DNA of 64,000 bases from Aromatoleum bremense. Lineage in GTDB: Bacteria; Pseudomonadota; Gammaproteobacteria; Burkholderiales; Rhodocyclaceae. The stretch is taken from positions 2,914,001 through 2,978,000 of the forward strand of contig NZ_CP059467.1 in the NCBI RefSeq assembly GCF_017894365.1, given 5' to 3'. The number at the start of each line of letters is the position of its first letter. Positions within the stretch are counted from its first letter, which is position 1. The notes below the pieces were generated by a model. It was given only the letters and a program-made list of their open reading frames with translations. It searched no databases and was not told where the DNA came from. Of the stretch, positions 1-64,000 are shown one piece after another. Both the position numbers and the translations under genes were made by a program.

Positions 1-25
1 GATTGAGCCAGGGGCGGCGGCGCCG

Positions 26-1156
26 GTGATCTGCGTCGTCGGGGCGCGCCCGAACTACATGAAAATGGCGCCGATCATCCGCGCCCTCGCGGCACATCGG
101 CCGCCGCTGCGGACGCTGCTCGTGCACACCGGGCAGCACTACGACAGCGCGATGAACGAGCGCCTGTTCGCCGACCTCGATCTGCCGCACCCGGAGGTGA
201 ACCTCGAAGTGGGTTCGGCCAGCCATGCAGTGCAGACCGCCGAGGTGATGAGGCGTTTTGAACCGGTCATCGACGCGCACGGCGCCCGCGCGGTGCTGGT
301 GGTCGGCGACGTGAACTCGACGCTGGCGTGCGCGCTGGTCGCGGTCAAGCGCCACGTGCCGGTCGCGCACGTGGAATCCGGCCTGCGCAGCCATGACCGC
401 AGGATGCCGGAAGAGATCAATCGCGTCCTGACGGACCAGATCGCAGATCTTCTGTATACGACCGAACGCAGCGCCCACGACAATCTCGCGCGCGAAGGAA
501 TTGCGCCCGAGCGCATGGTGTTCGTCGGCAACGTGATGATCGACAGCCTGCTCGCCAACCTGCCGAAGGCCGCGCTGCCGGCCGAGCTGCTCGCGGCCGT
601 GGGGTATCCGTCGGAACGGATCGCCGGCGGCTACGGCGTCGTGACGCTGCACCGCCCGTCGAACGTCGATCATCCGCAAACGCTCGGGCCGATCATCGAC
701 GCGCTGAGCGAGATCAGCACCCGCCTGCCGCTGGTGATCGCGCTGCATCCGCGCACGCGCAACAACCTCGAACGGTTCGGCATGCTCGACCGGCTCGGCG
801 CGCCGGGTTTCGTCATCCTGCCGCCGCAGGGCTATCTCGAGATGCTCGGCCTGATGGCGGGGGCGACGGTCGTGCTGACCGATTCGGGCGGCATCCAGGA
901 GGAGACGACGGCGCTCGGGGTGCCGTGCCTGACGATCCGCGAGAACACCGAACGCCCGATAACCGTCGAGCAGGGCACGAATACGCTGGTCGGCGTCGAT
1001 CCGGCGGCGCTGCGGGCGGCGGTCGATACGGTTCTCGCTGGCGGGGGCAAACGCGGGCGCGTGCCGGAATACTGGGACGGCCGGGCGGCGCAGCGCATCG
1101 CCGCACACCTCGCGGCGTGGCTCGACGCGCATGAGAAACAGGCGCAGCCGGCATGA
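26..1156 (+). CDS. wecB: UDP-N-acetylglucosamine 2-epimerase (non-hydrolysing)
   Basis: Interconverts UDP-GlcNAc and UDP-ManNAc in the cytoplasm, supplying ManNAc-type sugars for surface polysaccharide. The N-terminal GARPNYMKMAP stretch, the VGDVNST segment, the RRMPEEINR active-site region and the late DSGGIQEE motif are those of the family, and 376 aa is the usual length. The GTG at 26 has AGGGG about 11 nt upstream and is the first start available, but the frame stays open to the left edge, so a few N-terminal residues may lie outside the window. The stop overlaps the next ATG (ATGA). It is the first visible gene of the exosortase A locus, which probably continues to the left. Confidence 0.9.
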   Translation: MICVVGARPNYMKMAPIIRALAAHRPPLRTLLVHTGQHYDSAMNERLFADLDLPHPEVNLEVGSASHAVQTAEVMRRFEPVIDAHGARAVLVVGDVNSTLACALVAVKRHVPVAHVESGLRSHDRRMPEEINRVLTDQIADLLYTTERSAHDNLAREGIAPERMVFVGNVMIDSLLANLPKAALPAELLAAVGYPSERIAGGYGVVTLHRPSNVDHPQTLGPIIDALSEISTRLPLVIALHPRTRNNLERFGMLDRLGAPGFVILPPQGYLEMLGLMAGATVVLTDSGGIQEETTALGVPCLTIRENTERPITVEQGTNTLVGVDPAALRAAVDTVLAGGGKRGRVPEYWDGRAAQRIAAHLAAWLDAHEKQAQPA

Positions 1157-2016
1157 GCACGGCGATCGTGAACGCGCTGACGATCGATGTCGAAGACTAC
1201 TTCCAGGTGTCCGCGCTCGCCCCGCATTTCCCGCGCAGCGAGTGGGAGCGGATACCGTGCCGGGTCGAGCGCAACGTCGAACTGATCCTCGAACTCCTCG
1301 ATCGACACGGGACGAGCGCGACGTTCTTCACGCTCGGCTGGGTCGCGGAGCGCCATCCGTTGCTCGTGCAGCGGATCGCGGCGGCCGGGCATGAGGTGGC
1401 GAGCCACGGCTACGCGCACGAGCGCGCCAGCGCCCAGTCGCCCGAAGCCTTCCTCGCCGACATCGTGCGGGCGAGGAGCGTGCTCGAGCACATCACCGGC
1501 CAGCCGGTCACCGGCTATCGCGCACCGAGCTTCTCGATCGGCAAGACCAACCTGTGGGCGCACGACTGCATCGCGCAGGCCGGATACGCATACAGTTCGA
1601 GCGTGTATCCGGTGCGGCACGATCACTACGGCATGCCGGACGCGCCGCGCTTCCCGTACCGGCTGGACAACGGCCTGCTCGAAGTCCCGGTCACGACGAT
1701 GCACTGGCTGGGGCGCAACTGGCCCGCGGGCGGCGGCGGGTACTTCCGCCTGCTGCCCTATGCGGTGTCGCGCTGGCAGATCGACAAGGTCAATCGCGAC
1801 GACCACCGCGCGGCGATTTTCTACTTCCACCCGTGGGAGATCGATCCCGGGCAGCCGCGGGTCGCGGCGGCGTCGGTGCGGACGCGTTTTCGCCACTACC
1901 TGAACCTCGACCGCACCGAGGAGCGCCTGCGTCATCTGCTGGGCGATTTTTCCTGGGGGCGGGCCGACCACGTGTTCTGCTCCGGTGCCGGAAGCCCGTC
2001 GTCCCGGGAGCACTGA
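1153..2016 (+). CDS. XrtA/PEP-CTERM-associated polysaccharide deacetylase
   Basis: NodB-type carbohydrate esterase expected to remove N-acetyl groups from the exopolysaccharide made by this locus. The 287 aa protein has the metal-binding DVEDYF motif at residues 12-17 and SHGYAH at 84-89, followed by GYRAPSF. The C-terminal part with a FYFHPWEIDP motif is the extension typical of the deacetylases found in exosortase A loci. No signal peptide is seen, so it may act on lipid-linked or cytoplasmic intermediates. It starts inside the wecB stop (ATGA) and ends 2 nt before the FemAB-like gene, so translation is probably coupled. The family is clear; the exact substrate is inferred. Confidence 0.93.
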   Translation: MSTAIVNALTIDVEDYFQVSALAPHFPRSEWERIPCRVERNVELILELLDRHGTSATFFTLGWVAERHPLLVQRIAAAGHEVASHGYAHERASAQSPEAFLADIVRARSVLEHITGQPVTGYRAPSFSIGKTNLWAHDCIAQAGYAYSSSVYPVRHDHYGMPDAPRFPYRLDNGLLEVPVTTMHWLGRNWPAGGGGYFRLLPYAVSRWQIDKVNRDDHRAAIFYFHPWEIDPGQPRVAAASVRTRFRHYLNLDRTEERLRHLLGDFSWGRADHVFCSGAGSPSSREH

Positions 2017-2018
2017 CG

Positions 2019-3056
2019 ATGGATCGGGTTCCGGTGGTCGTCAGGCAACTCACCGGCGCGGATCACGACCGCTGGGACGCATTCGTCCGCGGCTGCCCGG
2101 ACGCGACGTTCTTCCACCTGTCGGCGTGGCAAGGGATCATCCGCGAAATTTTTCGCCACCGGACCTTCTTCCTGTATGCGGAACGCGCCGGCGACATCAT
2201 CGCCGTGCTGCCGCTCGCCGAGGTCAATAGCCGGCTGTTCGGCCACGCCCTGACGTCCCTGCCTTTCTGTGTCTATGGCGGCCCGGCCGGCGATCCCGAA
2301 GGCGTTGCGCTCGTCGAGGCGGAGGCCGAAACGCTCGCGCGCCGGTTGCGCGTCCAGCACCTGGAGTTGCGCAACCTCGCGCCCCGCCACGAGGAGTGGC
2401 CGCGGCAGGACCTGTACGTGACGTTCCGCAAGGAGATTCAGGCGGATGACGACGCGAACCTGCTCGCGATCCCGCGCAAGCAGCGAGCGATGGTGCGCAA
2501 GGGCATCAGGCACGGGCTGGCGAGCCGGGCCGATCCGGATGTCGAGCGCTTTTTCTCGCTGTATGCCGACAACGTGTTGCGGCACGGCACGCCCGCGTTG
2601 CCGAAAGCATTTTTCGCGCGCCTGATGAAGGACTTCGGGCCGGACTGCGAAGTGCTCACGGTGAGCGACCCGGAGGGAAATGCGCTGTCGAGCGTGCTGA
2701 GTTTCTATTTTCGCGACGAAGTGTTGCCGTATTACGCCGGCGACGCGGTGATGGCACGTGACGTCGCGGCCAACGATTTCAAATACTGGGAACTGATGCG
2801 CCGCGCATCCGCGCGGGGCTGCCGGCTGTTCGATTTCGGCCGCAGCAAGATCGGCACCGGTCCGTTCAGCTTCAAGAAGAACTGGGGCTTCGAGCCGCAG
2901 CCGCTGTCGTACGAATATCGCCTCTACAAGCGCGACTCGGTGCCGCAGAACAACCCGATGAATCCGAAATACCGCGCCTTCATCGCGCTGTGGCGCCGGT
3001 TGCCGATACGCGTGGCGAATGCGATCGGGCCGCACATCGTGCGCAACCTGGGATGA
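2019..3056 (+). CDS. XrtA/PEP-CTERM-associated FemAB-like protein
   Basis: A GNAT-fold protein of the FemAB/peptidoglycan-bridge type. Members found in exosortase A loci are thought to transfer an aminoacyl or acyl group to a surface polymer precursor, but the substrate is not established. The protein is 345 aa. The RKQRAMVRKG region and the C-terminal FDFGRSKIGTGPFSFKK stretch are characteristic of the family. An open frame extends upstream of 2019, but that part lies inside the deacetylase gene, so the ATG at 2019, 2 nt after the previous stop, is the sensible start. The stop overlaps the start of the fused glycosyltransferase gene by 4 nt. Confidence 0.92.
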   Translation: MDRVPVVVRQLTGADHDRWDAFVRGCPDATFFHLSAWQGIIREIFRHRTFFLYAERAGDIIAVLPLAEVNSRLFGHALTSLPFCVYGGPAGDPEGVALVEAEAETLARRLRVQHLELRNLAPRHEEWPRQDLYVTFRKEIQADDDANLLAIPRKQRAMVRKGIRHGLASRADPDVERFFSLYADNVLRHGTPALPKAFFARLMKDFGPDCEVLTVSDPEGNALSSVLSFYFRDEVLPYYAGDAVMARDVAANDFKYWELMRRASARGCRLFDFGRSKIGTGPFSFKKNWGFEPQPLSYEYRLYKRDSVPQNNPMNPKYRAFIALWRRLPIRVANAIGPHIVRNLG

Positions 3057-5476
3057 TCATGGATTCCCGGCCGCCGCTGCTCTACCTGGCGCATCGCATC
3101 CCCTATCCGCCAAACAAGGGCGACAAGGTCCGTTCGTTCAACATCCTGCGCCATCTCGCGCGCAGCCACCGCGTCTACCTCGGCACCTTCGTCGATCACC
3201 CGGACGACCGGGAGTGCATCGGGCCCCTCGGTCAGTGGTGTGCCGGCATACATGCCGTCGAACTCAAGCCACGACGCGCACGGCTCGCCAGCCTGCGTGG
3301 CTTATTCACCGGAGAAGCCCTGAGTCTGCCGTATTACCGTGACGGCGGCATGCGGGCATGGGTGCACGAAACCGTCCGGAACCATGGCATCCGGCGGGCG
3401 GTCGCGTTTTCCGGTCCGATGGCGCAATACCTCGATGTGCCCGGTCTGGCGCGGTGCATCGTCGATTTCTGCGACCTCGATTCGGCCAAGTGGATCCAGT
3501 ACGCGGCCCGGCGGCCTTGGCCGATGTCCTGGCTGTACCGGCGTGAGGGCGAGCGCCTGCTGGTGTTCGAGCGCACGGCGGCACGCGCCGCGGATGCGAG
3601 CCTGTTCGTGACCGACGCCGAGGCTGCGCTTTTTTGCCGTACGGCGCCTGACCTGGCCGATCGCATCGTGTCGATGCGAAACGGCGTCGATGCGGAGTTC
3701 TTTTCGCCCGGGCGGGAATATCCCAACCCTTATCCCGACCGCGGGCCTGTGGTGGTGTTTACCGGTGCAATGGATTACTGGCCGAATGTCGATGCGGTGA
3801 CATGGTTTGTGCGCGACATCCTGCCGGTGCTTCACCGCGTGCGGCCCGCAGTGCGTTTTTACGTCGTTGGCATGAATCCCGCGCCAGCGGTTGTCGCGCT
3901 GGCCGGACCGGCGGTTGTCGTCACCGGCAGCGTGCCCGATGTACGCCCGTGGCTCGCGCACGCCGATCTCGTCGCGGCGCCGCTTCGCATTGCACGCGGC
4001 CTCCAGAACAAGGTTCTCGAAGCGATGGCGATGGGCAAACCGGTTGTCACGTCGGCAGCTTCCGCCGCGGGCCTCGAAGGCCGTCCGGGGCTGGATTTCG
4101 ATATTGCCGACGGTGCCGCCGAGTTTGCCGAGCGCATCGATACGCTGCTCGGCGACGCGGCGTTGCGCAGGAAAATGGGCCAGCACGCGCGCGCGCGCGT
4201 GCTGGCCGACTACAGTTGGGACGCCCACCTGGGCCGGCTCGATCGGCTGCTGGGCGAGCGTCCCGACGCCGGGCAGTCGCAGGAGCGGGCACGCCGGGCG
4301 TGGTCCGACGCCGATGCTCGCCCGTTGATCGTCCATGTCGTGTATGCGTTCCACGTCGGCGGGCTGGAAAACGGGGTCGCGAACCTGATCAATCATCTGC
4401 CCGCGGCGCGTTTCCGCCACGCGGTTGTCGCACTGACCGACTGTTCGCCGGATTTCTGCGCTCGCGTGGTGCATGACGACGTGCAGTTCATCTCGCTGCA
4501 AAAAGGGCCCGGACATGGCATCAGGCTATATCCGGCACTGTACCGCCTGTTTCGGGCGTTGCGTCCGGCGATCGTGCATACGCGCAACCTCGCCGCGCTC
4601 GAAGCGGTCGTGCCGGCGTGGGCGGCCGGCGTGCCGGTGCGGATTCATGGTGAGCACGGCTGGGATGTCTCCGATCCGCACGGCATCCGCCTGCGGTTTC
4701 GCCTGATTCGCCGGGCATACCGGCGGTTCGTCACGCACTATGTCGCCCTGTCGAACCATCTGCGGGCGTACTTGACGGAGAGTGTCGGGGTGGCGCCGGA
4801 GCATGTCACACGGATCTGCAACGGCGTCGATACCGCGCGCTTTCGCCCCGCGACCGCCGGCCGGCACCGGCTCGACGGCTTACCATTCAAGGAATCCGGT
4901 TTGCGGGTCGTCGGCACGGTCGGCAGGTTTCAGGCGATCAAGGATCCGCTCAATCTTGTGCATGCGTTTGCGCTGCTCGTGGCGCGTGACCCCGCGCTGG
5001 CGCAGCGGCTGCGCCTCGTGATCGTCGGCGATGGTCCGTTGCGGGGCGAGATCGAGGCGGAAATCGCCGCTGCGGGCATCGGCGACCGGGTGTGGCTGGC
5101 CGGTGAACGCGAGGATGTGCCGGAGATTATGCGGGCGATGGATATCTTCGTGCTGCCGTCGCGGGCGGAAGGAATCTCGAACACGATCCTCGAGGCGATG
5201 GCCAGCGGGCTGCCGGTGATCGCCACGCAGGTGGGGGGGAATTACGAACTCGTCCTTGCCGACGAAACCGGCTCGCTGGTCCCGCCCGGCGACGCCGCCG
5301 CCCTTGCCGATACGCTGGCCTATTATGCGGCTGACGAGGCGATGGCCGCGGCGCGCGGGCGGTCGGGCCGCCGGCGCGTCGAGGGTGAGTTCAGTATCGA
5401 TGGTATGGTCGGGCGTTACGCCGATCTTTACGAGTCGCTTCTGGATGCGGCCGGGCTGCCGGTGCTCGCAACCTGA
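3053..5476 (+). CDS. Fused XrtA-system glycosyltransferases (TIGR03087-like + TIGR03088-like)
   Basis: One 807 aa reading frame carries two complete GT-B glycosyltransferases that are normally separate neighbouring genes in exosortase A loci. Residues 1 to about 410 form the first, opening with the PLLYLAHRIPYPPNKGDK motif and ending with a LQNKVLEAMAMGKPVV donor-site segment. Residues from about 425 form the second, opening with IVHVVYAFHVGGLENG and carrying EGISNTILEAMASGLPV. Both donor-binding E-x7-E type motifs look intact. At the junction the only ATG (4314) is out of frame and hits TGA after four codons; an in-frame TTG at 4325 has no visible ribosome site. A true fusion is therefore likelier than two overlapping genes. 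The start at 3053 overlaps the FemAB stop (ATGA); 3059 is an alternative. Confidence 0.9.
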   Translation: MIMDSRPPLLYLAHRIPYPPNKGDKVRSFNILRHLARSHRVYLGTFVDHPDDRECIGPLGQWCAGIHAVELKPRRARLASLRGLFTGEALSLPYYRDGGMRAWVHETVRNHGIRRAVAFSGPMAQYLDVPGLARCIVDFCDLDSAKWIQYAARRPWPMSWLYRREGERLLVFERTAARAADASLFVTDAEAALFCRTAPDLADRIVSMRNGVDAEFFSPGREYPNPYPDRGPVVVFTGAMDYWPNVDAVTWFVRDILPVLHRVRPAVRFYVVGMNPAPAVVALAGPAVVVTGSVPDVRPWLAHADLVAAPLRIARGLQNKVLEAMAMGKPVVTSAASAAGLEGRPGLDFDIADGAAEFAERIDTLLGDAALRRKMGQHARARVLADYSWDAHLGRLDRLLGERPDAGQSQERARRAWSDADARPLIVHVVYAFHVGGLENGVANLINHLPAARFRHAVVALTDCSPDFCARVVHDDVQFISLQKGPGHGIRLYPALYRLFRALRPAIVHTRNLAALEAVVPAWAAGVPVRIHGEHGWDVSDPHGIRLRFRLIRRAYRRFVTHYVALSNHLRAYLTESVGVAPEHVTRICNGVDTARFRPATAGRHRLDGLPFKESGLRVVGTVGRFQAIKDPLNLVHAFALLVARDPALAQRLRLVIVGDGPLRGEIEAEIAAAGIGDRVWLAGEREDVPEIMRAMDIFVLPSRAEGISNTILEAMASGLPVIATQVGGNYELVLADETGSLVPPGDAAALADTLAYYAADEAMAAARGRSGRRRVEGEFSIDGMVGRYADLYESLLDAAGLPVLAT

Positions 5477-5493
5477 CGGGGGAGGGCGCGTCG

Positions 5494-7422
5494 ATGTGCG
5501 GAATTGCCGGATTGTTCCACACCCGTGACAAGCGCGAGTTTCCGCGCGATCTGCTGCAGCGGATGAACGACATCCAGCTTCACAGGGGGCCGGACGAGGG
5601 GGGTGTGCATTTCGAGCCAGGCGTCGCGCTCGGCCATCGGCGCCTGTCGATCATCGATCTGTCGACGGGCCAGCAACCGCTGTTCAACGAGGACGGTTCG
5701 GTCGCGGTCGTGTTCAACGGCGAGATCTACAACTACCGCGAACTGGTGCCTGAGCTCGAACGCTGCGGCCACCGCTTCCATACTCGCAGCGACACCGAGG
5801 TCATCGTCCATGCCTGGGAGCAATGGGGTGAAGACTGCGTGCAGCGTTTCCGCGGCATGTTCGCGTTCGCGCTATGGGATCGCAACCGCAACACGTTGTT
5901 CCTCGCGCGCGACCGCCTCGGCGTGAAACCGCTGCATTATGCCGTGCTGGCTGACGGCACCGTCGTTTTCGGCTCCGAACTCAAAGTGCTGATGCAGCAT
6001 CCTGCACTCGACCGGCGTATTGATCCTTGTGCGGTCGAGGAATACTTCGCGCTCGGCTACATCGCCGAACCGCGCACGATCTTCGAGGGGGCGAAAAAGC
6101 TCGGTCCGGCGCAGACCCTGACGATCCGTCGCGGCGAGTCGGTGCCGGCACCGAAAAACTATTGGGATGTTCGCTTCACGCTTGACAACCCGATCGGCCT
6201 GACCGATGCGCTCGCCGAGCTCACCGAGCGGCTGCGTGAATCGGTGCGTCTGCGGATGATTTCAGACGTGCCGCTCGGCGCGTTCCTTTCCGGCGGCGTC
6301 GATTCCAGCGCGGTTGTCGCGACGATGGCGGGCCTGTCGACCGAGCCCGTCAACACCTGCTCGATCGCGTTCGACGATGCGCTCTTCGACGAATCGGAGT
6401 TCGCGCGGAAGGTCGCGGAGCGCTACCAGACGAGCCACTACGTCGAGACGGTCCAGTCCGACGACATCGACCTCATCGACACGCTCGCCGCGCTCTATGA
6501 CGAACCGTATGCCGACAGCTCCGCGATCCCGACCTACCGCGTCTGTCAGCTCGCGCGCAAGAAGGTCACCGTGGCGCTGTCGGGTGACGGCGGCGACGAG
6601 AGCTTTGGCGGTTACCGCCGCTACCGCCTGCACATGATGGAGGAGAAGCTGCGCGCGAGCCTGCCGCTCGGCGTACGCCGGCCGATGTTCGGCATGCTCG
6701 GACGCCTCTATCCGAAGGCGGACTGGGCGCCGCGGGTGTTCCGCGCGAAAACGACGTTCCAGGCGCTCGCGCGCGATTCCGTGCAGGCGTATTTCCATTC
6801 GGTGTCGATCCTGCGCGACGACATGCGCAGGCGGCTTTATTCGAGCGGCTTCAAGGCGCAGTTGGCCGGCTATAGCGCGCTCGACGTGTTCCGCCGTCAC
6901 GGTGAGGCCGCGGGGACCGACGATCCGCTCGCTCTTGTGCAGTATCTCGACCTCAAGACCTATCTCGTCGGCGACATCAACACCAAGGTCGATCGCGCGA
7001 GCATGGCCCATTCGCTCGAAGTGCGCGAGCCGCTGATGGATCATCCGCTCGTCGAATGGCTCGCGACGCTGCCATCCGGTTTCAAGGTGAAGGGGCAGGA
7101 GGGTAAATACCTGTTCAAGAAGGCAATGGAGCCCCTGCTGCCCCACGACGTGCTGTACCGGTCGAAGATGGGATTTTCGGTGCCGCTCGCACGCTGGTTC
7201 CGTGGGCCATTGAAGCAACGTGTCAGGGACGCGATGCTCGGCGAGACCCTGGCCGGCACCGGCCTCTTCAATCCCGACTATCTGCGCCATCTGGTAGATG
7301 CCCACCAGAGCGGGGTGCGCGACTACAGCGCGTCGTTGTGGACGCTGCTGATGTTCGAGGCTTTCCTGCGCCACAGTGACGCGTTTGCGACGCCGGTCGA
7401 ACCGGCGCGACTGGCGGGATGA
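5494..7422 (+). CDS. XrtA/PEP-CTERM-system amidotransferase (asparagine synthase family)
   Basis: Class II glutamine amidotransferase of the AsnB type, 642 aa, expected to amidate a sugar or acid substrate in exopolysaccharide synthesis rather than make free asparagine. It begins MCGIAG, so Cys2 is available as the glutaminase nucleophile. The ATP pyrophosphatase loop SGGVDS is at residues 266-271, and a second SGDGGDE motif follows. The gene lies 17 nt after the fused glycosyltransferases with a GGGGGAGGG ribosome site, and 3 nt before the next glycosyltransferase. Members of this amidotransferase family are a standard component of exosortase A loci. The real acceptor is unknown. Confidence 0.93.
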   Translation: MCGIAGLFHTRDKREFPRDLLQRMNDIQLHRGPDEGGVHFEPGVALGHRRLSIIDLSTGQQPLFNEDGSVAVVFNGEIYNYRELVPELERCGHRFHTRSDTEVIVHAWEQWGEDCVQRFRGMFAFALWDRNRNTLFLARDRLGVKPLHYAVLADGTVVFGSELKVLMQHPALDRRIDPCAVEEYFALGYIAEPRTIFEGAKKLGPAQTLTIRRGESVPAPKNYWDVRFTLDNPIGLTDALAELTERLRESVRLRMISDVPLGAFLSGGVDSSAVVATMAGLSTEPVNTCSIAFDDALFDESEFARKVAERYQTSHYVETVQSDDIDLIDTLAALYDEPYADSSAIPTYRVCQLARKKVTVALSGDGGDESFGGYRRYRLHMMEEKLRASLPLGVRRPMFGMLGRLYPKADWAPRVFRAKTTFQALARDSVQAYFHSVSILRDDMRRRLYSSGFKAQLAGYSALDVFRRHGEAAGTDDPLALVQYLDLKTYLVGDINTKVDRASMAHSLEVREPLMDHPLVEWLATLPSGFKVKGQEGKYLFKKAMEPLLPHDVLYRSKMGFSVPLARWFRGPLKQRVRDAMLGETLAGTGLFNPDYLRHLVDAHQSGVRDYSASLWTLLMFEAFLRHSDAFATPVEPARLAG

Positions 7423-7425
7423 CTC

Positions 7426-8631
7426 ATGCGCATCCTGCACGTTTTCGACCACTCGATCCCGCTGCACAGCGGATATACCTTCCGCTCCGCGGCGATTCTG
7501 CGTGAGCAGCGGGCGCTTGGGTGGGAGACCTTCCATCTGACGTCGCCGAAGCAGGGCGAAGCAGCTGCTGCCGAGGAGGAGATCGATGGTTTGTGCTTCT
7601 TCCGGACCCCGGCGCAGGCACCAGCGCCCCCGGTGATCGGCGAGGTCGCGCTGATGCGGGCGCTCGAGGCGCGCATCGGGGAAATCGCCGCGCGGCTGTG
7701 TCCGGACCTGATCCACGTCCATTCGCCGGTCCTCAACGCGCTGCCGGCGCTGCGGGTGGGGCGGCGCCTCGGGATCCCGGTGGTCTATGAGATCCGGGCC
7801 TTCTGGGAAGACGCCGCAGTCGACCATGGCACGACGAGCGAGGGCAGTCTGCGCTACCGGCTCACGCGTGCGCTGGAGACGTACGCGCTGCGCCGCGTCG
7901 ATCATATATTCACGATCTGCGCCGGGCTGCGGGCCGACATCCTGGCGCGCGGAATCCCGGCAGACCGCGTTACCGTGATCCCGAACGCCGTCGACATCGA
8001 GTCCTTCCAGTTGTCGGGTGTCCCGGACGCCGCGTTGAGGGCGCGTCTCGGACTCGACGCCGCGACGGTGATCGGCTTTGTCGGCTCGTTCTATGCCTAC
8101 GAGGGCCTGGATCTGCTGCTCGACGCCGTTCCCGGGATCCTCGTACGTCAACCCGACCTGCGCGTGCTGCTGGTCGGCGGCGGCCCGCAGGAGGCGAACC
8201 TGAAGGCACAGGCGGCCCGGCTCGGCATCGGCGACCGTGTCATCTTCGCCGGGCGGGTGCCGCACGATGAGGTCAGTCGTTACTACGATCTCATCGATCT
8301 GCTCGCCTACCCGCGTCATTCGATGCGCCTGACCGAACTCGTGACACCGCTCAAACCGCTCGAAGCGATGGCGCAGGGGCGGGTGTTCGTCGCCTCCGAC
8401 GTCGGTGGCCACAAGGAGCTTGTCCGCGACGGCGAAACCGGACGGCTGTTCCGTGCCGGCAGCACCTCGGCGCTGACCGCCGCGGTCGGCGAAATGTTTG
8501 AGCAGCGTGGACACTGGAGCGACTACCGCGCCGCCGGCCGCCGCTTTGTCGAGTCGGAGCGCAACTGGCGCAACAGTGTCGAGGCATATCGCGTCCCCTA
8601 CAGCAGACTGGTACCGGAGACTGCCCTATGA
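7426..8631 (+). CDS. XrtA/PEP-CTERM-system glycosyltransferase (TIGR04063-like)
   Basis: GT-B fold, family 4 glycosyltransferase of 401 aa, adding a sugar to a lipid-linked exopolysaccharide intermediate at the cytoplasmic face of the membrane. The opening MRILHVFDHSIPLHSGYTFR and the following LTSPKQG are hallmarks of the third conserved glycosyltransferase of exosortase A loci. The C-terminal half has the GRVPHDEV and LTPLKPLEAMAQG-type donor-site segments. The stop overlaps the ATG of the exosortase gene (ATGA at 8628-8631), placing it firmly in the same operon. The sugar transferred cannot be told from the sequence. Confidence 0.92.
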   Translation: MRILHVFDHSIPLHSGYTFRSAAILREQRALGWETFHLTSPKQGEAAAAEEEIDGLCFFRTPAQAPAPPVIGEVALMRALEARIGEIAARLCPDLIHVHSPVLNALPALRVGRRLGIPVVYEIRAFWEDAAVDHGTTSEGSLRYRLTRALETYALRRVDHIFTICAGLRADILARGIPADRVTVIPNAVDIESFQLSGVPDAALRARLGLDAATVIGFVGSFYAYEGLDLLLDAVPGILVRQPDLRVLLVGGGPQEANLKAQAARLGIGDRVIFAGRVPHDEVSRYYDLIDLLAYPRHSMRLTELVTPLKPLEAMAQGRVFVASDVGGHKELVRDGETGRLFRAGSTSALTAAVGEMFEQRGHWSDYRAAGRRFVESERNWRNSVEAYRVPYSRLVPETAL

Positions 8632-10223
8632 GCGCCCCTGAACACAAAATAGCACTTTCGCATGACTCCGCCGCACTCGCGGGCGAAGGTGACCGGAGTG
8701 TGCCCGACCGCTCGCTTCATCTGGCTGTGCTGGTCGCCGCGCTTGCGCTACTGCTGTTCTGGTATCGGGATACGGTCGGTTCGCTTCTGGCCATCTGGAG
8801 CCGCTCGGATACCTACGCGCACGGCTTCATCGTTGCGCCGATCTCGTGCTGGCTCATATGGCGAAATCGCGCCCGGCTGCGCGGCCTGCCGCTGGCGCCC
8901 TCGCTGGCGGGCGCGCTCGCCGGTGCCGCCGCCGGTTTCGCCTGGTTGCTCGGCGAACTCGCAAGCGTCACGAGCGTGTCACAGTTCGCGCTCGTCGGCA
9001 TGGTCATTGCGCTGGTGTGGGCGATCGCCGGCACCGCGATCGTCCGGGCGCTGGCCTTCCCGCTGGGGTTCCTGTTCTTTTCCGTGCCGTTCGGTGAATT
9101 CCTGTTCCCGTGGATGATGGATCGCACGGCGGATTTCGTCGTCTGGGGGCTGCGCCTGTCCGGCGTGCCGGTGTATGCGGAAGGGCGGAGCCTGGTGATT
9201 CCGTCCGGCAACTGGGCGATCGTCGAGGGTTGCAGCGGCGTGCGTTACCTGATCGCATCCGTCGTCGTCGGCAGCCTGTACGCCTATCTGACCTACCGGT
9301 CGCTGCGCCGCCGGCTGATCTTTGCCGGACTATCGGTGCTCCTGCCTATCCTCGCGAACTGGCTGCGCGCCTACGGCATCGTCATGCTCGCCCACTTCAG
9401 CGACAACCGGATCGCGGCGGGGGTCGATCATCTGATCTACGGCTGGGTGTTCTTCGGCGTCGTCATGCTCGTGCTGTTCTGGGTCGGGGGACGATGGCGC
9501 GAGGACGACGCGCCGCTCGCCCCGCCTGCCACGCGCGCGTCGCCCGGCGAGATGCGTCCAACGGTTGCGTCGCGGTCGGTCGCCGGCTTTCTCGTCGTCG
9601 CGCTTGCGGCCGTCCTGGCTTGGAAGCCGGCGCTCGGGATGCTCAACGAGCAGGGGCAGCATGGACCGGTTCGGCTTTCCGCGCTGCAGCCCCAGGGCGA
9701 ATGGCAGCCGGTCGAGGCCGAACGGCTGCCCGCGTGGTCGCCGCGCTATTCGGGGATGCGCAGCGAATTGCGTGCGGCATGGGATGCCGGCGGGCAGCCC
9801 GTCGGGCTCTATATCGCCTACTACCGCGACCAGCGGCCGGGCGAGGAGCTGGTCAATTCCGAGAATCGGGTATTGCAGAGCAAGGATCCGGTGTGGACGA
9901 TGAGGGCCTATGGTGAACGCGAAACGCAAGTGGGCGCGCGCGATGTGAAGGTCGGCAGCATCGAGATGGCGAGTGCGAGTGGGAGGCTGCTCGTGTGGCA
10001 CGGGTACTGGATCGGGGGGCGATGGACGACGAACGATTACGTCGCGAAGCTGTACCTCGTGGCCTCGATGCTCGGCGGCAGCGGCGACGACTCCGCCGCG
10101 GTGATGGTTTATGCCCCGTTCGCCGTCGAAGACCGCGGCAGGGCCGAGGCGGCGCTGGGTTCGTTCATGCGTCAAATGGGGCCGGCCGTGGGCGACATGC
10201 TGGCGGCTGCGATGGAGCATTAG
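8628..10223 (+). CDS. xrtA: Exosortase A with C-terminal EpsI domain
   Basis: Integral membrane cysteine transpeptidase-like enzyme that cleaves PEP-CTERM sorting signals and is thought to attach the proteins to surface polysaccharide. The 531 aa protein has about eight hydrophobic segments in its first 300 residues. The catalytic triad is visible: Cys202 in EGCSGVR, Arg247 in NWLRAYG and His268 in VDHLIYGW. The C-terminal 200 residues form an EpsI-like (DUF3485) domain, with GLYIAYYRDQRPGEE and the late NDYVAKLYL stretch. Fusion of exosortase to EpsI is common in this family. No PEP-CTERM substrate gene is recognised in the window, so substrates must be encoded elsewhere. Confidence 0.95.
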   Translation: MSAPEHKIALSHDSAALAGEGDRSVPDRSLHLAVLVAALALLLFWYRDTVGSLLAIWSRSDTYAHGFIVAPISCWLIWRNRARLRGLPLAPSLAGALAGAAAGFAWLLGELASVTSVSQFALVGMVIALVWAIAGTAIVRALAFPLGFLFFSVPFGEFLFPWMMDRTADFVVWGLRLSGVPVYAEGRSLVIPSGNWAIVEGCSGVRYLIASVVVGSLYAYLTYRSLRRRLIFAGLSVLLPILANWLRAYGIVMLAHFSDNRIAAGVDHLIYGWVFFGVVMLVLFWVGGRWREDDAPLAPPATRASPGEMRPTVASRSVAGFLVVALAAVLAWKPALGMLNEQGQHGPVRLSALQPQGEWQPVEAERLPAWSPRYSGMRSELRAAWDAGGQPVGLYIAYYRDQRPGEELVNSENRVLQSKDPVWTMRAYGERETQVGARDVKVGSIEMASASGRLLVWHGYWIGGRWTTNDYVAKLYLVASMLGGSGDDSAAVMVYAPFAVEDRGRAEAALGSFMRQMGPAVGDMLAAAMEH

Positions 10224-10224
10224 C

Positions 10225-11481
10225 ATGCGAACGGACAAGGTGCACGTCGTGGTCTTCTCCACGTTGTTCCCGAACATCGCGCAGCCTCATGCCGGCTTGT
10301 TCATCCGCGAGCGGATGTTCCGGGTCGGTCAATCCCTGCCGCTGACCGTTGTTGCGCCGGTCGCCTGGTTCCCGCTTCAGTTCCTCGTCCGCCTGTGGCG
10401 CCCCCGTTTTCGTCCGGCGGTGCCCCGGCGCGAGACGCAGAGTGGCATTGAAGTGATTCATCCACGATTCCTGAGCTTTCCTGGCATTTTCAAGGCGCTC
10501 GACGGGATTTTCCTGGCGCTTGGCTGTCTGCCCGCGCTGTGGCGGTTGAAGCGCGCCGGACGGCTGGACGTTCTCGACGCGCACTTCGCGTACCCGGACG
10601 GCTACGCCGCGACCCTGATCGGACGCTGGCTGCGCACGTCGGTGACGGTCACGTTGCGCGGCACCGAGGTTCGGCACGCCGCGACGCCCACGCTGGCACC
10701 TCGCCTGCGTCGCACGTTCGAACGGGCCGAGCGCATCTTTTCCGTCTCTGGATCGCTGCGCGCGCTCGCGCTGCGGCTGGGGGCCACCGAGGACAAGGTC
10801 CGGGTCGTCGGCAATGGTGTCGATACCTGCAGGTTTCATCCGCTGCCTCGGCCGCAGGCGCGCGCTGTCTTCGGCATACCCGCTGGCGCGCGGGTGCTGA
10901 TCTCGGTCGGCGGGCTGACCGAACGCAAGGGCTTTCACCGCGTGATCGAGCTGCTGCCGGAGTTGCGCAAGCGATTTCCCGATCTCGTCTATCTGATCAT
11001 TGGCGGCGCAAGTGCCGAAGGCGACTGGCGCACGCGGCTGGAGCAGTCCGTGCAGGAGCTCGGGCTGACGGACACGGTCCGCTTTCTCGGTGTCGTCGAG
11101 CCGGACGATCTGAAGCTGCCGCTGTCGGCGGCGGATGTCTTCGTGCTCGCGACCCGCAACGAGGGGTGGGCGAACGTGTTCCTCGAGGCGATGGCGTGCG
11201 GGTTGCCGGTGGTGACGACCGATGTCGGCGGCAATCGCGAAGTTGTGAGTCGAGCGGAACTGGGAACGGTCGTCGCGTTCGGCGATCAGGCGGCGCTGCT
11301 CCGCGCGATCGAAGCCGCATTGGAAAAAGTCTGGGATCGCGACGCGTTGCTCGCGTACGCGCGGGAAAACGAATGGTCGAGGCGCGTCGCCGAGTTGCTC
11401 GAGGAATTCGCGGCGCTCGCGCCGGATGCCGCCGCCGCTTCGCCACGGCACGTGAAAGCGGAGGGGCGGGTGCATGGTTGA
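10225..11481 (+). CDS. Glycosyltransferase family 4 (exosortase-locus type)
   Basis: GT-B glycosyltransferase of 418 aa, likely transferring a sugar from a nucleotide donor during exopolysaccharide assembly. The N-terminal FSTLFPNIAQPHAGLFIRER and LDAHFAYPDG segments and the C-terminal NEGWANVFLEAMACGLPVV donor site fit the family. An open frame runs further upstream into xrtA, but the ATG at 10225, 1 nt after the xrtA stop, gives the correct N-terminus. It overlaps the following sulfotransferase gene by 8 nt. The specific sugar is unknown. Confidence 0.88.
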   Translation: MRTDKVHVVVFSTLFPNIAQPHAGLFIRERMFRVGQSLPLTVVAPVAWFPLQFLVRLWRPRFRPAVPRRETQSGIEVIHPRFLSFPGIFKALDGIFLALGCLPALWRLKRAGRLDVLDAHFAYPDGYAATLIGRWLRTSVTVTLRGTEVRHAATPTLAPRLRRTFERAERIFSVSGSLRALALRLGATEDKVRVVGNGVDTCRFHPLPRPQARAVFGIPAGARVLISVGGLTERKGFHRVIELLPELRKRFPDLVYLIIGGASAEGDWRTRLEQSVQELGLTDTVRFLGVVEPDDLKLPLSAADVFVLATRNEGWANVFLEAMACGLPVVTTDVGGNREVVSRAELGTVVAFGDQAALLRAIEAALEKVWDRDALLAYARENEWSRRVAELLEEFAALAPDAAAASPRHVKAEGRVHG

Positions 11482-12307
11482 ACGCCTGAGCGTCAGTCAC
11501 GTTCGCGAGCGGCTCGAATACAAGATGCTCGTTGCGTCGAAGTCGGCGTATCAATGGGTGCGGCGCAGTTCGCCTGCGCAGGTGGTTTTCGTCGCCGGGA
11601 TGCAGCGTTCCGGCACGAACATGCTGATGGACCGTCTGGAGCGCAGCTATCTGACCGACGTGTACCATGAACGTGATCCGCGCGCGTTCGACAATTACCG
11701 CATGCGCGACCGCGCGGTGATCCGGCAACTGGTGGAGCGCTCTCGTGCGTCAACCTTCGTCATCAAGGCACTGTGCGAACTCGAACAGCTAAGCGAGTTG
11801 ATGACGGAGTTCGCGCCGGCCAAGACGGTCTGGATCGTTCGCGACTACCGCGATGCGGTCAGATCGGCGCTGATCTCGTTCGGCAATTTCACGAAGCAGG
11901 TCGCACGCATCGCCGCTGACCGCCATGTCGATGATTGGCGTGCGCGGGGGATGTCGGATGCGACGCATGCGCTTGTCCGTCAGCTCTGGCATCCCGAAAT
12001 GAGCGAGGCATCGGCGGCGGCGCTGCTCTGGTATTTCCGCAATGTGCTGTTCTTCGAACAGGCCTTCGATCGTGATCCGAGGGTCAGGCTTGTCTCTTAC
12101 GAACGACTCGTGCAGGAGCCGGAGCAGGAGTGTGCTTCGATTTTCGGTTTCCTCGGTGTCTCGTACTCGAAGGAGATTACGCGCGGAGTCTTCGCGAGTT
12201 CGATCCGGCACAAACCGGTGTCCGGGATCGAGCCGGCCGTGGCGCAACTGTGTGAGGGCCTCGCGCAGCAGTTCGATTCTTGCCATGCACGGGATGCCCG
12301 GCCATGA
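11474..12307 (+). CDS. Sulfotransferase family protein
   Basis: Putative PAPS-dependent sulfotransferase of 277 aa. The 5'-phosphosulfate binding loop appears as GMQRSGTNML at residues 42-51, and the 3'-phosphate binding segment as IVRDYRDAVRS at 121-131; a SYERLVQEPE motif follows. In this position it most likely sulfates a sugar of the exopolysaccharide, using PAPS made by the cysNC product encoded further right. It overlaps both neighbours (8 nt upstream, ATGA downstream), so it is part of the XrtA operon. The family is confident; the acceptor is inferred from context only. Confidence 0.82.
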   Translation: MVERLSVSHVRERLEYKMLVASKSAYQWVRRSSPAQVVFVAGMQRSGTNMLMDRLERSYLTDVYHERDPRAFDNYRMRDRAVIRQLVERSRASTFVIKALCELEQLSELMTEFAPAKTVWIVRDYRDAVRSALISFGNFTKQVARIAADRHVDDWRARGMSDATHALVRQLWHPEMSEASAAALLWYFRNVLFFEQAFDRDPRVRLVSYERLVQEPEQECASIFGFLGVSYSKEITRGVFASSIRHKPVSGIEPAVAQLCEGLAQQFDSCHARDARP

Positions 12308-13692
12308 ACGAGGTGATGAACGACATGTATACCGCCTTCGTCTCGAAACTCGTGTTCCCGGCGCAGGAACGTGCGAAGCGACACGACACGCTGCGGGTGC
12401 GCAGGCAACTCGAGGAGAGCCAGTGGTGGGACCGCTCGCGCATCGAGCGCCTGCAACTCGACCGCCTGCGCGCTCTGCTCGCACATGCGCAGCGCCACGT
12501 TCCATATTATCGCGAGCTTTTTTCCCGCTCGGGATTCGATGCGGACGCCCTCACGGACGTTCGTGACCTCGCGCGCCTGCCGTTCCTCGGCAAGGCCGAA
12601 ATTCGCTCGAATGCGGACGCGCTCAAGTCGGACCAGGCGCGCGATCTCGCCCGCTTCAATACGGGCGGCTCGAGCGGCGAGCCGCTGATTTTCTTTATCG
12701 GCGGCGAACGGGTGAGTCACGACGTCGCAGCCAAGTGGCGCGCGACGCGCTGGTGGGGCGTGGATATCGGCGACCCGGAAATCGTCGTGTGGGGCTCGCC
12801 GATAGAGCTGGGTACCCAGGACCGCATCCGCCAATGGCGCGACGCGCTGATGCGCACTGAACTGCTGCCGGCGTTCGAGATGTCGGAAAACCGGCTCGAT
12901 GCGTTCGTCGAGCGCATCCGCAGGCGTCGCCCGAAAATGCTTTTCGGGTATCCGTCGGCGCTGTCGCTGATCGCGCGGCACGCTGAAGCGCGCGGACAGC
13001 GCATGGACGATCTCGGCGTGAAAGTTGCATTCTGCACGTCGGAGCGGCTCTACGATGAACAGCGCGCGACCCTCGAGCGCGTCTTCTGCTGCCGGGTGGC
13101 AGACGGCTACGGCGCGCGCGACGCCGGGTTCATCGCGCATCAGTGTCCGTCGGGGGGGATGCATCTCACCGCCGAGGACATCGTCGTCGAGATCGTCGAC
13201 GCGCAGGGTGGGGCGGTACCGGACGGGCAGTCGGGCGAGATCGTCATCACGCATCTGGCGACGCGGGACTTCCCGTTCATCCGCTACCGCACCGGCGACG
13301 TCGCGGCGATCGATCCGGCTCCGTGCGCCTGCGGGCGCGGCCTGCCGCTGCTCAAGGAAATTCACGGCCGGGCGACGGACTTCGTCGTCGCGCGCGACGG
13401 GACCGTGATGCACGGCCTCGCGCTGATCTACGTCCTGCGCGACCTGCCCGAGGTCGCGGCGTTCAAGATCGTGCAGGAGAGCACCGAACTGACCCGCGTG
13501 ATGGTCGTGCCTGGGGCGGGTTTCAGCAGCGAAACCGAGGACAGGATCCGGCATGGCTTTGGCAAGCGCCTCGGCCAGGGGGTCAGCGTCGAAGTCGAAC
13601 GCGTGCCCGCCATCCTGCCGGAAAAATCCGGCAAGTATCGTTACGTCGTGAGCCGTGTGGATGTCCGGGGAGTTCCTCAATGCGTGACATAG
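12304..13692 (+). CDS. PaaK/CapK-like adenylate-forming enzyme
   Basis: Member of the phenylacetate-CoA ligase-like (CapK) family, 462 aa. Such proteins are common in capsule and exopolysaccharide clusters, where they probably activate a carboxylic acid for transfer, but the substrate is not known. Visible hallmarks are the ATP-binding NTGGSSGEPL segment, SERLYDEQR, YGARDAGFIAHQ and the FPFIRYRTGD motif with the late KYRYV region. The start at 12304 overlaps the sulfotransferase stop (ATGA). It overlaps the downstream ligase gene by 13 nt. It is one of three adenylate-forming enzymes in the window, each with different neighbours. Confidence 0.85.
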   Translation: MNEVMNDMYTAFVSKLVFPAQERAKRHDTLRVRRQLEESQWWDRSRIERLQLDRLRALLAHAQRHVPYYRELFSRSGFDADALTDVRDLARLPFLGKAEIRSNADALKSDQARDLARFNTGGSSGEPLIFFIGGERVSHDVAAKWRATRWWGVDIGDPEIVVWGSPIELGTQDRIRQWRDALMRTELLPAFEMSENRLDAFVERIRRRRPKMLFGYPSALSLIARHAEARGQRMDDLGVKVAFCTSERLYDEQRATLERVFCCRVADGYGARDAGFIAHQCPSGGMHLTAEDIVVEIVDAQGGAVPDGQSGEIVITHLATRDFPFIRYRTGDVAAIDPAPCACGRGLPLLKEIHGRATDFVVARDGTVMHGLALIYVLRDLPEVAAFKIVQESTELTRVMVVPGAGFSSETEDRIRHGFGKRLGQGVSVEVERVPAILPEKSGKYRYVVSRVDVRGVPQCVT

Positions 13693-15029
13693 CGGTAACA
13701 CTGGCCGTATTCGGGTCGCTGCCGTTCATCCTCAGGCGCCCGTGGATCGGCATCCTGGTGTGGACGTGGCTGGGCTTCATGAATCCGCACCGGATGGCGT
13801 GGGGGTTCAGCACGACGATGCCGTTCGCCATGATCGTGGCGCTGACGACCCTGATCGCGATGCTGTTCTCGAAAGAGGAGAAGCGCATTCCGTGGGAGCG
13901 CGAGACGGTGGTCCTGGTGCTCTTCACCGGGTGGATGTTCATCACGACGATCTTCGCCGTCTACTCCGAGCTGGCATGGCTGCAGTTCGAAAAGGTCATC
14001 AAGATCCAGTTGATGATCCTCGTCGCGATGATGCTCATCACGACTCCGCAGCGCCTGAAGCTGCTGGTATGGACGATCGCGCTTTCACTGGCGTTCTACG
14101 GGGTCAAGGGCGGCATCTTTACGATCCTGCACGGCGGCGTCTTCCGGGTACAGGGACCGCCCGGGACTTTCATCGGCGGCAACAACGAAATCGGGCTCGC
14201 GCTGGCGATGACGATCCCGCTGCTTTATTTCCTCGCCCGGAGCATCGATCAAAAATGGCTGCTGCGTAGCGGAATCTATGCCGCGACGGTCCTCACCGCG
14301 CTCGGCGCGATCGGGACGCAGTCGCGCGGCGCATTGCTCGGCATGGCCGCGATGGGCCTGATGTTCTGGCTCAAATCGCGACAGAAAGTCCTCGTTGCGC
14401 TGCTCGCTGCAGCGTCGGTCTTCGCCGTCGTGCAGGTCATGCCCGAGGCCTGGTATGAGCGCATGCACACGATCCAGAGCTACGAGGAAGACAAGTCGGC
14501 GATGGGGCGCGTCAATGCGTGGTGGATGGCCTTCAATCTCGCGAAGGACCGCCCGCTCGGCGGCGGGTTCGAAACCTTCCAGCGCGGAATGTTCGCGCTC
14601 TATGCACCCGATCCCACGAACTCCCGGGATGTCCATAGCGTGTATTTCGAGGTGCTCGGAGAGCATGGATTCTTCGGTCTGGCGCTGTTCCTGCTGCTCG
14701 CTGTCCTGACGTGGCGCTCGGCGGGCGCCGTGGCGCGCGCGGTGAAGAAAGTTCCGGAACGCGCCTGGATGGGAGATCTGGCCACGATGGTCCAGGTCAG
14801 TCTGATCGCCTACTTCGCGGCCGGCGCTTTTCTCGGCATGGCGTATTTCGACTATTACTACAACCTGGTGCTGATCATCGTGATCGTGAAGGCGATCCTG
14901 CATCGGGAGGGGCTGCTCGGCGACGCGAAGGTCGGGCGGGCGGGGGACGCATCGCCGGCGCCGGGACTCTCCACGCCTATCGGCCCCGTGCCCGATCGTT
15001 CTGCTGCAGCCAGAGCTCGAGCTGGGTGA
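13680..15029 (+). CDS. O-glycosylation ligase / O-antigen-ligase-like protein, exosortase A-associated
   Basis: Polytopic membrane protein of 449 aa with about ten transmembrane segments, of the Wzy/WaaL-like family found in exosortase A loci. It is expected to polymerise or ligate the glycan in the periplasm. The opening ILRRPWIGILVWTWLGFMNPH is distinctive, as is GPPGTFIGGNNEIGLALAM, followed by GTQSRGALLG and the periplasmic NSRDVHSVYFEVLGEHG loop that resembles the conserved ligase loop. A polar tail rich in Ala, Gly and Pro ends the protein. The ATG at 13680 lies 13 nt inside the previous gene. Its 3' end overlaps the convergent asparagine-synthase-like gene by 53 nt. Confidence 0.88.
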   Translation: MRDIAVTLAVFGSLPFILRRPWIGILVWTWLGFMNPHRMAWGFSTTMPFAMIVALTTLIAMLFSKEEKRIPWERETVVLVLFTGWMFITTIFAVYSELAWLQFEKVIKIQLMILVAMMLITTPQRLKLLVWTIALSLAFYGVKGGIFTILHGGVFRVQGPPGTFIGGNNEIGLALAMTIPLLYFLARSIDQKWLLRSGIYAATVLTALGAIGTQSRGALLGMAAMGLMFWLKSRQKVLVALLAAASVFAVVQVMPEAWYERMHTIQSYEEDKSAMGRVNAWWMAFNLAKDRPLGGGFETFQRGMFALYAPDPTNSRDVHSVYFEVLGEHGFFGLALFLLLAVLTWRSAGAVARAVKKVPERAWMGDLATMVQVSLIAYFAAGAFLGMAYFDYYYNLVLIIVIVKAILHREGLLGDAKVGRAGDASPAPGLSTPIGPVPDRSAAARARAG

Positions 15030-16836
15030 GTACCCAGATCATGACGCCATAATAAGTCGCATGACTGCTCGAATGTTCCCGCCACAGGCGTTGCAGATAA
15101 TCCGGGCGCACGATGCCGCGTTCCCGGAGGCTCCCGAGCGCCTGCCTCGCCTGCGTCTGCAGCGGCTCGCTGGTGCCGAGCCAAAGCCCGAACGGCAGGC
15201 CGAACCCGTGCTTGGACTTCGCGATCGTCTCGCCCGGCAGAAAATCGCGCAGCGCGTCCTTGAAGAACACCCGCAGCCTGTTGCCACTCACCTTCTGCGC
15301 GACGTGCAGCGTGCCGGAGAATTCGACCAGATCGTCGTCGAGGAACGGGTAACGCACATCGATGCCTGCCAGTTCGCACACCCGGCCGACCTTGCGCAGG
15401 TCATTGTCGGCGAGCGTGAACTTGTGATCGAGGTGCATCATCCGGTCCACCGGGTCTTCCGACTCCGTCCTCGAATAGGCTTCCCGCATCAAATCGAGCG
15501 GCCTTCCGGTATCCACCGCGGCGAGGAACTCGGGTTCGAGGATCTCGTCGAGCGGGTCCCGGTGCAGGAAATTATAGGTTTCGAGGCGGTCGGGCAGCGG
15601 GATTCTCGCCTGGCGCACATAGCTCTGAGCCTTGCGCACCGGCAGCAGCGATGCCCCGCGCGGGAAGTTGAGCACGACCGGTTCGATCAGGCGGCGCAGC
15701 GCGGGCCCGAGCGCCTGATAGTGTTCGAATATCCCCTGCTTCGCGTAGCGCACGTTGCCGCCGAAGAATTCGTCGCCGCCGTCACCGGCGAGCAACACCT
15801 CGACGCCATGTTCCCGCGCGAGCCGGGCGCAGAAGTACGCCGGTACCGCCGACGCATTGCCGAACGGCTCGTCATATGCGCCGGCAATCAGCGGCACGGC
15901 CTCGGCGACATGTTCCGGGGTCACGTAGAACTCCTGGGCCTCGGCGCGGAAGTGCCGCGCGGTGACGCGTGCATACTCCAGCTCGTCGAAGCCCTCCGCG
16001 TCGAAGCCGATCGAAAAGGTGCGTGCAGGGCGACCGCTGATTTCGCCGAGCAGTCCGGTCACCGTCGAGCTGTCGGTGCCGCCGGAAAGGAATGCACCGG
16101 TCGGCCGCTCATCGATCTGGCGTCGCACGGATTGCCGCAGCAGGTCCCTGAAGGATTCTTCCTGTGCAGTCGCGGAGGCTCCGGCTGCGGGTTCGAAGCG
16201 CATTGCCCAGTAGAAGTCGCGCGCCGCGTGGTGCGAGGTCGCGACAAGCCGTTGCGCTGGCAGCAGCTTCTCGATGCCGGCGAATGCCGTACCAGGGCTC
16301 GGTACCATGTGGCAGTAGAGATAGTCATAGAGCGCCTGGTGGCTCACCCGCGCACCGACGGCCGGGTGCCATGCGACGGCGCGCGCGCTGGTCGAAAAGA
16401 CCAGCAGCGAACCGACGCGCGCGAAACACATGCGCTCCACCCCCGCCCGGTCTACCGCCAGCACGACGCGCCCCTGAGCGAAGTCGATCAGCACCAGCGC
16501 GAAGCTCCCGAACAGGTCCGCGAGCATGCGATCGCCGTGCTCGCGGTAACGCGCAATCGCGGCGGCCGCGTGGCCGCGGTCGTTCGCGAGCGCCGCCGTC
16601 GCGTGCTCGCCCCAGCGTGGCCGGCCGAGGATGGCGACGGCGCACTGCGCCGTGGCGTCGTATTCGATCCAACTCGCCGTCGGACCCGCCGCGATCCGGC
16701 TTGCGCCAGGCAGATCCAGCACGCGAGCCGGCTTGACGGTGCCTTCGGCGCCGAACATCGCTTCCAGCGCCTCGGGCGCGATGTCGTTTCCGCCCCCGAG
16801 GTTTGCCCATCCGCACAGAATTCGGTGGGTTTTCAT
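14977..16836 (-). CDS. Asparagine-synthase-like protein lacking an N-terminal nucleophile Cys
   Basis: A 619 aa AsnB-fold protein with a degenerate glutaminase half and an intact-looking synthetase half. The ATP pyrophosphatase loop SGGTDSS is at residues 251-257, followed by AGDGGDEFF and a RYPFLDDDLVEF region. The N-terminus reads MKTHRILCG, so there is no Cys at position 2; Cys8 could not act as an N-terminal nucleophile unless the protein is processed. It may therefore use ammonia, or another amine as beta-lactam and lasso-peptide synthetase relatives do. The start at 16836 is preceded by GGAGG. It is convergent to the ligase gene and divergent from the next plus-strand gene, so it stands outside the main operon. 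The substrate is unknown. Confidence 0.82.
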   Translation of the reverse strand: MKTHRILCGWANLGGGNDIAPEALEAMFGAEGTVKPARVLDLPGASRIAAGPTASWIEYDATAQCAVAILGRPRWGEHATAALANDRGHAAAAIARYREHGDRMLADLFGSFALVLIDFAQGRVVLAVDRAGVERMCFARVGSLLVFSTSARAVAWHPAVGARVSHQALYDYLYCHMVPSPGTAFAGIEKLLPAQRLVATSHHAARDFYWAMRFEPAAGASATAQEESFRDLLRQSVRRQIDERPTGAFLSGGTDSSTVTGLLGEISGRPARTFSIGFDAEGFDELEYARVTARHFRAEAQEFYVTPEHVAEAVPLIAGAYDEPFGNASAVPAYFCARLAREHGVEVLLAGDGGDEFFGGNVRYAKQGIFEHYQALGPALRRLIEPVVLNFPRGASLLPVRKAQSYVRQARIPLPDRLETYNFLHRDPLDEILEPEFLAAVDTGRPLDLMREAYSRTESEDPVDRMMHLDHKFTLADNDLRKVGRVCELAGIDVRYPFLDDDLVEFSGTLHVAQKVSGNRLRVFFKDALRDFLPGETIAKSKHGFGLPFGLWLGTSEPLQTQARQALGSLRERGIVRPDYLQRLWREHSSSHATYYGVMIWVLTQLELWLQQNDRARGR

Positions 16837-16984
16837 CGCTTCGGATCCTCCAGGTTGATTGGGGCCGCTGCAATGGTAGCCGATGATATGCGAGGAAAGT
16901 GCGGCGCGACTCGCGCTGCCTGCCTGCGCGCGTGTGCGGGGAGCGCGGCATGATCGCGAAAGACGGCTGTGGAGCGACCCGGCG

Positions 16985-18238
16985 ATGAGTACGGTTCTGA
17001 CCTTGCTGCTGCTGTGGATCGTCGTTTCGGCCGGCCTGCTCACGGCGATGCATGGACGGTTGCTGCGGGCCCTATGGCGCGAGCCGGTGCTGACGCGGCC
17101 GGTCGTGATTGTCGAGAGCGACGACTGGGGTCCGGGGCCTGCCGCAGACGCCGGGATCCTGCGCGCGATCGCCGCCATTCTCGATGCAATCCGCGACCGA
17201 TCCGGTCGGCCGGCGGTGATGACGCTCGGCATCGTGCTCGGTGTGCCAGACGGATCAGCGATCCTCGCCGCGAACGGGAAAATCTACGTGCGGCGCAGCC
17301 TCGCCGAAGCCGAATTCGCGCCGATCGTCGCAGCGATCCGGGACGGCTGCGTGAAAGGCGTTTTCGCATTGCAGCGGCACGGTCTGGAGCATTTCTGGCC
17401 GGCGGCGCTGCTCGCGCGCCTGGCCGGGGACGCGGCGCTACGCGAATGGCTCGCCGACCCGTCGGCACGCAGCGAAGCGCTGCCGGCGGCGCTGCAGAGC
17501 CGCTGGGTCGATTCGGCGCGCCTGCCCAGCACGCCGCTTGCGCCGCCCGTGATCGACGCCGCGGTGAGTGAGGAGGCCGCGCTTTTCGAGCGGATCTTCG
17601 GCGAGCTGCCGCAGGTCGTGGTGCCGAACACCTTCGTCTGGAACGATGCGCTCGAGCGGGCCTGGGCGGCGCACGGCGTGCGCTGCGTCGTGACGCCCGG
17701 TTGCCGCTACGAGGGGCGCGATGCGGCCGGCGCTCTCGGGCCGCCGACGCGCCGCACGCTGAATGGCGAGCGCGGTGTCGGCGGGCTGCGCTACGTGGTG
17801 CGCAACGATTATTTCGAGCCGATTCGCGGGCACCGCGCGGAGCGGGTGTGGCAGGCGATAGCGGCACGGACGGCGCAGGGTCGGCCGACGTTGCTGGAGA
17901 CGCATCGGGAGAGCTTCATCGCGCCGCCCGAGCCCGCGCGAACGGCGCTGATCGAACTCGAGCGTGCATTGCGCGGCGCGGTCGCGCGCCACCCGGACCT
18001 GTGCTTCATGCGCACGGCCGAACTCGTCGGCCACTTCGACGACGCCGCGTCGCCGCTGCGCGCGCGCGCGCTGCCGATCCGCCTGTGTGCCTGGCTGTGC
18101 CGCCTGCAGGCGGAGCCGCGATGCGCGCGACTGCTGAAGGCAACCGGCCTGGCCTGGCCGCTGCGGTCTGCCGGGTGGCTGCTCGGCACGCTGACGCGGA
18201 ACGGGGCGATGTCGCCACGACTTGCTAGACTTCATTGA
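16985..18238 (+). CDS. Putative membrane-anchored polysaccharide-deacetylase-like protein
   Basis: A 417 aa protein with one hydrophobic N-terminal anchor (residues about 3-22) followed by a domain starting VVIVESDDWG. This resembles the metal-binding first motif of NodB-like (carbohydrate deacetylase superfamily) barrels. A later PNTFVWNDALERAWAAHG segment and LLETHRESFI fit a TIM-barrel of that kind. The usual H-x3-H metal motif is not obvious, although LQRHGLEHFW might take that role. I therefore call it deacetylase-like, not a proven deacetylase. The ATG at 16985 places the anchor at the N-terminus; an upstream in-frame start at 16883 would add a Cys/Arg-rich segment and is less likely. 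It overlaps the region just upstream of the next glycosyltransferase. Confidence 0.6.
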   Translation: MSTVLTLLLLWIVVSAGLLTAMHGRLLRALWREPVLTRPVVIVESDDWGPGPAADAGILRAIAAILDAIRDRSGRPAVMTLGIVLGVPDGSAILAANGKIYVRRSLAEAEFAPIVAAIRDGCVKGVFALQRHGLEHFWPAALLARLAGDAALREWLADPSARSEALPAALQSRWVDSARLPSTPLAPPVIDAAVSEEAALFERIFGELPQVVVPNTFVWNDALERAWAAHGVRCVVTPGCRYEGRDAAGALGPPTRRTLNGERGVGGLRYVVRNDYFEPIRGHRAERVWQAIAARTAQGRPTLLETHRESFIAPPEPARTALIELERALRGAVARHPDLCFMRTAELVGHFDDAASPLRARALPIRLCAWLCRLQAEPRCARLLKATGLAWPLRSAGWLLGTLTRNGAMSPRLARLH

Positions 18239-18263
18239 CTCCCTTGAGCGAGTGCACCGGTCG

Positions 18264-19415
18264 ATGACTCAACGCTACCTCGTGATCACCGAACTGTTCC
18301 TGCCTACCAAGGGCGGTACGGCCGTGTGGTTCGATGAAGTCTATCGGCGTCTCGGCGGCAAGGAGATCCATATCGTCACCGCCGCGGTGCCGGGCGCCGC
18401 GGCACATGATGCCGCGCATCCGAACAGCGTGCATCGCCTCGATCTGCGCCGCGTCACCTGGCTGCGACCGGAATCGCTCGCGATGTACGTCAAGCTCTTC
18501 GTCCGCTCGCTAGCGCTGGCGCTACGCCATCGCTTCGACGCCGTCCACGCCGGCCGGGCGCTGCCCGAGGGGCTGGTAGCCTGGCTGGTCGCGCGACTCA
18601 CAGGCCACCCGGTCGCGATCTATGCGCATGGCGAGGAACTGACCGGCTGGGGGCGCGGAAACAAATACCGGGCGATGTGCTTCGCGCTGCGTCACGCCGA
18701 CCGGGTCATCGCGAACAGCGACTTTACGCATCAGACGCTGGTCGGCATGGGGGTCGAGGCGCGGCGGATCTCGGTCATCCATCCCGGCGTCGACACGGGC
18801 CGCTTCCGTCCCGGGCTGCCGTCCCAGGATTTGCGCAGCGGCCTGGGCCTGTCGCCGGACGCGAAGCTGCTGTTGTCGGTGGGGCGCCTGCAGCGGCGCA
18901 AGGGCTTCGATACCGTGATCCGCTGCCTGCCGGAACTCGTCGCGGCCGGGCTCGACGTACATTACGCGATCATCGGAATCGGCGAGGACGACGACTATCT
19001 CGCCGGTCTCGCGCAGCAGTCAGGCGTCGGCGATCGCGTGCATCGCCTCGGCCACGTGCCGCTCGAGGACCTGCCACGCTGGTACAACGCGTGCGACCTG
19101 TTCGTACTCGCGAACCGCGACATTGCCGGCGATACCGAGGGCTTCGGCATCGTCTTCATCGAGGCCGCGGCCTGCGGCAAGGCCGTCGTCGCGGGGCGGG
19201 CGGGCGGGACCGGGTCTGCAGTGCTGGAAGGGGTCACCGGTCTGCGCATCGACGGAGAGTCGCAGATCGAGGTGACCGCGGCGCTGGCGGCTATCCTGGG
19301 TGACGAAGATCGACGCGAGGCACTGGGCGCTTCGGGCCTTGCGCGTGCTCAGGGGTCCCTGAGCTGGGATGCGGTCGCGGCCCGTACGCTGGCCTTGGGG
19401 CGGAACGAAAGCTGA
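18264..19415 (+). CDS. Glycosyltransferase family 4
   Basis: GT-B glycosyltransferase of 383 aa resembling bacterial mannosyltransferases of the PimB type. Motifs seen are ITELFLPTKGGTAVWF near the start, YAHGEELTGWGRGNKYR, the HPGVDTGRF segment and the donor-site EGFGIVFIEAAACGKAVV. The ATG at 18264 is preferred over the TTG at 18222, which lies inside the upstream gene; a GTG at 18252 is a further option. It belongs to the plus-strand tail of the polysaccharide operon and is followed 10 nt later by the exported TPR protein. The transferred sugar is not predictable. Confidence 0.88.
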   Translation: MTQRYLVITELFLPTKGGTAVWFDEVYRRLGGKEIHIVTAAVPGAAAHDAAHPNSVHRLDLRRVTWLRPESLAMYVKLFVRSLALALRHRFDAVHAGRALPEGLVAWLVARLTGHPVAIYAHGEELTGWGRGNKYRAMCFALRHADRVIANSDFTHQTLVGMGVEARRISVIHPGVDTGRFRPGLPSQDLRSGLGLSPDAKLLLSVGRLQRRKGFDTVIRCLPELVAAGLDVHYAIIGIGEDDDYLAGLAQQSGVGDRVHRLGHVPLEDLPRWYNACDLFVLANRDIAGDTEGFGIVFIEAAACGKAVVAGRAGGTGSAVLEGVTGLRIDGESQIEVTAALAAILGDEDRREALGASGLARAQGSLSWDAVAARTLALGRNES

Positions 19416-19425
19416 GGAGAGTGCA

Positions 19426-20244
19426 ATGAAACGCATGTTGATCGCGGGCCTGCTGGCCTGCCCGCTGTGCGCCACCGCTGTCGAGCAATTTCCGCCCAGC
19501 GCTACCGAACTGCGGATGCTGCCGCCGTTCTGCGCCGACCGACTCGAAAAGGGGTCGGGCGGGAAGAACGTCGCCTCGGCCGCGCGGCTCGGCAAGGCGA
19601 ACTATCTACATATTCATCATTACTGTTTCGCGGTGAATTTCGTCAATCGGGCCCGGCGTGCGCACGACCAGAAGGACCGTATCTACAATCTCGGGCTCGC
19701 CAAGAGCAATTACAACTATGTCATCAAGGCGACCGAGCCCCGGTTCTGGATGCGCCCGCAGATTTACGTCGAACTCGGCAGGGTCCATCTCCAACTGAAG
19801 GAGGCCGGCGACGCGGTACGCCTGTTCAACGACGCGATCAGATTCAATCCCGCATATGAACCTGCCTACCATGCGCTGATCGACGTGCAGCGGCAGAGCG
19901 GGCGTGCCAAGGACGGGCTCGAGGTCGCGACGGCGGGACTGCAGCGCATTCCGGACTCGCAGTCCTTGAAGAAGGCTTACCTCGAACTGGGCGGCAAGGA
20001 GCCGTTCCCGGAACCCGTCGCGAAAGCCGCGCCGGAACCACCGGCGGCTTCGTCGGCGCCGGAGCCGGACCATGCCGACAAAACCGCCACCGCTGCGGTT
20101 GCCCCGACAGCCGAAGGAACCGCCGCGTCCGATCCGCCGCCGCCGGGCGATTCGGCGCCGGTTCCGACGAGCGGTTGCCGTTACTGCCCGCCTGAAGAGG
20201 TACAGCGCAAGTGGCGGGAGTCGTTCGGCGGCGCAGAGGAATAG
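19426..20244 (+). CDS. Exported TPR-repeat protein
   Basis: A 272 aa protein with a signal peptide (KRMLIAGLLACPLCATA), followed by a domain containing tetratricopeptide-like helices at about 95-185 (YVELGRVHLQLKEAGDAVRLF, ALIDVQRQSGRAKDGL). A Pro/Ala-rich linker at about 195-250 and a short Cys-containing end (SGCRYCPPEEVQ) follow. The ATG at 19426 has a GAGGAGA ribosome site. TPR proteins in exopolysaccharide loci usually scaffold secretion or assembly complexes in the periplasm. That role is inferred; no enzymatic motif is seen. It heads a run of four exported proteins. Confidence 0.75.
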   Translation: MKRMLIAGLLACPLCATAVEQFPPSATELRMLPPFCADRLEKGSGGKNVASAARLGKANYLHIHHYCFAVNFVNRARRAHDQKDRIYNLGLAKSNYNYVIKATEPRFWMRPQIYVELGRVHLQLKEAGDAVRLFNDAIRFNPAYEPAYHALIDVQRQSGRAKDGLEVATAGLQRIPDSQSLKKAYLELGGKEPFPEPVAKAAPEPPAASSAPEPDHADKTATAAVAPTAEGTAASDPPPPGDSAPVPTSGCRYCPPEEVQRKWRESFGGAEE

Positions 20245-20254
20245 GCAGCGCGCC

Positions 20255-21589
20255 ATGCCGCGCAAGGGAAATGGCCGGTGGTGGTGCGTGGCCCCGGTGT
20301 TGTCGCGATCCGGCGTCGGCCGAATCTCGCCAAAGTCCGGATTCGGAACGCGGATTCTTCCAATGGCGATAGCCTGGCTCATATGCGTGACGCTGGCCGC
20401 ACTCGTACTGCAGGCGACACCTGCCATCGCCGACTGGCGGGACGAGCGCTGGATCGTCGAGGACTTCACCAACGTTCTGGGCAACGGTCCCGACGGCGGA
20501 CCGCTCGCGCAGGCAGGCGGCGACGTCTATGCGCTGTGTGGCGACGAGTCCGGCCGCCTGTTTCTGAGCAGCGGACAGTTCATCGACGTCGTCACCCGCG
20601 ATGGCATGCGCAGCCGCCTTGCTGGCACCGGCGAGCCGGGGTACCGCGACGGCCCCGCGTACCAGGCGCAGTTTCGGCTCGGCTTCAGGTCCTATTACGG
20701 TGCTCACAACCTCGCCTGCGGCCCGAACGGCGTGTTCGTGCCCGATGGCGGCAATCGGCGGATCCGGCGCATCCACAAGAGCGACGGCAAGTGGCAGGTC
20801 GATACTTGGGCCGGCGGCGGCTCGCGCCGGCTGAACCCGGGGGAAGCCGCCGGGGCGCGGGACGTGACGTTTCGCGGCACGATTTCGGTCGCCGTGACCG
20901 CCAACGGAGAGGTGACCATTGCCGACGACGGCGGCTACTACAGGGTCAGCCCGGACGGCAGGACGATCCGCTACGTCGGAACCTGGCCGATGACGATGGC
21001 GCGCAGTCCGGATCGCGCACCCAAACTCAACGTCATGATGGGTGATGCCGATTCGCGCGGCTTCGTGTATTTCGTTTCCCGCACGCCGCACTTTGTCGTG
21101 CGCATCGATCCTGACGACACGGTGGTGCATCTGGCGGGACGTTTCGCCGAAACGCGGACGCGGGTGCGGATCGGCGATGGCCCGCCGCGCGAGGCATATT
21201 TCGATACGCCGACCAGCATCGCGGTGCAGCCCGACGGTTCCGCCGTCTATGTGTGCGGCGGCGACGAGTACGACATCCGCCGCGTGCCCGCCGACGGCGC
21301 GGGGACAACCGCAACCCTGATGAACAACGGCCGCTGGGGCATCGCCTCGGTGCATCCGAATCGCAGTCGCGGGCCGGCCGTCGTGAAACCCAATGCGGGC
21401 GGCCGCCTGCGACCGGACGGAGAGCTCACCGACCTGATGGTGAGCCATCTCCTCGGCCGCGATGCCCAGGGGAACCTGTATGGCTCGATCAATTTCTGGA
21501 CCGGGATGACGCAGTACGTCGAAGGCCACGGGCTGCTCGGCACGCGACTCTTTCGGCTGCGGCGCGCGCCCGCGCGGGGGGCGCAATGA
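20255..21589 (+). CDS. Exported NHL-repeat/beta-propeller-like protein, function unknown
   Basis: Secreted protein with repeated beta-propeller blades of the NHL type: GDESGRLFLSS, GPNGVFVPDGGNRRIRRI, DSRGFVYFVSRTPHFVVRID and VQPDGSAVYVCGGDEYDIRRV. The strongest signal peptide begins at a second ATG at 20363 (MAIAWLICVTLAALVLQATPAIA). The ATG at 20255, 11 nt after the previous stop, gives a 36-residue extension before it. Neither start has a strong ribosome site, so the true start could be 20363 (408 aa). The stop overlaps the next gene (ATGA). No catalytic motif is recognised; NHL propellers usually bind proteins or glycans. Confidence 0.72.
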   Translation: MPRKGNGRWWCVAPVLSRSGVGRISPKSGFGTRILPMAIAWLICVTLAALVLQATPAIADWRDERWIVEDFTNVLGNGPDGGPLAQAGGDVYALCGDESGRLFLSSGQFIDVVTRDGMRSRLAGTGEPGYRDGPAYQAQFRLGFRSYYGAHNLACGPNGVFVPDGGNRRIRRIHKSDGKWQVDTWAGGGSRRLNPGEAAGARDVTFRGTISVAVTANGEVTIADDGGYYRVSPDGRTIRYVGTWPMTMARSPDRAPKLNVMMGDADSRGFVYFVSRTPHFVVRIDPDDTVVHLAGRFAETRTRVRIGDGPPREAYFDTPTSIAVQPDGSAVYVCGGDEYDIRRVPADGAGTTATLMNNGRWGIASVHPNRSRGPAVVKPNAGGRLRPDGELTDLMVSHLLGRDAQGNLYGSINFWTGMTQYVEGHGLLGTRLFRLRRAPARGAQ

Positions 21590-22860
21590 ATGCCAAGGTC
21601 TGCTCGTGGGTGCTGACCGCCGTGCTCTGTTGCGCCCCCGCTGCGCATGGCGCGGCGACCCCGGAATCCGTCGTGCTGCCGGCGCCCGACGCAAGGCCAG
21701 CGCTGCATCCGGAGCTCGCGTCCGACGGGCGCGGAAACTTCCTGCTCGTCTGGCAGCAGGGCAGAAACTACTTCGAACAGCAGGAATCGGACATCTTCGC
21801 GCTCCGGCTCGACGGGGCCGGGCGCCCAGTGGGACAGCCGATTCCGGTATGCGTCGCGGCGGGGAACCAGGAGCGCCCGAAAGTCATTTTTGCGAACGGC
21901 GTATTCATTGTCGTGTGGCACGATTTGCGCAACGGGCGCGACTGGGACGTCTATGCCGCGCGCGTCGGCGTGGACGGGGCGATGCGCGATGCGAACAGTT
22001 TTCTCGTCGCTGGCGGTGCGGCGAATCAGGCGAGTCCTGCAATCGCCGTCGCCCCGGCCGGCGCGCTAGTGCTCTGGCAGCATTACGCGGGCCGCTACTA
22101 CGAGATCCATGGCGCGTTCGTCGGTGCATCAGGCAAGGGCGGGGCCGCGCGTGCGCTGGCATTCCGCGGTGAAACCCTGCACGGCGGTAACCTGTCGCTC
22201 GCCAGTTTCGGTGATCGTTGGGTCATGTCGTGGAAGGACGAACGCAAGTGGAGCCTCGGTGAGTCCGGCAGCACCATCACTCGCTACTTTGCCAGCCTTC
22301 GCCCGAACGGATCCGATCCGGCCGTACTGGACGTCGAGCGCGCGCCCGCCGCGACATTGAGCCGGGAAGGGGGGCGTTTCGCAAGCGATCTGGCGGGGAG
22401 CGCCCTCTACACCGCGTGGGGCGACATCGGTCGCGGCCAGCGTATATCGGTCGGAGCGGTTTTTGGCGCAAAGTCAGCCGCCGCGCTCGCGAATCCGAAT
22501 GCCGAACCGGAATTGCGAGCGTCCAGCTGGAATCCCCGCCAGGCGATGACCCTGTTCTCGACTCGTATCCAGATCGACGGGCCGGTCGTCGCGGCATTCG
22601 GCGACGGCGCGTTTCTCGTTGCGGCCCGGCAGACCGGGGCCGCCAAACCGCCGTATCGAAGCCGCATCCTGGGCTCGCGCCTGTCGCCTGCGGGGGTGCG
22701 TCTCGATAGTCCCGACAAGCTGCTGTCGCTGCACGAGACCGGCTCGTCGGTCGCGAATCCCGCGCTGGCCGCCGGGCCGGAGGGGTTCGTGCTCGTGTTC
22801 GAGCAGGACGATGGGCCTGAAAAACAGCGGCTGGTTGTGAAGAGTGTGAGGTTGCGATGA
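21586..22860 (+). CDS. Exported beta-propeller-like protein, function unknown
   Basis: A 424 aa secreted protein with a signal peptide ending near PAAHGA. It contains repeated blocks such as ASDGRGNFLLVWQQ, FANGVFIVVWHDLRNG, VAPAGALVLWQHY and AAGPEGFVLVFEQDD. These recur about every 50 residues in the manner of a six- or seven-bladed propeller, as in sialidase-like or exo-glycanase folds, but no Asp-box is convincing. It is translationally coupled to both neighbours (ATGA at each end). I do not recognise a named family; a glycan-binding or glycanase role is suggested only by its position before the lyase-like gene. Confidence 0.68.
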   Translation: MNAKVCSWVLTAVLCCAPAAHGAATPESVVLPAPDARPALHPELASDGRGNFLLVWQQGRNYFEQQESDIFALRLDGAGRPVGQPIPVCVAAGNQERPKVIFANGVFIVVWHDLRNGRDWDVYAARVGVDGAMRDANSFLVAGGAANQASPAIAVAPAGALVLWQHYAGRYYEIHGAFVGASGKGGAARALAFRGETLHGGNLSLASFGDRWVMSWKDERKWSLGESGSTITRYFASLRPNGSDPAVLDVERAPAATLSREGGRFASDLAGSALYTAWGDIGRGQRISVGAVFGAKSAAALANPNAEPELRASSWNPRQAMTLFSTRIQIDGPVVAAFGDGAFLVAARQTGAAKPPYRSRILGSRLSPAGVRLDSPDKLLSLHETGSSVANPALAAGPEGFVLVFEQDDGPEKQRLVVKSVRLR

Positions 22861-25800
22861 TCCCCTTGTTGCGCTGTGTGGCTGGCCTGGTGCTGTGCAT
22901 TGTGCTTTCCGGAGGCAGTCTTGCGGCGCTGCCCGAAGCGGCCAGCCGTGCTTACGAGTCGCGCGACGGACGCTTCTCGGTGCCGCTGACGATCAAGGAC
23001 AATTCCGGCGTCGAGCGCCACAACTGGCCGGTCACGACCGGCGTTCCGCTGCCATATGGGACAGTCCATGACGTCGGTGAATTGCGCCTCGTTGACGGCA
23101 ATGGGCGGGAGCTTCCACTCCAGGCGGAGGTGCTCAGTCGGCATTGGGCGCGCGACAAGTCGATTCGCTGGGTTTTGCTTGATTTCCAGATCAGCCTGAC
23201 GGCTGGAGGCAAGGCTGTCGTATATCTTCAGAACCGCCGTCCGGAACATGCGATCGCCGATCCCGTCAGGCTTCACGAGGAAGGCGACGTCATCACCATT
23301 CGGTCAGGGCCGCTGACCGCGCGGGTGTCGACCCGGGACGGTTCGCTGTTCAAGTCGGTCAGCATCGACGATCACGAGATCCTGCGCGCGCAACCGGACG
23401 ACGGCCCATGGCTGCGCTCCGGCGAGGTCGGGCGAATGGAGCACAACACCGGTTCGGCGTGGAACACGCACGGCTGGGAAAAGACGCGCAGCGTCAAAAA
23501 CGTGGACATCGCCGAGCACGTTTATCGGTCGGGCCCGCCGAACGAAGTCGTGGTCGAAACCCGTGGTCCGCTGCGCACCGTGGTGCTGGTCCGGGGGCGC
23601 CACCTGCCGGGAAAGTCCGGCAAGGGGATTCTCCGCGACGGCCTTTACAACTACACGACGCGACTGCATTTCTTTCGCGGTCAAAGCTTCGTCAAGGTGG
23701 AGCATGCGGTCGAGAACTCCGATCGCGCGCAGCCGCTATACAACCATATGTTCCGCGAGGCGGGACTCGCACATGCGTTGCGCCTCGACGACGAACCGCT
23801 GGTCACCGGCGGCGGGCTGCAGGCCGAGTCGGGCCTGCCGGCCACAGTCTCGACCCGCCTCGCCGGCAGCGAACAGGCCTGGCTCTATCAAGGCGCTGCG
23901 GAGGCGGAGAAAAAGCACGGGCGCGTTGTCGTCAGCGAGGGAAACTATCAGATCGGCATCGGTCGCGACGGGCAGATCGAAAAGCCGCTCGCCGCCGGCA
24001 AACGCGGACGTTTTCTCGATATCTCCGATTCGAGTCGCGGGCTGGCGGTCGCGATGCGTTACCTGTGGGAACACGCGCCGCGAGCGATCGCGCTGTCGCC
24101 CGGGAGCCTGCAGGTCGTGCTGCAGGGCGATAGCCCCGGCCATGCGGAACCGCGTGACGGCCTGCGCCCCGAATACGATCTCGACTTCGGCCGCCGCAAT
24201 GTCCATGACGTGCTCTACTACTTCCATCGCGCCGATGCGCGCACGGCGCGGGTCGCGGAAGTCGCCGAGGCGTTCGAGTACCCGCTGTTCGCGCATGCGC
24301 CGCCGGCGTGGTATTCGGATTCCGAGACTTGGTATTTCGAGATTGCGCGCGATGGCGCCGACCTGCGGCGCAGCAAGATGAGCGACGTCCATTGGGTGCC
24401 CGACGGGGCCGGCCTCCGCGCGCATGGTCAGAACAGCAGCTACAACTCGGGGGGGCACCACGACAGCCTGAGCTCCGGCTGGCTCGCCTTCCTGCGCAGC
24501 GGCCTGTTGTCGGAACTGGAAAAAAACCTGGCGTACGGTCGCTGGAGCATCTCGCAAAATCCGGGTTGGGCCTACCGCGACAATGTGATCCGCTTCGGCG
24601 AGGGCGCGCAGCGCCTCACGGCGGTCGATCGTGCGCTGGCCGACTGGAACCTCCTTGCGGGCTTCGGCCCGAAAGAGTTCTACACCTGGCAGAGCGAGCG
24701 ACAGAAGGAGGTGAAGACGCCGCGCGGCCCGGTGATCAGGCAGGCCGGCGGCTGGAGCTATCTGAACGGCTACAAGGTCCTGCCCGACATGGAGCATTTC
24801 GCGCTGTTCCGCCTGTTCGAGTACTACTACCTCACCGGCGACCGCCGCGCGCTCGACGCGATCAACGGTTTCGTGAACTGGGGCATCAATTTCCAGCACG
24901 TGCATCTTTTCAAGGGTCGGATGCAGCCGCTGAGCAATACCAGTCTCTTCGACGAGGATTCCGGCGCGCTGTGGCGGGGGCATTATGCCCGGGTCTACAC
25001 GTGGATGCTGTACACGAATCTCGCCGGTTTCCACGCCACCGGCAGCCCCGTCTTCGATGAGTTCGCGCGCTGGCAGGTGCGCCGCATGCTCGCCGTGCTG
25101 CGCCACCGTCATGGGCAATTGACGAGCATCAAGCGCGAGGAACAGGTCATGGGGAAGATGCTCGAATTTTTCAGGGACAGTCCGATGTCGATATCCAGCG
25201 CGCAGACCTGGATGGAGGCGCAAGGCGTGCTGGCGCTGCACGAGGCCTACAAGACCTACGACGACGAACGCATCCTCGATGGCCTGTGGGGGCAGGCCGA
25301 CTACTTCTCGCACCACGTGCTGTTCTATCCCGGACTCGGGATGATCAACAACTGGGCGACGATGCCTTCGCAATACATCGGGGCCGACGACAAGTCAGTG
25401 ACTCCGAGCCGCCACGATCACCTGCTGCAGGCGTTCCCCTACCTTTATCACTACACCGGCTGGCCGGAAATGCGGCGTCGTTACGAAGGCATCGTGAATG
25501 GGCCGGGTAAGCGCTGGTCGGATGCCCGCTTTGAGCAGGTCATCGCCTGGGAGCGAGCGAACGTCGCCAAGCGGTCGACGACCCCGCCGGAGCCGATCAC
25601 CGACCTGCGTATCGTCCAGGCCGGCCGTGGCGGCGTCACGCTCAATTGGACCGCGCCGCGGGATGACGGGCCGACCGGGCGGGCGGCGCGTTACTTCGTC
25701 AAATACAGCGACAAGCCGATCGTCGAATTCGCACCGACGGATCACCCGCAGCGCGCCGCCGAGAAACAGCGCGTCGTGGCGCAGGTCGAATCGGTGATCC

Positions 25801-26135
25801 TCGCGCGGCCGAAAAAGGTAAGGCTCGACGCGCGCATCGACCGCAGCGGGTTTGCCGCCGAGAGCCGGGAGGTGCCGCGGGGGCATCCCGACTGGGATCG
25901 GGTGAATGCGTTCTGGATGGCGGAGCACACTGCGGGCGAACCCGTGCCTGGCCCGGCTGGCAGCGCCGAAACTTTCACCCTGCGGGAACTCCTTCCACAC
26001 GGAGCATTCGGCGCCCCGACCCAGCCGACCCTCGATGGCCTGAAGCCGGGAACCTACTATGTGGCGATCTGCTCGTGGGATGCCGACCGCAACCTCAGTC
26101 GCCCCTCGAATGTCGTGAAATTCACGCTGAAGTGA
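22857..26135 (+). CDS. Exported RIFT-barrel / rhamnogalacturonan-lyase-like protein with Fn3 domain
   Basis: A 1092 aa secreted protein. After a signal peptide (to about residue 24) comes an N-terminal beta-rich domain with FSVPLTIKDNSG, NWPVTTGVPLPYG and LPLQAEVLSRHW. This matches the first RIFT-barrel domain of the YetA/exo-rhamnogalacturonan-lyase-like family. The middle is a large, probably alpha-toroid, catalytic region (about 440-890) with WAYRDNVIRFGEG and SSAQTWMEAQGVLALHEAY. From about 910 a fibronectin type III-like domain begins (EPITDLRIVQAGRGGVTLNW). A role in cutting or editing the secreted polysaccharide is inferred from family and position. A GACGACG-GTT-CGTCGTC hairpin follows the stop. 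Confidence 0.75.
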   Translation: MIPLLRCVAGLVLCIVLSGGSLAALPEAASRAYESRDGRFSVPLTIKDNSGVERHNWPVTTGVPLPYGTVHDVGELRLVDGNGRELPLQAEVLSRHWARDKSIRWVLLDFQISLTAGGKAVVYLQNRRPEHAIADPVRLHEEGDVITIRSGPLTARVSTRDGSLFKSVSIDDHEILRAQPDDGPWLRSGEVGRMEHNTGSAWNTHGWEKTRSVKNVDIAEHVYRSGPPNEVVVETRGPLRTVVLVRGRHLPGKSGKGILRDGLYNYTTRLHFFRGQSFVKVEHAVENSDRAQPLYNHMFREAGLAHALRLDDEPLVTGGGLQAESGLPATVSTRLAGSEQAWLYQGAAEAEKKHGRVVVSEGNYQIGIGRDGQIEKPLAAGKRGRFLDISDSSRGLAVAMRYLWEHAPRAIALSPGSLQVVLQGDSPGHAEPRDGLRPEYDLDFGRRNVHDVLYYFHRADARTARVAEVAEAFEYPLFAHAPPAWYSDSETWYFEIARDGADLRRSKMSDVHWVPDGAGLRAHGQNSSYNSGGHHDSLSSGWLAFLRSGLLSELEKNLAYGRWSISQNPGWAYRDNVIRFGEGAQRLTAVDRALADWNLLAGFGPKEFYTWQSERQKEVKTPRGPVIRQAGGWSYLNGYKVLPDMEHFALFRLFEYYYLTGDRRALDAINGFVNWGINFQHVHLFKGRMQPLSNTSLFDEDSGALWRGHYARVYTWMLYTNLAGFHATGSPVFDEFARWQVRRMLAVLRHRHGQLTSIKREEQVMGKMLEFFRDSPMSISSAQTWMEAQGVLALHEAYKTYDDERILDGLWGQADYFSHHVLFYPGLGMINNWATMPSQYIGADDKSVTPSRHDHLLQAFPYLYHYTGWPEMRRRYEGIVNGPGKRWSDARFEQVIAWERANVAKRSTTPPEPITDLRIVQAGRGGVTLNWTAPRDDGPTGRAARYFVKYSDKPIVEFAPTDHPQRAAEKQRVVAQVESVILARPKKVRLDARIDRSGFAAESREVPRGHPDWDRVNAFWMAEHTAGEPVPGPAGSAETFTLRELLPHGAFGAPTQPTLDGLKPGTYYVAICSWDADRNLSRPSNVVKFTLK

Positions 26136-26150
26136 CGACGGTTCGTCGTC
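26134..26150 (+). terminator. Small stem-loop at the convergent junction
   Basis: A perfect 7-bp stem with a 3-nt loop (GACGACG/CGTCGTC) overlaps the stop of the 22857-26135 gene, in the 48-nt gap before the convergent gene ending at 26184. There is no T tract on either side, so it is only a possible transcription end or a 3' stabilising hairpin. Confidence 0.35.
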
Positions 26151-26183
26151 GCGGCGGCAGTGGGGGCGGGCCCGGCTGTCGTG

Positions 26184-29100
26184 TCATGCGACGCGCGCGC
26201 GCCGCCGCAGCACCGGATCCTTCTCCATCCACTTGCGCAGTTCCGCCCACAAGCGCGCGACCTCCATTGGGTGATCCTCGGCAAGGTCGTACGTGCATCC
26301 CGGATCCGCTTCAACATCGTAGAGCGCCAGCAGCATGCCCGACTCGAGCGGTTGATACACCAGCTTCCAGCGCCCGTCGCGCACCATGCGGTCCTTCGCG
26401 AGCAAGACGATGTCGTGGTACTCGGACTTGATCGCGAGCGTCCCGCTGGCATCGTCAGGCACGTCGAGCAGTTGCAGCAAGTCCGGGTAGCTCAGGTGCC
26501 GGGGCGGCAGGCCCGGCACCGGCGTGATCCAGATGCCGGTCTCGTTGTACGCCTTCAGTTTCAGGTCGAACGCGGGATCGAGCATCGCCGGGACGAGCGA
26601 CGAACCGTCACATTTGACCGACGGCGCCTGCAGCAGGTCGAGCAACGTCGGGACGAGGTCGATCGTGCGCACCACCTGGTCGACCCGTTGCCCGCCCGGT
26701 TGCCGCGGGTCGGCGATGACCAGTGGAATGCGCGCGCTGAAGTCGCCGAGCGCCGAGTTGCCCTGGCCCCATGTGCCGTGTTCGAAAAATTCCATGCCGT
26801 GATCGCTGTAGAGCACGACGATGGTGTTCTCGGTGAGGCCGCTGGCCTCCAGATGGCGCATCGTCCGGCCCACTTCGTCGTCGAACTGTGCGACGCAACC
26901 GTCGTAAAGATCGAGGATCTGGTCGAGATCGAATTCCTCGCGCGGTTCGCCCTGGCGGCGGATGATCTCGAACGGCTCGGTCAGCCGCGCCATGGCGAAC
27001 TTCGATTCTCCAGCGTAGGCGGGGTTCGCATGGCGGACGTAGTACGGAAATTCGGATGCGAACGGCGGATGGGTGGTCGAATAGAACAGGTTCAGCAGGA
27101 ACGGCTCGGCGGTTGCCGCGAGGCGCGAAATCATCCGCCGCCCGCGCCTTCCGAGTTGCATGGTCTGGGGTACGCCGCCGAGGTAATACAGCTCGGGGAA
27201 CAGCAGCCGGCCGATGCGGTTATGCAGGAAAAGCGAAAGAAACAGCCGGATATCCTTCGGCCCCTGACGGATCAGGTACTTCAGGTTCCACTGATCGTCC
27301 GGCAGGTCGAGGATGTCGAAGCCGAGCGAGAATTTGCCGAGATCGGCGCCGCACCAATCCGACATCGCTGCGGTGCGATAGCCGAGTGCCCCCAGGATGC
27401 TCGGCAAGGTGGGCAGGTCGAGTTTGGTTTCCTCGTTCGATACAAAGTTGTCGCGTATTCCGTGGGTATGTGGCCAAGTGCCGGTCAGCATCGAAATCAG
27501 GCTGGGTGCGGTACGGGCGCAGGGCACATAGCAGGCGCCGAAGCGGGTGCCGCGGGCGGCCAGCGCGTCGATGTTCGGCGTGAGCGACTGGCCTCCGCGG
27601 CGCGCACCGACACGATCGGCCCGCAGGGTGTCCGAGCCGATCATCAGCACGTTCGGTGTACCGTCGCGGCGCGGTTGCAGCGCGGGAGCATCGGGTTCCC
27701 GCAGCGCGAACACCAGGATTCCCAGATAGCCGGCGGTCACGCTCGCGAGGGCGGCAGCCATCGTCGACGCGCCGCGGGCCGCAAGCAGCAGGACGAGTGT
27801 ACCGCACAACAGCGCGACGGCGCTGCTTGCGACCATCGCGGCCCGGCGTAGTCCGCGTACCGACAGCAGCCCCCATAGCCGCTGGAGGTGGGCGCTGCGG
27901 TACTGCCATGACGCGACGATCAGCCCCGGATTGTGGGCGAGTGTATAGCAGACGCAGTAGCCGGTGGCGAGGGCGAGGCTGAGGGCGGCCGCCAAGGTGG
28001 CGAGGAAGGGGTTATGGTGCACTGCAAACGCGTCGGCGGCAGCCACTGTCAGCAACGAGCCGGGTAACGAGGCAAACAATCCGACAGCGAACGTCCACAA
28101 GCCGAGGCGCAGCATCGCGAACGGGACGTAGGATCGATAGCGGTGCATGATTTCGTCGCGCATGCGCGGACCGGACTGCGAGAAATCGACGATCGACTTC
28201 ACCAGCAGCGCGATCGTCAGCACGAGCGCGACGATGACTGCGGGCACGATTGCATCGCCGAAGCGTGAGCCCGCCATCCATCCCGCGAACGCGAACGCTC
28301 CGGCACCGGCGAGGCCCGCCAGTGCCACCCTGTTCTGGCCCGGCAAGCGGGACAGGCGTGCGCGTCGGCGGCGGCGCGACTCGGCTTCGTGCATTCCGCT
28401 CATCTCGCCGAGCGAGGATGCGAGCCGCACCAGGTAAAAGCGGGTTGCCTGCGCGCGCAGCACCAGCCCGCTGCGTAGCGCATAGCCGGCAACCTTCCGC
28501 CACATGTAGAGCGGCACTCCGCCTTCGGTACGGCGGAAGCGCATCACCGACTTCGAGCGTTGGAATCCCTTGCGCATCAGATACGAAAGGGTCAGGCGTT
28601 CGCCATCAACATAGTGATACTGCACGATCTGCGGGGCGTAATGCAGGATGGCACCGCCACGCATCGCGCGCCGGACCCATTCGAGATCCTCCGCACCCCC
28701 CAGATCGTGTCCAGTGGGGCCGAGTTCGGTCAGGAACGGCCCCGTCGTCTGCAACACGTCGCGCCGTGCGACGAGATTTCCTCCGCCCGGTATTCCGCCA
28801 TCGAGATCCACCCGGATCGGCGTGTCGCCCTGATCGTAACGCGGCACCGGTAGCGGGTAGATGCGGTACGGACCGTCATCGTGGACCCACGCCGGTTCGC
28901 TGCCGTCCCAATCGGGCAGGATACGGCCGCAGATCAGGTCCGCGTCGGGCCAGCTGCGCGCCGCGTCGGCCACTCCGACAAGATATCCGGCGTCGACGCG
29001 ATGGTCGTCGTCGACGAACGCCACCACCGGGTCCTTGAGCATCGGCAATGCGCGGTTGAGGGCATGCGATTTCCCGGGAGTCGGTTCGGCGATCCAGTCG

Positions 29101-29318
29101 AGCGGCAACAGTCCGGGCCCTTCGCGGCCTGCGCAGTAGCCGGCGAGAAAGTCATGCGTGCCGTCGGTGCACGCATTGGCGACGACGAACAGGCGGACGC
29201 ATGCATTTGCCGGTCGGTTCGCGGCATTGAGTGACGCGATCGCCCGGGACAGCAGCTCGACCCGATTGTAGGTGCAGATCAGCACCGAGATTTGCAGCGG
29301 ATCGGCGAACATGCTCAT
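26184..29318 (-). CDS. Glycosyltransferase family 2 - membrane region - sulfatase-like fusion
   Basis: A 1044 aa protein of three parts. Residues about 8-300 are a GT2 glycosyltransferase (SVLICTYNR, FVDDDHRVD, GGAEDLEWVRR). Residues about 328-545 hold roughly six to eight transmembrane segments. Residues about 555-1044 form an alkaline-phosphatase-superfamily sulfatase-like domain (NVLMIGSDTLRADRVG, LLNLFYSTTHPPF, YSDHGMEFFEHGTWGQG). At the sulfatase active-site motif the Cys/Ser is replaced by Thr603 (RTAPSLISMLTG) and the Arg by Leu, as in phospho- or other transferases of this superfamily rather than classical sulfatases. The ATG at 29318 overlaps the upstream stop by 4 nt. The topology predicts cytoplasmic sugar transfer and periplasmic hydrolase or transferase activity in one chain. 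Confidence 0.85.
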   Translation of the reverse strand: MSMFADPLQISVLICTYNRVELLSRAIASLNAANRPANACVRLFVVANACTDGTHDFLAGYCAGREGPGLLPLDWIAEPTPGKSHALNRALPMLKDPVVAFVDDDHRVDAGYLVGVADAARSWPDADLICGRILPDWDGSEPAWVHDDGPYRIYPLPVPRYDQGDTPIRVDLDGGIPGGGNLVARRDVLQTTGPFLTELGPTGHDLGGAEDLEWVRRAMRGGAILHYAPQIVQYHYVDGERLTLSYLMRKGFQRSKSVMRFRRTEGGVPLYMWRKVAGYALRSGLVLRAQATRFYLVRLASSLGEMSGMHEAESRRRRRARLSRLPGQNRVALAGLAGAGAFAFAGWMAGSRFGDAIVPAVIVALVLTIALLVKSIVDFSQSGPRMRDEIMHRYRSYVPFAMLRLGLWTFAVGLFASLPGSLLTVAAADAFAVHHNPFLATLAAALSLALATGYCVCYTLAHNPGLIVASWQYRSAHLQRLWGLLSVRGLRRAAMVASSAVALLCGTLVLLLAARGASTMAAALASVTAGYLGILVFALREPDAPALQPRRDGTPNVLMIGSDTLRADRVGARRGGQSLTPNIDALAARGTRFGACYVPCARTAPSLISMLTGTWPHTHGIRDNFVSNEETKLDLPTLPSILGALGYRTAAMSDWCGADLGKFSLGFDILDLPDDQWNLKYLIRQGPKDIRLFLSLFLHNRIGRLLFPELYYLGGVPQTMQLGRRGRRMISRLAATAEPFLLNLFYSTTHPPFASEFPYYVRHANPAYAGESKFAMARLTEPFEIIRRQGEPREEFDLDQILDLYDGCVAQFDDEVGRTMRHLEASGLTENTIVVLYSDHGMEFFEHGTWGQGNSALGDFSARIPLVIADPRQPGGQRVDQVVRTIDLVPTLLDLLQAPSVKCDGSSLVPAMLDPAFDLKLKAYNETGIWITPVPGLPPRHLSYPDLLQLLDVPDDASGTLAIKSEYHDIVLLAKDRMVRDGRWKLVYQPLESGMLLALYDVEADPGCTYDLAEDHPMEVARLWAELRKWMEKDPVLRRRARVA

Positions 29319-30211
29319 ATCGGCCGGTTGCGAAGCATCGCGACGAGCAGGCTCGCCATCAGGCGTCCGCGGCTCAGCGGCGCGATGCACAGTCCGGTCA
29401 GCGCGTCGCGGAGCGCCCGGCCGCGGCGCTGCGTCCGCCACGCCCATTTTGCGTAATCCGAAAGCATGCCCGCATAGGCATGGCGCCAGAACGCGCCGCG
29501 CTTGCCCGGCGGCAGCAGGTGCCGGTTCTTGCGCATCACGGTAATCGCGGCGTTGCGCATCACATCGAGGTTACCGCTCATGCTGTCGGGGCGCTTCAGG
29601 ATGACCGCGAGGGGGGCCGCGATGCAGGCATAGCCGCCGACCGCCGCGAGCCGCATCCACATGTCGATGTCTTCGAGGCTGTGCAGGCTCTCGTCGAAGC
29701 CGCCCGTCCGGTCGAGGGCGTCTCGCCGCGCGAGCACGGCCGATCCGCTACCGGCGACGAACGCATTGACGGCGAAGATCGCCTCGAGCGCGGTGTCCGT
29801 GTCGCCGCGGCAACGCCACTCGCCGAGCGCTTCCCCGTCCGGGCCCTCGATCCTTGCCGCGGTCGAGCAGAATGCCAGTTCGGGCCGCGACCGCATCAGG
29901 GCGACCTGCCGCTCCAGCTTGTCCGCCAGCCACCAGTCGTCGGCGTCGAGGAACGCAACATAGCGCCCGCGCGCGGCCCGGATGCCGGCGTTGCGCGCGC
30001 TGCTCAAGCCGCCATTCGACTTCGACAGCACATGCAGAGCGTCGCCGTAGCGGGACAGCACGGCGCCGGTGCCGTCGGTGCTGCCGTCGTCGACGACGAT
30101 CAGCTCGAAGTCGCGGAAACGCTGCGCGAAGACGCTTTCGACCGCGCGGGCGATGCACCAGGCGGCGTTGTACGCGGGGATCACGACACTGACCGTTTGG
30201 GCTTCAGTCAT
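29315..30211 (-). CDS. Glycosyltransferase family 2
   Basis: GT-A fold glycosyltransferase of 298 aa with the VSVVIPAYNAA start, the VDDGSTDGT nucleotide-binding motif, and the DXD-type motif in AFLDADDWW. It probably adds one sugar of the repeat unit at the cytoplasmic membrane face. It overlaps the sulfotransferase gene upstream by 8 nt and the GT2-sulfatase fusion downstream by 4 nt, so the three are co-translated. The sugar specificity cannot be told. Confidence 0.9.
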   Translation of the reverse strand: MTEAQTVSVVIPAYNAAWCIARAVESVFAQRFRDFELIVVDDGSTDGTGAVLSRYGDALHVLSKSNGGLSSARNAGIRAARGRYVAFLDADDWWLADKLERQVALMRSRPELAFCSTAARIEGPDGEALGEWRCRGDTDTALEAIFAVNAFVAGSGSAVLARRDALDRTGGFDESLHSLEDIDMWMRLAAVGGYACIAAPLAVILKRPDSMSGNLDVMRNAAITVMRKNRHLLPPGKRGAFWRHAYAGMLSDYAKWAWRTQRRGRALRDALTGLCIAPLSRGRLMASLLVAMLRNRPI

Positions 30212-31154
30212 TCGGGTCGTAGCCCAGTTCGCGCATCATCGGCGCAATCATCGGCAGGATCCTTTCGATGGCCTGCGGGTTGTGCGCCTTCCATTTATGC
30301 TTCTTGGGCGCACCCTTGACGATACTTGTCGGCCGGCTCGCGAGGCTGGCGCAGCGCTCCGTCATGGACGTGTCGAAGGGTACGTCGAGGCGCTCGAAGA
30401 GGTCGCGAAACATGTCGACCGGGCGCTCGAAGAGGTCTTCGTAGCGCAGCACGATCCACTGCTGCGGCGGGATCGCGCGCGCCGCGTCGAGCGCGAGGCG
30501 GTTCGCCGTGAGCCATTGATACGCGCACACTTCCTCGAGGCTCGCGCGGTTGTGGTCGCGCCAGCCCGGCGGCAGGAAGAAATGCCATTCGCGGAACTCG
30601 CCGGCATTGATCGCAACCGGCTCCGGCGACGGGCCGAAAAACTGTTCAAGGCCGAAGCCGCCGTCGCTGCGGCCGAGGCGCCAGCCGTCGATCATCGAGC
30701 TGACGTTGTCGCGGCCGTCGCGCTGGATGAACACGAATTTCGCGTGCGGGAACAGCGCATGCAGATACCCGACCCGCAGCGTGTTGATGCAGGTCTTGTC
30801 GAGCACTGGCCCGGCCCCGAGGCGCGCATAGAAGTGCGCGAGCGCGCGGTCGCGGTGCTGCGGCTGGGCATCGACGACGACGGCCGCTTCCGACGCCCAG
30901 CCGTTCGTCAGCGGACCATGCAGACTGTTCCAGAACTGCGGGATTTCGTAATCGAAATGCAGGAAATGGCCGGATGCCGCGATCGTCTCGAATGTCACCG
31001 TCGTCCCCGAGCGCGAACAGCCGATGACGAATACCGGGTCGGGCATGTCCGGCTGCAGCACGGTGAAGGCCGCTTCGCGCACCCGATGGCGGGCCGCGGT
31101 GAGGTTCTTGGCGCGGATTTCCGGGTCGGCGAGTTTGGCGAGTTTGTCGAACAT
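30204..31154 (-). CDS. Sulfotransferase family protein
   Basis: Second putative PAPS-dependent sulfotransferase, 316 aa. The 5'-phosphosulfate loop is GCSRSGTT at residues 45-52, and the 3'-phosphate site lies at about 141-155 (FVFIQRDGRDNVSSM). A CAYQWLTANR and VLRYEDLFERP segment follows, as in other carbohydrate sulfotransferases. It sits between two glycosyltransferase genes in the minus-strand cluster. A glycan acceptor is therefore likely, and the neighbouring fusion protein may act on the same sulfated or related group. The start ATG at 31154 follows the previous gene by 20 nt. Confidence 0.83.
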   Translation of the reverse strand: MFDKLAKLADPEIRAKNLTAARHRVREAAFTVLQPDMPDPVFVIGCSRSGTTVTFETIAASGHFLHFDYEIPQFWNSLHGPLTNGWASEAAVVVDAQPQHRDRALAHFYARLGAGPVLDKTCINTLRVGYLHALFPHAKFVFIQRDGRDNVSSMIDGWRLGRSDGGFGLEQFFGPSPEPVAINAGEFREWHFFLPPGWRDHNRASLEEVCAYQWLTANRLALDAARAIPPQQWIVLRYEDLFERPVDMFRDLFERLDVPFDTSMTERCASLASRPTSIVKGAPKKHKWKAHNPQAIERILPMIAPMMRELGYDPND

Positions 31155-31174
31155 GAGGCGACCTGTTTAGCGAA

Positions 31175-32254
31175 TCACCCCAGGGTTTCGAGGTAGAGGT
31201 GCTCCAGCTTTTGCACGGGAGCCTGGATGAACGATTTTTCGACGGCCTGGTAGGCTCGCTCGCCCAGCGCGGCCCGCTCGGCCGGGTGGTCGATCAGCTG
31301 CCGAATGTGGCGCACCAATGCTGCAAAATCGTCACGCTCGAAGAGCAGCCCGTTGACCCCGTCCTGGATGATCTCCGGGGTGCCGCCGGTGCGGCTGGCG
31401 ATGATCGGCTTTCTTGCCGCCGCTGACTCGAACAGCACCATCGCGCAAGGTTCTTCCCACTGCGAGGGCATCACCAGGATGTCGGCGCTGGCGTAGATGT
31501 TCTCCGGGTCGGAACGAAAGCCCACGTAGTTTATCGCCGGGTTGGCGGCGACCGCCGCGTTGAATCGGGCGATAAATTCCGGATCCTTGTCCTTGGTTTC
31601 GCCGGCGATCATGAACTTGACTTTCGGGTTGTCGAGTGCCTCGGGCAGCCGCAGAAACATCTCGACGCCCTTGATGCTCTTGATCTGGCCTAGAAAGCCG
31701 ATGACGATGTCGGACTCGGCAAAGCCGAGTTCCTGGCGGATCGACCGTCCGTGGCCGAAACGTGCCACGTCGGCGATATTGTGCACCACGGAAATCGATT
31801 TCCCCCCGAACGGAGTGTGTTCGGCGACGAATCTGGAGACGGCGATGACACCCTGCACAAAGCGGAGGAACGGCGTAACGCTCTTGCTCACAATGTGGTA
31901 GTGCACGAGCACCGGTGTGCCGAGGATGCGGGCGGCGATCAGCTCGGGGGGCTTCCAGCCTAGCGAGCCGCCGTTGAGGTGAATCAGATCGACCTTCTGC
32001 TCGCGCAGAAATGCTATCGCTTGGAAGACGTCGAGGACGAACTTGAAAGGATTGCCGTTCCAGTCCTGCTTCGGGCGTACGGCCGTCGCGATGCCCAGTT
32101 CGGCGAGTTTTTCGAGCAGCTTGCCGGGTTTGGTCACGACCACCAGCGGGTCGAATTTCTGCCGATCGACGCGGACTATGAAATTGAGCAACGCGCGGCT
32201 TGCCCCTCCCCAGTCCTCATAGGTTCCCAGGAAATAACAGATACGCCTGCGCAT
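31175..32254 (-). CDS. Glycosyltransferase family 4
   Basis: GT-B glycosyltransferase, 359 aa. Visible features are the CYFLGTYEDWGGASRALLN opening, IHLNGGSLGWKP, the central FLGQIKSIKGVEMF loop and the donor-site WEEPCAMVLFESAAARKPII. It is somewhat less GC-rich and more Lys/Ile-rich than its neighbours, which may hint at separate acquisition, although this is an impression by eye. It lies 27 nt after a GT2 gene in the minus-strand polysaccharide operon. The sugar is unknown. Confidence 0.88.
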   Translation of the reverse strand: MRRRICYFLGTYEDWGGASRALLNFIVRVDRQKFDPLVVVTKPGKLLEKLAELGIATAVRPKQDWNGNPFKFVLDVFQAIAFLREQKVDLIHLNGGSLGWKPPELIAARILGTPVLVHYHIVSKSVTPFLRFVQGVIAVSRFVAEHTPFGGKSISVVHNIADVARFGHGRSIRQELGFAESDIVIGFLGQIKSIKGVEMFLRLPEALDNPKVKFMIAGETKDKDPEFIARFNAAVAANPAINYVGFRSDPENIYASADILVMPSQWEEPCAMVLFESAAARKPIIASRTGGTPEIIQDGVNGLLFERDDFAALVRHIRQLIDHPAERAALGERAYQAVEKSFIQAPVQKLEHLYLETLG

Positions 32255-32281
32255 TCAATTTCTCCACGGTCGGGTGTCGGG

Positions 32282-33202
32282 TCAAGTCTTGCCGCGCTGT
32301 CCGTAGCCGACGAGGCAGCCGAGCGCATTCGTCGCGTTCATCGCCTGGCGCAGCGCGCCGGGGCGCTGCGTGACCTGCATGCGCAGGGCGTCGAGGGTCT
32401 GGCGCAGGAACTGCGAGACGAGGAACGGCGGAACGCCGAGCACGGTGCGCGGGTAGGCCGGCAACTGATAGCGGCCGCGGCGCAGTCCGGCGCGGTAATG
32501 GAGCTTGAGGAAATACCCGCGCTGCAGCCGCCACGGCTCGACGGAGTGCAGCACCGCCATGCCCGGGCAGTAGCGCATCGGGATCTTCCGTTCGAGCAAT
32601 GTGCGGAACATGATCGCATCCGAGCCGCCGCCGACGACGTTGCCCTTGCGGTCGTAACGCTTGTCGAACCTGAGGTCGGGATCGTCACGGAAGATCTTCA
32701 TCGCGTAGGCGACGTTCGCGGTCCAGATCGGAGTCGACGTGTCCTCGATCCAGAACGCTTCCTCGCCGTGGTCGACGGCCGCGAGGAAGCCGAGCAGTTC
32801 GTCGCCGAGCCACGCGGGGCGCGGGTAATGCGAAAAATCCATTTCCACCCGGCCGCCGGCGCACTGTGCGCCTTCGTCGAGGATTGCACGCGCCGCGGCG
32901 TCGAGCAGGCCGGGCAGCGGCGTCTCGTCGTCGTCGATGAACACCATGATGTCGCTGCCGAGCGATTCTTCGATTGCGCGGTTGCGCGCGGCGACGATGC
33001 CCTGGGTGGTTTCGGTGACCCAGCGCAGCGTCGGACCGGGTAGTTCTGCGAGGCGCGCGAGCACCTCCTCGGTCGCGTCGTTGCTGTTGTTATTGACGGC
33101 GAGGATCTCGAATGGAAGCGGGCAGGCTTGCACGCGCATCGCGGCGACGAGCTTGTCGAGACGATCCGCGCGGTTGTAGGTACAGAAGGCGAATGTCAGC
33201 AT
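32282..33202 (-). CDS. Glycosyltransferase family 2
   Basis: GT-A glycosyltransferase of 306 aa. It has LTFAFCTYNRADRL, the VNNNSNDAT nucleotide site, FIDDDETP as the metal-binding DXD motif, and a GGGSDAIMFRTLLER acceptor-side motif. The C-terminal region with GYFLKLHYRAGLRRGRY resembles glycosyltransferases often annotated in exosortase or O-antigen clusters. About 100 nt separate it from the upstream gene. Specific function unknown. Confidence 0.88.
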   Translation of the reverse strand: MLTFAFCTYNRADRLDKLVAAMRVQACPLPFEILAVNNNSNDATEEVLARLAELPGPTLRWVTETTQGIVAARNRAIEESLGSDIMVFIDDDETPLPGLLDAAARAILDEGAQCAGGRVEMDFSHYPRPAWLGDELLGFLAAVDHGEEAFWIEDTSTPIWTANVAYAMKIFRDDPDLRFDKRYDRKGNVVGGGSDAIMFRTLLERKIPMRYCPGMAVLHSVEPWRLQRGYFLKLHYRAGLRRGRYQLPAYPRTVLGVPPFLVSQFLRQTLDALRMQVTQRPGALRQAMNATNALGCLVGYGQRGKT

Positions 33203-33302
33203 GATCAGGCGTGTCGACCGTTGAAGAATGATTCTGCCAGTGCCGCGCTGGGCACGGATGTGACGCGTCGCCCGAGCGGATCGGATTGCGGCCCAGCGCC
33301 GT

Positions 33303-34253
33303 TCATGTGCCGCTCCGCGCTTCCTTCGTTTCGAGCGCGCGGATCAGCCGGCGATGCAGCGATTCGGGGAGCAGCGACGGAAGCATGTACTTCCAGTCCT
33401 GCGCGGTGCCGTAGCGCTCCTTCATGACCGCGCGAAAGATCGTGCGGGCCGCCTTCAGGTCGCGCTTCCAGTAGCACTCAAAGCCGCGCCTGAGCAATTC
33501 GCCGGCCGTCAACTCGCGTATCCGCTCGACCCCGAGCCTGTCCGCGAGAGCCGGATTCGCGTCAAGGAACTTCTGCTGCGCACGCCAGTGATTGAGCGCG
33601 ATCCGCGCGCGGTTCTTCGTGATCTGTTCACCGGCATGGTGATGATAGTAGGCCAGCACGCGCGGCACCCGGATCAGGCGGTGGACCGTCCCGAGGCGCA
33701 GCCACAGGTCATAGTCCATGCACGAACTGAGTCTTTCGTCGAAGCCTCCGCTTACGCGGATCGCTTCTGCAGACGCCAGCGCCGCGTGGATCGGCCAGCG
33801 GCAACCGCCGAGCAGCGCCTCGACCTTATGCCCGTCCTCATAGTCGGGCGGCACGAACGGCGTGTCGCGCCCGCCGCCGAGCCCGAGGTTCTGCCAGCCG
33901 CAGTAGGCAAGATCGTGGCCGGATGCATTCTGCAGCGCCGCCTGCATCGATTCGAGGAATTCGGGGTGCCAAGTGTCGTCCGCGTCGAGAAACGCGATGT
34001 AGTCGCCGCGCGCCTCGCGCAGTGCATGGTTGCGCGCCGCGGCGGCTCCGGCATTCGCTTGGCGGTAACCCCGGATGCGTGGCTCGACGTTCGCGAGGCG
34101 CTGCAGTTCGTGCCACGAATTGTCGTTCGACCCGTCATCGACGATGACCAGTTCCCAGTTCCCGAGCGTCTGCGCCAGTACGCTGCCGACGCTGCGCGCG
34201 AGGTGTGGCGCGGCGTTGTAGCAGGGCATGACGATGGAAGTCAGCGCGCTCAT
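33303..34253 (-). CDS. Glycosyltransferase family 2
   Basis: GT-A glycosyltransferase, 316 aa, with TSIVMPCYNAAPHLA, VDDGSNDNS and AFLDADDTWHPEF, then FDERLSSCMDYDLWLRLG. The ATG at 34253 (giving MSALTSIVMP) overlaps the methyltransferase stop by 4 nt and is chosen over a 28-residue upstream extension that lies inside that gene. It is part of the minus-strand polysaccharide operon. The sugar added is not predictable. Confidence 0.9.
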   Translation of the reverse strand: MSALTSIVMPCYNAAPHLARSVGSVLAQTLGNWELVIVDDGSNDNSWHELQRLANVEPRIRGYRQANAGAAAARNHALREARGDYIAFLDADDTWHPEFLESMQAALQNASGHDLAYCGWQNLGLGGGRDTPFVPPDYEDGHKVEALLGGCRWPIHAALASAEAIRVSGGFDERLSSCMDYDLWLRLGTVHRLIRVPRVLAYYHHHAGEQITKNRARIALNHWRAQQKFLDANPALADRLGVERIRELTAGELLRRGFECYWKRDLKAARTIFRAVMKERYGTAQDWKYMLPSLLPESLHRRLIRALETKEARSGT

Positions 34254-35263
34254 GTGCGAACCTTTCCTGCCACCAGGCGCCACAGCAGCGGCGTCTTCCC
34301 CAGGCATTGATGTAGCGCGCTCGATACGTTCTTCCACGTCAGGGTGGGATATTTGAAGGCGCGGACCAGTTGCTGAATCGGGCCGGGCTGCGTCAGGCGC
34401 AACGCGGCGCTGGCGCTGCGTTCATAGCGCACGGCCACGGAGCCGTGTTCTGCGCGACCGGCGCGGGCGCGGATCGCCAGGCCGGGTGCGCCGTTTTCCG
34501 TCGTATACAGCCCTTCTTCGCACGCGATGACGCGATAGTTCGCACGTTCGAGCAGGATGCGCAGGGAGTCGACAGTGAAGTAATTGACGTGGGTGACCGG
34601 TTCGCTGGGTAGCGGCGCCCCTTTCCATATCTCGAGCGGCACCTCCACATAGAAGATTCCTCCGGGAGCCAAATGATTGCGCAGGGCATCGACGACGCCG
34701 TAAGGGGCAGCCAGGTGTTCGAGAACGTGGCTGCAGACGATCAAGTCGAACTTCATCGCTGCCGGTATATCGCTCAGCTGGCTACCGAGATGGCGGATAT
34801 GCGGGAGCTTCGTCCCCGGATAATCGATCAGATAGCAATGGTGCCCGCGGGTGAGGAATGCCTTCATGAGCCGTCCGTTGCCGCCGCCGAAATCCAGGAT
34901 CGAGGCGTCCGGAGCAAGCGCGCCACCGACGCGCTCGAAAAGATCCTGCGAGCGCTTGTCATCGCTGAGCAGCGTTTCGGAAATTTCGTGCTGTGTGACG
35001 TCGTCGCCGGCAAGAAAGGCATATTTTCGATTGATGTCATGCTCGTCCGGGCGCGGGGCATAACAGATGAAACCGCACTTTTCGCACAGTACCGACGTCA
35101 ACGTTACGGTCGGTGTGCCGGGAAACCAGACGTTGAACAGGACCTCCAGGCGTTTGCGCGTGTAGGGGGAAAGCTTGGAGGTTTCAACAGTCCGATAGGT
35201 TCGTGAACCGACGGTTTTCCAGGAAATCGAGCTGCAAACGGGGCAGCTTGGATTGCTCTGCAT
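34250..35263 (-). CDS. Class I SAM-dependent methyltransferase with N-terminal zinc-binding segment
   Basis: A 337 aa methyltransferase. The N-terminus has paired cysteines CPVC and CEKCG that probably bind zinc, as in sugar C- or O-methyltransferases of nucleotide-sugar pathways. The SAM-binding motif I is ILDFGGGNGRL, followed by FDLIVCSHVLEHLAAP and a GGIFYVEVPLE strand. It probably methylates a sugar or glycan of this cluster. It lies 18 nt after the deacetylase gene and is coupled (ATGA) to the following glycosyltransferase. Confidence 0.85.
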   Translation of the reverse strand: MQSNPSCPVCSSISWKTVGSRTYRTVETSKLSPYTRKRLEVLFNVWFPGTPTVTLTSVLCEKCGFICYAPRPDEHDINRKYAFLAGDDVTQHEISETLLSDDKRSQDLFERVGGALAPDASILDFGGGNGRLMKAFLTRGHHCYLIDYPGTKLPHIRHLGSQLSDIPAAMKFDLIVCSHVLEHLAAPYGVVDALRNHLAPGGIFYVEVPLEIWKGAPLPSEPVTHVNYFTVDSLRILLERANYRVIACEEGLYTTENGAPGLAIRARAGRAEHGSVAVRYERSASAALRLTQPGPIQQLVRAFKYPTLTWKNVSSALHQCLGKTPLLWRLVAGKVRT

Positions 35264-35281
35264 TGACGAAACCTCCGCGTA

Positions 35282-36091
35282 TCAGGCCGACTTGCGCGCG
35301 AATCGACTTCGCGCGCGGCTGCCGAAATGACTCCATGCCCGCGCCCAGCTGGCGTCGTTGTCGCCGAGATACAACTTGCGGGCGATGCTGCTCGCGGTAT
35401 CCGTATTGAACACGGTCAGGCGACGCAGGAGATACGGGTTGCCGTCGCGCAATGCCCACCCGGTCCGCGTCGTGCAGGCGCCGCGATAGCCGGCCTGTTC
35501 GACCGCTTTGACGCAGTCGCTGTCCCACACCCCATAAGGGTAGGCGAAGCTGGAGATCGCGTTGCCCAGCGCCCCCTCGATTTCCGTTCGTGAGTCGACC
35601 AGTTCCGAACGTCGATGAGCTTCGCTTATTTCGGTCAGCCGCACATGGCTGACGGTGTGCGAACCGATTTCCATTCCTGCGGACTGCATCTCGCGCAGTT
35701 CCGCGGCGTTGAGGAGACGGCCCGCAGGTCGACCGGTCGCTGGCCAGGAGGGCTCACGGCCTATTGAACCGGAGACCACGAACCATGTAGCACGCATGCC
35801 CCGCTGCTGCAGTTCCTCGACCGCAAACAGATTGTCGGCATAACCATCATCGAAGGTAATGACGACGGTGCGGCTTGCCCAATGTTCCGGCGCAGCAATC
35901 AACTCCTGCAGCGTAGGGGTTCGCCATCCTTCGGCGGAGAGCAAGTCGAGCTGGGTTCGGAAGCGCTGCAAGGATACCGCCCAGGGCCAACGAGGACTTC
36001 CAGCTCCCGGTTCCACGGCGTGATACATCAGCATCGCCGGCCCATGCCAGCCAGCATTGCGGTGCATCAAGGCACTGAGTGGGTCAAGCAT
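35282..36091 (-). CDS. Polysaccharide deacetylase (NodB-like)
   Basis: A 269 aa carbohydrate esterase 4-type deacetylase. The metal and catalytic motif is TFDDGY at residues 79-84 and the second is SHTVSH at 144-149; FAYPYG is the third. There is no clear signal peptide, so its location is uncertain. The ATG at 36091 overlaps the upstream methyltransferase stop and is preferred to a TTG at 36109. It is distinct from the XrtA-type deacetylase at 1153. The glycan target is inferred from context. Confidence 0.88.
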   Translation of the reverse strand: MLDPLSALMHRNAGWHGPAMLMYHAVEPGAGSPRWPWAVSLQRFRTQLDLLSAEGWRTPTLQELIAAPEHWASRTVVITFDDGYADNLFAVEELQQRGMRATWFVVSGSIGREPSWPATGRPAGRLLNAAELREMQSAGMEIGSHTVSHVRLTEISEAHRRSELVDSRTEIEGALGNAISSFAYPYGVWDSDCVKAVEQAGYRGACTTRTGWALRDGNPYLLRRLTVFNTDTASSIARKLYLGDNDASWARAWSHFGSRARSRFARKSA

Positions 36092-36971
36092 CGTTCCGGA
36101 CACCGGCAACGGGAGTTTTCGTCATTACGCACACCCCGTCGATCGTGTCGAACCAGCGGGAATCCCATCCGGCCTCCTCGCTGGTCCAGGTCTCGACCAT
36201 TCTCGATTCGGTCGCCCGGCTGGCATCGTCGACGAATATCACTGCGTTGGCGGACAGGCGTTCGCGCAGCAGCGGAAAGGCGGGATATCGGGCGTGCGCC
36301 GGGTTGGCCCGCATCTGGGGCGGACCATCGACCAGCAGCAGGTCGATCGGCCCCAACTCGTCGAGGCGGTGTGTCGGGATGTCGTACCAGTCGTAGCTCT
36401 GGTTGCCCAGCGTGACCGACTTCAGCGGCGCATCGACGACGGTGACGACATCGGCCAACCCGAGGAGATCGACGTAACGGCGGGTCTGGTCGGCCCACAT
36501 CGGATCGTGGTCGACCGACAGCAGCCGCCCGCGTCCGTTTTTTCGCAGGATCTGCCCAAGGATCAACGTCGAGGCGCCGGAGCCGAGTTCGAGGACGGCG
36601 GCCGGTTTGCGCTCCAGCGTTTCGCGCGCAAGCAAGGCCGCCGAGTCGCCCGTCAAAGCCCATCCGCCGCCGACGGGCAGCGGAAGTTCAAGCGTGTAGG
36701 GGGCGAGGCGAACCAGCCCGTGTACGTCGCCGACGTCACGACGGATGCGCTCGATCCGGTTGCGCAGTGTATGCGTCCGGTTGTCGACGAGGCCGGTGAC
36801 AGCCTGCTTGGTGTTGTGGACGAGGGCGGCGGCGACGGCGCAGGTTGTGAGCACCGGCCACACCGCTTCGAAGGATGTGAGCCCGAGGGCCGCGCCGGCT
36901 GCGGTGATCGAGCCTCCCGCAGCGGCAGCGCCGACGCCGAGGAGCAGGCTGCGCGCAAGGTGTTGTTCCAT
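36084..36971 (-). CDS. Membrane-associated class I SAM-dependent methyltransferase
   Basis: A 295 aa protein with one or two hydrophobic N-terminal segments (to about residue 50), then a methyltransferase domain with the SAM motif VLELGSGASTLILGQIL, LLSVDHDPMWADQ and LLLVDGPPQMR. The last of these resembles the O-methyltransferase (methyltransferase 24) group. The ATG at 36971 has GAGGA 9 nt upstream; an upstream in-frame start at 37094 is less convincing. It overlaps the deacetylase gene by 8 nt. A role in glycan methylation is inferred. Confidence 0.78.
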   Translation of the reverse strand: MEQHLARSLLLGVGAAAAGGSITAAGAALGLTSFEAVWPVLTTCAVAAALVHNTKQAVTGLVDNRTHTLRNRIERIRRDVGDVHGLVRLAPYTLELPLPVGGGWALTGDSAALLARETLERKPAAVLELGSGASTLILGQILRKNGRGRLLSVDHDPMWADQTRRYVDLLGLADVVTVVDAPLKSVTLGNQSYDWYDIPTHRLDELGPIDLLLVDGPPQMRANPAHARYPAFPLLRERLSANAVIFVDDASRATESRMVETWTSEEAGWDSRWFDTIDGVCVMTKTPVAGVRNDA

Positions 36972-37133
36972 CCCGTAATCCTCATCGATCGCGAATGACC
37001 GGTCTTCCCCGGCCTGAGCGTTCGTATGGCAGACACAAGCGCTCGCAGCCATCCGGCCACTGGCGCGACAGACCGGGTTACATCGATTCTTCACGAAGCG
37101 GCGAAAGATGCAATACCCGACTTGCGTGATTGA

Positions 37134-38603
37134 TTATGGAACGGTGCTTGATACCAGTCGCAACTTCTGTTTCCAGCGGTGCTGCTCGGAGCCCAGTGAC
37201 GCAATGGGTAGATAGAGAAAGCAGAGCGCGTAGGTGAGGGCGCCGGTCACCATCACGACTGCGAGATAGGCCGGATTGTTGTCGCGAACCGTGCCGGGCA
37301 TGTAATGGTCGAGGACGAACAGGACGCTTGCGAGAATGGCGTTCAGCGTTGCGGCGGGGAGCATCGACACCGGCAACTGCTTCCACGTCGCGTTCAGACA
37401 CTGCGAGGCGAGTCGGTACATATGCAGGGCGTTGTAGATTGTCACGAGCACGAGTGCGCCGGCGATGCCGCGCAGTCCGTATCGCAGTCCGGCGAGGGTT
37501 GCGGCGACGGTCAGTGCGAGCACGATGAGCTGTACCACGAGTTCGCGGCCCAGCTGGTTGCGGGCCGCGAGGACGCAGCCGGACAGGTTGGCGATCGTCA
37601 GAAACGGCCCCGCGAGCGCGAGTATGGCGAGGGGGGCGGCCGCCTCGGCCCATTTCGTGCCATAGAGCAACGCAATCAGCGGCTCGGCGGTCCAGTAAAC
37701 GCCGACATAAAGGGGGGTGACGTACACGGCGACGAGGCTCAGGCTGCGGAAGAACAGATAGCGCGATTTGTCCCAGTTAGCCTGCTCTTTCGCCAATGCC
37801 CTGAAAAGGACCTGATAGACGGGGCCGGTGATCAAGCCGTGCGGCATTCGCGCGAGGCTGTCAGCCTTGTTGAACAGTCCGACCGGCGCGGCGCCCAGCG
37901 TCTTCCCGAGGATGAAATTCGTCGCCTGGTTGCGCAGATAGGTCACGATGTCGTTGATGGAAACGAGGAGGCCGTAACGTGCGACCTTCCTTCCGCGCCG
38001 GATGTCGAGGGAAAACCCCGGGCGCCATCCCGAGAGCCGGATCAGCATCGCCATGCTGCACATCGAGCCGGCCAGTCCGCCGATGATCAGGCTCCACACC
38101 CCTTGTCCCCGGTACGCCATGCCGATGCTGACCACGCTGGACACCACCAGCGTCGTGATCCTCACGGCGGTTTGCGCCTTGTAGCGCATTTCCCGATGCA
38201 GGACGCTGCCGGGCAGGTTGACGAAGGGCCGGAGGATGAAGGACAGCGCGGAGACGCGCAGCAGGTTCGCGTACAGCGGCGTGTCGTACCAACTAGCGAA
38301 CCAGGGGGCGGCGAAATAGAAAGCCGCGTAGATTGCGCAGCCGATCGCGAGCTGCAGGGTGAACACGATGTCGTAATCCTGTTTCGTCGCTTCGCTGGCG
38401 CGGACCAGTGCCTGGCCCATGCCGCCACCGGCGACGAAGCCGGCCAGACCGGTGAATACCTGGATCGTGACCAGCATGCCGAAGTCCTCGGGCGTCAGCA
38501 GCCGCGCGAGGATGATCCCGAATGCGAAGGTCAGCACCTGGCTGCCGGTGTTGCCGACGATGAGCCAGAGTGCACCGCGCCGAATGCTGTCACCGAGGGA
38601 CAT
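37134..38603 (-). CDS. Wzx-type polysaccharide flippase
   Basis: Polytopic membrane protein of 489 aa in the MOP (PST/Wzx) flippase family, expected to move undecaprenyl-linked repeat units to the periplasm. It begins MSLGDSIRRGALWLIVGNTGSQVLT, with LTPEDFGML after the first helix. It shows about 12-14 hydrophobic segments, with LRNQATNFILGK and GLFNKADSLARMP in the middle, as in WzxC-like lipopolysaccharide biosynthesis proteins. It is the only recognisable flippase in the window and could serve both polysaccharide blocks, while the ligase-like partner is encoded at 13680. A 162-nt gap separates it from the next gene downstream. Confidence 0.9.
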   Translation of the reverse strand: MSLGDSIRRGALWLIVGNTGSQVLTFAFGIILARLLTPEDFGMLVTIQVFTGLAGFVAGGGMGQALVRASEATKQDYDIVFTLQLAIGCAIYAAFYFAAPWFASWYDTPLYANLLRVSALSFILRPFVNLPGSVLHREMRYKAQTAVRITTLVVSSVVSIGMAYRGQGVWSLIIGGLAGSMCSMAMLIRLSGWRPGFSLDIRRGRKVARYGLLVSINDIVTYLRNQATNFILGKTLGAAPVGLFNKADSLARMPHGLITGPVYQVLFRALAKEQANWDKSRYLFFRSLSLVAVYVTPLYVGVYWTAEPLIALLYGTKWAEAAAPLAILALAGPFLTIANLSGCVLAARNQLGRELVVQLIVLALTVAATLAGLRYGLRGIAGALVLVTIYNALHMYRLASQCLNATWKQLPVSMLPAATLNAILASVLFVLDHYMPGTVRDNNPAYLAVVMVTGALTYALCFLYLPIASLGSEQHRWKQKLRLVSSTVP

Positions 38604-38669
38604 GTGCGCTCCGTCCGATGCCGCCGATCGGTGCTCGCAGATCGTGCGCGGGCAAATCGCGGTCCGACG

Positions 38670-39860
38670 TCATCGCTTCAGGCCGGTGAGGTCGAGCTTC
38701 AGCGCCCACACCGTCGGCGCTTCGGAGGGGCCTCCGCTGACCAGCAGGAAGACCTTGTGGCGAGGGTCGTAGGCCATCATGAAATTCATTCCGAGCGCCG
38801 GCATGTCGGCGCCGGGCAGACGGAGGTAGCGGTTGGCGTCGGGGTCGTACACGAAAGTACTGTTCGATTTCGGCCGGCGCGCGCGTTCGCGGCCGTTCGG
38901 AAGCAACTCGAATTCGGTGTTCCCCGGCACCAGCAGGAAGACACCCTGCTCACGGTCGAACGCGACCGGAAAGTGCTGGGCCCGGGGGCAGGCGTCGCCG
39001 TCCGGGGAGCGCTTTTCCCAATGGCCTTCTTCGCCGGGCCGTGCGCCAGGCATGTAAATCCAGACGTCATTGGTATTGCGGTAATCCCCGAATACGGCGA
39101 AGTTGCCGCGGCGGCTGTCGTACACCATGTTGTGATGCATTTGGTGGTGGTTTTCCCTGCTCACCTTCACCCACGCAGTTTCGGGGCTGTTCGTGGTTCC
39201 GCCTTGGGACAAGAGTTCCCAAATTCCCCAGCGATAGGCAACGGCCACCCTGCGCCGCTCGTCGTACGCCGCCGCGGCGCCGAAGAATTTTGGAGCTGCC
39301 TGATCGCTGTCCGGCAGCATCTGCCATTCGCGGCGAGTCTGGCTGTAGAACCACGAGGGGTGGATTTTTGCTGCCGGGGTCTTCTTGCCAATCGGGTTGT
39401 GCTCGGGGCGTGCGGCAACGATCAGGCCGTCGCGCTGCGGATCGTAGGCGACTCCCGCGAAGGTGTGCATCGCCCAGGGCAGGCGTCGTTGCCCGCCGGC
39501 AATCGCGCGCTCCTTGTCGTCGGCCCGATAGCTCGCCTGGGGCGCCTCGGGGTAATGCGTGACCCAGCGTGCCGTGACGGGGTCGAACTCATGCACCGTG
39601 TTGTCCCAGTCCAGGCCGTGCGTGTTCGATCCGAATATCAGCAGGGTGCCGCGCTTGCTGTCGTACGCCATGCCGGCGTGCGCCTGGCGCGACCATTCTT
39701 CAACGGCCGGTGTGTGGAGCCTCGTCCAGCGATTCGGGGCGAGGTCGAGGAGCGCAGGGTTGAGGTCGACGGCCTGTGCTTGTGCAGACCCGCCAAACGC
39801 GAGGGCAGCCCACGCGACGACGCGACAGGCTTGACGTACGGCGTCGATGACAGCGTGCAT
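38670..39860 (-). CDS. Exported kelch/galactose-oxidase-like beta-propeller protein
   Basis: A 396 aa secreted protein with a signal peptide (ending near GGSAQA), followed by kelch-like repeats: HAGMAYDSKRGTLLIFGS, AGVAYDPQRDGLIVAA, NMVYDSRRGNFAVFGD, FVYDPDANRYLRL and MAYDPRHKVFLLVSGG. The repeated Y-D-x-R and G-G pattern fits a six- or seven-bladed propeller. No copper-binding or other catalytic residues are evident. The ATG at 39860 gives the signal peptide; longer frames upstream are spurious. Its role is unknown; it may bind the glycan, like the propellers at 20255 and 21586. Confidence 0.75.
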   Translation of the reverse strand: MHAVIDAVRQACRVVAWAALAFGGSAQAQAVDLNPALLDLAPNRWTRLHTPAVEEWSRQAHAGMAYDSKRGTLLIFGSNTHGLDWDNTVHEFDPVTARWVTHYPEAPQASYRADDKERAIAGGQRRLPWAMHTFAGVAYDPQRDGLIVAARPEHNPIGKKTPAAKIHPSWFYSQTRREWQMLPDSDQAAPKFFGAAAAYDERRRVAVAYRWGIWELLSQGGTTNSPETAWVKVSRENHHQMHHNMVYDSRRGNFAVFGDYRNTNDVWIYMPGARPGEEGHWEKRSPDGDACPRAQHFPVAFDREQGVFLLVPGNTEFELLPNGRERARRPKSNSTFVYDPDANRYLRLPGADMPALGMNFMMAYDPRHKVFLLVSGGPSEAPTVWALKLDLTGLKR

Positions 39861-40023
39861 CGGAGAGCCTCGAAAACCGGTTCGGGCAAGCAGGAGAGCA
39901 AAGCATAACAAAGCTTGCGTCATCGGCGTGCCTGCATTGCCGGCTATTTCCCCGGCGCTCGCGCCCGGGTGCCTTCCGGAATCCCGGCGGCTGCCGTTCC
40001 TCACGCTGGTGCGCGTGAAGGTC

Positions 40024-40044
40024 TCCGGACGACCTGCGTCCGGA
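40024..40044 (-). terminator. Stem-loop downstream of the PLP decarboxylase gene
   Basis: An 8-bp stem (TCCGGACG/CGTCCGGA) with a 5-nt loop lies 43 nt downstream of the decarboxylase stop in the 227-nt intergenic region 39861-40087. There is no clear T tract, so termination is only possible, not shown. The rest of this interval holds nothing else I can support. Confidence 0.35.
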
Positions 40045-40087
40045 CAGGTGAGACCGTGGTGCCGGCATGAGGCACTGCGCGCAGCGC

Positions 40088-41332
40088 TCAGACCAGCACT
40101 TCGACCGCTGCGGGGTGGCCCAGGAACGCCTGCGGGCTCGCACTCGCGCCGTACGCGCCGGACTGGAAGATCACGACGAGGTCGCCGGGTTGTGCGACAG
40201 GCAGCGGCATGCGGTCGGCGATCAGGTCGAGGGGGGTACAGAGCGGGCCGACGACCGAGGTCGGGATGTCGGCCGAAGCGTCGCAGCGATTGCCGATCGC
40301 GACCGGATAATTCTTGCGGATCACCTGGCCGAAATTGCCGGATGCCGACAGGTGATGATGCAGCCCGCCATCGCAGACGAGGAATACGTGCCCGCGCGAG
40401 ACCTTGCGATCGACGACCCGGCATACGTAAAGGCCGGCTTCGCCGACGAGATAGCGGCCGAGTTCGATCACCAGCGCGGCGCCGGGCAGACCGGTTGCCG
40501 CGGCGGCTGCGATCTCGGCGAGGTTTGCGCCGATCGGCGCGAGATCGAGGCGCGTCTCTCCAGGGAAATACGGAATGCCGAAGCCGCCGCCAAGATTCAG
40601 CACGCGGATCGGAGCCGGGGCGGAATCGGCCAGGCGCAGCGCGAGCTCGAAGCTCTTCTGTTGCGCCTCGACGATCGCTTCGGCGCGAAGATTCTGCGAA
40701 CCGGCGAACAGATGGAAGCCCTCGAACGCGAGGCCCAGGCTGCCGATTTCCGCGAGCAGCGCCGGTACCTCTTCGGCGTCGACACCGAACGGCTTCGGTC
40801 CGCCACCCATCTTCATGCCCGAACTCTTCAGTTCGAAATCCGGATTGACACGCACGGCCACCCGCGCCGGCCAGCCGAGTCGCGCCGAGATCCCGGCGAG
40901 CGCGCGCGCCTCGCGGAAGGATTCGACGTTCAGCAGCACGCCGGCGGCAACCGCCTGGGTGAGTTCCTCGTCGCGCTTGCCGGGCCCGGCGAAGCTGATC
41001 CCGGCGGGCGCACAGCCGGCGTCGAGCGCGGTCCGCAGCTCGCCCGCCGATGCGACGTCGAGTCCGTCGACCAATCCGGCCATGTGCCCGACCAGCGCCG
41101 GCATCGGATTGGCCTTCACCGCGTAGTGCAACTGGATCGCCGCCGGCAGCGCCTGCCGCAGTTCGGTGACGCGGGCGGACAGCAGTGCGCGGTCGTAGGC
41201 ATAGAACGGGGTCTGCCCGACGCGTGCCGCGAGCCGCACGAGCGGTACGCCGCCGACCAGGATCTCCCCATCGGTCGCCGCGAACTGGGACATCGGCGCG
41301 TGCACCGGAACTGGTCTGGCAAGGGCGGTCAT
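40088..41332 (-). CDS. PLP-dependent decarboxylase, exosortase A-associated
   Basis: Alanine-racemase-fold, group IV decarboxylase related to diaminopimelate/ornithine decarboxylases, 414 aa. The PLP lysine is Lys73 in HYAVKANP. GFHLFAGSQN, GGGFGIPYFPGE, IELGRYLVGEAG and CDGGLHHHL are the other family motifs. In exosortase A loci this enzyme is typically found with an acyl-CoA ligase and an acyl carrier protein, as here. It probably makes a carrier-bound or free amine-bearing unit for the polysaccharide, but the substrate is unknown. The ATG at 41332 overlaps the ligase stop (ATGA). Confidence 0.9.
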   Translation of the reverse strand: MTALARPVPVHAPMSQFAATDGEILVGGVPLVRLAARVGQTPFYAYDRALLSARVTELRQALPAAIQLHYAVKANPMPALVGHMAGLVDGLDVASAGELRTALDAGCAPAGISFAGPGKRDEELTQAVAAGVLLNVESFREARALAGISARLGWPARVAVRVNPDFELKSSGMKMGGGPKPFGVDAEEVPALLAEIGSLGLAFEGFHLFAGSQNLRAEAIVEAQQKSFELALRLADSAPAPIRVLNLGGGFGIPYFPGETRLDLAPIGANLAEIAAAAATGLPGAALVIELGRYLVGEAGLYVCRVVDRKVSRGHVFLVCDGGLHHHLSASGNFGQVIRKNYPVAIGNRCDASADIPTSVVGPLCTPLDLIADRMPLPVAQPGDLVVIFQSGAYGASASPQAFLGHPAAVEVLV

Positions 41333-42933
41333 GCGAGGCTCTCCCGGCTACCCTCAAATTCGGCCGCGAGCAACTTTCGGTCGATCTTGCCGTTCGGGTT
41401 GCGTGGCAGCGCGCCGTCGCGCGCTTCGATCCGTGTCGGCACCATGTAGGCCGGCATGCGCCGGCGGCATTCGGCGAGCAGCGCAGCAGTGTCGAGCGTG
41501 GTGCCGGGCGCCGGTGTCGTGACGACGCATATCGTCTGGCCGAGCGTCGGGTGGGGCAGGCCGAAGGCGGTGCATTCGCCAACCATCGCCGTCGAATAAA
41601 GGATCTCCTCGACTTCGGTCGGGCTGACGCGGTAGCCAGAGGTCTTGATCATTTCGTCGCGCCGGCCGATGAAGTACAGGAAACCTTCTTCGTCACGGCG
41701 CACGGTGTCGCCGGAGAACACCGCGATTTCAGGCATCACCAGTCCGGACTCGCGACCGGCGATGCCCGCGGGTAGCGGTTTGTAGCGCTCGGCAGTCCTC
41801 TCCGGATCGTTCCAATAGCCTAGCGCGACGAGTGCGCCGCGCTGCACGAGTTCGCCGGGTTCGTTCGGTGCGCATTCGCTGCCGTCTTCCCTCAGCACGA
41901 GCACTTCGGCGTTCGGGATCGCCTTGCCGATCGAGTCGGGGCGGCGGTCGACCTCCTCGGGCGTGAGGTAGGTCGCGCGGAACGCCTCGGTCAGGCCGTA
42001 CATCAGGAAGGGGCGGGCGCGCGGCAGCTTTGCCCGCAGCGTCTTCAGCGCTTCGAGCGGCATGCGCCCACCGGTGTTCGCGATGTAGCGCAGATGCTCG
42101 CCGACCGTCTCCGGCCAGTCGAGCGCGGCAAGCTGGATCCACAACGGCGGCACCGCGGTCAGGCCGGTGACGCGTTCGCGCACCACCGCGTTCAGCACGT
42201 CGCGCGGCAGCAGGTAGTTGATCAGCACCGCGCGGGCGCCGGCATGAAAGGCGGTCGTGAGCTGCGAAAACCCCGCATCGAACGACAACGGCAACGCCGC
42301 GAGCAGGCTGTCGCCGGCGTGGTTGTCGAGGTACCGGGCGACGCTGCGCGCGCCGACGACGAGGTTGCGATGCGAGAGCACCACGCCCTTGGGGCGTCCG
42401 GTGCTGCCCGACGTGTAGAGGATCGCGGCGATATCGGTGTCGATGATGCGGTGACCGGCCCGCCTCGCGACGTCGTTCAGATCGCTCCAGCAGTGGGCGC
42501 TCGCACCGCTCAACGCGGGCAATTCCACCGGATCGTCGACGAGCACGACCTGGCGCAAGTCGTGGCAGGTGGCCAGCGCAGGCTGCAACAGTGCAAGACG
42601 TTCGGCGCTGGTCACCAGTATGCGCACGTTGCAGTCGCGTAGGATGTGGCCGACCTGCTCGGCCTTCAGCAGCGGGTTCAGCGGCACGAAGGCGCCGCCA
42701 GCAGCGGCTGTGCCGAAGGCCGCGACAACGAATTCGATGCGTTTGTCCAGATAGATGCCGACCCGTTCGGCGCGCGCAAGACCGAGCTGGACCACGCCAG
42801 CGGCGAAGGCCCGGCAGCGCTTGTCCAGGTCCGCATAGGAAAGGCTTTGCTTGCCGCCGGTGAGCGCGATGTCGTCGCCGGAACGCTCGGTCGAGGCGAA
42901 AATCAGTTCGTGAAGCAGGTCGGTGGAATTCAT
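41329..42933 (-). CDS. Acyl-CoA ligase (AMP-forming), exosortase A-associated
   Basis: Adenylate-forming ligase of 534 aa. The ATP-binding loop is YTSGSTGRPKGV, followed by MYGLTEAFRATYL, the FSGDTVRRDEEGFLYF hinge region and the C-terminal NPNGKIDRK catalytic-lysine motif. Enzymes of this subfamily occur next to the PLP decarboxylase and a carrier protein in exosortase A loci. It likely loads an acid onto the carrier protein encoded divergently at 43117. The ATG at 42933 is chosen over an upstream in-frame start because it gives the usual STDLLHELI N-terminus. Confidence 0.9.
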   Translation of the reverse strand: MNSTDLLHELIFASTERSGDDIALTGGKQSLSYADLDKRCRAFAAGVVQLGLARAERVGIYLDKRIEFVVAAFGTAAAGGAFVPLNPLLKAEQVGHILRDCNVRILVTSAERLALLQPALATCHDLRQVVLVDDPVELPALSGASAHCWSDLNDVARRAGHRIIDTDIAAILYTSGSTGRPKGVVLSHRNLVVGARSVARYLDNHAGDSLLAALPLSFDAGFSQLTTAFHAGARAVLINYLLPRDVLNAVVRERVTGLTAVPPLWIQLAALDWPETVGEHLRYIANTGGRMPLEALKTLRAKLPRARPFLMYGLTEAFRATYLTPEEVDRRPDSIGKAIPNAEVLVLREDGSECAPNEPGELVQRGALVALGYWNDPERTAERYKPLPAGIAGRESGLVMPEIAVFSGDTVRRDEEGFLYFIGRRDEMIKTSGYRVSPTEVEEILYSTAMVGECTAFGLPHPTLGQTICVVTTPAPGTTLDTAALLAECRRRMPAYMVPTRIEARDGALPRNPNGKIDRKLLAAEFEGSRESLA

Positions 42934-43102
42934 GACGCTCGGGGGGCCGATCCGCAGCAGGTCATCCGCGAAGCCGGCCGCGTATCGGCTTCGGCTCATC
43001 GCGGACCGCATCGATCGTACAGGGAACCGTGAGGCAGCAAGTATAATGCGCGTTTTCCGGTGGTGACCGATCGGTCGGAGCGCCGGCGGTCATTGGCACG
43101 CA

Positions 43103-43108
43103 AAGGAG
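43103..43108 (+). promoter_or_regulatory. Ribosome binding site selecting a TTG start
   Basis: AAGGAG lies 8 nt before a TTG at 43117. It also runs into the GTG at 43108, which is too close to use it. The site therefore supports the TTG as the start of the carrier protein, giving the usual MKI-type N-terminus. Confidence 0.6.
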
Positions 43109-43116
43109 TGCTCGCG

Positions 43117-43392
43117 TTGAAGATCCAGGAAGAAGTGGTGTCGCTGCTTGATGAGGTGTTGAGCCTGAATGGCCGCGGATTGCGGTTTGATGCCGATACG
43201 CCACTGCTCGGGAGCGTACCGGAACTCGATTCCATGGCGGTGCTCGCGGTGATCCATGCAATCGAGGAGCGCTTCGGCATCGAGGTGCCGGACGACGAGG
43301 TCGATGGAACTTCGTTCGCGACCGTTGGCACCGTGGTCGAATTCGTCACGCGTCTGTCCGGCAAATGGCGCCATCAACCGCTAGAGCCCTAG
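43117..43392 (+). CDS. Acyl carrier protein, exosortase A-associated
   Basis: A 91 aa carrier protein. The 4'-phosphopantetheine attachment serine is Ser39 in ELDSMAV, and the flanking RFDADTPLLG and FATVGTVVEFV segments match carrier proteins of exosortase A loci. It is divergent from the acyl-CoA ligase and PLP decarboxylase genes, with which it presumably works. The start is TTG at 43117 on the strength of an AAGGAG site. Its 3' end overlaps the convergent dehydrogenase gene by 12 nt. Confidence 0.85.
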   Translation: MKIQEEVVSLLDEVLSLNGRGLRFDADTPLLGSVPELDSMAVLAVIHAIEERFGIEVPDDEVDGTSFATVGTVVEFVTRLSGKWRHQPLEP

Positions 43393-44529
43393 CCACCGGC
43401 CGATGATGTTGCGCTGCATCTCGGACGTGCCCGAATAGATCGTGCTGCCCACTGCGTCACGCAGGGCGCGCTCGACCTCGTACTCGACCATATAGCCATA
43501 GCCGCCGTGCACATGGACCGTCTCGAGCGCGGTCTTCAGCAGGGATTCGCTGACCATCAGCTTCGCGATCGCGGCATCCAGCGAAGCGTTCCGGAGGTTT
43601 TCGAGACGCCAGGCTGCGCGGTAGGCGAGCAGCCGTGCGGCTTCGAGTTGAACCTTCATGTCGGCAATCTTGTGCGCTATGGCCTGAAACTTTCCGATCG
43701 CTTGCCCGAACTGATTGCGCGTGCGCGCGTAAGAAATCGAAGTCTCGAGAAGGCGCTCGATGGTTCCGACATGGCTGGCGACAAGCAGGCAGCGCTCCCA
43801 GTCCATCGCCGTGGAAAAAACGGCGGAACCGCCGCCAACCTGACCGAGCACGGCGGAAGGCGGAACGTACATGTCCGTGAACACGAGCTCTCCGACTGGC
43901 GAAGTACGCAGCCCCAGCTTCTCGAACTTCTGGCCGGCGGAAAAGCCGGGCGTATCGCTTTCGATGAGGAACGCGGTCACACCGCCGTGAAAGCCCTTGG
44001 CCGGCTCGGTGACTGCGAACACCACCGCAACGTCGGCGACAGGGCCGTTCGAAATGAAGGTCTTGCTGCCGTTGATGCGCCAGCCGTCTCGGTCGCGTTC
44101 GGCGCGCGTGCGCATCGAAAAGGAATCCGAGCCTGAGTCCGGTTCGGTGATCGCGTGGGCGCCGATCAGCGTTCCGTCGCATAGTCCCGGCAGGTAACGG
44201 CGCTTCTGTTCCTCGCTGCCGTGGCGCCACACCGGGACGACACATGCGAGCAGATGAGCGCACAGCGAAAACACCAGTCCGCCATCCCTGCAGCCGTAGC
44301 CCAGCGCCTCCAGCACCATCGCGCAGGACAGCGCATCGAGTGCGGTCCCGCCATACGCTTCGGGCACGGGCAGGCCCTGAATGCCGACCTTGGCGCATTC
44401 TTGCCACAGATCACGGGAAAAGACCTGCTCGCGATCGCGTTCGACGACGTGCGCATTGAGCGAAGCGCGGGCGAACTTGATGGTGTTCTCGCGCAGGAGC
44501 TTCTGCTCGTCCGAATAGGCGAAGTCCAT
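43381..44529 (-). CDS. Acyl-CoA-dehydrogenase-fold flavoprotein, likely aminoacyl/acyl-carrier dehydrogenase
   Basis: FAD enzyme of 382 aa. AITEPDSGSDS (126-136) and the ISNGPVADVAVV region are the flavin and substrate signature. Glu245 in MDWERCLL sits where isovaleryl-CoA-dehydrogenase-type enzymes have their catalytic base, while the late position carrying Glu in medium-chain enzymes is Ser366 (YSGTSEMQ). Prolyl-carrier dehydrogenases such as PltE/RedW share this pattern as I remember them. The gene abuts an amino-acid-adenylating ligase and a carrier protein, the same trio that makes pyrrole-2-carboxyl thioesters in natural-product clusters. Oxidation of a carrier-bound amino acid is therefore likely but unproven. 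The ATG overlaps the ligase stop by one base. Confidence 0.82.
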   Translation of the reverse strand: MDFAYSDEQKLLRENTIKFARASLNAHVVERDREQVFSRDLWQECAKVGIQGLPVPEAYGGTALDALSCAMVLEALGYGCRDGGLVFSLCAHLLACVVPVWRHGSEEQKRRYLPGLCDGTLIGAHAITEPDSGSDSFSMRTRAERDRDGWRINGSKTFISNGPVADVAVVFAVTEPAKGFHGGVTAFLIESDTPGFSAGQKFEKLGLRTSPVGELVFTDMYVPPSAVLGQVGGGSAVFSTAMDWERCLLVASHVGTIERLLETSISYARTRNQFGQAIGKFQAIAHKIADMKVQLEAARLLAYRAAWRLENLRNASLDAAIAKLMVSESLLKTALETVHVHGGYGYMVEYEVERALRDAVGSTIYSGTSEMQRNIIGRWLGL

Positions 44530-46097
44530 CAGCTCAACCCCTTCAGTTGCTGGTAGTCGGTCTTGTCGGTCGAGGTTTTCGGCAACGCTTCCAGCCACGT
44601 GAAACGGTCGGGAATCATGTACAGCGGAATCCGCGCGGCGCAGAAGCGCTTGAGCTCGATCAGCGACGCCTTGTCCGCCCCCTTGCTGCTCAGGAAAGCG
44701 GTGATCCGCACGCCCGCCTCGGCGTCGGGCACCGCAACGACGGCGACCTCCTTGACCAGTGGATGCTGATACAGCCCCGCCTCGATTTCGCCGAGTTCGA
44801 CCCGGTAGCCGCGCCGCTTGACCATCCGGTCACGCCGGCCACGGTAGATATGGTTGCCGTCGGCCGCTTCGACGACGATATCACCGGTTCGGTACCATCG
44901 GGTTCCGTCGTCATCGACGAGGAAACCTTCCGCGGTCCGTTCCGGCAACGACCAGTAGCCCTGCATCACGCCGCTGCCGGTAATGCACAGTTCTCCCTCG
45001 TCACCCGGCTTCACCGGCGCGTTGTGCTCGTCGACCACCTTGCCGCGCAGGTGCTCGCACACCTTGCCGATGGGATAGGGCGAAGTCCGCTCGTCAGGCA
45101 CCGGCGGAACAAGCTCGTAGTAGGTGCAGACGTTGGTCTCGGTCGGGCCGTAGAGGTTGAAATAGCGGGGCTTCGGCAGCTGCGAACACAGCGTCCGGAG
45201 ATGCTTGACCGGAAACACCTCGCCCGCGAACAGGACGAGGCGCAGCGCGGAGCAGTCATGGCGTGCGAGATCGCCGAATTGCGCCATCAGACTCAAGATC
45301 GACGGCGCCGAGTACCAGATGCTGATTCTTTCCTCGGCGATCAGCCTGGCCAGGTGCAGCGCATCCTTGCCTCGTTCCTCCGGGATCAGCACGAGCGTCG
45401 CGCCGTGCTTGAGCGCGACGTGGATGTCGAGGATCGAGAGGTCGAAGTGCAGCGGCGCGTGAGACGAGAAGCGGTCGTCCGGCTGCGGTTCGAACACCGC
45501 CGAACACCAGTCGACGAAACTCACCGCGTTTTCGTGCGAGAGCATCACCCCCTTCGGCTTCCCCGTCGAGCCCGACGTATAGAGGATGTAGGCTAGATCT
45601 TCCGGCTGCGACATCACGTTCTTCGCTGCCGCCGCCGGACGCTGCGCCTGCGCTTCATCCAGCAGGCGGGCGAGCGGATCGCCTCCTCCCGTCCCGTCGA
45701 GCAGCAGCAAGGGCGGCGGTTCGCCGAGTGCGAAAAATTCGGTGGAGAAGCGATCCTCGAGGCGCTTCTCCATCACGATCGCCCGCACCGCGCAGTTGTG
45801 CATGATGTAGGCGTTACGGGCGGGCGGCGCGTCGGGATCGACCGGCACGTAGGCGGCACCTGCCTTGAGGATGCCGTAGATCGCAGCGACGGCGTCGATC
45901 GACTTGCGCAGATAGATGCCGACCCGATCGCCGGCTCGCACGCCGACGGCGGCGAGCCGGTCACGCAATCGGTCGGACAAGCCGTCGAGCGCCGCATAGC
46001 TGATCGACCCGTGCTCAGGCTCGACGACTGCCGTGCGCGACGGATGGAGGGCGGCCGCGTCGCAGAGGAATTGGTGCAGCGGACGTGGGTTCGGCAT
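44529..46097 (-). CDS. Amino-acid-adenylating ligase (DltA/PltF-like)
   Basis: Stand-alone adenylation protein of 522 aa. The ATP loop is YTSGSTGKPKG (173-183). The A4 motif HFDLS (217-221) keeps Asp219, which holds the alpha-amino group in amino-acid-activating enzymes. NLYGPTETNV, YRTGDIV and the C-terminal Lys512 (TSTDKTDY) complete the core set. It should activate an amino acid and load it onto the carrier protein encoded just upstream (46104). DltA (D-Ala) and PltF (L-Pro) are the closest functional models; the choice between them cannot be made by eye. It overlaps the dehydrogenase gene by one base and lies 6 nt after the carrier gene. Confidence 0.87.
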   Translation of the reverse strand: MPNPRPLHQFLCDAAALHPSRTAVVEPEHGSISYAALDGLSDRLRDRLAAVGVRAGDRVGIYLRKSIDAVAAIYGILKAGAAYVPVDPDAPPARNAYIMHNCAVRAIVMEKRLEDRFSTEFFALGEPPPLLLLDGTGGGDPLARLLDEAQAQRPAAAAKNVMSQPEDLAYILYTSGSTGKPKGVMLSHENAVSFVDWCSAVFEPQPDDRFSSHAPLHFDLSILDIHVALKHGATLVLIPEERGKDALHLARLIAEERISIWYSAPSILSLMAQFGDLARHDCSALRLVLFAGEVFPVKHLRTLCSQLPKPRYFNLYGPTETNVCTYYELVPPVPDERTSPYPIGKVCEHLRGKVVDEHNAPVKPGDEGELCITGSGVMQGYWSLPERTAEGFLVDDDGTRWYRTGDIVVEAADGNHIYRGRRDRMVKRRGYRVELGEIEAGLYQHPLVKEVAVVAVPDAEAGVRITAFLSSKGADKASLIELKRFCAARIPLYMIPDRFTWLEALPKTSTDKTDYQQLKGLS

Positions 46098-46103
46098 GTC
46101 GCG

Positions 46104-46361
46104 CTACCTCACCTTGGATGCGAGCAGACTCGCAATGCTGCGGATCGTGTCGAGGTGCTCCTTGTCCGCCTCGTGCGCCTCGATCACGATGCCGTACTGC
46201 TCCTCGAAGTGCAGGACCAGTTTGAGCGTGGCGATCGAATCGAGGATGCCGCCGCTGATCAGCGGCAGGTCCTCTGTCAGCTCGTCCGGATTCTCGCCCG
46301 GCAGGAACTCCTCGAGGATGTAGCGTTTGACGGCCTTGCTGAAGTCAACACCTGTTTCCAT
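46104..46361 (-). CDS. Acyl/peptidyl carrier protein (DltC/PltL-like)
   Basis: An 85 aa carrier protein with Ser42 in GGILDSIATL as the phosphopantetheine site. The acidic helix and the IVIEAHEADKEHLDTIRSI end resemble carrier proteins partnered with stand-alone adenylating enzymes. It lies 6 nt before the ligase gene and 23 nt after the MBOAT-SGNH gene in one minus-strand operon. It is distinct from the XrtA-type carrier at 43117, so the region has two carrier proteins for two chemistries. Confidence 0.9.
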   Translation of the reverse strand: METGVDFSKAVKRYILEEFLPGENPDELTEDLPLISGGILDSIATLKLVLHFEEQYGIVIEAHEADKEHLDTIRSIASLLASKVR

Positions 46362-46384
46362 CGCTGCCCTCGCTATCGAGTCAA

Positions 46385-48919
46385 TCAGTGCCCCTCGGGC
46401 CGGAAAATGGCCGCGCGCTTTTCTGCCAAACCATTGAAGAGTCGTTCCGCGATCAGCTGGTGACCGGGCACGTTCGGGTGATCATCCCACTCGGCCAACC
46501 TGATCTCGTTGATGTTTCGCCCCTTGTAGACATCCTCGAGGTTGATCACGACGAAGCCCGCCGCTTCGGCGATGGCGACTGCCTCCGGCGTTTCTTCCTC
46601 CCATGCGCCTTCGCGCACCTGTGGCACGAAGATCCACACCGGCACGCTGCCGTGTTTTTGCGACTCCTCCGCGATGCGTCCGTAGACGTACGTGAGCACA
46701 TCGCGGCCGTATGGCGTCAGTCGCTTGCGCGCCTCACTCTCGTCCATGCCGGCTGTAACGCCCGCCTTGGCCGAGATATTTCGCAGACCTTCATAGGGAA
46801 TGTCGATCGCCTTATGGCTGACTTCCGCGAGGTAGGCGACCGCGCGTGTGATTTCGCGTCCGGTCGCGACAAAAAAGATCGCATGCGGCGCGAAGGCAAA
46901 GGCCTTTTCCGTGATCACCAATTGTTGCGGCGGGCAATATCCCGGCACCCCCATATTGAGCAGCTCATACTTGTCGAACGCTTCGTCGGCCCATTCCCGG
47001 TTCAACCTGTTCTCCACCAGTGCCTCGAACGTCTGGCCGTCGCCCACCCCCCAGCCCATGACGGAGGAGGCGCCCAACACGGCCGCACGAAAGGTGCGGG
47101 GAGCAGGTTGTGCTTCGTAATCCCGATCGCGCATGCCGTATGCGTTGGTGGTGATCGTGCCGTGCTTGGTGGTCCGGACGAAGGACGGAATCAGTTCAGT
47201 CTGCGCGAATCCGCCGACGAAGCGCTTGAGGTTGGTGGTCTCGACATCCAGCCAGTTCTTCGGCTTGTTCATGTATACCTCCCACAGCTGGGAGTTGAAG
47301 CGGTCGACCGACAGGAGGTTCTCGTAGTAGCCCCGCTCCAGTTTCGCGGTATCGAGTCGGCTGAGCTGTCCGGAGCGCACCGAATGCACGAAGGTGCCGA
47401 AATCCATGCCGATCTGCGAGTGCAGCCCTTCCACGCTGACTGCAATGAGCGCGCACAGGGACGCTACGGTAACCAGCCTGCTCCTCATCCAGGAGCGATC
47501 ATCCTGGGCCGAGGCCCGCACGTTTCGCACCGACTCGCGCGGAATGGAACCGACCACGATGACCGCAAGCACGATGGACGGATACAGCAGCAGTTCGGCG
47601 GTATATTCCCCACCGAGCGCCGACCACAGCGAGAACCACGCGTCGAGCGACTCGGTGGTCCAGAATGACCACAGCACGCAGATGAACCAGAACGTCGCAT
47701 AGGTCCTGAGCACCAGCACCGCGGTCGTGCGCCACGTGCGCACCGGCGTGCCGAGGCTGCGCGGACGGCCGTGCTTCATCTCGTACAGCGAATTCGCGAC
47801 CACCAGCACGCCGAGGATGCCCCAGAACAGCATGTCCTGCGGGACGAGAAGCAGCGAACCGCGCAGCCAGAACCACTGGTAGGCATGCAGGAACCACGTC
47901 ATCAGAAAGACGTACAACGTCGCGACGACGAGCGCCTTCTCGGTACCCAGCTTACGCAGCTTGAACACCGCCGGGTAATAGAAGACCTTCTGCATGAACT
48001 CCTTCCAGTAGATGTTGATGCGCCGCCAGAAGTCCGTGAAGCTCGAAGCCAACAGGTAGCGGTTGTGCGTCTCGGGCAGGCGGAAGCCGAACAGGTAGAG
48101 CATGCCGATGATCAGGTGGAACAGGCCGGATACCCGCAGGTACAGCAGGAAGTTGGCCACCAGGTACTGGATCAGCTCGGCCGGGTTGCCGACCTCATGC
48201 GGGGCGAGCGTCAGGTAGTAGTAGACGATGCGGTACAGGATCAGATGGATCACCCCGCGCACCATCCAGTCGATGCCGACCTGGTAGATGCGGTAGGCGT
48301 CGTCATCGAAGTAGTTGCGGCGGAAGGTCTTGTAGTCGATCACCGGGAAAAGCGGAAAGCACGCGTTCGGCAGCATGAAGAAGTACGCGAGCGACTGCGC
48401 CGGGGTGGTCGGCGTCTTGTCATGGCGCAGATCGTAGAAATAGACGATCAGGCGGAACATGAACATCGCGCCGAGAATCGGCCAGATCGCGTCCGACCAC
48501 GGGAACGGCAGGTGGCCGGCGCGCTGCAGCGCGAGAACGCCTGCGACGCCGAGCAGCAATGCTCCCCGCGACGCGAATGAGATGGGCAGATGGCAGATGC
48601 CGACCAACACGAGCCCGATCGCGACGAGCCACGCCGCATTCACGCCCCCCATGACGACGCCGATGCCTGCCAGGCTGAGCGCCACGAAGAAAGGCAAGCG
48701 CATGCGCAAGGGCAGCCAGGCGTGGATCGCGAAACCGGCGAAGGCGAGCATCGCGAGCCGCAGGAACGCGGCCGATTCGATCTGGAACTGGCGCAGCAGC
48801 AACAGCAGAAGGGCTAACTGGGCGATGACGCCCAGATAGTTGACCAAACCGATCTGGCCCTTTTGCGCATCACTTTCAAGGGGACCGGACGCCCTGCCAA
48901 CAACCGCCGTCAAGCTCAT
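46385..48919 (-). CDS. MBOAT-type O-acyltransferase fused to an SGNH-like domain (DltB/DltD-like)
   Basis: An 844 aa protein. Residues about 15-460 hold ten or more transmembrane segments, with an MBOAT-like core: SSFTDFWRRINIYWKEF, then WFLHAYQWF with the probable catalytic His345. From about 490 there is a large extracytoplasmic domain of SGNH-hydrolase type. Its first block reads GASSVMGWG (the usual GDS has become GAS, with Ser618 kept), and its last is DDHPNVPGH with Asp812/His814. DltB and DltD are the analogous separate proteins in teichoic-acid D-alanylation. It should take an acyl group from the carrier protein and place it on a periplasmic glycan. The ATG at 48919 has GGAG 7 nt upstream; a GTG at 48931 is an alternative. 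Confidence 0.85.
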   Translation of the reverse strand: MSLTAVVGRASGPLESDAQKGQIGLVNYLGVIAQLALLLLLLRQFQIESAAFLRLAMLAFAGFAIHAWLPLRMRLPFFVALSLAGIGVVMGGVNAAWLVAIGLVLVGICHLPISFASRGALLLGVAGVLALQRAGHLPFPWSDAIWPILGAMFMFRLIVYFYDLRHDKTPTTPAQSLAYFFMLPNACFPLFPVIDYKTFRRNYFDDDAYRIYQVGIDWMVRGVIHLILYRIVYYYLTLAPHEVGNPAELIQYLVANFLLYLRVSGLFHLIIGMLYLFGFRLPETHNRYLLASSFTDFWRRINIYWKEFMQKVFYYPAVFKLRKLGTEKALVVATLYVFLMTWFLHAYQWFWLRGSLLLVPQDMLFWGILGVLVVANSLYEMKHGRPRSLGTPVRTWRTTAVLVLRTYATFWFICVLWSFWTTESLDAWFSLWSALGGEYTAELLLYPSIVLAVIVVGSIPRESVRNVRASAQDDRSWMRSRLVTVASLCALIAVSVEGLHSQIGMDFGTFVHSVRSGQLSRLDTAKLERGYYENLLSVDRFNSQLWEVYMNKPKNWLDVETTNLKRFVGGFAQTELIPSFVRTTKHGTITTNAYGMRDRDYEAQPAPRTFRAAVLGASSVMGWGVGDGQTFEALVENRLNREWADEAFDKYELLNMGVPGYCPPQQLVITEKAFAFAPHAIFFVATGREITRAVAYLAEVSHKAIDIPYEGLRNISAKAGVTAGMDESEARKRLTPYGRDVLTYVYGRIAEESQKHGSVPVWIFVPQVREGAWEEETPEAVAIAEAAGFVVINLEDVYKGRNINEIRLAEWDDHPNVPGHQLIAERLFNGLAEKRAAIFRPEGH

Positions 48920-49085
48920 CAGCGTCTCCACTTCGAGTCATCGGCTATCCAACGGCGCGACCATCGTGTTCCAGACTACGGCGTGTCGGACAGGCTCATT
49001 TTGTTCATGTCATTCTAGGAACAGCCGTTTGAATTACTCAAGGGGCTTTATCGTGAGATGCATTTTCGTTACATTTGAGCGCTCT

Positions 49086-49109
49086 CCGCGAACGCAGTGA
49101 ACGTGGGGG
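49086..49109. repeat. Fragment of a GC-rich intergenic repeat
   Basis: On the minus strand these 24 bases (CCCCCACG...GTTCGCGG) closely match the left edge of the palindromic element between cysD and cysNC (52696-52720). Only this part is present here, in the 200-nt gap between the MBOAT-SGNH and SLC13 genes. The remainder of that gap shows no other supported feature and presumably holds the promoter of the MBOAT operon. Confidence 0.5.
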
Positions 49110-49112
49110 TCG

Positions 49113-49130
49113 TTCCATTTCAGAATGGAA
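49113..49130. repeat. Perfect stem-loop across the SLC13 stop codon
   Basis: TTCCATT and AATGGAA pair as a perfect 7-bp stem around a 4-nt loop that contains part of the stop codon of the SLC13 gene. No T tract follows, so it may be a 3' mRNA hairpin rather than a terminator. Confidence 0.4.
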
Positions 49131-50847
49131 AGAACACCGGCACCAGCAGCAGCACGACGGCCGAATAGGTCAGGCTGACCGGCACGCCGGCCTTGAAGAA
49201 GTCAGTGACGCGGTAGCGCCCCGGCGACATCACCATCAGGTGCGTCTGATAGCCGAACGGAACCAGGAAGCCCGCGCTCGCGCCGTAGGCCACTGCCATC
49301 ACGAAGGGCATCGGATCGACGTCGAACGCGCGTGCGGTCGATAACGCGATCGGAAAGGCGAGGGCGGCGGCGGCGTTGTTCGTGATCACCTCGGTCAGTG
49401 CCAGCGTGATCAGATAGACGCCGATGAACGCGCCGGTCACGCCGTAACCGTCGAAGGCGCTGCGCATCGTGTGCGCGACCAGCTGCGCGGCGCCGGAGGA
49501 TTCCAGCGCGGTGGCGATCGTCAGCGCGGAGCCGATGATCAGCAGCAGCTCGAACGGAAACCGCCGGCGCATCTCGTTGATCGTCAGCATGCGGGTGGCG
49601 AGCAGCACTGCGAGCAGCGCGAGCAGGCCATTGAGCAACGGCCAGACGTCGAGTGCCGACAGCGCGATCGCCAGTGCAAAACCCGACAATGCGATCCGGC
49701 TCTGGTTGCTGGTGAGCTTTGGCCGCAGCAGACCGCCATTGAGCAGGTGAAAGTTGCGGTCGATATTGCGGTGCTGTGCGAAGTCGGCGCCGACGGCAAG
49801 CAGCAGGCAGTCGCCGACGCGTAGCGGGATGCGCCCGAGCTGGCCGGCGAGGCGTTTGTCGCCGCGACGGATGCCGACGACGCCGGCGTCGAACTGCGAA
49901 CGGAAATCGACGTCGCGCAGCGTGCGGTTCGGCAGCATCGACTCGTTCGAGATCACGACCTCGATGAGGTTCGAGCCGAGCAGCGTATCCGCGCGGGTGC
50001 CGAACACGTGCAGACCGGAGAACTGCTGCAGCGCCTGGACTTTCTCGATCTCGCCGGTGAACACGAGGACGTCGCCTTCGCGCAATGTTTCGTCCGGCCC
50101 GACCGGCGAAATCAGCCGGCCGTCGCGTTCGATTTCGAGCAGGAACAGCCCGTCGAGGCTGCGCAGGCGATTTTGCTCGATGCTCTTGCCGGCAAGAGGT
50201 GAGCCGGCGGTGACCTGTGCTTCGAGAAAATACGCCTGGCGGTTCTCGTTCGATGCTGCCTCATGGGCCGGTAACAGCCGCGATCCGAGCACCATCACCG
50301 CGATGCAGGCGAGCGCGACGGGTACGCCGACGGCGGTGAACTGGAACATCCCGAGCGGCGGCAGGCCCGCATCGATGACGAAGGAATTGACGACCAGATT
50401 CGTCGAGGTGCCGACCAGCGTCGTGATCCCGCCGAGAATCGCGGCGTACGACAGCGGAATCAGCAGTTTCGACGCGGGAAGATGGCGTTGCCGGGAGATC
50501 ACGCCGAGCAGTGCGCCGACGACGGCGGTATTGTTCAGGAAAGCCGACACCACTGTGGTGACGACCGACAGCCGCAGGATCGCCAGCGACGGACGCCCCT
50601 TGAGGACCACGCCGGCAAAGCGATCGAGTAACGGCGATCGCTCGAGCGCGAGCGATACCAGCAGCAGCACGATCAGCGTCACCAGCGCCGGATTCGAGTA
50701 ACTCGTCAACCACTTGCGCTCGTCGACGAGGCCCGTCAGATAGTAGCCGGCCGCCCAGATGGTGAACAGCACAGCGGGCGACGTCCGTCCGCGAATCAGC
50801 AGGGCGAACAGGGCGACGATCGACAGGAGGACGACGTAGGCGCTCAT
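49120..50847 (-). CDS. SLC13-family anion permease with TrkA-C domains (probable sulfate transporter)
   Basis: A 575 aa membrane permease. The transport motifs FLNNTAVVGALLG and GTSTNLVVNSF lie in the first half, and ITNNAAAALAFPIAL with GYQTHLMVMSPGRY in the second. Between them, at about 205-370, are two cytoplasmic TrkA-C (RCK-C) domains, seen as SIEQNRLRSLDGLFLLEIERDG and the ESMLPNRTLRDVDFR segments. SLC13 proteins with this layout import sulfate or dicarboxylates. Lying next to cysQ, cysD and cysNC, sulfate is the likely substrate. The ATG at 50847 is chosen; the longer upstream frame is Arg-rich shadow sequence inside cysQ. It lies 38 nt downstream of cysQ. Confidence 0.87.
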   Translation of the reverse strand: MSAYVVLLSIVALFALLIRGRTSPAVLFTIWAAGYYLTGLVDERKWLTSYSNPALVTLIVLLLVSLALERSPLLDRFAGVVLKGRPSLAILRLSVVTTVVSAFLNNTAVVGALLGVISRQRHLPASKLLIPLSYAAILGGITTLVGTSTNLVVNSFVIDAGLPPLGMFQFTAVGVPVALACIAVMVLGSRLLPAHEAASNENRQAYFLEAQVTAGSPLAGKSIEQNRLRSLDGLFLLEIERDGRLISPVGPDETLREGDVLVFTGEIEKVQALQQFSGLHVFGTRADTLLGSNLIEVVISNESMLPNRTLRDVDFRSQFDAGVVGIRRGDKRLAGQLGRIPLRVGDCLLLAVGADFAQHRNIDRNFHLLNGGLLRPKLTSNQSRIALSGFALAIALSALDVWPLLNGLLALLAVLLATRMLTINEMRRRFPFELLLIIGSALTIATALESSGAAQLVAHTMRSAFDGYGVTGAFIGVYLITLALTEVITNNAAAALAFPIALSTARAFDVDPMPFVMAVAYGASAGFLVPFGYQTHLMVMSPGRYRVTDFFKAGVPVSLTYSAVVLLLVPVFFPF

Positions 50848-50885
50848 GCGGTAACGCGCGAAGTGGCAGGGGCTGCGGCAGCGGG

Positions 50886-51671
50886 TCAGGCCGGGCGGTC
50901 GGCGAATCCGGTCGCGACGAAGTGCGGGTTGGCGAAGTCGGGTTTGCCGTAGTGCAGCGGGCGGCCGTCTAACTGGCTGACACGGCCTCCCGCCGCCGCA
51001 AGCACGGCGTGACCGGCGGCGATGTCCCACTCCATCGTCCGTCCGAGCCGCGGATAGAGGTCGGCTTCGGCCGCCGCGATGAGGCAGAGCTTCAGCGACG
51101 AGCCGGCGCTGATCTGCTTGGCGACCCGGCGTCCGGCAAGGAAAGCGTCGAGCGCGGCAGCATCGCCGTGCGAACGGCTGGCGACGACGGTGAGTCCCTC
51201 GTCCGGCGGCAGGCGGCAGCGGATCGGGCGGCGACCGCGGTCGTCCTCGATAAAGGCCCCGGCGCCGGCGCCGCCGGCATAGAGCCGTCCGAGCGCCGGG
51301 GCCAGCACGACGCCGAGCACCGGCTGCCTGGCCTCGACCAGCGCGATGTTTACGGTGAATTCGCCGTTGCGACGAATGAACTCCTTCGTCCCGTCGAGCG
51401 GATCGACGAGCCAGAAGCGCTCGCCGACTTCCGGAATTCTGCCCGCAGCGACAGCCTCCTCGGCAACCACCGGGATTTCCGGCGTCAGCGCCGCGAGCCC
51501 GGCGAGAATGACCGCCTCGGCCCGCTCATCCGCTTCGGTGACGGGCGATGCGTCGCCCTTGCCGCGGACTTCAAAATCGGTCATATAGATGGCCATCACG
51601 ACGTCGCCCGCCTGACGCGCCAGCGGGATCAGCGTCTCCAGCAGTTCGCGGTGGGAAAGGGAAGTGGACAC
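50886..51671 (-). CDS. cysQ: 3'(2'),5'-bisphosphate nucleotidase (PAP phosphatase)
   Basis: Hydrolyses PAP, the by-product of sulfotransferases and PAPS reductase, to AMP. The inositol-monophosphatase-fold motifs are present: TEADERAE, WLVDPLDGTKEFI (magnesium site) and WDIAAGHAVLAAAGG near the C-terminus. I start it at the GTG at 51671, because AGGAG lies 7 nt upstream (51679-51683) and this gives 261 aa, the normal length. An ATG at 51713 would add 14 poorly fitting residues. It is divergent from cysD and upstream of the SLC13 gene, so its supply role in sulfonate turnover fits the neighbourhood. Confidence 0.92.
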   Translation of the reverse strand: MSTSLSHRELLETLIPLARQAGDVVMAIYMTDFEVRGKGDASPVTEADERAEAVILAGLAALTPEIPVVAEEAVAAGRIPEVGERFWLVDPLDGTKEFIRRNGEFTVNIALVEARQPVLGVVLAPALGRLYAGGAGAGAFIEDDRGRRPIRCRLPPDEGLTVVASRSHGDAAALDAFLAGRRVAKQISAGSSLKLCLIAAAEADLYPRLGRTMEWDIAAGHAVLAAAGGRVSQLDGRPLHYGKPDFANPHFVATGFADRPA

Positions 51672-51678
51672 AACGGCG

Positions 51679-51683
51679 CTCCT
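51679..51683 (-). promoter_or_regulatory. Ribosome binding site selecting the cysQ GTG start
   Basis: AGGAG on the minus strand, 7 nt before the GTG at 51671. It favours that start over the ATG at 51713. Confidence 0.65.
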
Positions 51684-51785
51684 GACGATTGCTAAACTCC
51701 GCACTGAAGTCATTGTAGGCACATTTGTATGACGCTGGCGCCGGTACAAGGAATGTAGTTTCCGGTCATTCCGGTCATCAAGAGG

Positions 51786-52691
51786 ATGTCGATGTCACTT
51801 ACCCATCTGCAGCGGCTCGAAGCCGAAAGCATCCACATCATGCGGGAGGTCGTCGCCGAGGCCGACAACCCGGTGATGCTCTACTCGATCGGCAAGGACA
51901 GCGCGGTGATGCTGCACCTGGCGATGAGGGCCTTCTATCCGGCCAAACCGCCGTTTCCGCTGCTGCACGTCGATACACGCTGGAAATTCCGCGACATGTA
52001 CGCGTTTCGCGACCGCATGGTCAGCACGCTCGGACTCGATCTGATCGTCCATGTCAACCCCGAGGGTATCGAGAAGGACATCAACCCCTTCACGCACGGC
52101 TCGGCGATCCACACCGACATCATGAAGACAGAGGGACTCAAGCAGGCGTTGGACAAATACGGTTTCGATGCCGCGTTCGGCGGTGCGCGGCGCGACGAGG
52201 AGAAGTCCCGCGCCAAGGAACGCATCTTCTCGTTCCGTACCGCGCAGCATCGCTGGGATCCGAAGAGCCAGCGCCCGGAACTGTGGAAGCTCTACAACGC
52301 GCGCAAGCATAAGGGCGAGTCGATGCGGGTGTTCCCACTGTCGAATTGGACCGAACTCGATATCTGGCAATACATTCATCTCGAGAACGTGCCGATCGTG
52401 CCGCTGTACTATGCCGCCGAACGCCCGGTAGTGATGCGCGACAGCGCGCTGATCATGGTCGACGACGAGCGCATGCCGCTCAAGCCCGGCGAGGTGCCGA
52501 TGATGAAGAAGGTGCGCTTTCGCACGCTCGGCTGCTATCCGCTGACCGGTGCCGTCGAGTCGGACGCCGACACTCTGCCGGCGATCATCCAGGAGATGCT
52601 GCTGACGAAAACGTCGGAGCGTCAGGGTCGGGTCATCGACCATGATTCGGCTGCGTCGATGGAAAAGAAGAAGCAGGAGGGGTATTTCTGA
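51786..52691 (+). CDS. cysD: Sulfate adenylyltransferase subunit 2
   Basis: Small subunit of ATP sulfurylase, 301 aa, forming adenylyl-sulfate from ATP and sulfate together with CysN. The PP-loop motif is [14 protein letters not shown], followed by [29 protein letters not shown] and the [10 protein letters not shown] region. These are all typical of CysD rather than PAPS reductase. It lies divergent from cysQ with about 114 nt between the starts, where the shared promoters must be. Its stop is followed not directly by cysN but by a repeat-rich insert (see 52694-52845). Confidence 0.96.
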
Positions 52692-52845
52692 TGTGCCCCC
52701 ACGCTCACATTCGTTCGCGGGGGGCCGGCTTTGCACAGCCGGCCCGTTCGGCGGGCGCGAAGCGATGCTTCGCGAATTCCCCGCCTAACCCCCCCACGGG
52801 GGCTGAGGCCTCCCTTGGGGCGGCCCTGCGGGAGACCTTCTGATG
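52686..52845. mobile_element. Palindrome-rich intergenic element flanked by an 8-bp direct repeat
   Basis: TTCTGATG occurs at 52686-52693, where it contains the cysD stop, and again at 52838-52845, where it contains the cysNC start. Removing the insert and one copy would restore a TGATG stop-start overlap, the expected coupled junction. The insert has a GGCCGGCT/AGCCGGCC stem (52723-52744), a CGCGAAGC/GCTTCGCG stem (52756-52774) and CCCCC-AC-GGGGG (52791-52802). It encodes nothing. A related fragment is at 49086-49109. It looks like a non-autonomous, REP- or MITE-like element. Mobility is inferred from the flanking repeat only. Confidence 0.65.
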
Positions 52846-54750
52846 GCCCACATCTCCGATCTCATCGCCACCGATATCGAGCAGTATCTGCAGGCGCACG
52901 AGAAGAAACGCCTGCTGCGCTTCATCACCTGCGGCAGCGTCGACGACGGCAAGAGCACCTTGATCGGCCGCCTGCTGTTCGAGTCGAAGATGCTGTTCGA
53001 GGATCAGCTCGCCGCGGTCGCAGCGGATTCGAAGAAATACGGCACGCAGGGCGAAGCGCTCGATTTCGCGCTGCTCGTCGACGGCCTCGCCGCCGAGCGC
53101 GAGCAGGGCATCACGATCGACGTCGCCTACCGCTTCTTTTCGACCGACAAGCGCAAGTTCATCGTCGCCGACACGCCTGGCCACGAGCAGTACACGCGCA
53201 ACATGGTGACCGGCGCCTCGACCGCCGACGCCGCCGTGCTGATGGTTGATGCGCGCAAGGGCGTGCTGACGCAGACGCGCCGGCACAGCTACCTCGCGTC
53301 GCTGCTCGGCATCCGTCACATCATCGTCGCGATCAATAAGATGGATCTCGTCGATTACTCGGAGAAAACTTTCCGCCGGATCGTCGATGACTATCGCGCG
53401 TTCGCGTCGCAGATCGGCCTCGAGGACGTCACTTTCATCCCGATGTCGGCGTTCAGGGGCGATAACATCACCGCGCCGAGCGACAACATGCCGTGGTATC
53501 ACGGCACGACGCTGATGGACTATCTCGAAACCGTCGAGATCGACGAGGACCGGCTGCAGAAGCAGCCTTTCCGCCTGCCGGTGCAGTGGGTGAACCGTCC
53601 GAACCTCGACTTTCGCGGCTTCGCCGGCACGATCGCCGGCGGGGTCATCAAACCCGGTGAGCGCATCCGTGTGCAGCCGTCCGGCCGGGAAAGCACGGTC
53701 GCGCGCATCGTCGTCCAGGAGGGCGATCTTGAGCAGGCGGTGGCCGGGCAGTCGATCACGCTGACGCTCGCCGACGAAATCGATATCTCCCGCGGCGATG
53801 TGATCTCGGCGGCGTCGTCACCGGCCGGTTCGGCCGATCAGTTTGAAACGACGCTGGTGTGGATGCATGACGAACCGCTGCTGCCCGGTCGCCCCTATCT
53901 GCTCAAGATCGGCGCCAAGACCGTGACAGCTACGGTGACCCATATCAAGTACCAGGTGAACGTCAACACCATGGAGCACATTGCCGCGAAGACGCTTGAA
54001 CTCAACGCGATCGGCGTGTGCAACCTCAACCTCGACCGTCCGATCGCGTTCGACCCGTACGCCGAGAACCGTGACACTGGCGGCTTCATCCTGATCGACC
54101 GGCTCGGCAACAACACGGTCGGCGCCGGGCTGATCCACTTCGCGTTGCGCCGTAGCCAGAACATCCACATGCAGCATGTCGATGTCGATAAGGCAGCGCG
54201 GGCGGCCCTGAAGCACCAGAAACCCTGTGTTCTGTGGTTTACCGGACTGTCCGGGGCGGGCAAGTCGGCGATCGCGAACCTGGTCGAGAAAAGGCTGCAC
54301 GCGCTGGGACGCCATACCTACCTGCTCGACGGCGACAACGTACGACATGGTCTGAACAAGGATCTGGGCTTTACCGACGCGGACCGCGTCGAGAACATCC
54401 GCCGGGTCGCCGAGGTGGCGAGGCTGATGGTCGATGCCGGCCTGATCGTGATCACCGCCTTCATCTCGCCATTCCGCGCGGAGCGGGAGATGGCGCGCAG
54501 TTTGCTCGGGTCGGACGAGTTCATCGAGGTGTTCATCGATACGCCGCTCGAAATCGCCGAGCAGCGGGACGTCAAGGGTCTCTATAAGAAGGCTCGGTGC
54601 GGCGAGCTGAAGAACTTCACCGGCATCGATTCGCCGTACGAGGTGCCGGAGAACGCCGAAATCCGCATCGATACGACCTTGCTCGGCGCCAACGAGGCGG
54701 CCGACTACCTGGTGCTGGAACTTCAACGCCGGGGCGGTCTGTCCGGGTAG
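52843..54750 (+). CDS. cysNC: Sulfate adenylyltransferase subunit 1 / adenylyl-sulfate kinase fusion
   Basis: Bifunctional protein of 635 aa. The N-terminal GTPase (CysN) drives sulfate activation and shows GSVDDGKST at residues 31-39, DTPGHEQY and NKMD. From about 455 a CysC domain follows, with the P-loop GLSGAGKS at 468-475, [16 protein letters not shown] and [13 protein letters not shown], which phosphorylates adenylyl-sulfate to PAPS. PAPS is the donor for the two sulfotransferases in this window. The gene is separated from cysD by the repeat element, so its ribosome site now lies within that insert. It ends at a 12-bp hairpin before argB. Confidence 0.96.
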
Positions 54751-54768
54751 GTTCAGTGGAGCGGGGAC

Positions 54769-54801
54769 GGACTGCCGGGCGACGATCCCGCCCGGCAGTC
54801 C
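54769..54801. terminator. 12-bp hairpin between convergent cysNC and argB
   Basis: GGACTGCCGGGC and its exact complement pair around a 9-nt loop in the 61-nt gap between two convergent genes. Neither side has a T tract, so it may act as a weak, possibly bidirectional terminator or as an mRNA 3' end. Confidence 0.6.
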
Positions 54802-54811
54802 GAGGAAACCC

Positions 54812-55801
<990 letters not shown>

Positions 55802-55825
55802 TCATCGTGCGGGGATGGCCGGGGA

Positions 55826-56245
55826 TCAGTCGATCGTCAGGCGCTTGGCCTGTTCGGGTGCCTTCTTCGGCAGGCTCAGTTCGAGCACGCCGTCATTGAA
55901 CTTCGCGCTCGACTTGCCTTCGTCGATCTCCTGGCCGAGCTGGAAGCTGCGCGACACCTTGCCGAAATAACGCTCGGTGCGCAGGATGCGCTCGCCTTCC
56001 TTGACTTCCTTTTCCTGCTTGCGCTCGGCGCTGATCGACACGACCGGGCCATCGATGTGGACGTGGATGTCCTCCTTCTTGATGCCCGGCAACTCGGCGT
56101 GCACCTGGTACGCGCTCTCGTCTTCCTTGACGTCGACACGCATCTGCGGCGCTTCGCCCTGGATGCCGGCGGTCATGTCGACGGGACGAACGAAAAACCC
56201 GCGCAGCAGATCGTCGAACGGGTCACGACGGATGAGATTGCTCAT
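55826..56245 (-). CDS. Small heat shock protein, Hsp20 family
   Basis: A 139 aa alpha-crystallin-type chaperone that holds unfolded proteins in the cytoplasm. The crystallin domain runs from about residue 35 to 130, with ELPGIKKEDI, the VKEGERILRTERYFG segment, and the FNDGVLELSLPKK end that fits the conserved I-x-I region. It is a single gene between argB and the CWC gene. A sigma-32-type promoter is seen 47-75 nt upstream, so heat induction is expected. Confidence 0.95.
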   Translation of the reverse strand: MSNLIRRDPFDDLLRGFFVRPVDMTAGIQGEAPQMRVDVKEDESAYQVHAELPGIKKEDIHVHIDGPVVSISAERKQEKEVKEGERILRTERYFGKVSRSFQLGQEIDEGKSSAKFNDGVLELSLPKKAPEQAKRLTID

Positions 56246-56291
56246 GCCTTTCTCCTATGCGTCATCATGGGTTTGAACCGCTTACTTAACC

Positions 56292-56320
56292 AATATAGGT
56301 GCGACAGGCGGCTTTTCAAG
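56292..56320 (-). promoter_or_regulatory. RpoH (sigma-32)-type heat-shock promoter
   Basis: On the minus strand a -35 element CTTGAAA (56314-56320) is followed after 14 nt by CCTATATT (56292-56299). This is a good match to the sigma-32 consensus CTTGAAA-N11-16-CCCATNT. It sits directly upstream of the Hsp20 gene. Confidence 0.78.
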
Positions 56321-56374
56321 CTTCCGCCCCCGCGCGGAACGTAATATCTCGTGTCCTGTCCGGAGCATTTCCAC

Positions 56375-56599
56375 ATGAGCGATATCACCGAGAGCACGAT
56401 CGGGAACGACGTGGCCACCAACAATTGCCCGCGTTGCGGCGCCGCCTTTACCTGCGGCATGGAGGCCGGCTTGCCGGCGTGCTGGTGCGCCTCGCTGCCG
56501 CCAATGGATGCGATTCCAGACGCGGGGATCGGCTGCTACTGCCCGAACTGCCTGAAGACGCTGCTGCTCGCGGCGGGTGAGCGGCCCGCAGCCCTTTAG
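56375..56599 (+). CDS. Cysteine-rich CWC family protein
   Basis: A 74 aa small protein with clustered cysteines: CPRCG, CG, CWC and CYCPNC. This is the pattern of the cysteine-rich CWC family, whose function is unknown and which probably binds a metal. The ATG at 56375 is chosen over an upstream frame start that lies in the Hsp20 promoter region. Its stop overlaps the convergent nudB stop by 4 nt. Confidence 0.82.
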   Translation: MSDITESTIGNDVATNNCPRCGAAFTCGMEAGLPACWCASLPPMDAIPDAGIGCYCPNCLKTLLLAAGERPAAL

Positions 56600-57066
56600 C
56601 CTGGAGCGTCCGGTTGCTGCGCAGTAAGGCGCGGCAGCATCAGGATCGCGTCGCGGTTGGTCCACGATGACGCTTTCCCGGCGGCTTCTTCAAACGGTAG
56701 CCACAGCTGCATGCAGTGTTCGGCGGGCGCGAGCCTGACCGGTCGCGGCGTGGGGACGCAGAGGCTGAACACGTGTTCGGTGTTGTGCGTGACGCCCGGC
56801 GCGTAGCGCGCGCGCCAGTCCTTGAGGATTTCGAAACGGTTCGTGTGGTGCCAGTCATGCAGTTGGCCCGAAGACACCGCGAGGCCGGTTTCCTCGTTCA
56901 CTTCCCGAATTGCCGCCTGCAGCGGCGATTCGTCCGCTTCGAGGCTGCCGGTCACCGATTGCCAGAAGCCGGCGGGAACCACCCGTTCGAGCAGCAGCAC
57001 CTGGAGCGTCGTAGTGTGGATGACGACGAGGACCGAGATCGGCCGCTTGTACGGTAGTCCCGCCAT
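56596..57066 (-). CDS. nudB: Dihydroneopterin triphosphate diphosphatase (Nudix)
   Basis: Nudix hydrolase of 156 aa, most like NudB, which removes pyrophosphate from dihydroneopterin triphosphate in folate synthesis. The Nudix box is at residues 40-62 (G-x5-E-x7-REVNEETGL), preceded by KRPISVLVVI and FWQSVTG, and followed by NTEHVFSLCVP. The ATG at 57066 overlaps the barstar-like stop by one base, so the two are coupled. Other Nudix activities cannot be excluded. Confidence 0.88.
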   Translation of the reverse strand: MAGLPYKRPISVLVVIHTTTLQVLLLERVVPAGFWQSVTGSLEADESPLQAAIREVNEETGLAVSSGQLHDWHHTNRFEILKDWRARYAPGVTHNTEHVFSLCVPTPRPVRLAPAEHCMQLWLPFEEAAGKASSWTNRDAILMLPRLTAQQPDAPG

Positions 57067-57509
57067 CACAGGGTGCGAAGGTGCACGATGCCGTTTGCCG
57101 TGAGCCCGACGAAAATCCACACCGGGATGCCGTCCGCAGCCCGTTCGCGCGCAGCGTCGTCGAAGGTTTCCAGTGCGGCGATGAAGTCGGCTTCGGCGGC
57201 GACGCGGAAACGATCCGCATGTTCGAGGATGATCACGTAGCCGTCCGCCGGGAGCCATGCCATGTCGGCAAGGCAGTCGGCAAGGGCGTCCCAGTTCTGC
57301 CCGAACCAGTCCGGAAACTTAAGACCGGCCGCGACCCGGGCGAGAAAATCTCCTTTGTCCGCGCAGCCGGAGAGATCGACCCGCAATACCGGGAAATCAA
57401 GCTCGCGCGCGGCGTGGGTGATCGCTTCGGCGCCGCGCTGCGGCAGGTGGTAGACGCCGGCGCGGTCGGGCTGCTGCAGGACGGATACGAGTTCGTTTTC
57501 GGGGATCAT
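57066..57509 (-). CDS. Barstar-family ribonuclease inhibitor
   Basis: A 147 aa protein with the barstar signature FPDWFGQNWDALADCLADM at residues 65-83. It should bind and inhibit the barnase-like ribonuclease encoded immediately upstream, whose stop overlaps its ATG (ATGA). An N-terminal extension of about 35 residues precedes the barstar core, and the C-terminus (VWIFVGLTANGIVH) fits. Pairing with the ribonuclease gives a toxin-immunity arrangement. Confidence 0.88.
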   Translation of the reverse strand: MIPENELVSVLQQPDRAGVYHLPQRGAEAITHAARELDFPVLRVDLSGCADKGDFLARVAAGLKFPDWFGQNWDALADCLADMAWLPADGYVIILEHADRFRVAAEADFIAALETFDDAARERAADGIPVWIFVGLTANGIVHLRTL

Positions 57510-57871
57510 GGCTGGGGCTGGATTCTCCGGAAACTGCGGTAATGATCATCCGTATAGTAGAACGCGGCGGGCGGATCCCCGCCGGTGACGAGACGCCGTG
57601 CGCCGCGATCCCGGGAGCCCGGTGTCGGCACCGTGTATTCACGATAGTAGCCGCGCGGGCGCTGCGGCAAGAGCCGCTCGCGGTTCTGGAACACGACGCC
57701 GTCGCGGCGATAAGGAAACGGCCCGCCGCGCTCGATCAGCTGCAGCGTCGCGATCGCCTCGGGCGGCAAGCCCTGCAGTCCGGTAGCGGGCGGTGCGTCG
57801 CGCGTGCAGGCAGGCAGCGCCACCAGCGTGGCCGCGAGGAACAGTACGAATCGGAGTGCAAGTCGGCGCAT
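57506..57871 (-). CDS. Exported barnase-like guanyl-specific ribonuclease, probable lipoprotein
   Basis: A 121 aa protein of the barnase/RNase T1-like (microbial RNase) family. The likely catalytic residues are Glu78 (YREYTV), Arg92/93 (GARRLV) and His110 (TDDHY). The N-terminus is a signal sequence ending in LPAC, so Cys22 could be a lipoprotein lipidation site. That would tether the enzyme to a membrane rather than release it, which is unusual for this family. Coupled to the barstar-like gene by ATGA. The nucleolytic activity is expected; the target is not known. Confidence 0.88.
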   Translation of the reverse strand: MRRLALRFVLFLAATLVALPACTRDAPPATGLQGLPPEAIATLQLIERGGPFPYRRDGVVFQNRERLLPQRPRGYYREYTVPTPGSRDRGARRLVTGGDPPAAFYYTDDHYRSFRRIQPQP

Positions 57872-57932
57872 CGGGTCTCCCGTACGTGGCCTCTTCCGGC
57901 CTGGAAATCGATGGAGGGGGCTGGGGCGGGCG

Positions 57933-59555
57933 TCAGGCTTGCGGGCGGACGCCGTATTTTCTCGTCAGTTGCTGCATGAAACCCGTGATCGCCTCGAGGC
58001 GCGGATTGGCCGGATCGAGCCTGCGGGTGCGGGCGATCAGGTTGCGGGCCTGGGCGGCGAGACGCTCGTTCCAGCCACGGTTCTCGATGTGGCGCAGCAA
58101 CGCGAGCGCCGCATTGAACAACACATGCGGGTTGCCGGGCATTTTTTGCACCGCGCTCAGCATTTCCTGCACGGCGCCATCGTAATCGCCGCTCCTGACC
58201 TTGTCCGCGCCGGCCGCGATGAGGCCTTTCACTTCAACATGCACCCGTTGTTCGAGTTCTTCGGACATGTCCTCGCGCCCCTTCGCGCGCAGCATCGCCC
58301 GCGTCGTCTCGACTGTCCGCTCATCGGCGGAATTGCGCAGGATGTCCATCACCAGCATGCTGCCTTCGGTTTCGAGATCGTGGTCGAGGCAGGCCTTGGC
58401 GAGCTCCTGCTTCATCCCGACGGACAGGCTGGAGACGTCCGTGCCGTCCCGGATCGCGGTCTCGAGCGCGGCCTGGGCGCGCGCGGGCGAGCCCGTCTGG
58501 TTATGGTACAGGGCTTTCGACAGCGAACTGCACAGCGCCGTCGCCGGCAGTCCATCCATCGACCGTTCGAGATCCCGGATCGTCGATTCGGCCTCGCTGA
58601 CCCGGCCCTGGCCGAGTTGCGCCCGGACCAGCCGCACGTGGTCTTCCGGGTCGCGAAAATCCGAATATTTGCCTTTGCGCACCACCTCGGCAAGCGTGCG
58701 CTCGGCGCTCTGGTGGTCGCCGACCGCGAGCAGGACGTTGCCCAGGTGGCGCAGGCGCCCGATCCTGTGCGGCGACAACGCGACCGCGCTGGCAAGAACG
58801 TCGCGGGCCTCGTCGATGCGGCCGCTTTCCTCGCGGGTCCGGGCGAGCCAGTCGTAGGCGTCGATATAGCGGCGGTTCTCGGTGACGAGCGCCGTCAGGA
58901 TTTCCTCGGCTTCGCGGTATTCCTTCCTCGCGAAAAGCATTTTCGCGAGGCCGAGGCGTGCCCAGGGTATGACCTTCGCAGCGAGGATTTCCCGGTAGAG
59001 CTCTTCGGCGGTGTCGGTGTGGCCGAGCGCGCCATGTAGTTCAGCTTCGAGCCGCATGAAGTCGATGCCGTAGCGGGCGTATTCGCTGCGGCCGCTGATG
59101 CACGCCTCGATCGCGTCGTGCGTTTCCCCCGCTTCGATCAGCCGATACACCGGGCGAAAGGCCTCGCGCTTTTCGAACGCGCGCACCAGGCGAGAATGGA
59201 GTGTGTCGGGGGTGAGCGGCTTGAGAATGTAATCGTTCGGCGCGAGCTCGGCAGCGCTGATGATCCGCTCGTAGTTGCGCTCGCCGGTGATCATGATGAA
59301 CAGCGTGTCGAGGGGGATGATGTCCCGGGTTCGCAGGTCTTCGAGCAGGTGCTGCCCGTCCTGGCCGTCACCGAGGTTGTATTCGCACAGGACCAGGTCG
59401 TAGCGCCGTTCGCGCAGGCGGCTGATCGCCATCCCGGCAGACGGCGCGAAATTGACCGTGGCGATGCCGATGTTGTTGAGCATCGTGCGCAACTGGCCGC
59501 GCATGCCCTGGTTGGCTTCGATGATGAGGACGGTGATGCGGTCAAGGTCTGCCAT
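57933..59555 (-). CDS. Receiver domain-TPR protein with a non-canonical phosphorylation site
   Basis: A 540 aa protein. The N-terminal 130 residues form a response-regulator receiver domain (ITVLIIEANQGMRGQLR, FIMITGE, NDYILKPLTPDTL). The phospho-acceptor position reads CEYNL, with Glu58 instead of Asp, so the domain may be locked in an active-like state or act only as a binding module. From about 140 a long TPR array follows (AEELYREILAAKV, YIDAYDWLARTREESGRI, RHLGNVLLAVGDHQSAE). No output or DNA-binding domain is present. Proteins of this layout are common in this group and may serve protein-protein regulation. A single gene between the RNase and aspS. Confidence 0.85.
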   Translation of the reverse strand: MADLDRITVLIIEANQGMRGQLRTMLNNIGIATVNFAPSAGMAISRLRERRYDLVLCEYNLGDGQDGQHLLEDLRTRDIIPLDTLFIMITGERNYERIISAAELAPNDYILKPLTPDTLHSRLVRAFEKREAFRPVYRLIEAGETHDAIEACISGRSEYARYGIDFMRLEAELHGALGHTDTAEELYREILAAKVIPWARLGLAKMLFARKEYREAEEILTALVTENRRYIDAYDWLARTREESGRIDEARDVLASAVALSPHRIGRLRHLGNVLLAVGDHQSAERTLAEVVRKGKYSDFRDPEDHVRLVRAQLGQGRVSEAESTIRDLERSMDGLPATALCSSLSKALYHNQTGSPARAQAALETAIRDGTDVSSLSVGMKQELAKACLDHDLETEGSMLVMDILRNSADERTVETTRAMLRAKGREDMSEELEQRVHVEVKGLIAAGADKVRSGDYDGAVQEMLSAVQKMPGNPHVLFNAALALLRHIENRGWNERLAAQARNLIARTRRLDPANPRLEAITGFMQQLTRKYGVRPQA

Positions 59556-59666
59556 GAGGGTGCGACGAGCTCGTGGAGGGCGCCGGGGAACGGTTCGTGC
59601 CGAAGCTTACGGCATCGGGGGCGCGATTTTTAGGCCCTTTCGCCGGTGTCGTTCGTCACGACAAAC

Positions 59667-59699
59667 AAAAAAAGGGGCAGATGGTGTCCCACCCGCCCC
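59667..59699 (-). terminator. Rho-independent terminator of aspS
   Basis: Downstream of the aspS stop on the minus strand, GGGGC pairs with GCCCC around an inner GGTG-CACC hairpin and is followed by seven T residues. It lies in the 170-nt gap between aspS and the receiver-TPR gene. The rest of the gap shows nothing else clear. Confidence 0.75.
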
Positions 59700-59725
59700 G
59701 TGTCGCTTCCGGTGTTCGGCGAGGC

Positions 59726-61525
59726 TCAGGCCTTCGCGACTTCGACCTGGGTTTCGATCTTCTGCCGCAGGCGGATGTGCAGTTCGCGCAGTTGCTTGTC
59801 GTCGACTTCGCCCGGCGCGTCGGTCAGCAGGCACTGGGCGCGCTGCGTCTTCGGGAACGCGATGACGTCGCGGATCGACTCCGCGCCGGTCATCAGCGTC
59901 ACGACGCGATCGAGGCCGAACGCAAGTCCGCCGTGCGGCGGTGCACCGTACTTGAGCGCGTCGAGCAGGAAGCCGAACTTGAGCTGTGCTTCCTCGTCGC
60001 CGATGTTGAGCGCGCGGAACACCTTGCTCTGCATGTCGGCGCGATGGATACGCACCGAGCCGCCACCGATCTCCCAGCCGTTGAGCGCGAGGTCGTAGGC
60101 TTTCGCGAGGCATTCGCCGGGAGCCGATTCGAGCAGCTCGACGTGCTCGTCCTTGGGCGCGGTGAACGGGTGGTGGCACGCGACCCAGCGCTTGCTCTCG
60201 TCGTCGTACTCGAACATCGGGAAATCGACGACCCACACCGGCGTCCAGGCGGCACCGCTGATGTAGCCTTTCTCATGGCCGAGCTTGGTGCGCAGCGCGC
60301 CGAGGGCGTCGTTGACGACCTTGGTCTTGTCCGCGCCGAAGAAGATCAGGTCGCCGCTCTGGGCCCCGGTGCGCTCGAGGATCGTGCGCAGCGCCTGCTC
60401 GTGCAGGTTCTTGACGATCGGCGACTGCAGGCCTTCGTCGTTCGGCTTGGTGACGTCATTGACCTTGATGTACGCAAGGCCCCGCGCGCCATAGATGCCG
60501 ACGAACTTGGTGTATTCGTCGATCTCGCCGCGGGTGAGCGCAGCACCGCCCGGCACGCGTAACGCCGCGACGCGCCCGCCGCTCGTCGCCGGGCCGCTGA
60601 ACACCTTGAACGCGACATCCTGCACCGCGTCGGTGACGTCGGTCAGCTCGAGCGTGACGCGCAGGTCCGGCTTGTCCGAGCCGTAGCGGCGCATCGCTTC
60701 GGCATGGGTCATGCGCGGGAACGGATTCGGCAGCTCGACCGCGAGCGCTTCCCTGAACACGTAGCGGATCATGTCTTCCATGATCGCGGTGATCTCGGTC
60801 TCGTTGAGGAACGAGGTCTCGATATCGACCTGCGTGAACTCCGGCTGGCGGTCGGCGCGCAGGTCCTCGTCGCGGAAGCACTTGGTGATCTGATAGTAGC
60901 GGTCGAAGCCGGCGACCATCAGGAGTTGCTTGAAGAGCTGCGGCGACTGCGGCAGCGCGAAGAACTGGCCCGGATGCACGCGCGACGGCACGAGGTAGTC
61001 GCGTGCGCCTTCCGGCGTGCTCTTGGTCAGCATCGGCGTCTCGACGTCGATGAAGCCCTGCGCGTCGAGGAAGCGGCGGAACGCCGTCGCGACCTTGTAG
61101 CGCAGCATCAGGTTCTTCTGCATCTGCGGGCGGCGCAGGTCGATGACGCGGTGCGCGAGGCGCACGTTTTCCGACAGGTTGTCGTCATCGAGCTGGAACG
61201 GCGGCGTCACCGAAGCATTGAGCACGGCGATGGTGTGGCACAGCACTTCGATTTCACCGGACACGAGGTTCGCATTTTCGGTGCCGGCCGGACGGCGGCG
61301 GACCTTGCCGGTCAGCTCGATGACGAACTCGTTGCGGATCGATTCGGCGGTGTGGAACGTCTCGGCGCGGTCGGGATCGCACACCACCTGTACGAGGCCT
61401 TCGCGGTCGCGCAGGTCGATGAAGATGACGCCGCCGTGATCGCGGCGGCGATGCACCCAGCCGCACAGCGTGACGGTCTGGTCAAGGTCGGCGGCGGTGA
61501 CTTGGCCGCAGTAATGGGTTCGCAT
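59726..61525 (-). CDS. aspS: Aspartyl-tRNA synthetase
   Basis: Class IIb synthetase of 599 aa, the normal bacterial length. An N-terminal OB-fold ([23 protein letters not shown]) precedes the catalytic domain with [18 protein letters not shown] (motif 2) and [11 protein letters not shown] (motif 3). A bacterial insertion domain lies between them. The ATG at 61525 gives the expected MRTHYCG start. It is followed downstream by a Rho-independent terminator and lies below the DUF502 and fmdB genes in one operon. Confidence 0.98.
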
Positions 61526-61569
61526 GGGTTCGGTTCCGGAAACGAAGCGCGGCCGGTGGGGCCGCGGGG

Positions 61570-62196
61570 TTACTCACTGAGCAGGGCAGGGCGGGGGGGC
61601 GCGCTGCGCGCGGGTGGCGCGACCACCCCCATCGAAATGATGTATTTGAGGGCTTCATCGACGCTCATGTCGAGTTCGATGACGTCTTCCTTCGGCATCA
61701 TCAGGAAAAAACCGGATGTGGGATTCGGCGTCGTCGGCACATAGACGCTGACGTGGTCGCCCTTCAGGTGATTGGCGGCATCCCCGCCCGGCGCGCCGGT
61801 GAGAAAGGCGATCGTCCACGATCCATGGCGGGGGTACTGCACCAGCAGGGCTTTGCGAAAAGCCTGGCCGGTGCTGGAAAAGAGGGTGTCGGAGACCTGC
61901 TTGACCCCGTAGTACAGCGACTTCACCACCGGAATGCGGGCGAGCAGCGCTTCCCAGTAGCGCACGAGCTTCTGGCCGATGACGTTGGCGGCGACCAAGC
62001 CTGTCGCAAGCACGATCAGCAGCCCGACGACGAGGCCCGCGCCCGGAATGTTGAAGCCGATCGCGTTGCGCGGCTGCAGGCCGTTCGGCAGCCACTCGAT
62101 GATCTGGTCGAGCGTGCCGACGATCCATGCCAGCACCATGAAGGTGATCGACAGCGGGATCCAGATCAGCAATCCGGTGATGAAGTATTTCTTCAC
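61570..62196 (-). CDS. DUF502 family membrane protein
   Basis: A 208 aa protein with two N-terminal transmembrane segments ([21 protein letters not shown] and [20 protein letters not shown]), then a conserved soluble region with [18 protein letters not shown] and [20 protein letters not shown]. This is the DUF502 family, of unknown function, conserved next to aspS in many betaproteobacteria. It lies 44 nt upstream of aspS and 15 nt after the fmdB gene. Confidence 0.93.
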
Positions 62197-62211
62197 GCGC
62201 CGCGGCCGTAT

Positions 62212-62478
62212 TCAGCCGGCGTGACAGGCGCACGCTCCGCCGCAGCCGCCGGCAGGAGCGCTCGCGGTTTCGGCTGGCCGGGGCGCCGGTGTGCCGCCGC
62301 CCTTGAAGTCCGTCGCATACCAGCCGGTACCCTTGAGCTGGAAGCCCGCGGCCGAAACCTGCTTGACGTAGGTGCCCTGACTGCAGCTCGGGCAGGAAGT
62401 GAGCGGTTCGTCGCTCATTTTCTGGAGATGTTCCTTCTGGAACCCGCAACTGTCGCAACGATATTCGTAAATGGGCAT
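62212..62478 (-). CDS. FmdB-family zinc ribbon protein
   Basis: An 88 aa protein with the MPIYEYRCDSCG opening and a second CPSC pair, forming a zinc ribbon typical of the FmdB regulatory family. A Gly/Cys-rich tail (GGCGGACACH) follows, also seen in relatives. Its role is poorly known. It is the first gene of the fmdB-DUF502-aspS group. Confidence 0.93.
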   Translation of the reverse strand: MPIYEYRCDSCGFQKEHLQKMSDEPLTSCPSCSQGTYVKQVSAAGFQLKGTGWYATDFKGGGTPAPRPAETASAPAGGCGGACACHAG

Positions 62479-62613
62479 GGCAACCTCCGGAAAACAAGCG
62501 TGTAAGTCTAACGCAACGCATCATGGGCGAGAAGTGAGCGACAGCGGGACTCGGCCCGCTGTCGCGCCGTAGATGAGGGCGACGCCGTTCGTTTCAAGCC
62601 CGCGGGGGGGCGG

Positions 62614-63465
62614 TCACAGGCTGCCGAGGTACAACTGCGTGAGCGGCTTGCCCCAGAACAGCGCCAGCACGCCGGCAGCGGCGAGATAGGGGCCGAACGG
62701 AATCGGCACGTCCCGGCCGTGCCGGGCGAAAACGATCAGGCCGAGGCCGGTGACCGCGCCGACGAGCGACGAGAACAGGATCGTCAACGGCAGCATCTGC
62801 CATCCGAGCCACGCCCCGATCGCGGCGAGCAGCTTGAAATCGCCATAGCCCATGCCTTCCTTGCCCGTGGCGAGTTTGAACAGCCAGTACACCGCCCACA
62901 GCGCGAGGTAACCGGCGATCGCGCCGACGACGGCCTCCGGGAGTTCGCTGTACGTGCCGTCGAGATTGAAGAGCAGGCCGAGCCACAGCAGCGGGAGGGT
63001 AAGATTGTCGGGCAGCAGCTGGGTGTCGAGATCGATGAAGGCGAGCGCGAGCATCGCCCACAGGAAAAGCATTGCGCCGGCGGCCGCGAGGCCGAAGCCG
63101 AAGTGCCACGCGGCGTAGCCGGACAGTATCGCGGTGAGCAGTTCGACGACCGGATAGCGGCGGCCGATGGGAGCGCTGCAGTGGCGGCATCGCCCGCGCA
63201 GGACGAGATAGCTGACGACCGGGATGTTCTCGAAGGGGGTGATCAGGTGGCCGCAGTGCGGGCAGCGCGAGCGCGGCACCGCGAGATTGTAGGTTTCCTG
63301 TTCGGGGAGCGATTCGCCGCGCAATTCGGCGGCTTGGGCGTGCCATTCGCGCTCCATCATGCGCGGCAACCGGTGGATGACGACGTTCAGGAAGCTGCCG
63401 ACGAAAAGGCCGACGAGCGTCGCGAGCGCGGTGAACAAGAGGGGGTCGTGAAAGAGATCGGGCAT
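62614..63465 (-). CDS. pilD: Type IV prepilin peptidase
   Basis: Membrane aspartic protease and N-methylase of 283 aa that processes type IV pilins and type II secretion pseudopilins at the inner membrane. It has the four zinc cysteines C68, C71, C93 and C96, the FIDLDTQLLPD motif (about 143-153) with the first catalytic Asp, and GYGDFKLLAAIG (about 207-216) with the second. Seven to eight hydrophobic segments are visible. It is followed upstream by the pilC gene, as in typical pilB-pilC-pilD order. Confidence 0.97.
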   Translation of the reverse strand: MPDLFHDPLLFTALATLVGLFVGSFLNVVIHRLPRMMEREWHAQAAELRGESLPEQETYNLAVPRSRCPHCGHLITPFENIPVVSYLVLRGRCRHCSAPIGRRYPVVELLTAILSGYAAWHFGFGLAAAGAMLFLWAMLALAFIDLDTQLLPDNLTLPLLWLGLLFNLDGTYSELPEAVVGAIAGYLALWAVYWLFKLATGKEGMGYGDFKLLAAIGAWLGWQMLPLTILFSSLVGAVTGLGLIVFARHGRDVPIPFGPYLAAAGVLALFWGKPLTQLYLGSL

Positions 63466-63531
63466 CGGGAGTCTTGATTGAATTCGCCCGGCGGCGGTGC
63501 GGAAATGCCGGCCCGGGCGGGAGGGAACACT

Positions 63532-64000
63532 TCAGACGACCTGGCCAAGCTTGAAGATCGGCAGGTACATCGCGACGACGAGACCACCGATGACCACGCC
63601 GAGAAACACCATGATGATCGGCTCGAGCAGCGTGGACAGCCCGGCGACGGCGTCGTCGACCTCCTGTTCGAAGAAGTCCGCGACCTTGCCGAGCATCGAG
63701 TCGAGCTGTCCGGATTCCTCGCCGATCGACACCATCTGCACGACCATGCTCGGGAACACGCTCGCGTTCTGCATCGCGACCGTGAGGCTGGTGCCGGTGC
63801 TGACCTCGGTCTGGATCTGGCGCGTCGCCGTCAGGTAGACGTGGTTGCCCGACGCGCCGCCGACCGAATCGAGCGCTTCGACGAGCGGCACGCCGGCGGC
63901 GAACATCGTCGCCAGGGTGCGCGTCCAGCGCGCGATCGTGGCCTTGCGGATGATGGCGCCGACGACCGGCAGCTGCAGCACCGCGCGGTCGACGGCGATC
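63532..64000 (-). CDS. pilC: Type IV pilus inner-membrane platform protein, 3' part
   Basis: C-terminal part of a PilC/GspF-type protein: WTRTLATMFAAGVPLVEAL, the TGTSLTVAMQNASVFPSMVVQMVSIGEESG segment and a final transmembrane stretch (LEPIIMVFLGVVIGGLVVAMYLPIF). The reading frame continues through the right window edge, so only about 156 residues of roughly 400 are visible and the start lies outside. With pilD it forms part of the pilus assembly locus. Confidence 0.95.
   Translation of the reverse strand, partial: IAVDRAVLQLPVVGAIIRKATIARWTRTLATMFAAGVPLVEALDSVGGASGNHVYLTATRQIQTEVSTGTSLTVAMQNASVFPSMVVQMVSIGEESGQLDSMLGKVADFFEQEVDDAVAGLSTLLEPIIMVFLGVVIGGLVVAMYLPIFKLGQVV

Follow-up and report, generated by a model that had tools for sequence, protein, structure and literature searches.

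A Dlt-like gene cassette predicted to esterify an extracytoplasmic glycan with pyrrole-2-carboxyl groups

The window analyzed here, a stretch of 64,000 nucleotides from Aromatoleum bremense, carries a tight four-gene operon on the minus strand (43381-48919) that encodes an MBOAT-SGNH fusion, a carrier protein, an amino-acid ligase and a flavin dehydrogenase. Our preferred reading, to which we give a probability of about 0.55, is a Dlt-like machine that attaches pyrrole-2-carboxyl groups as esters to an extracytoplasmic glycan. In A. bremense this glycan would most likely be the exopolysaccharide of the exosortase A type whose genes lie next to the operon. The ligase would activate L-proline in an ATP-dependent reaction and load it onto the phosphopantetheine of the carrier. 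The flavoprotein, with Glu245 as base, would then convert the carrier-bound prolyl thioester to pyrrole-2-carboxyl with the removal of four electrons. At the inner face of the membrane, the carrier would surrender the pyrrolyl group to the MBOAT half, which would move it across, a passage modeled on the mechanism proposed for DltB with DltC, and the fused outer SGNH half would transfer it to a glycan hydroxyl as an ester.

Operon, neighborhood and distribution

Four adjacent minus-strand genes of the kinds named in the original prediction are present. They code for the MBOAT-SGNH fusion (46385..48919; 844 aa from an ATG, a GTG further upstream at 48931 giving 848 aa), a phosphopantetheine carrier protein (46104..46361; 85 aa, attachment motif LDSI), a stand-alone adenylating ligase predicted to be an L-proline--carrier ligase (44529..46097; 522 aa) and a flavin dehydrogenase predicted from PDB matches and trees to be a prolyl-carrier oxidase (43381..44529; 382 aa). 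The carrier matches PP-binding PF00550 (22.3 bits, cut-off 20.8) and scores 119.7 bits against NF052616, below the cut-off of 130. Its best NCBIfam name, OlsHI, pointed to an ornithine-lipid route. The OlsHI paper describes, in its accessible part, a GH3-like enzyme and an alpha/beta hydrolase (PMC12493201), and this route was dropped because the family matches of the cassette suggest no such enzymes.

A second carrier protein is encoded on the plus strand (43060..43392; PP-binding, 29.8 bits) beside an exosortase-A-type ligase and is probably context lying outside the cassette. This ligase (exosortase-A-associated, TIGR03098) and a PLP decarboxylase (TIGR03099) are encoded on the minus strand (40088..43011; 795.6 and 636.8 bits, both above cut-off). 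The exosortase A (XrtA) exopolysaccharide region (2990..38603) includes glycosyltransferases, XrtA itself (8628-10223) and a MOP/Wzx-type flippase (37134-38603) whose matches are below cut-off.

The co-inheritance expected of the four genes was observed in relatives. Of 38 uncut loci that carry a dehydrogenase of the cassette type, 31, from several phyla, have the four genes side by side, and two loci (L052 and L123) are rearranged but retain the full set. The order and phylum samples agree: the cassette-type dehydrogenase occurs in 6 of 399 genomes of the former and the fusion in five, all within those six, while the contig of the sixth is just 3078 bases long; in the latter, both genes occur in the same two of 339 genomes. 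Plasmid records contained only relatives below 60% identity (32 records).

The membrane transferase and its acceptor

The predicted folds of the fusion, which is not recognized by Pfam, are a DltB/PORCN-like MBOAT and an SGNH domain, in keeping with the likeness to DltB and DltD proposed at the outset. In the MBOAT half, N306 and H349 are invariant in 42 sequences (848-aa numbering; subtract 4 for the 844-aa form) and provide the conserved His with a preceding His/Asn/Asp that marks the superfamily; they are the probable equivalents of the DltB and PORCN residues. The SGNH half combines its fold with the Ser/Asp/His motifs of SGNH hydrolases and transferases (S622, D816 and H818, same numbering).

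A polysaccharide is favored as acceptor since the cassette has a glycan context in several lineages (this window, L020, L033, L039, L080 and L032; also L035, which lacks the fusion) and XrtA, present in 98 of the 399 genomes sampled from the order, occurs in all six of those with a cassette (hypergeometric 2e-4, kinship ignored). The cassette is not a standard part of the exosortase A system, XrtA being above cut-off in those 98 genomes and the cassette-type dehydrogenase present in 6 of the 399. Flanking ORFs were called with a home-made GC-position script, which gave 135 ORFs in 22 of the 23 loci, L052 being the exception; 108 of these ORFs were taken further, and the loci and ORFs of the single-neighbor survey were hand-picked.

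The same carrier chemistry could instead deliver the pyrrolyl group to a lipid, to a peptidoglycan or protein hydroxyl or to an exported small molecule, the proximity of exopolysaccharide genes being incidental. Many cassette copies have no glycan genes in the neighborhood inspected, the cassette is patchy within its own genus (3 of 17 genomes) and the SGNH half is closest in fold to CgnD, a protein from the crocagin pathway, all of which would fit such an acceptor. We nevertheless regard it as doubtful in view of the glycan loci, the XrtA enrichment and the many carbohydrate esterases and PatB chains in the fold list of the same SGNH half. Of the joint function put forward in the original prediction, activation of an amino acid and its oxidation on the carrier are supported by the ligase pocket and the dehydrogenase clade described below, while ester linkage to the exopolysaccharide is still something we infer, given the copies without adjoining glycan genes. 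A precedent for a sugar ester of this kind is found in clorobiocin biosynthesis, where, according to the accessible part of the source, CloN4, CloN5 and CloN3 turn proline into pyrrole-2-carboxyl that is placed on a sugar 3'-OH (PMC11218499). That system, which also includes CloN2 and CloN7, differs from the cassette in its other transferases, its small-molecule acceptor and a further methylation.

Proline activation and oxidation on the carrier

The ligase matches TIGR01733 (390.2 bits, cut-off 317.4) and its pocket code reads D219 L220 L223 Y262 L289 A291 L315 V323 C324 K512, so that the Asp219 earlier assigned to the amino group is indeed kept. In an alignment counted by eye, the pocket agrees at 9/9 positions with 6o6e, a solved L-proline--[L-prolyl-carrier protein] ligase, at 6/9 with 7thn and at 3/9 with DltA 3e7w. 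The full agreement of the pocket with that of 6o6e makes L-proline the predicted substrate, where the original prediction had called for an amino acid without naming one; a fatty or aryl acid ligase is ruled out by the retained Asp and the prolyl-ligase pocket. Among the 39 cassette-type loci with a ligase, 28 are identical at all ten letters, 10 differ at one position and the last is identical at the 9 positions that are readable. A literature search found no published source for the code, which therefore rests on the alignment with 6o6e, 7thn and 3e7w.

The dehydrogenase, likened from the start to oxidases of carrier-bound proline, clusters with the prolyl-carrier oxidases AnaB, PigA and Bmp3 in an 85-row clade (support 100/100). 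Butyryl-CoA dehydrogenase and the six paralogs from its own genome that the tree includes fall outside this clade. A second tree, in which five long or divergent rows were omitted, retained this clade with an SH-aLRT of 100 (82 rows). Both rankings concur: PDB matches are led by 4irn (406 bits), 5zw0 (337), 6af6 (334) and 6cxt (310), with CoA enzymes from 283, and NCBIfam models by PigA (444.6 bits) and RedW (429.4), the third scoring 316. The scores stay below the curated equivalog cut-offs (500 for PigA NF053553, 650 for RedW NF045652). The trees and these rankings rule out a CoA-type dehydrogenase. The likely base, proposed earlier as Glu245 (motif MDWER), aligns with Glu of 4irn, 5zw0 and 6cxt, 6af6 having Ala there, and the corresponding Glu is reported, in the part of the source available, to be essential in AnaB and Bmp3 (PMC10849742). 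Ser366 occupies the other candidate position; conservation of its region is partly built in, since the 80 named loci were collected with two peptide patterns taken from cassette dehydrogenases.

Whether two or four electrons are removed bears on what is transferred. The closest solved relative of the dehydrogenase is 4irn (46% identity), and the product of AnaB is given as (S)-pyrroline-5-carboxyl-AnaD in the accessible part of PMC3252866; a flavoprotein halting at the pyrroline-carboxyl thioester as AnaB does, with that group then transferred, is in our view unlikely. AnaB lies outside the cassette clade in the tree, and pyrrole is the product formed by RedW, PltE and Bmp3, as stated in the part of PMC10849742 available. 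Upstream of the acidobacterial cassette L017, moreover, a gene of the same strand encodes a PltA/Mpy16-type pyrrolyl-carrier halogenase (523 and 517 bits, where the chain ranking next after ChlB4 scores 116; 239/431 identical to 5buk), which argues that the carrier-bound product would be an aromatic pyrrole-2-carboxyl. Halogenase-like genes with WxWxIP also adjoin the cassette-type genes at L037. A halogenated product was considered for A. bremense as well, but a search of its genome, run without a positive control, found no PltA-type halogenase. Finally, an O-acetylation MBOAT that by chance adjoins an acyl-CoA dehydrogenase of the CoA type and a ligase for fatty or aryl acids, for which one could invoke the general Pfam names of the two enzymes (ACAD, AMP-binding), is highly improbable, as such a reading is contradicted by the dehydrogenase clade, the ligase pocket and a co-inheritance that survives rearrangement at L052 and L123.

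Implications and comparison with known systems

The statement in the original prediction that no polysaccharide decoration of this kind is known to have been described agrees with a literature search, judged by titles and abstract starts, in which no relevant paper on a pyrrole-decorated polysaccharide or on such a cassette was found. To our knowledge, the products so far associated with thiotemplated pyrrole chemistry are small molecules, antibiotics and pigments among them. Pyrrole ester formation by the cassette would put that chemistry to a new use and would decorate bacterial surface polymers in a chemically new way. It would predict a specific and easily detected group, pyrrole-2-carboxylate that mild alkali sets free, on the surface glycans of environmental bacteria including Aromatoleum, Pseudothauera, Accumulibacter and Mesorhizobium, with the cassette as its genomic marker. 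It would also tie a Pfam-unrecognized MBOAT fusion to a carrier-bound donor, offering a natural test case for MBOAT uptake of acyl groups from carriers. We hold it an even chance that, across several phyla, an antibiotic-type assembly line coupled to a Dlt-like transferase decorates surface polysaccharides with aromatic pyrrole esters that are halogenated in certain lineages, so that the glycan coat would absorb UV light, be redox-active and possibly lend itself to cross-linking.

The thiotemplated pyrrole trios PltF/PltL/PltE, RedM/RedO/RedW, PigI/PigG/PigA, Bmp4/Bmp1/Bmp3 and CloN4/CloN5/CloN3 share with the cassette a proline-pocket ligase, a stand-alone carrier, an ACAD-like oxidase with an essential Glu and the same predicted carrier-bound product. 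They serve soluble antibiotics and pigments, whereas the cassette trio stands in one operon with a membrane MBOAT-SGNH transferase. AlmEFG, which places glycine on lipid A, likewise decorates a surface glycolipid with an amino-acid ligase, a carrier and a membrane transferase, but uses glycine, has no oxidase and draws its transferase from another family. The O-acetylation systems AlgI/AlgJ/AlgX and PatA/PatB also combine an MBOAT with an SGNH component to carry out O-acylation beyond the membrane, but with an acetyl donor, separate proteins and neither carrier nor ligase.

DltABCD, responsible for D-alanylation of teichoic acids, resembles the cassette in its amino-acid ligase, carrier, DltB-fold MBOAT and SGNH-type extracytoplasmic partner, and the cassette fusion does contain the DltB-type MBOAT of a Dlt system. 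A true Dlt operon is ruled out because the ligase fails the DltA model (TIGR01734, 273.6 against a cut-off of 559.85) and the carrier fails both DltC models (NF003464, 31.7 against 68; TIGR01688, 26.8 against 52.35). Unlike DltABCD, the cassette has a pocket that is not D-Ala-like, includes an additional oxidase, fuses its DltB-like and DltD-like parts and was found in this analysis mostly in Gram-negative phyla.

Composition and co-inheritance of the cassette

The cassette is encoded on the minus strand of a single contig, of which the window is a segment (genome size 4.38 Mb). As the original prediction had it, four adjacent genes of the expected kinds follow one another: the MBOAT-SGNH fusion (46385-48919), the carrier (46104-46361), the ligase (44529-46097) and the dehydrogenase (43381-44529), separated by ~20 bases, then 6 bases, then an overlapping TGATG. 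The residues that it had singled out, Asp219 of the ligase and Glu245 and Ser366 of the dehydrogenase, were also read in the sequence. At E 0.001, 3428 proteins are related to the fusion, a large family in which the MBOAT half is not recognized by Pfam; a new model for it would be justified. A second carrier gene lies on the plus strand (43060-43392) between the cassette and an exosortase-A-type ligase, so that two carrier systems adjoin.

Named genomes were scanned with 15 aligned cassette dehydrogenases as query, and 80 of the 105 confirmed loci (L-numbers) were kept, 44 of the cassette type and 36 of other types. At six of the 44 the gene set is cut by a contig end (L022, L024, L034, L044, L045, L051). 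All four genes passed the score thresholds at 30 of the 38 uncut loci and are also present at L080, where the ligase match is fragmented; the full cassette is therefore found at 31 of 38. Keeping dehydrogenase identity below 95% leaves 23 of the 30. The set is incomplete at L027, L030, L035, L037, L046, L049 and L048, the contig of the last ending after only 1.3 kb. Two loci, L052 and L123 (genome G665), retain all four genes in a rearranged layout. The MBOAT half was found at none of the 36 other loci (threshold 100 bits, within 8 kb, some contigs being short).

In a sample of the order, the dehydrogenase (at least 74% identity) occurred in 6 of 399 genomes and the fusion (E 1e-40) in 5, all among those six; in the sixth, G161, the contig that carries the dehydrogenase is just 3078 bases long. 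In a sample of the phylum, fusion (E 1e-20) and dehydrogenase (E 1e-100) were each found in 2 of 339 genomes, the same two. The four genes are co-inherited, as the original prediction required, and the evidence is solid for the parts as well as for their joint inheritance. Hosts of the full cassette, many of them metagenome bins, include Beta- and Gammaproteobacteria, Mesorhizobium, Acidobacteriota, Myxococcota, Gemmatimonadota, Rhodothermota and Hydrogenedentota. Within the genus itself the dehydrogenase is present in 3 of 17 genomes, so the distribution is patchy.

Predicted proline activation and oxidation

The ligase pocket is that of an amino-acid enzyme, not of a fatty- or aryl-acid ligase. 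Read by eye in the aligned segment, nine of nine pocket positions are identical to those of the L-proline--[L-prolyl-carrier protein] ligase 6o6e, six to those of 7thn, which bears the same name, and three to those of DltA (3e7w); the nine alignment positions are those that we take to line the pocket. Over the whole protein 6o6e scored 362 bits, while the top D-alanine ligase among the matches listed reached 219; the only chains ranked above 6o6e were multi-module gramicidin synthases, whose scores are summed over three stretches. The ligase is present at 39 of the 44 cassette-type loci, with the ten-letter pocket code exact at 28 and one position off at 10; at the remaining one, the nine readable positions are all identical. 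Proline as the substrate is strongly supported. At L115 (genome G034, ~7587-9121), the ligase gene of an otherwise complete cassette is broken by ~1.5 kb. In a second family, seen in Geomonas, Desulfuromonadales, Anaerolineales and others, the dehydrogenase is related but the ligase after it has another pocket code (DMFK or DMFN, e.g. DMFKLGVLCK); the MBOAT fusion was not found at its 11 loci (L059, L065, L066, L071, L074, L078, L081, L082, L084, L085, L089).

Among NCBIfam models, the dehydrogenase scored highest with PigA (444.6 bits) and RedW (429.4), below both equivalog cut-offs (500 and 650), followed by acryloyl-CoA reductase (316.4). The solved chains ranked as 4irn, a prolyl-ACP dehydrogenase (406 bits), 5zw0 (337), 6af6 (334), 6cxt (310) and butyryl-CoA dehydrogenase (283); 4irn is presumably AnaB and 5zw0 PigA, while 6af6 is the 5zw0 protein with Ala at the Glu245 position. 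Identity is 46% to 4irn, 43% to 5zw0 and 40% to both 6cxt, which is Bmp3 (PMC10849742), and butyryl-CoA dehydrogenase, so identity alone cannot part prolyl-carrier from CoA enzymes. The separation from CoA-specific enzymes was borne out by a 92-row tree, in which 85 rows including AnaB, PigA and Bmp3 form a clade (support 100/100) that excludes butyryl-CoA dehydrogenase and six own-genome paralogs. Nested in it is the cassette clade, the window's copy and 43 named loci (100/99). Seven of the 15 other own-genome matches had been supplied, and two short rows (L080 and the own paralog L007) were removed beforehand; L080 was assigned to the cassette type by identity (63-65%). The tree carried a long-branch warning for PigA, Bmp3, L113 and several CoA enzymes. 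Both groupings persisted in a quick tree minus five long or divergent rows, the prolyl-carrier clade with 82 rows (SH-aLRT 100) and the cassette clade with 44 (93), again with a long-branch warning. The next-best own-genome paralog scored 245 bits against 910. Glu245 aligns with Glu in 4irn, 5zw0 and 6cxt, a residue termed essential in AnaB and Bmp3 (PMC10849742). At L048 (2568-4416), electron-transfer flavoprotein (ETF) genes immediately adjoin the cassette-clade dehydrogenase, which suggests that some members hand electrons to ETF instead of oxygen.

AnaB is described as yielding (S)-pyrroline-5-carboxyl-AnaD (PMC3252866), so closeness to it leaves the number of electrons undecided; RedW, PltE and Bmp3 are described as performing four-electron oxidation to pyrrole (PMC10849742). 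Better evidence is provided by L017, an acidobacterial bin, where a full cassette has a flavin halogenase gene upstream, in the same orientation and separated from it by a gene for a sodium/proton exchanger. The best matches of the halogenase are 5buk (523 bits, 239 of 431 residues identical), PltA 5dbj (517) and ChlB4 7fco (507), the next chain scoring 116; we take 5buk to be Mpy16. PltA dichlorinates a pyrrolyl-S-carrier protein, according to a title cited in PMC10849742. Compared with 5buk and PltA, the L017 open reading frame is missing 12 residues, which may reflect damage to this copy or its misassembly. At L037, a Chloroflexi bin placed with weak support (84/79) as first branch of the cassette clade, carrier, proline-code ligase and cassette-type dehydrogenase are present and the MBOAT fusion is absent; in its place are two flavin-halogenase-like genes with a WxWxIP motif (11067-12449 and 15816-17027). 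This set is perhaps a halopyrrole natural product route or a state preceding recruitment of the transferase. L047, a full cassette, has one halogenase-like gene without WxWxIP. On this evidence, the carrier-bound product of the family is most likely an aromatic pyrrole. A search of the own genome for a PltA-type halogenase, run without a positive control, was empty, and as far as seen the pyrrole of this strain would be plain, i.e. non-halogenated.

Relation to known systems and the probable acceptor

The layout of ligase, carrier, MBOAT and SGNH resembles Dlt, but a Dlt system is ruled out because ligase and carrier fail the Dlt models and an oxidase is present. The chemistry is like that of the pyrrole trio, to which the cassette adds a membrane transferase. 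Among chemical precedents clorobiocin comes nearest: its pyrrole-2-carboxyl group is formed from proline by CloN4, CloN5 and CloN3 and is placed on a sugar 3'-OH (PMC11218499). No report of a pyrrole-decorated polysaccharide or of such a cassette was recognized in a literature search that scarcely covered subscription journals. The cassette joins two known kinds of system in a new combination, which is directly testable.

A glycan is the best guess for the acceptor, and pyrrole is the likely carrier-bound product. The window's cassette adjoins an exosortase A (XrtA) exopolysaccharide (EPS) region. Around L020 there are glycosyltransferase, sugar-transfer ATP-grasp, deacetylase and pyruvyl transferase genes, with XrtA ~15 kb away in apparently the same genome; around L039 (Mesorhizobium), two glycosyltransferases, a pyruvyl transferase and a bacterial sugar transferase. 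L033 adjoins UDP-GlcNAc 2-epimerase, asnB-type and glycosyltransferase genes, L080 has glycosyltransferase matches nearby, L032 an XrtA-type ligase and carrier, and L035, without the MBOAT fusion, lies inside a glycan locus. Distinct cassette genomes searched for exosortase A numbered 27, and 21 had a match over cut-off (24 of 30 handles searched, three pairs with identical coordinates counted once; input, 23 of the 31 full-cassette loci). In the order sample it was present in 6 of 6 cassette genomes versus 98 of 399 overall (hypergeometric 2e-4, kinship ignored).

Other surroundings speak against this acceptor. One or two neighbours were scanned at each of L016, L019, L038, L028 and L053, and none was a glycan gene; these loci also lack matches to the EPS proteins of the window, as does L013 within 10 kb. 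In G034, XrtA lies ~2.1 Mb from the cassette, and PF13692, the commonest glycosyltransferase family, was found in only 6 of 108 flanking open reading frames at 22 loci. A cassette distant from glycan genes is still compatible with a surface-glycan modifier.

Within the window's EPS region, an 828-residue open reading frame (2990-5476) matches both TIGR03087 and TIGR03088, exosortase-A-system glycosyltransferases, over cut-off, and in one of 1087 residues (26184-29447) an N-terminal part resembling a glycosyltransferase is joined to a C-terminal part resembling a sulfatase, by NCBIfam matches that stay below cut-off.
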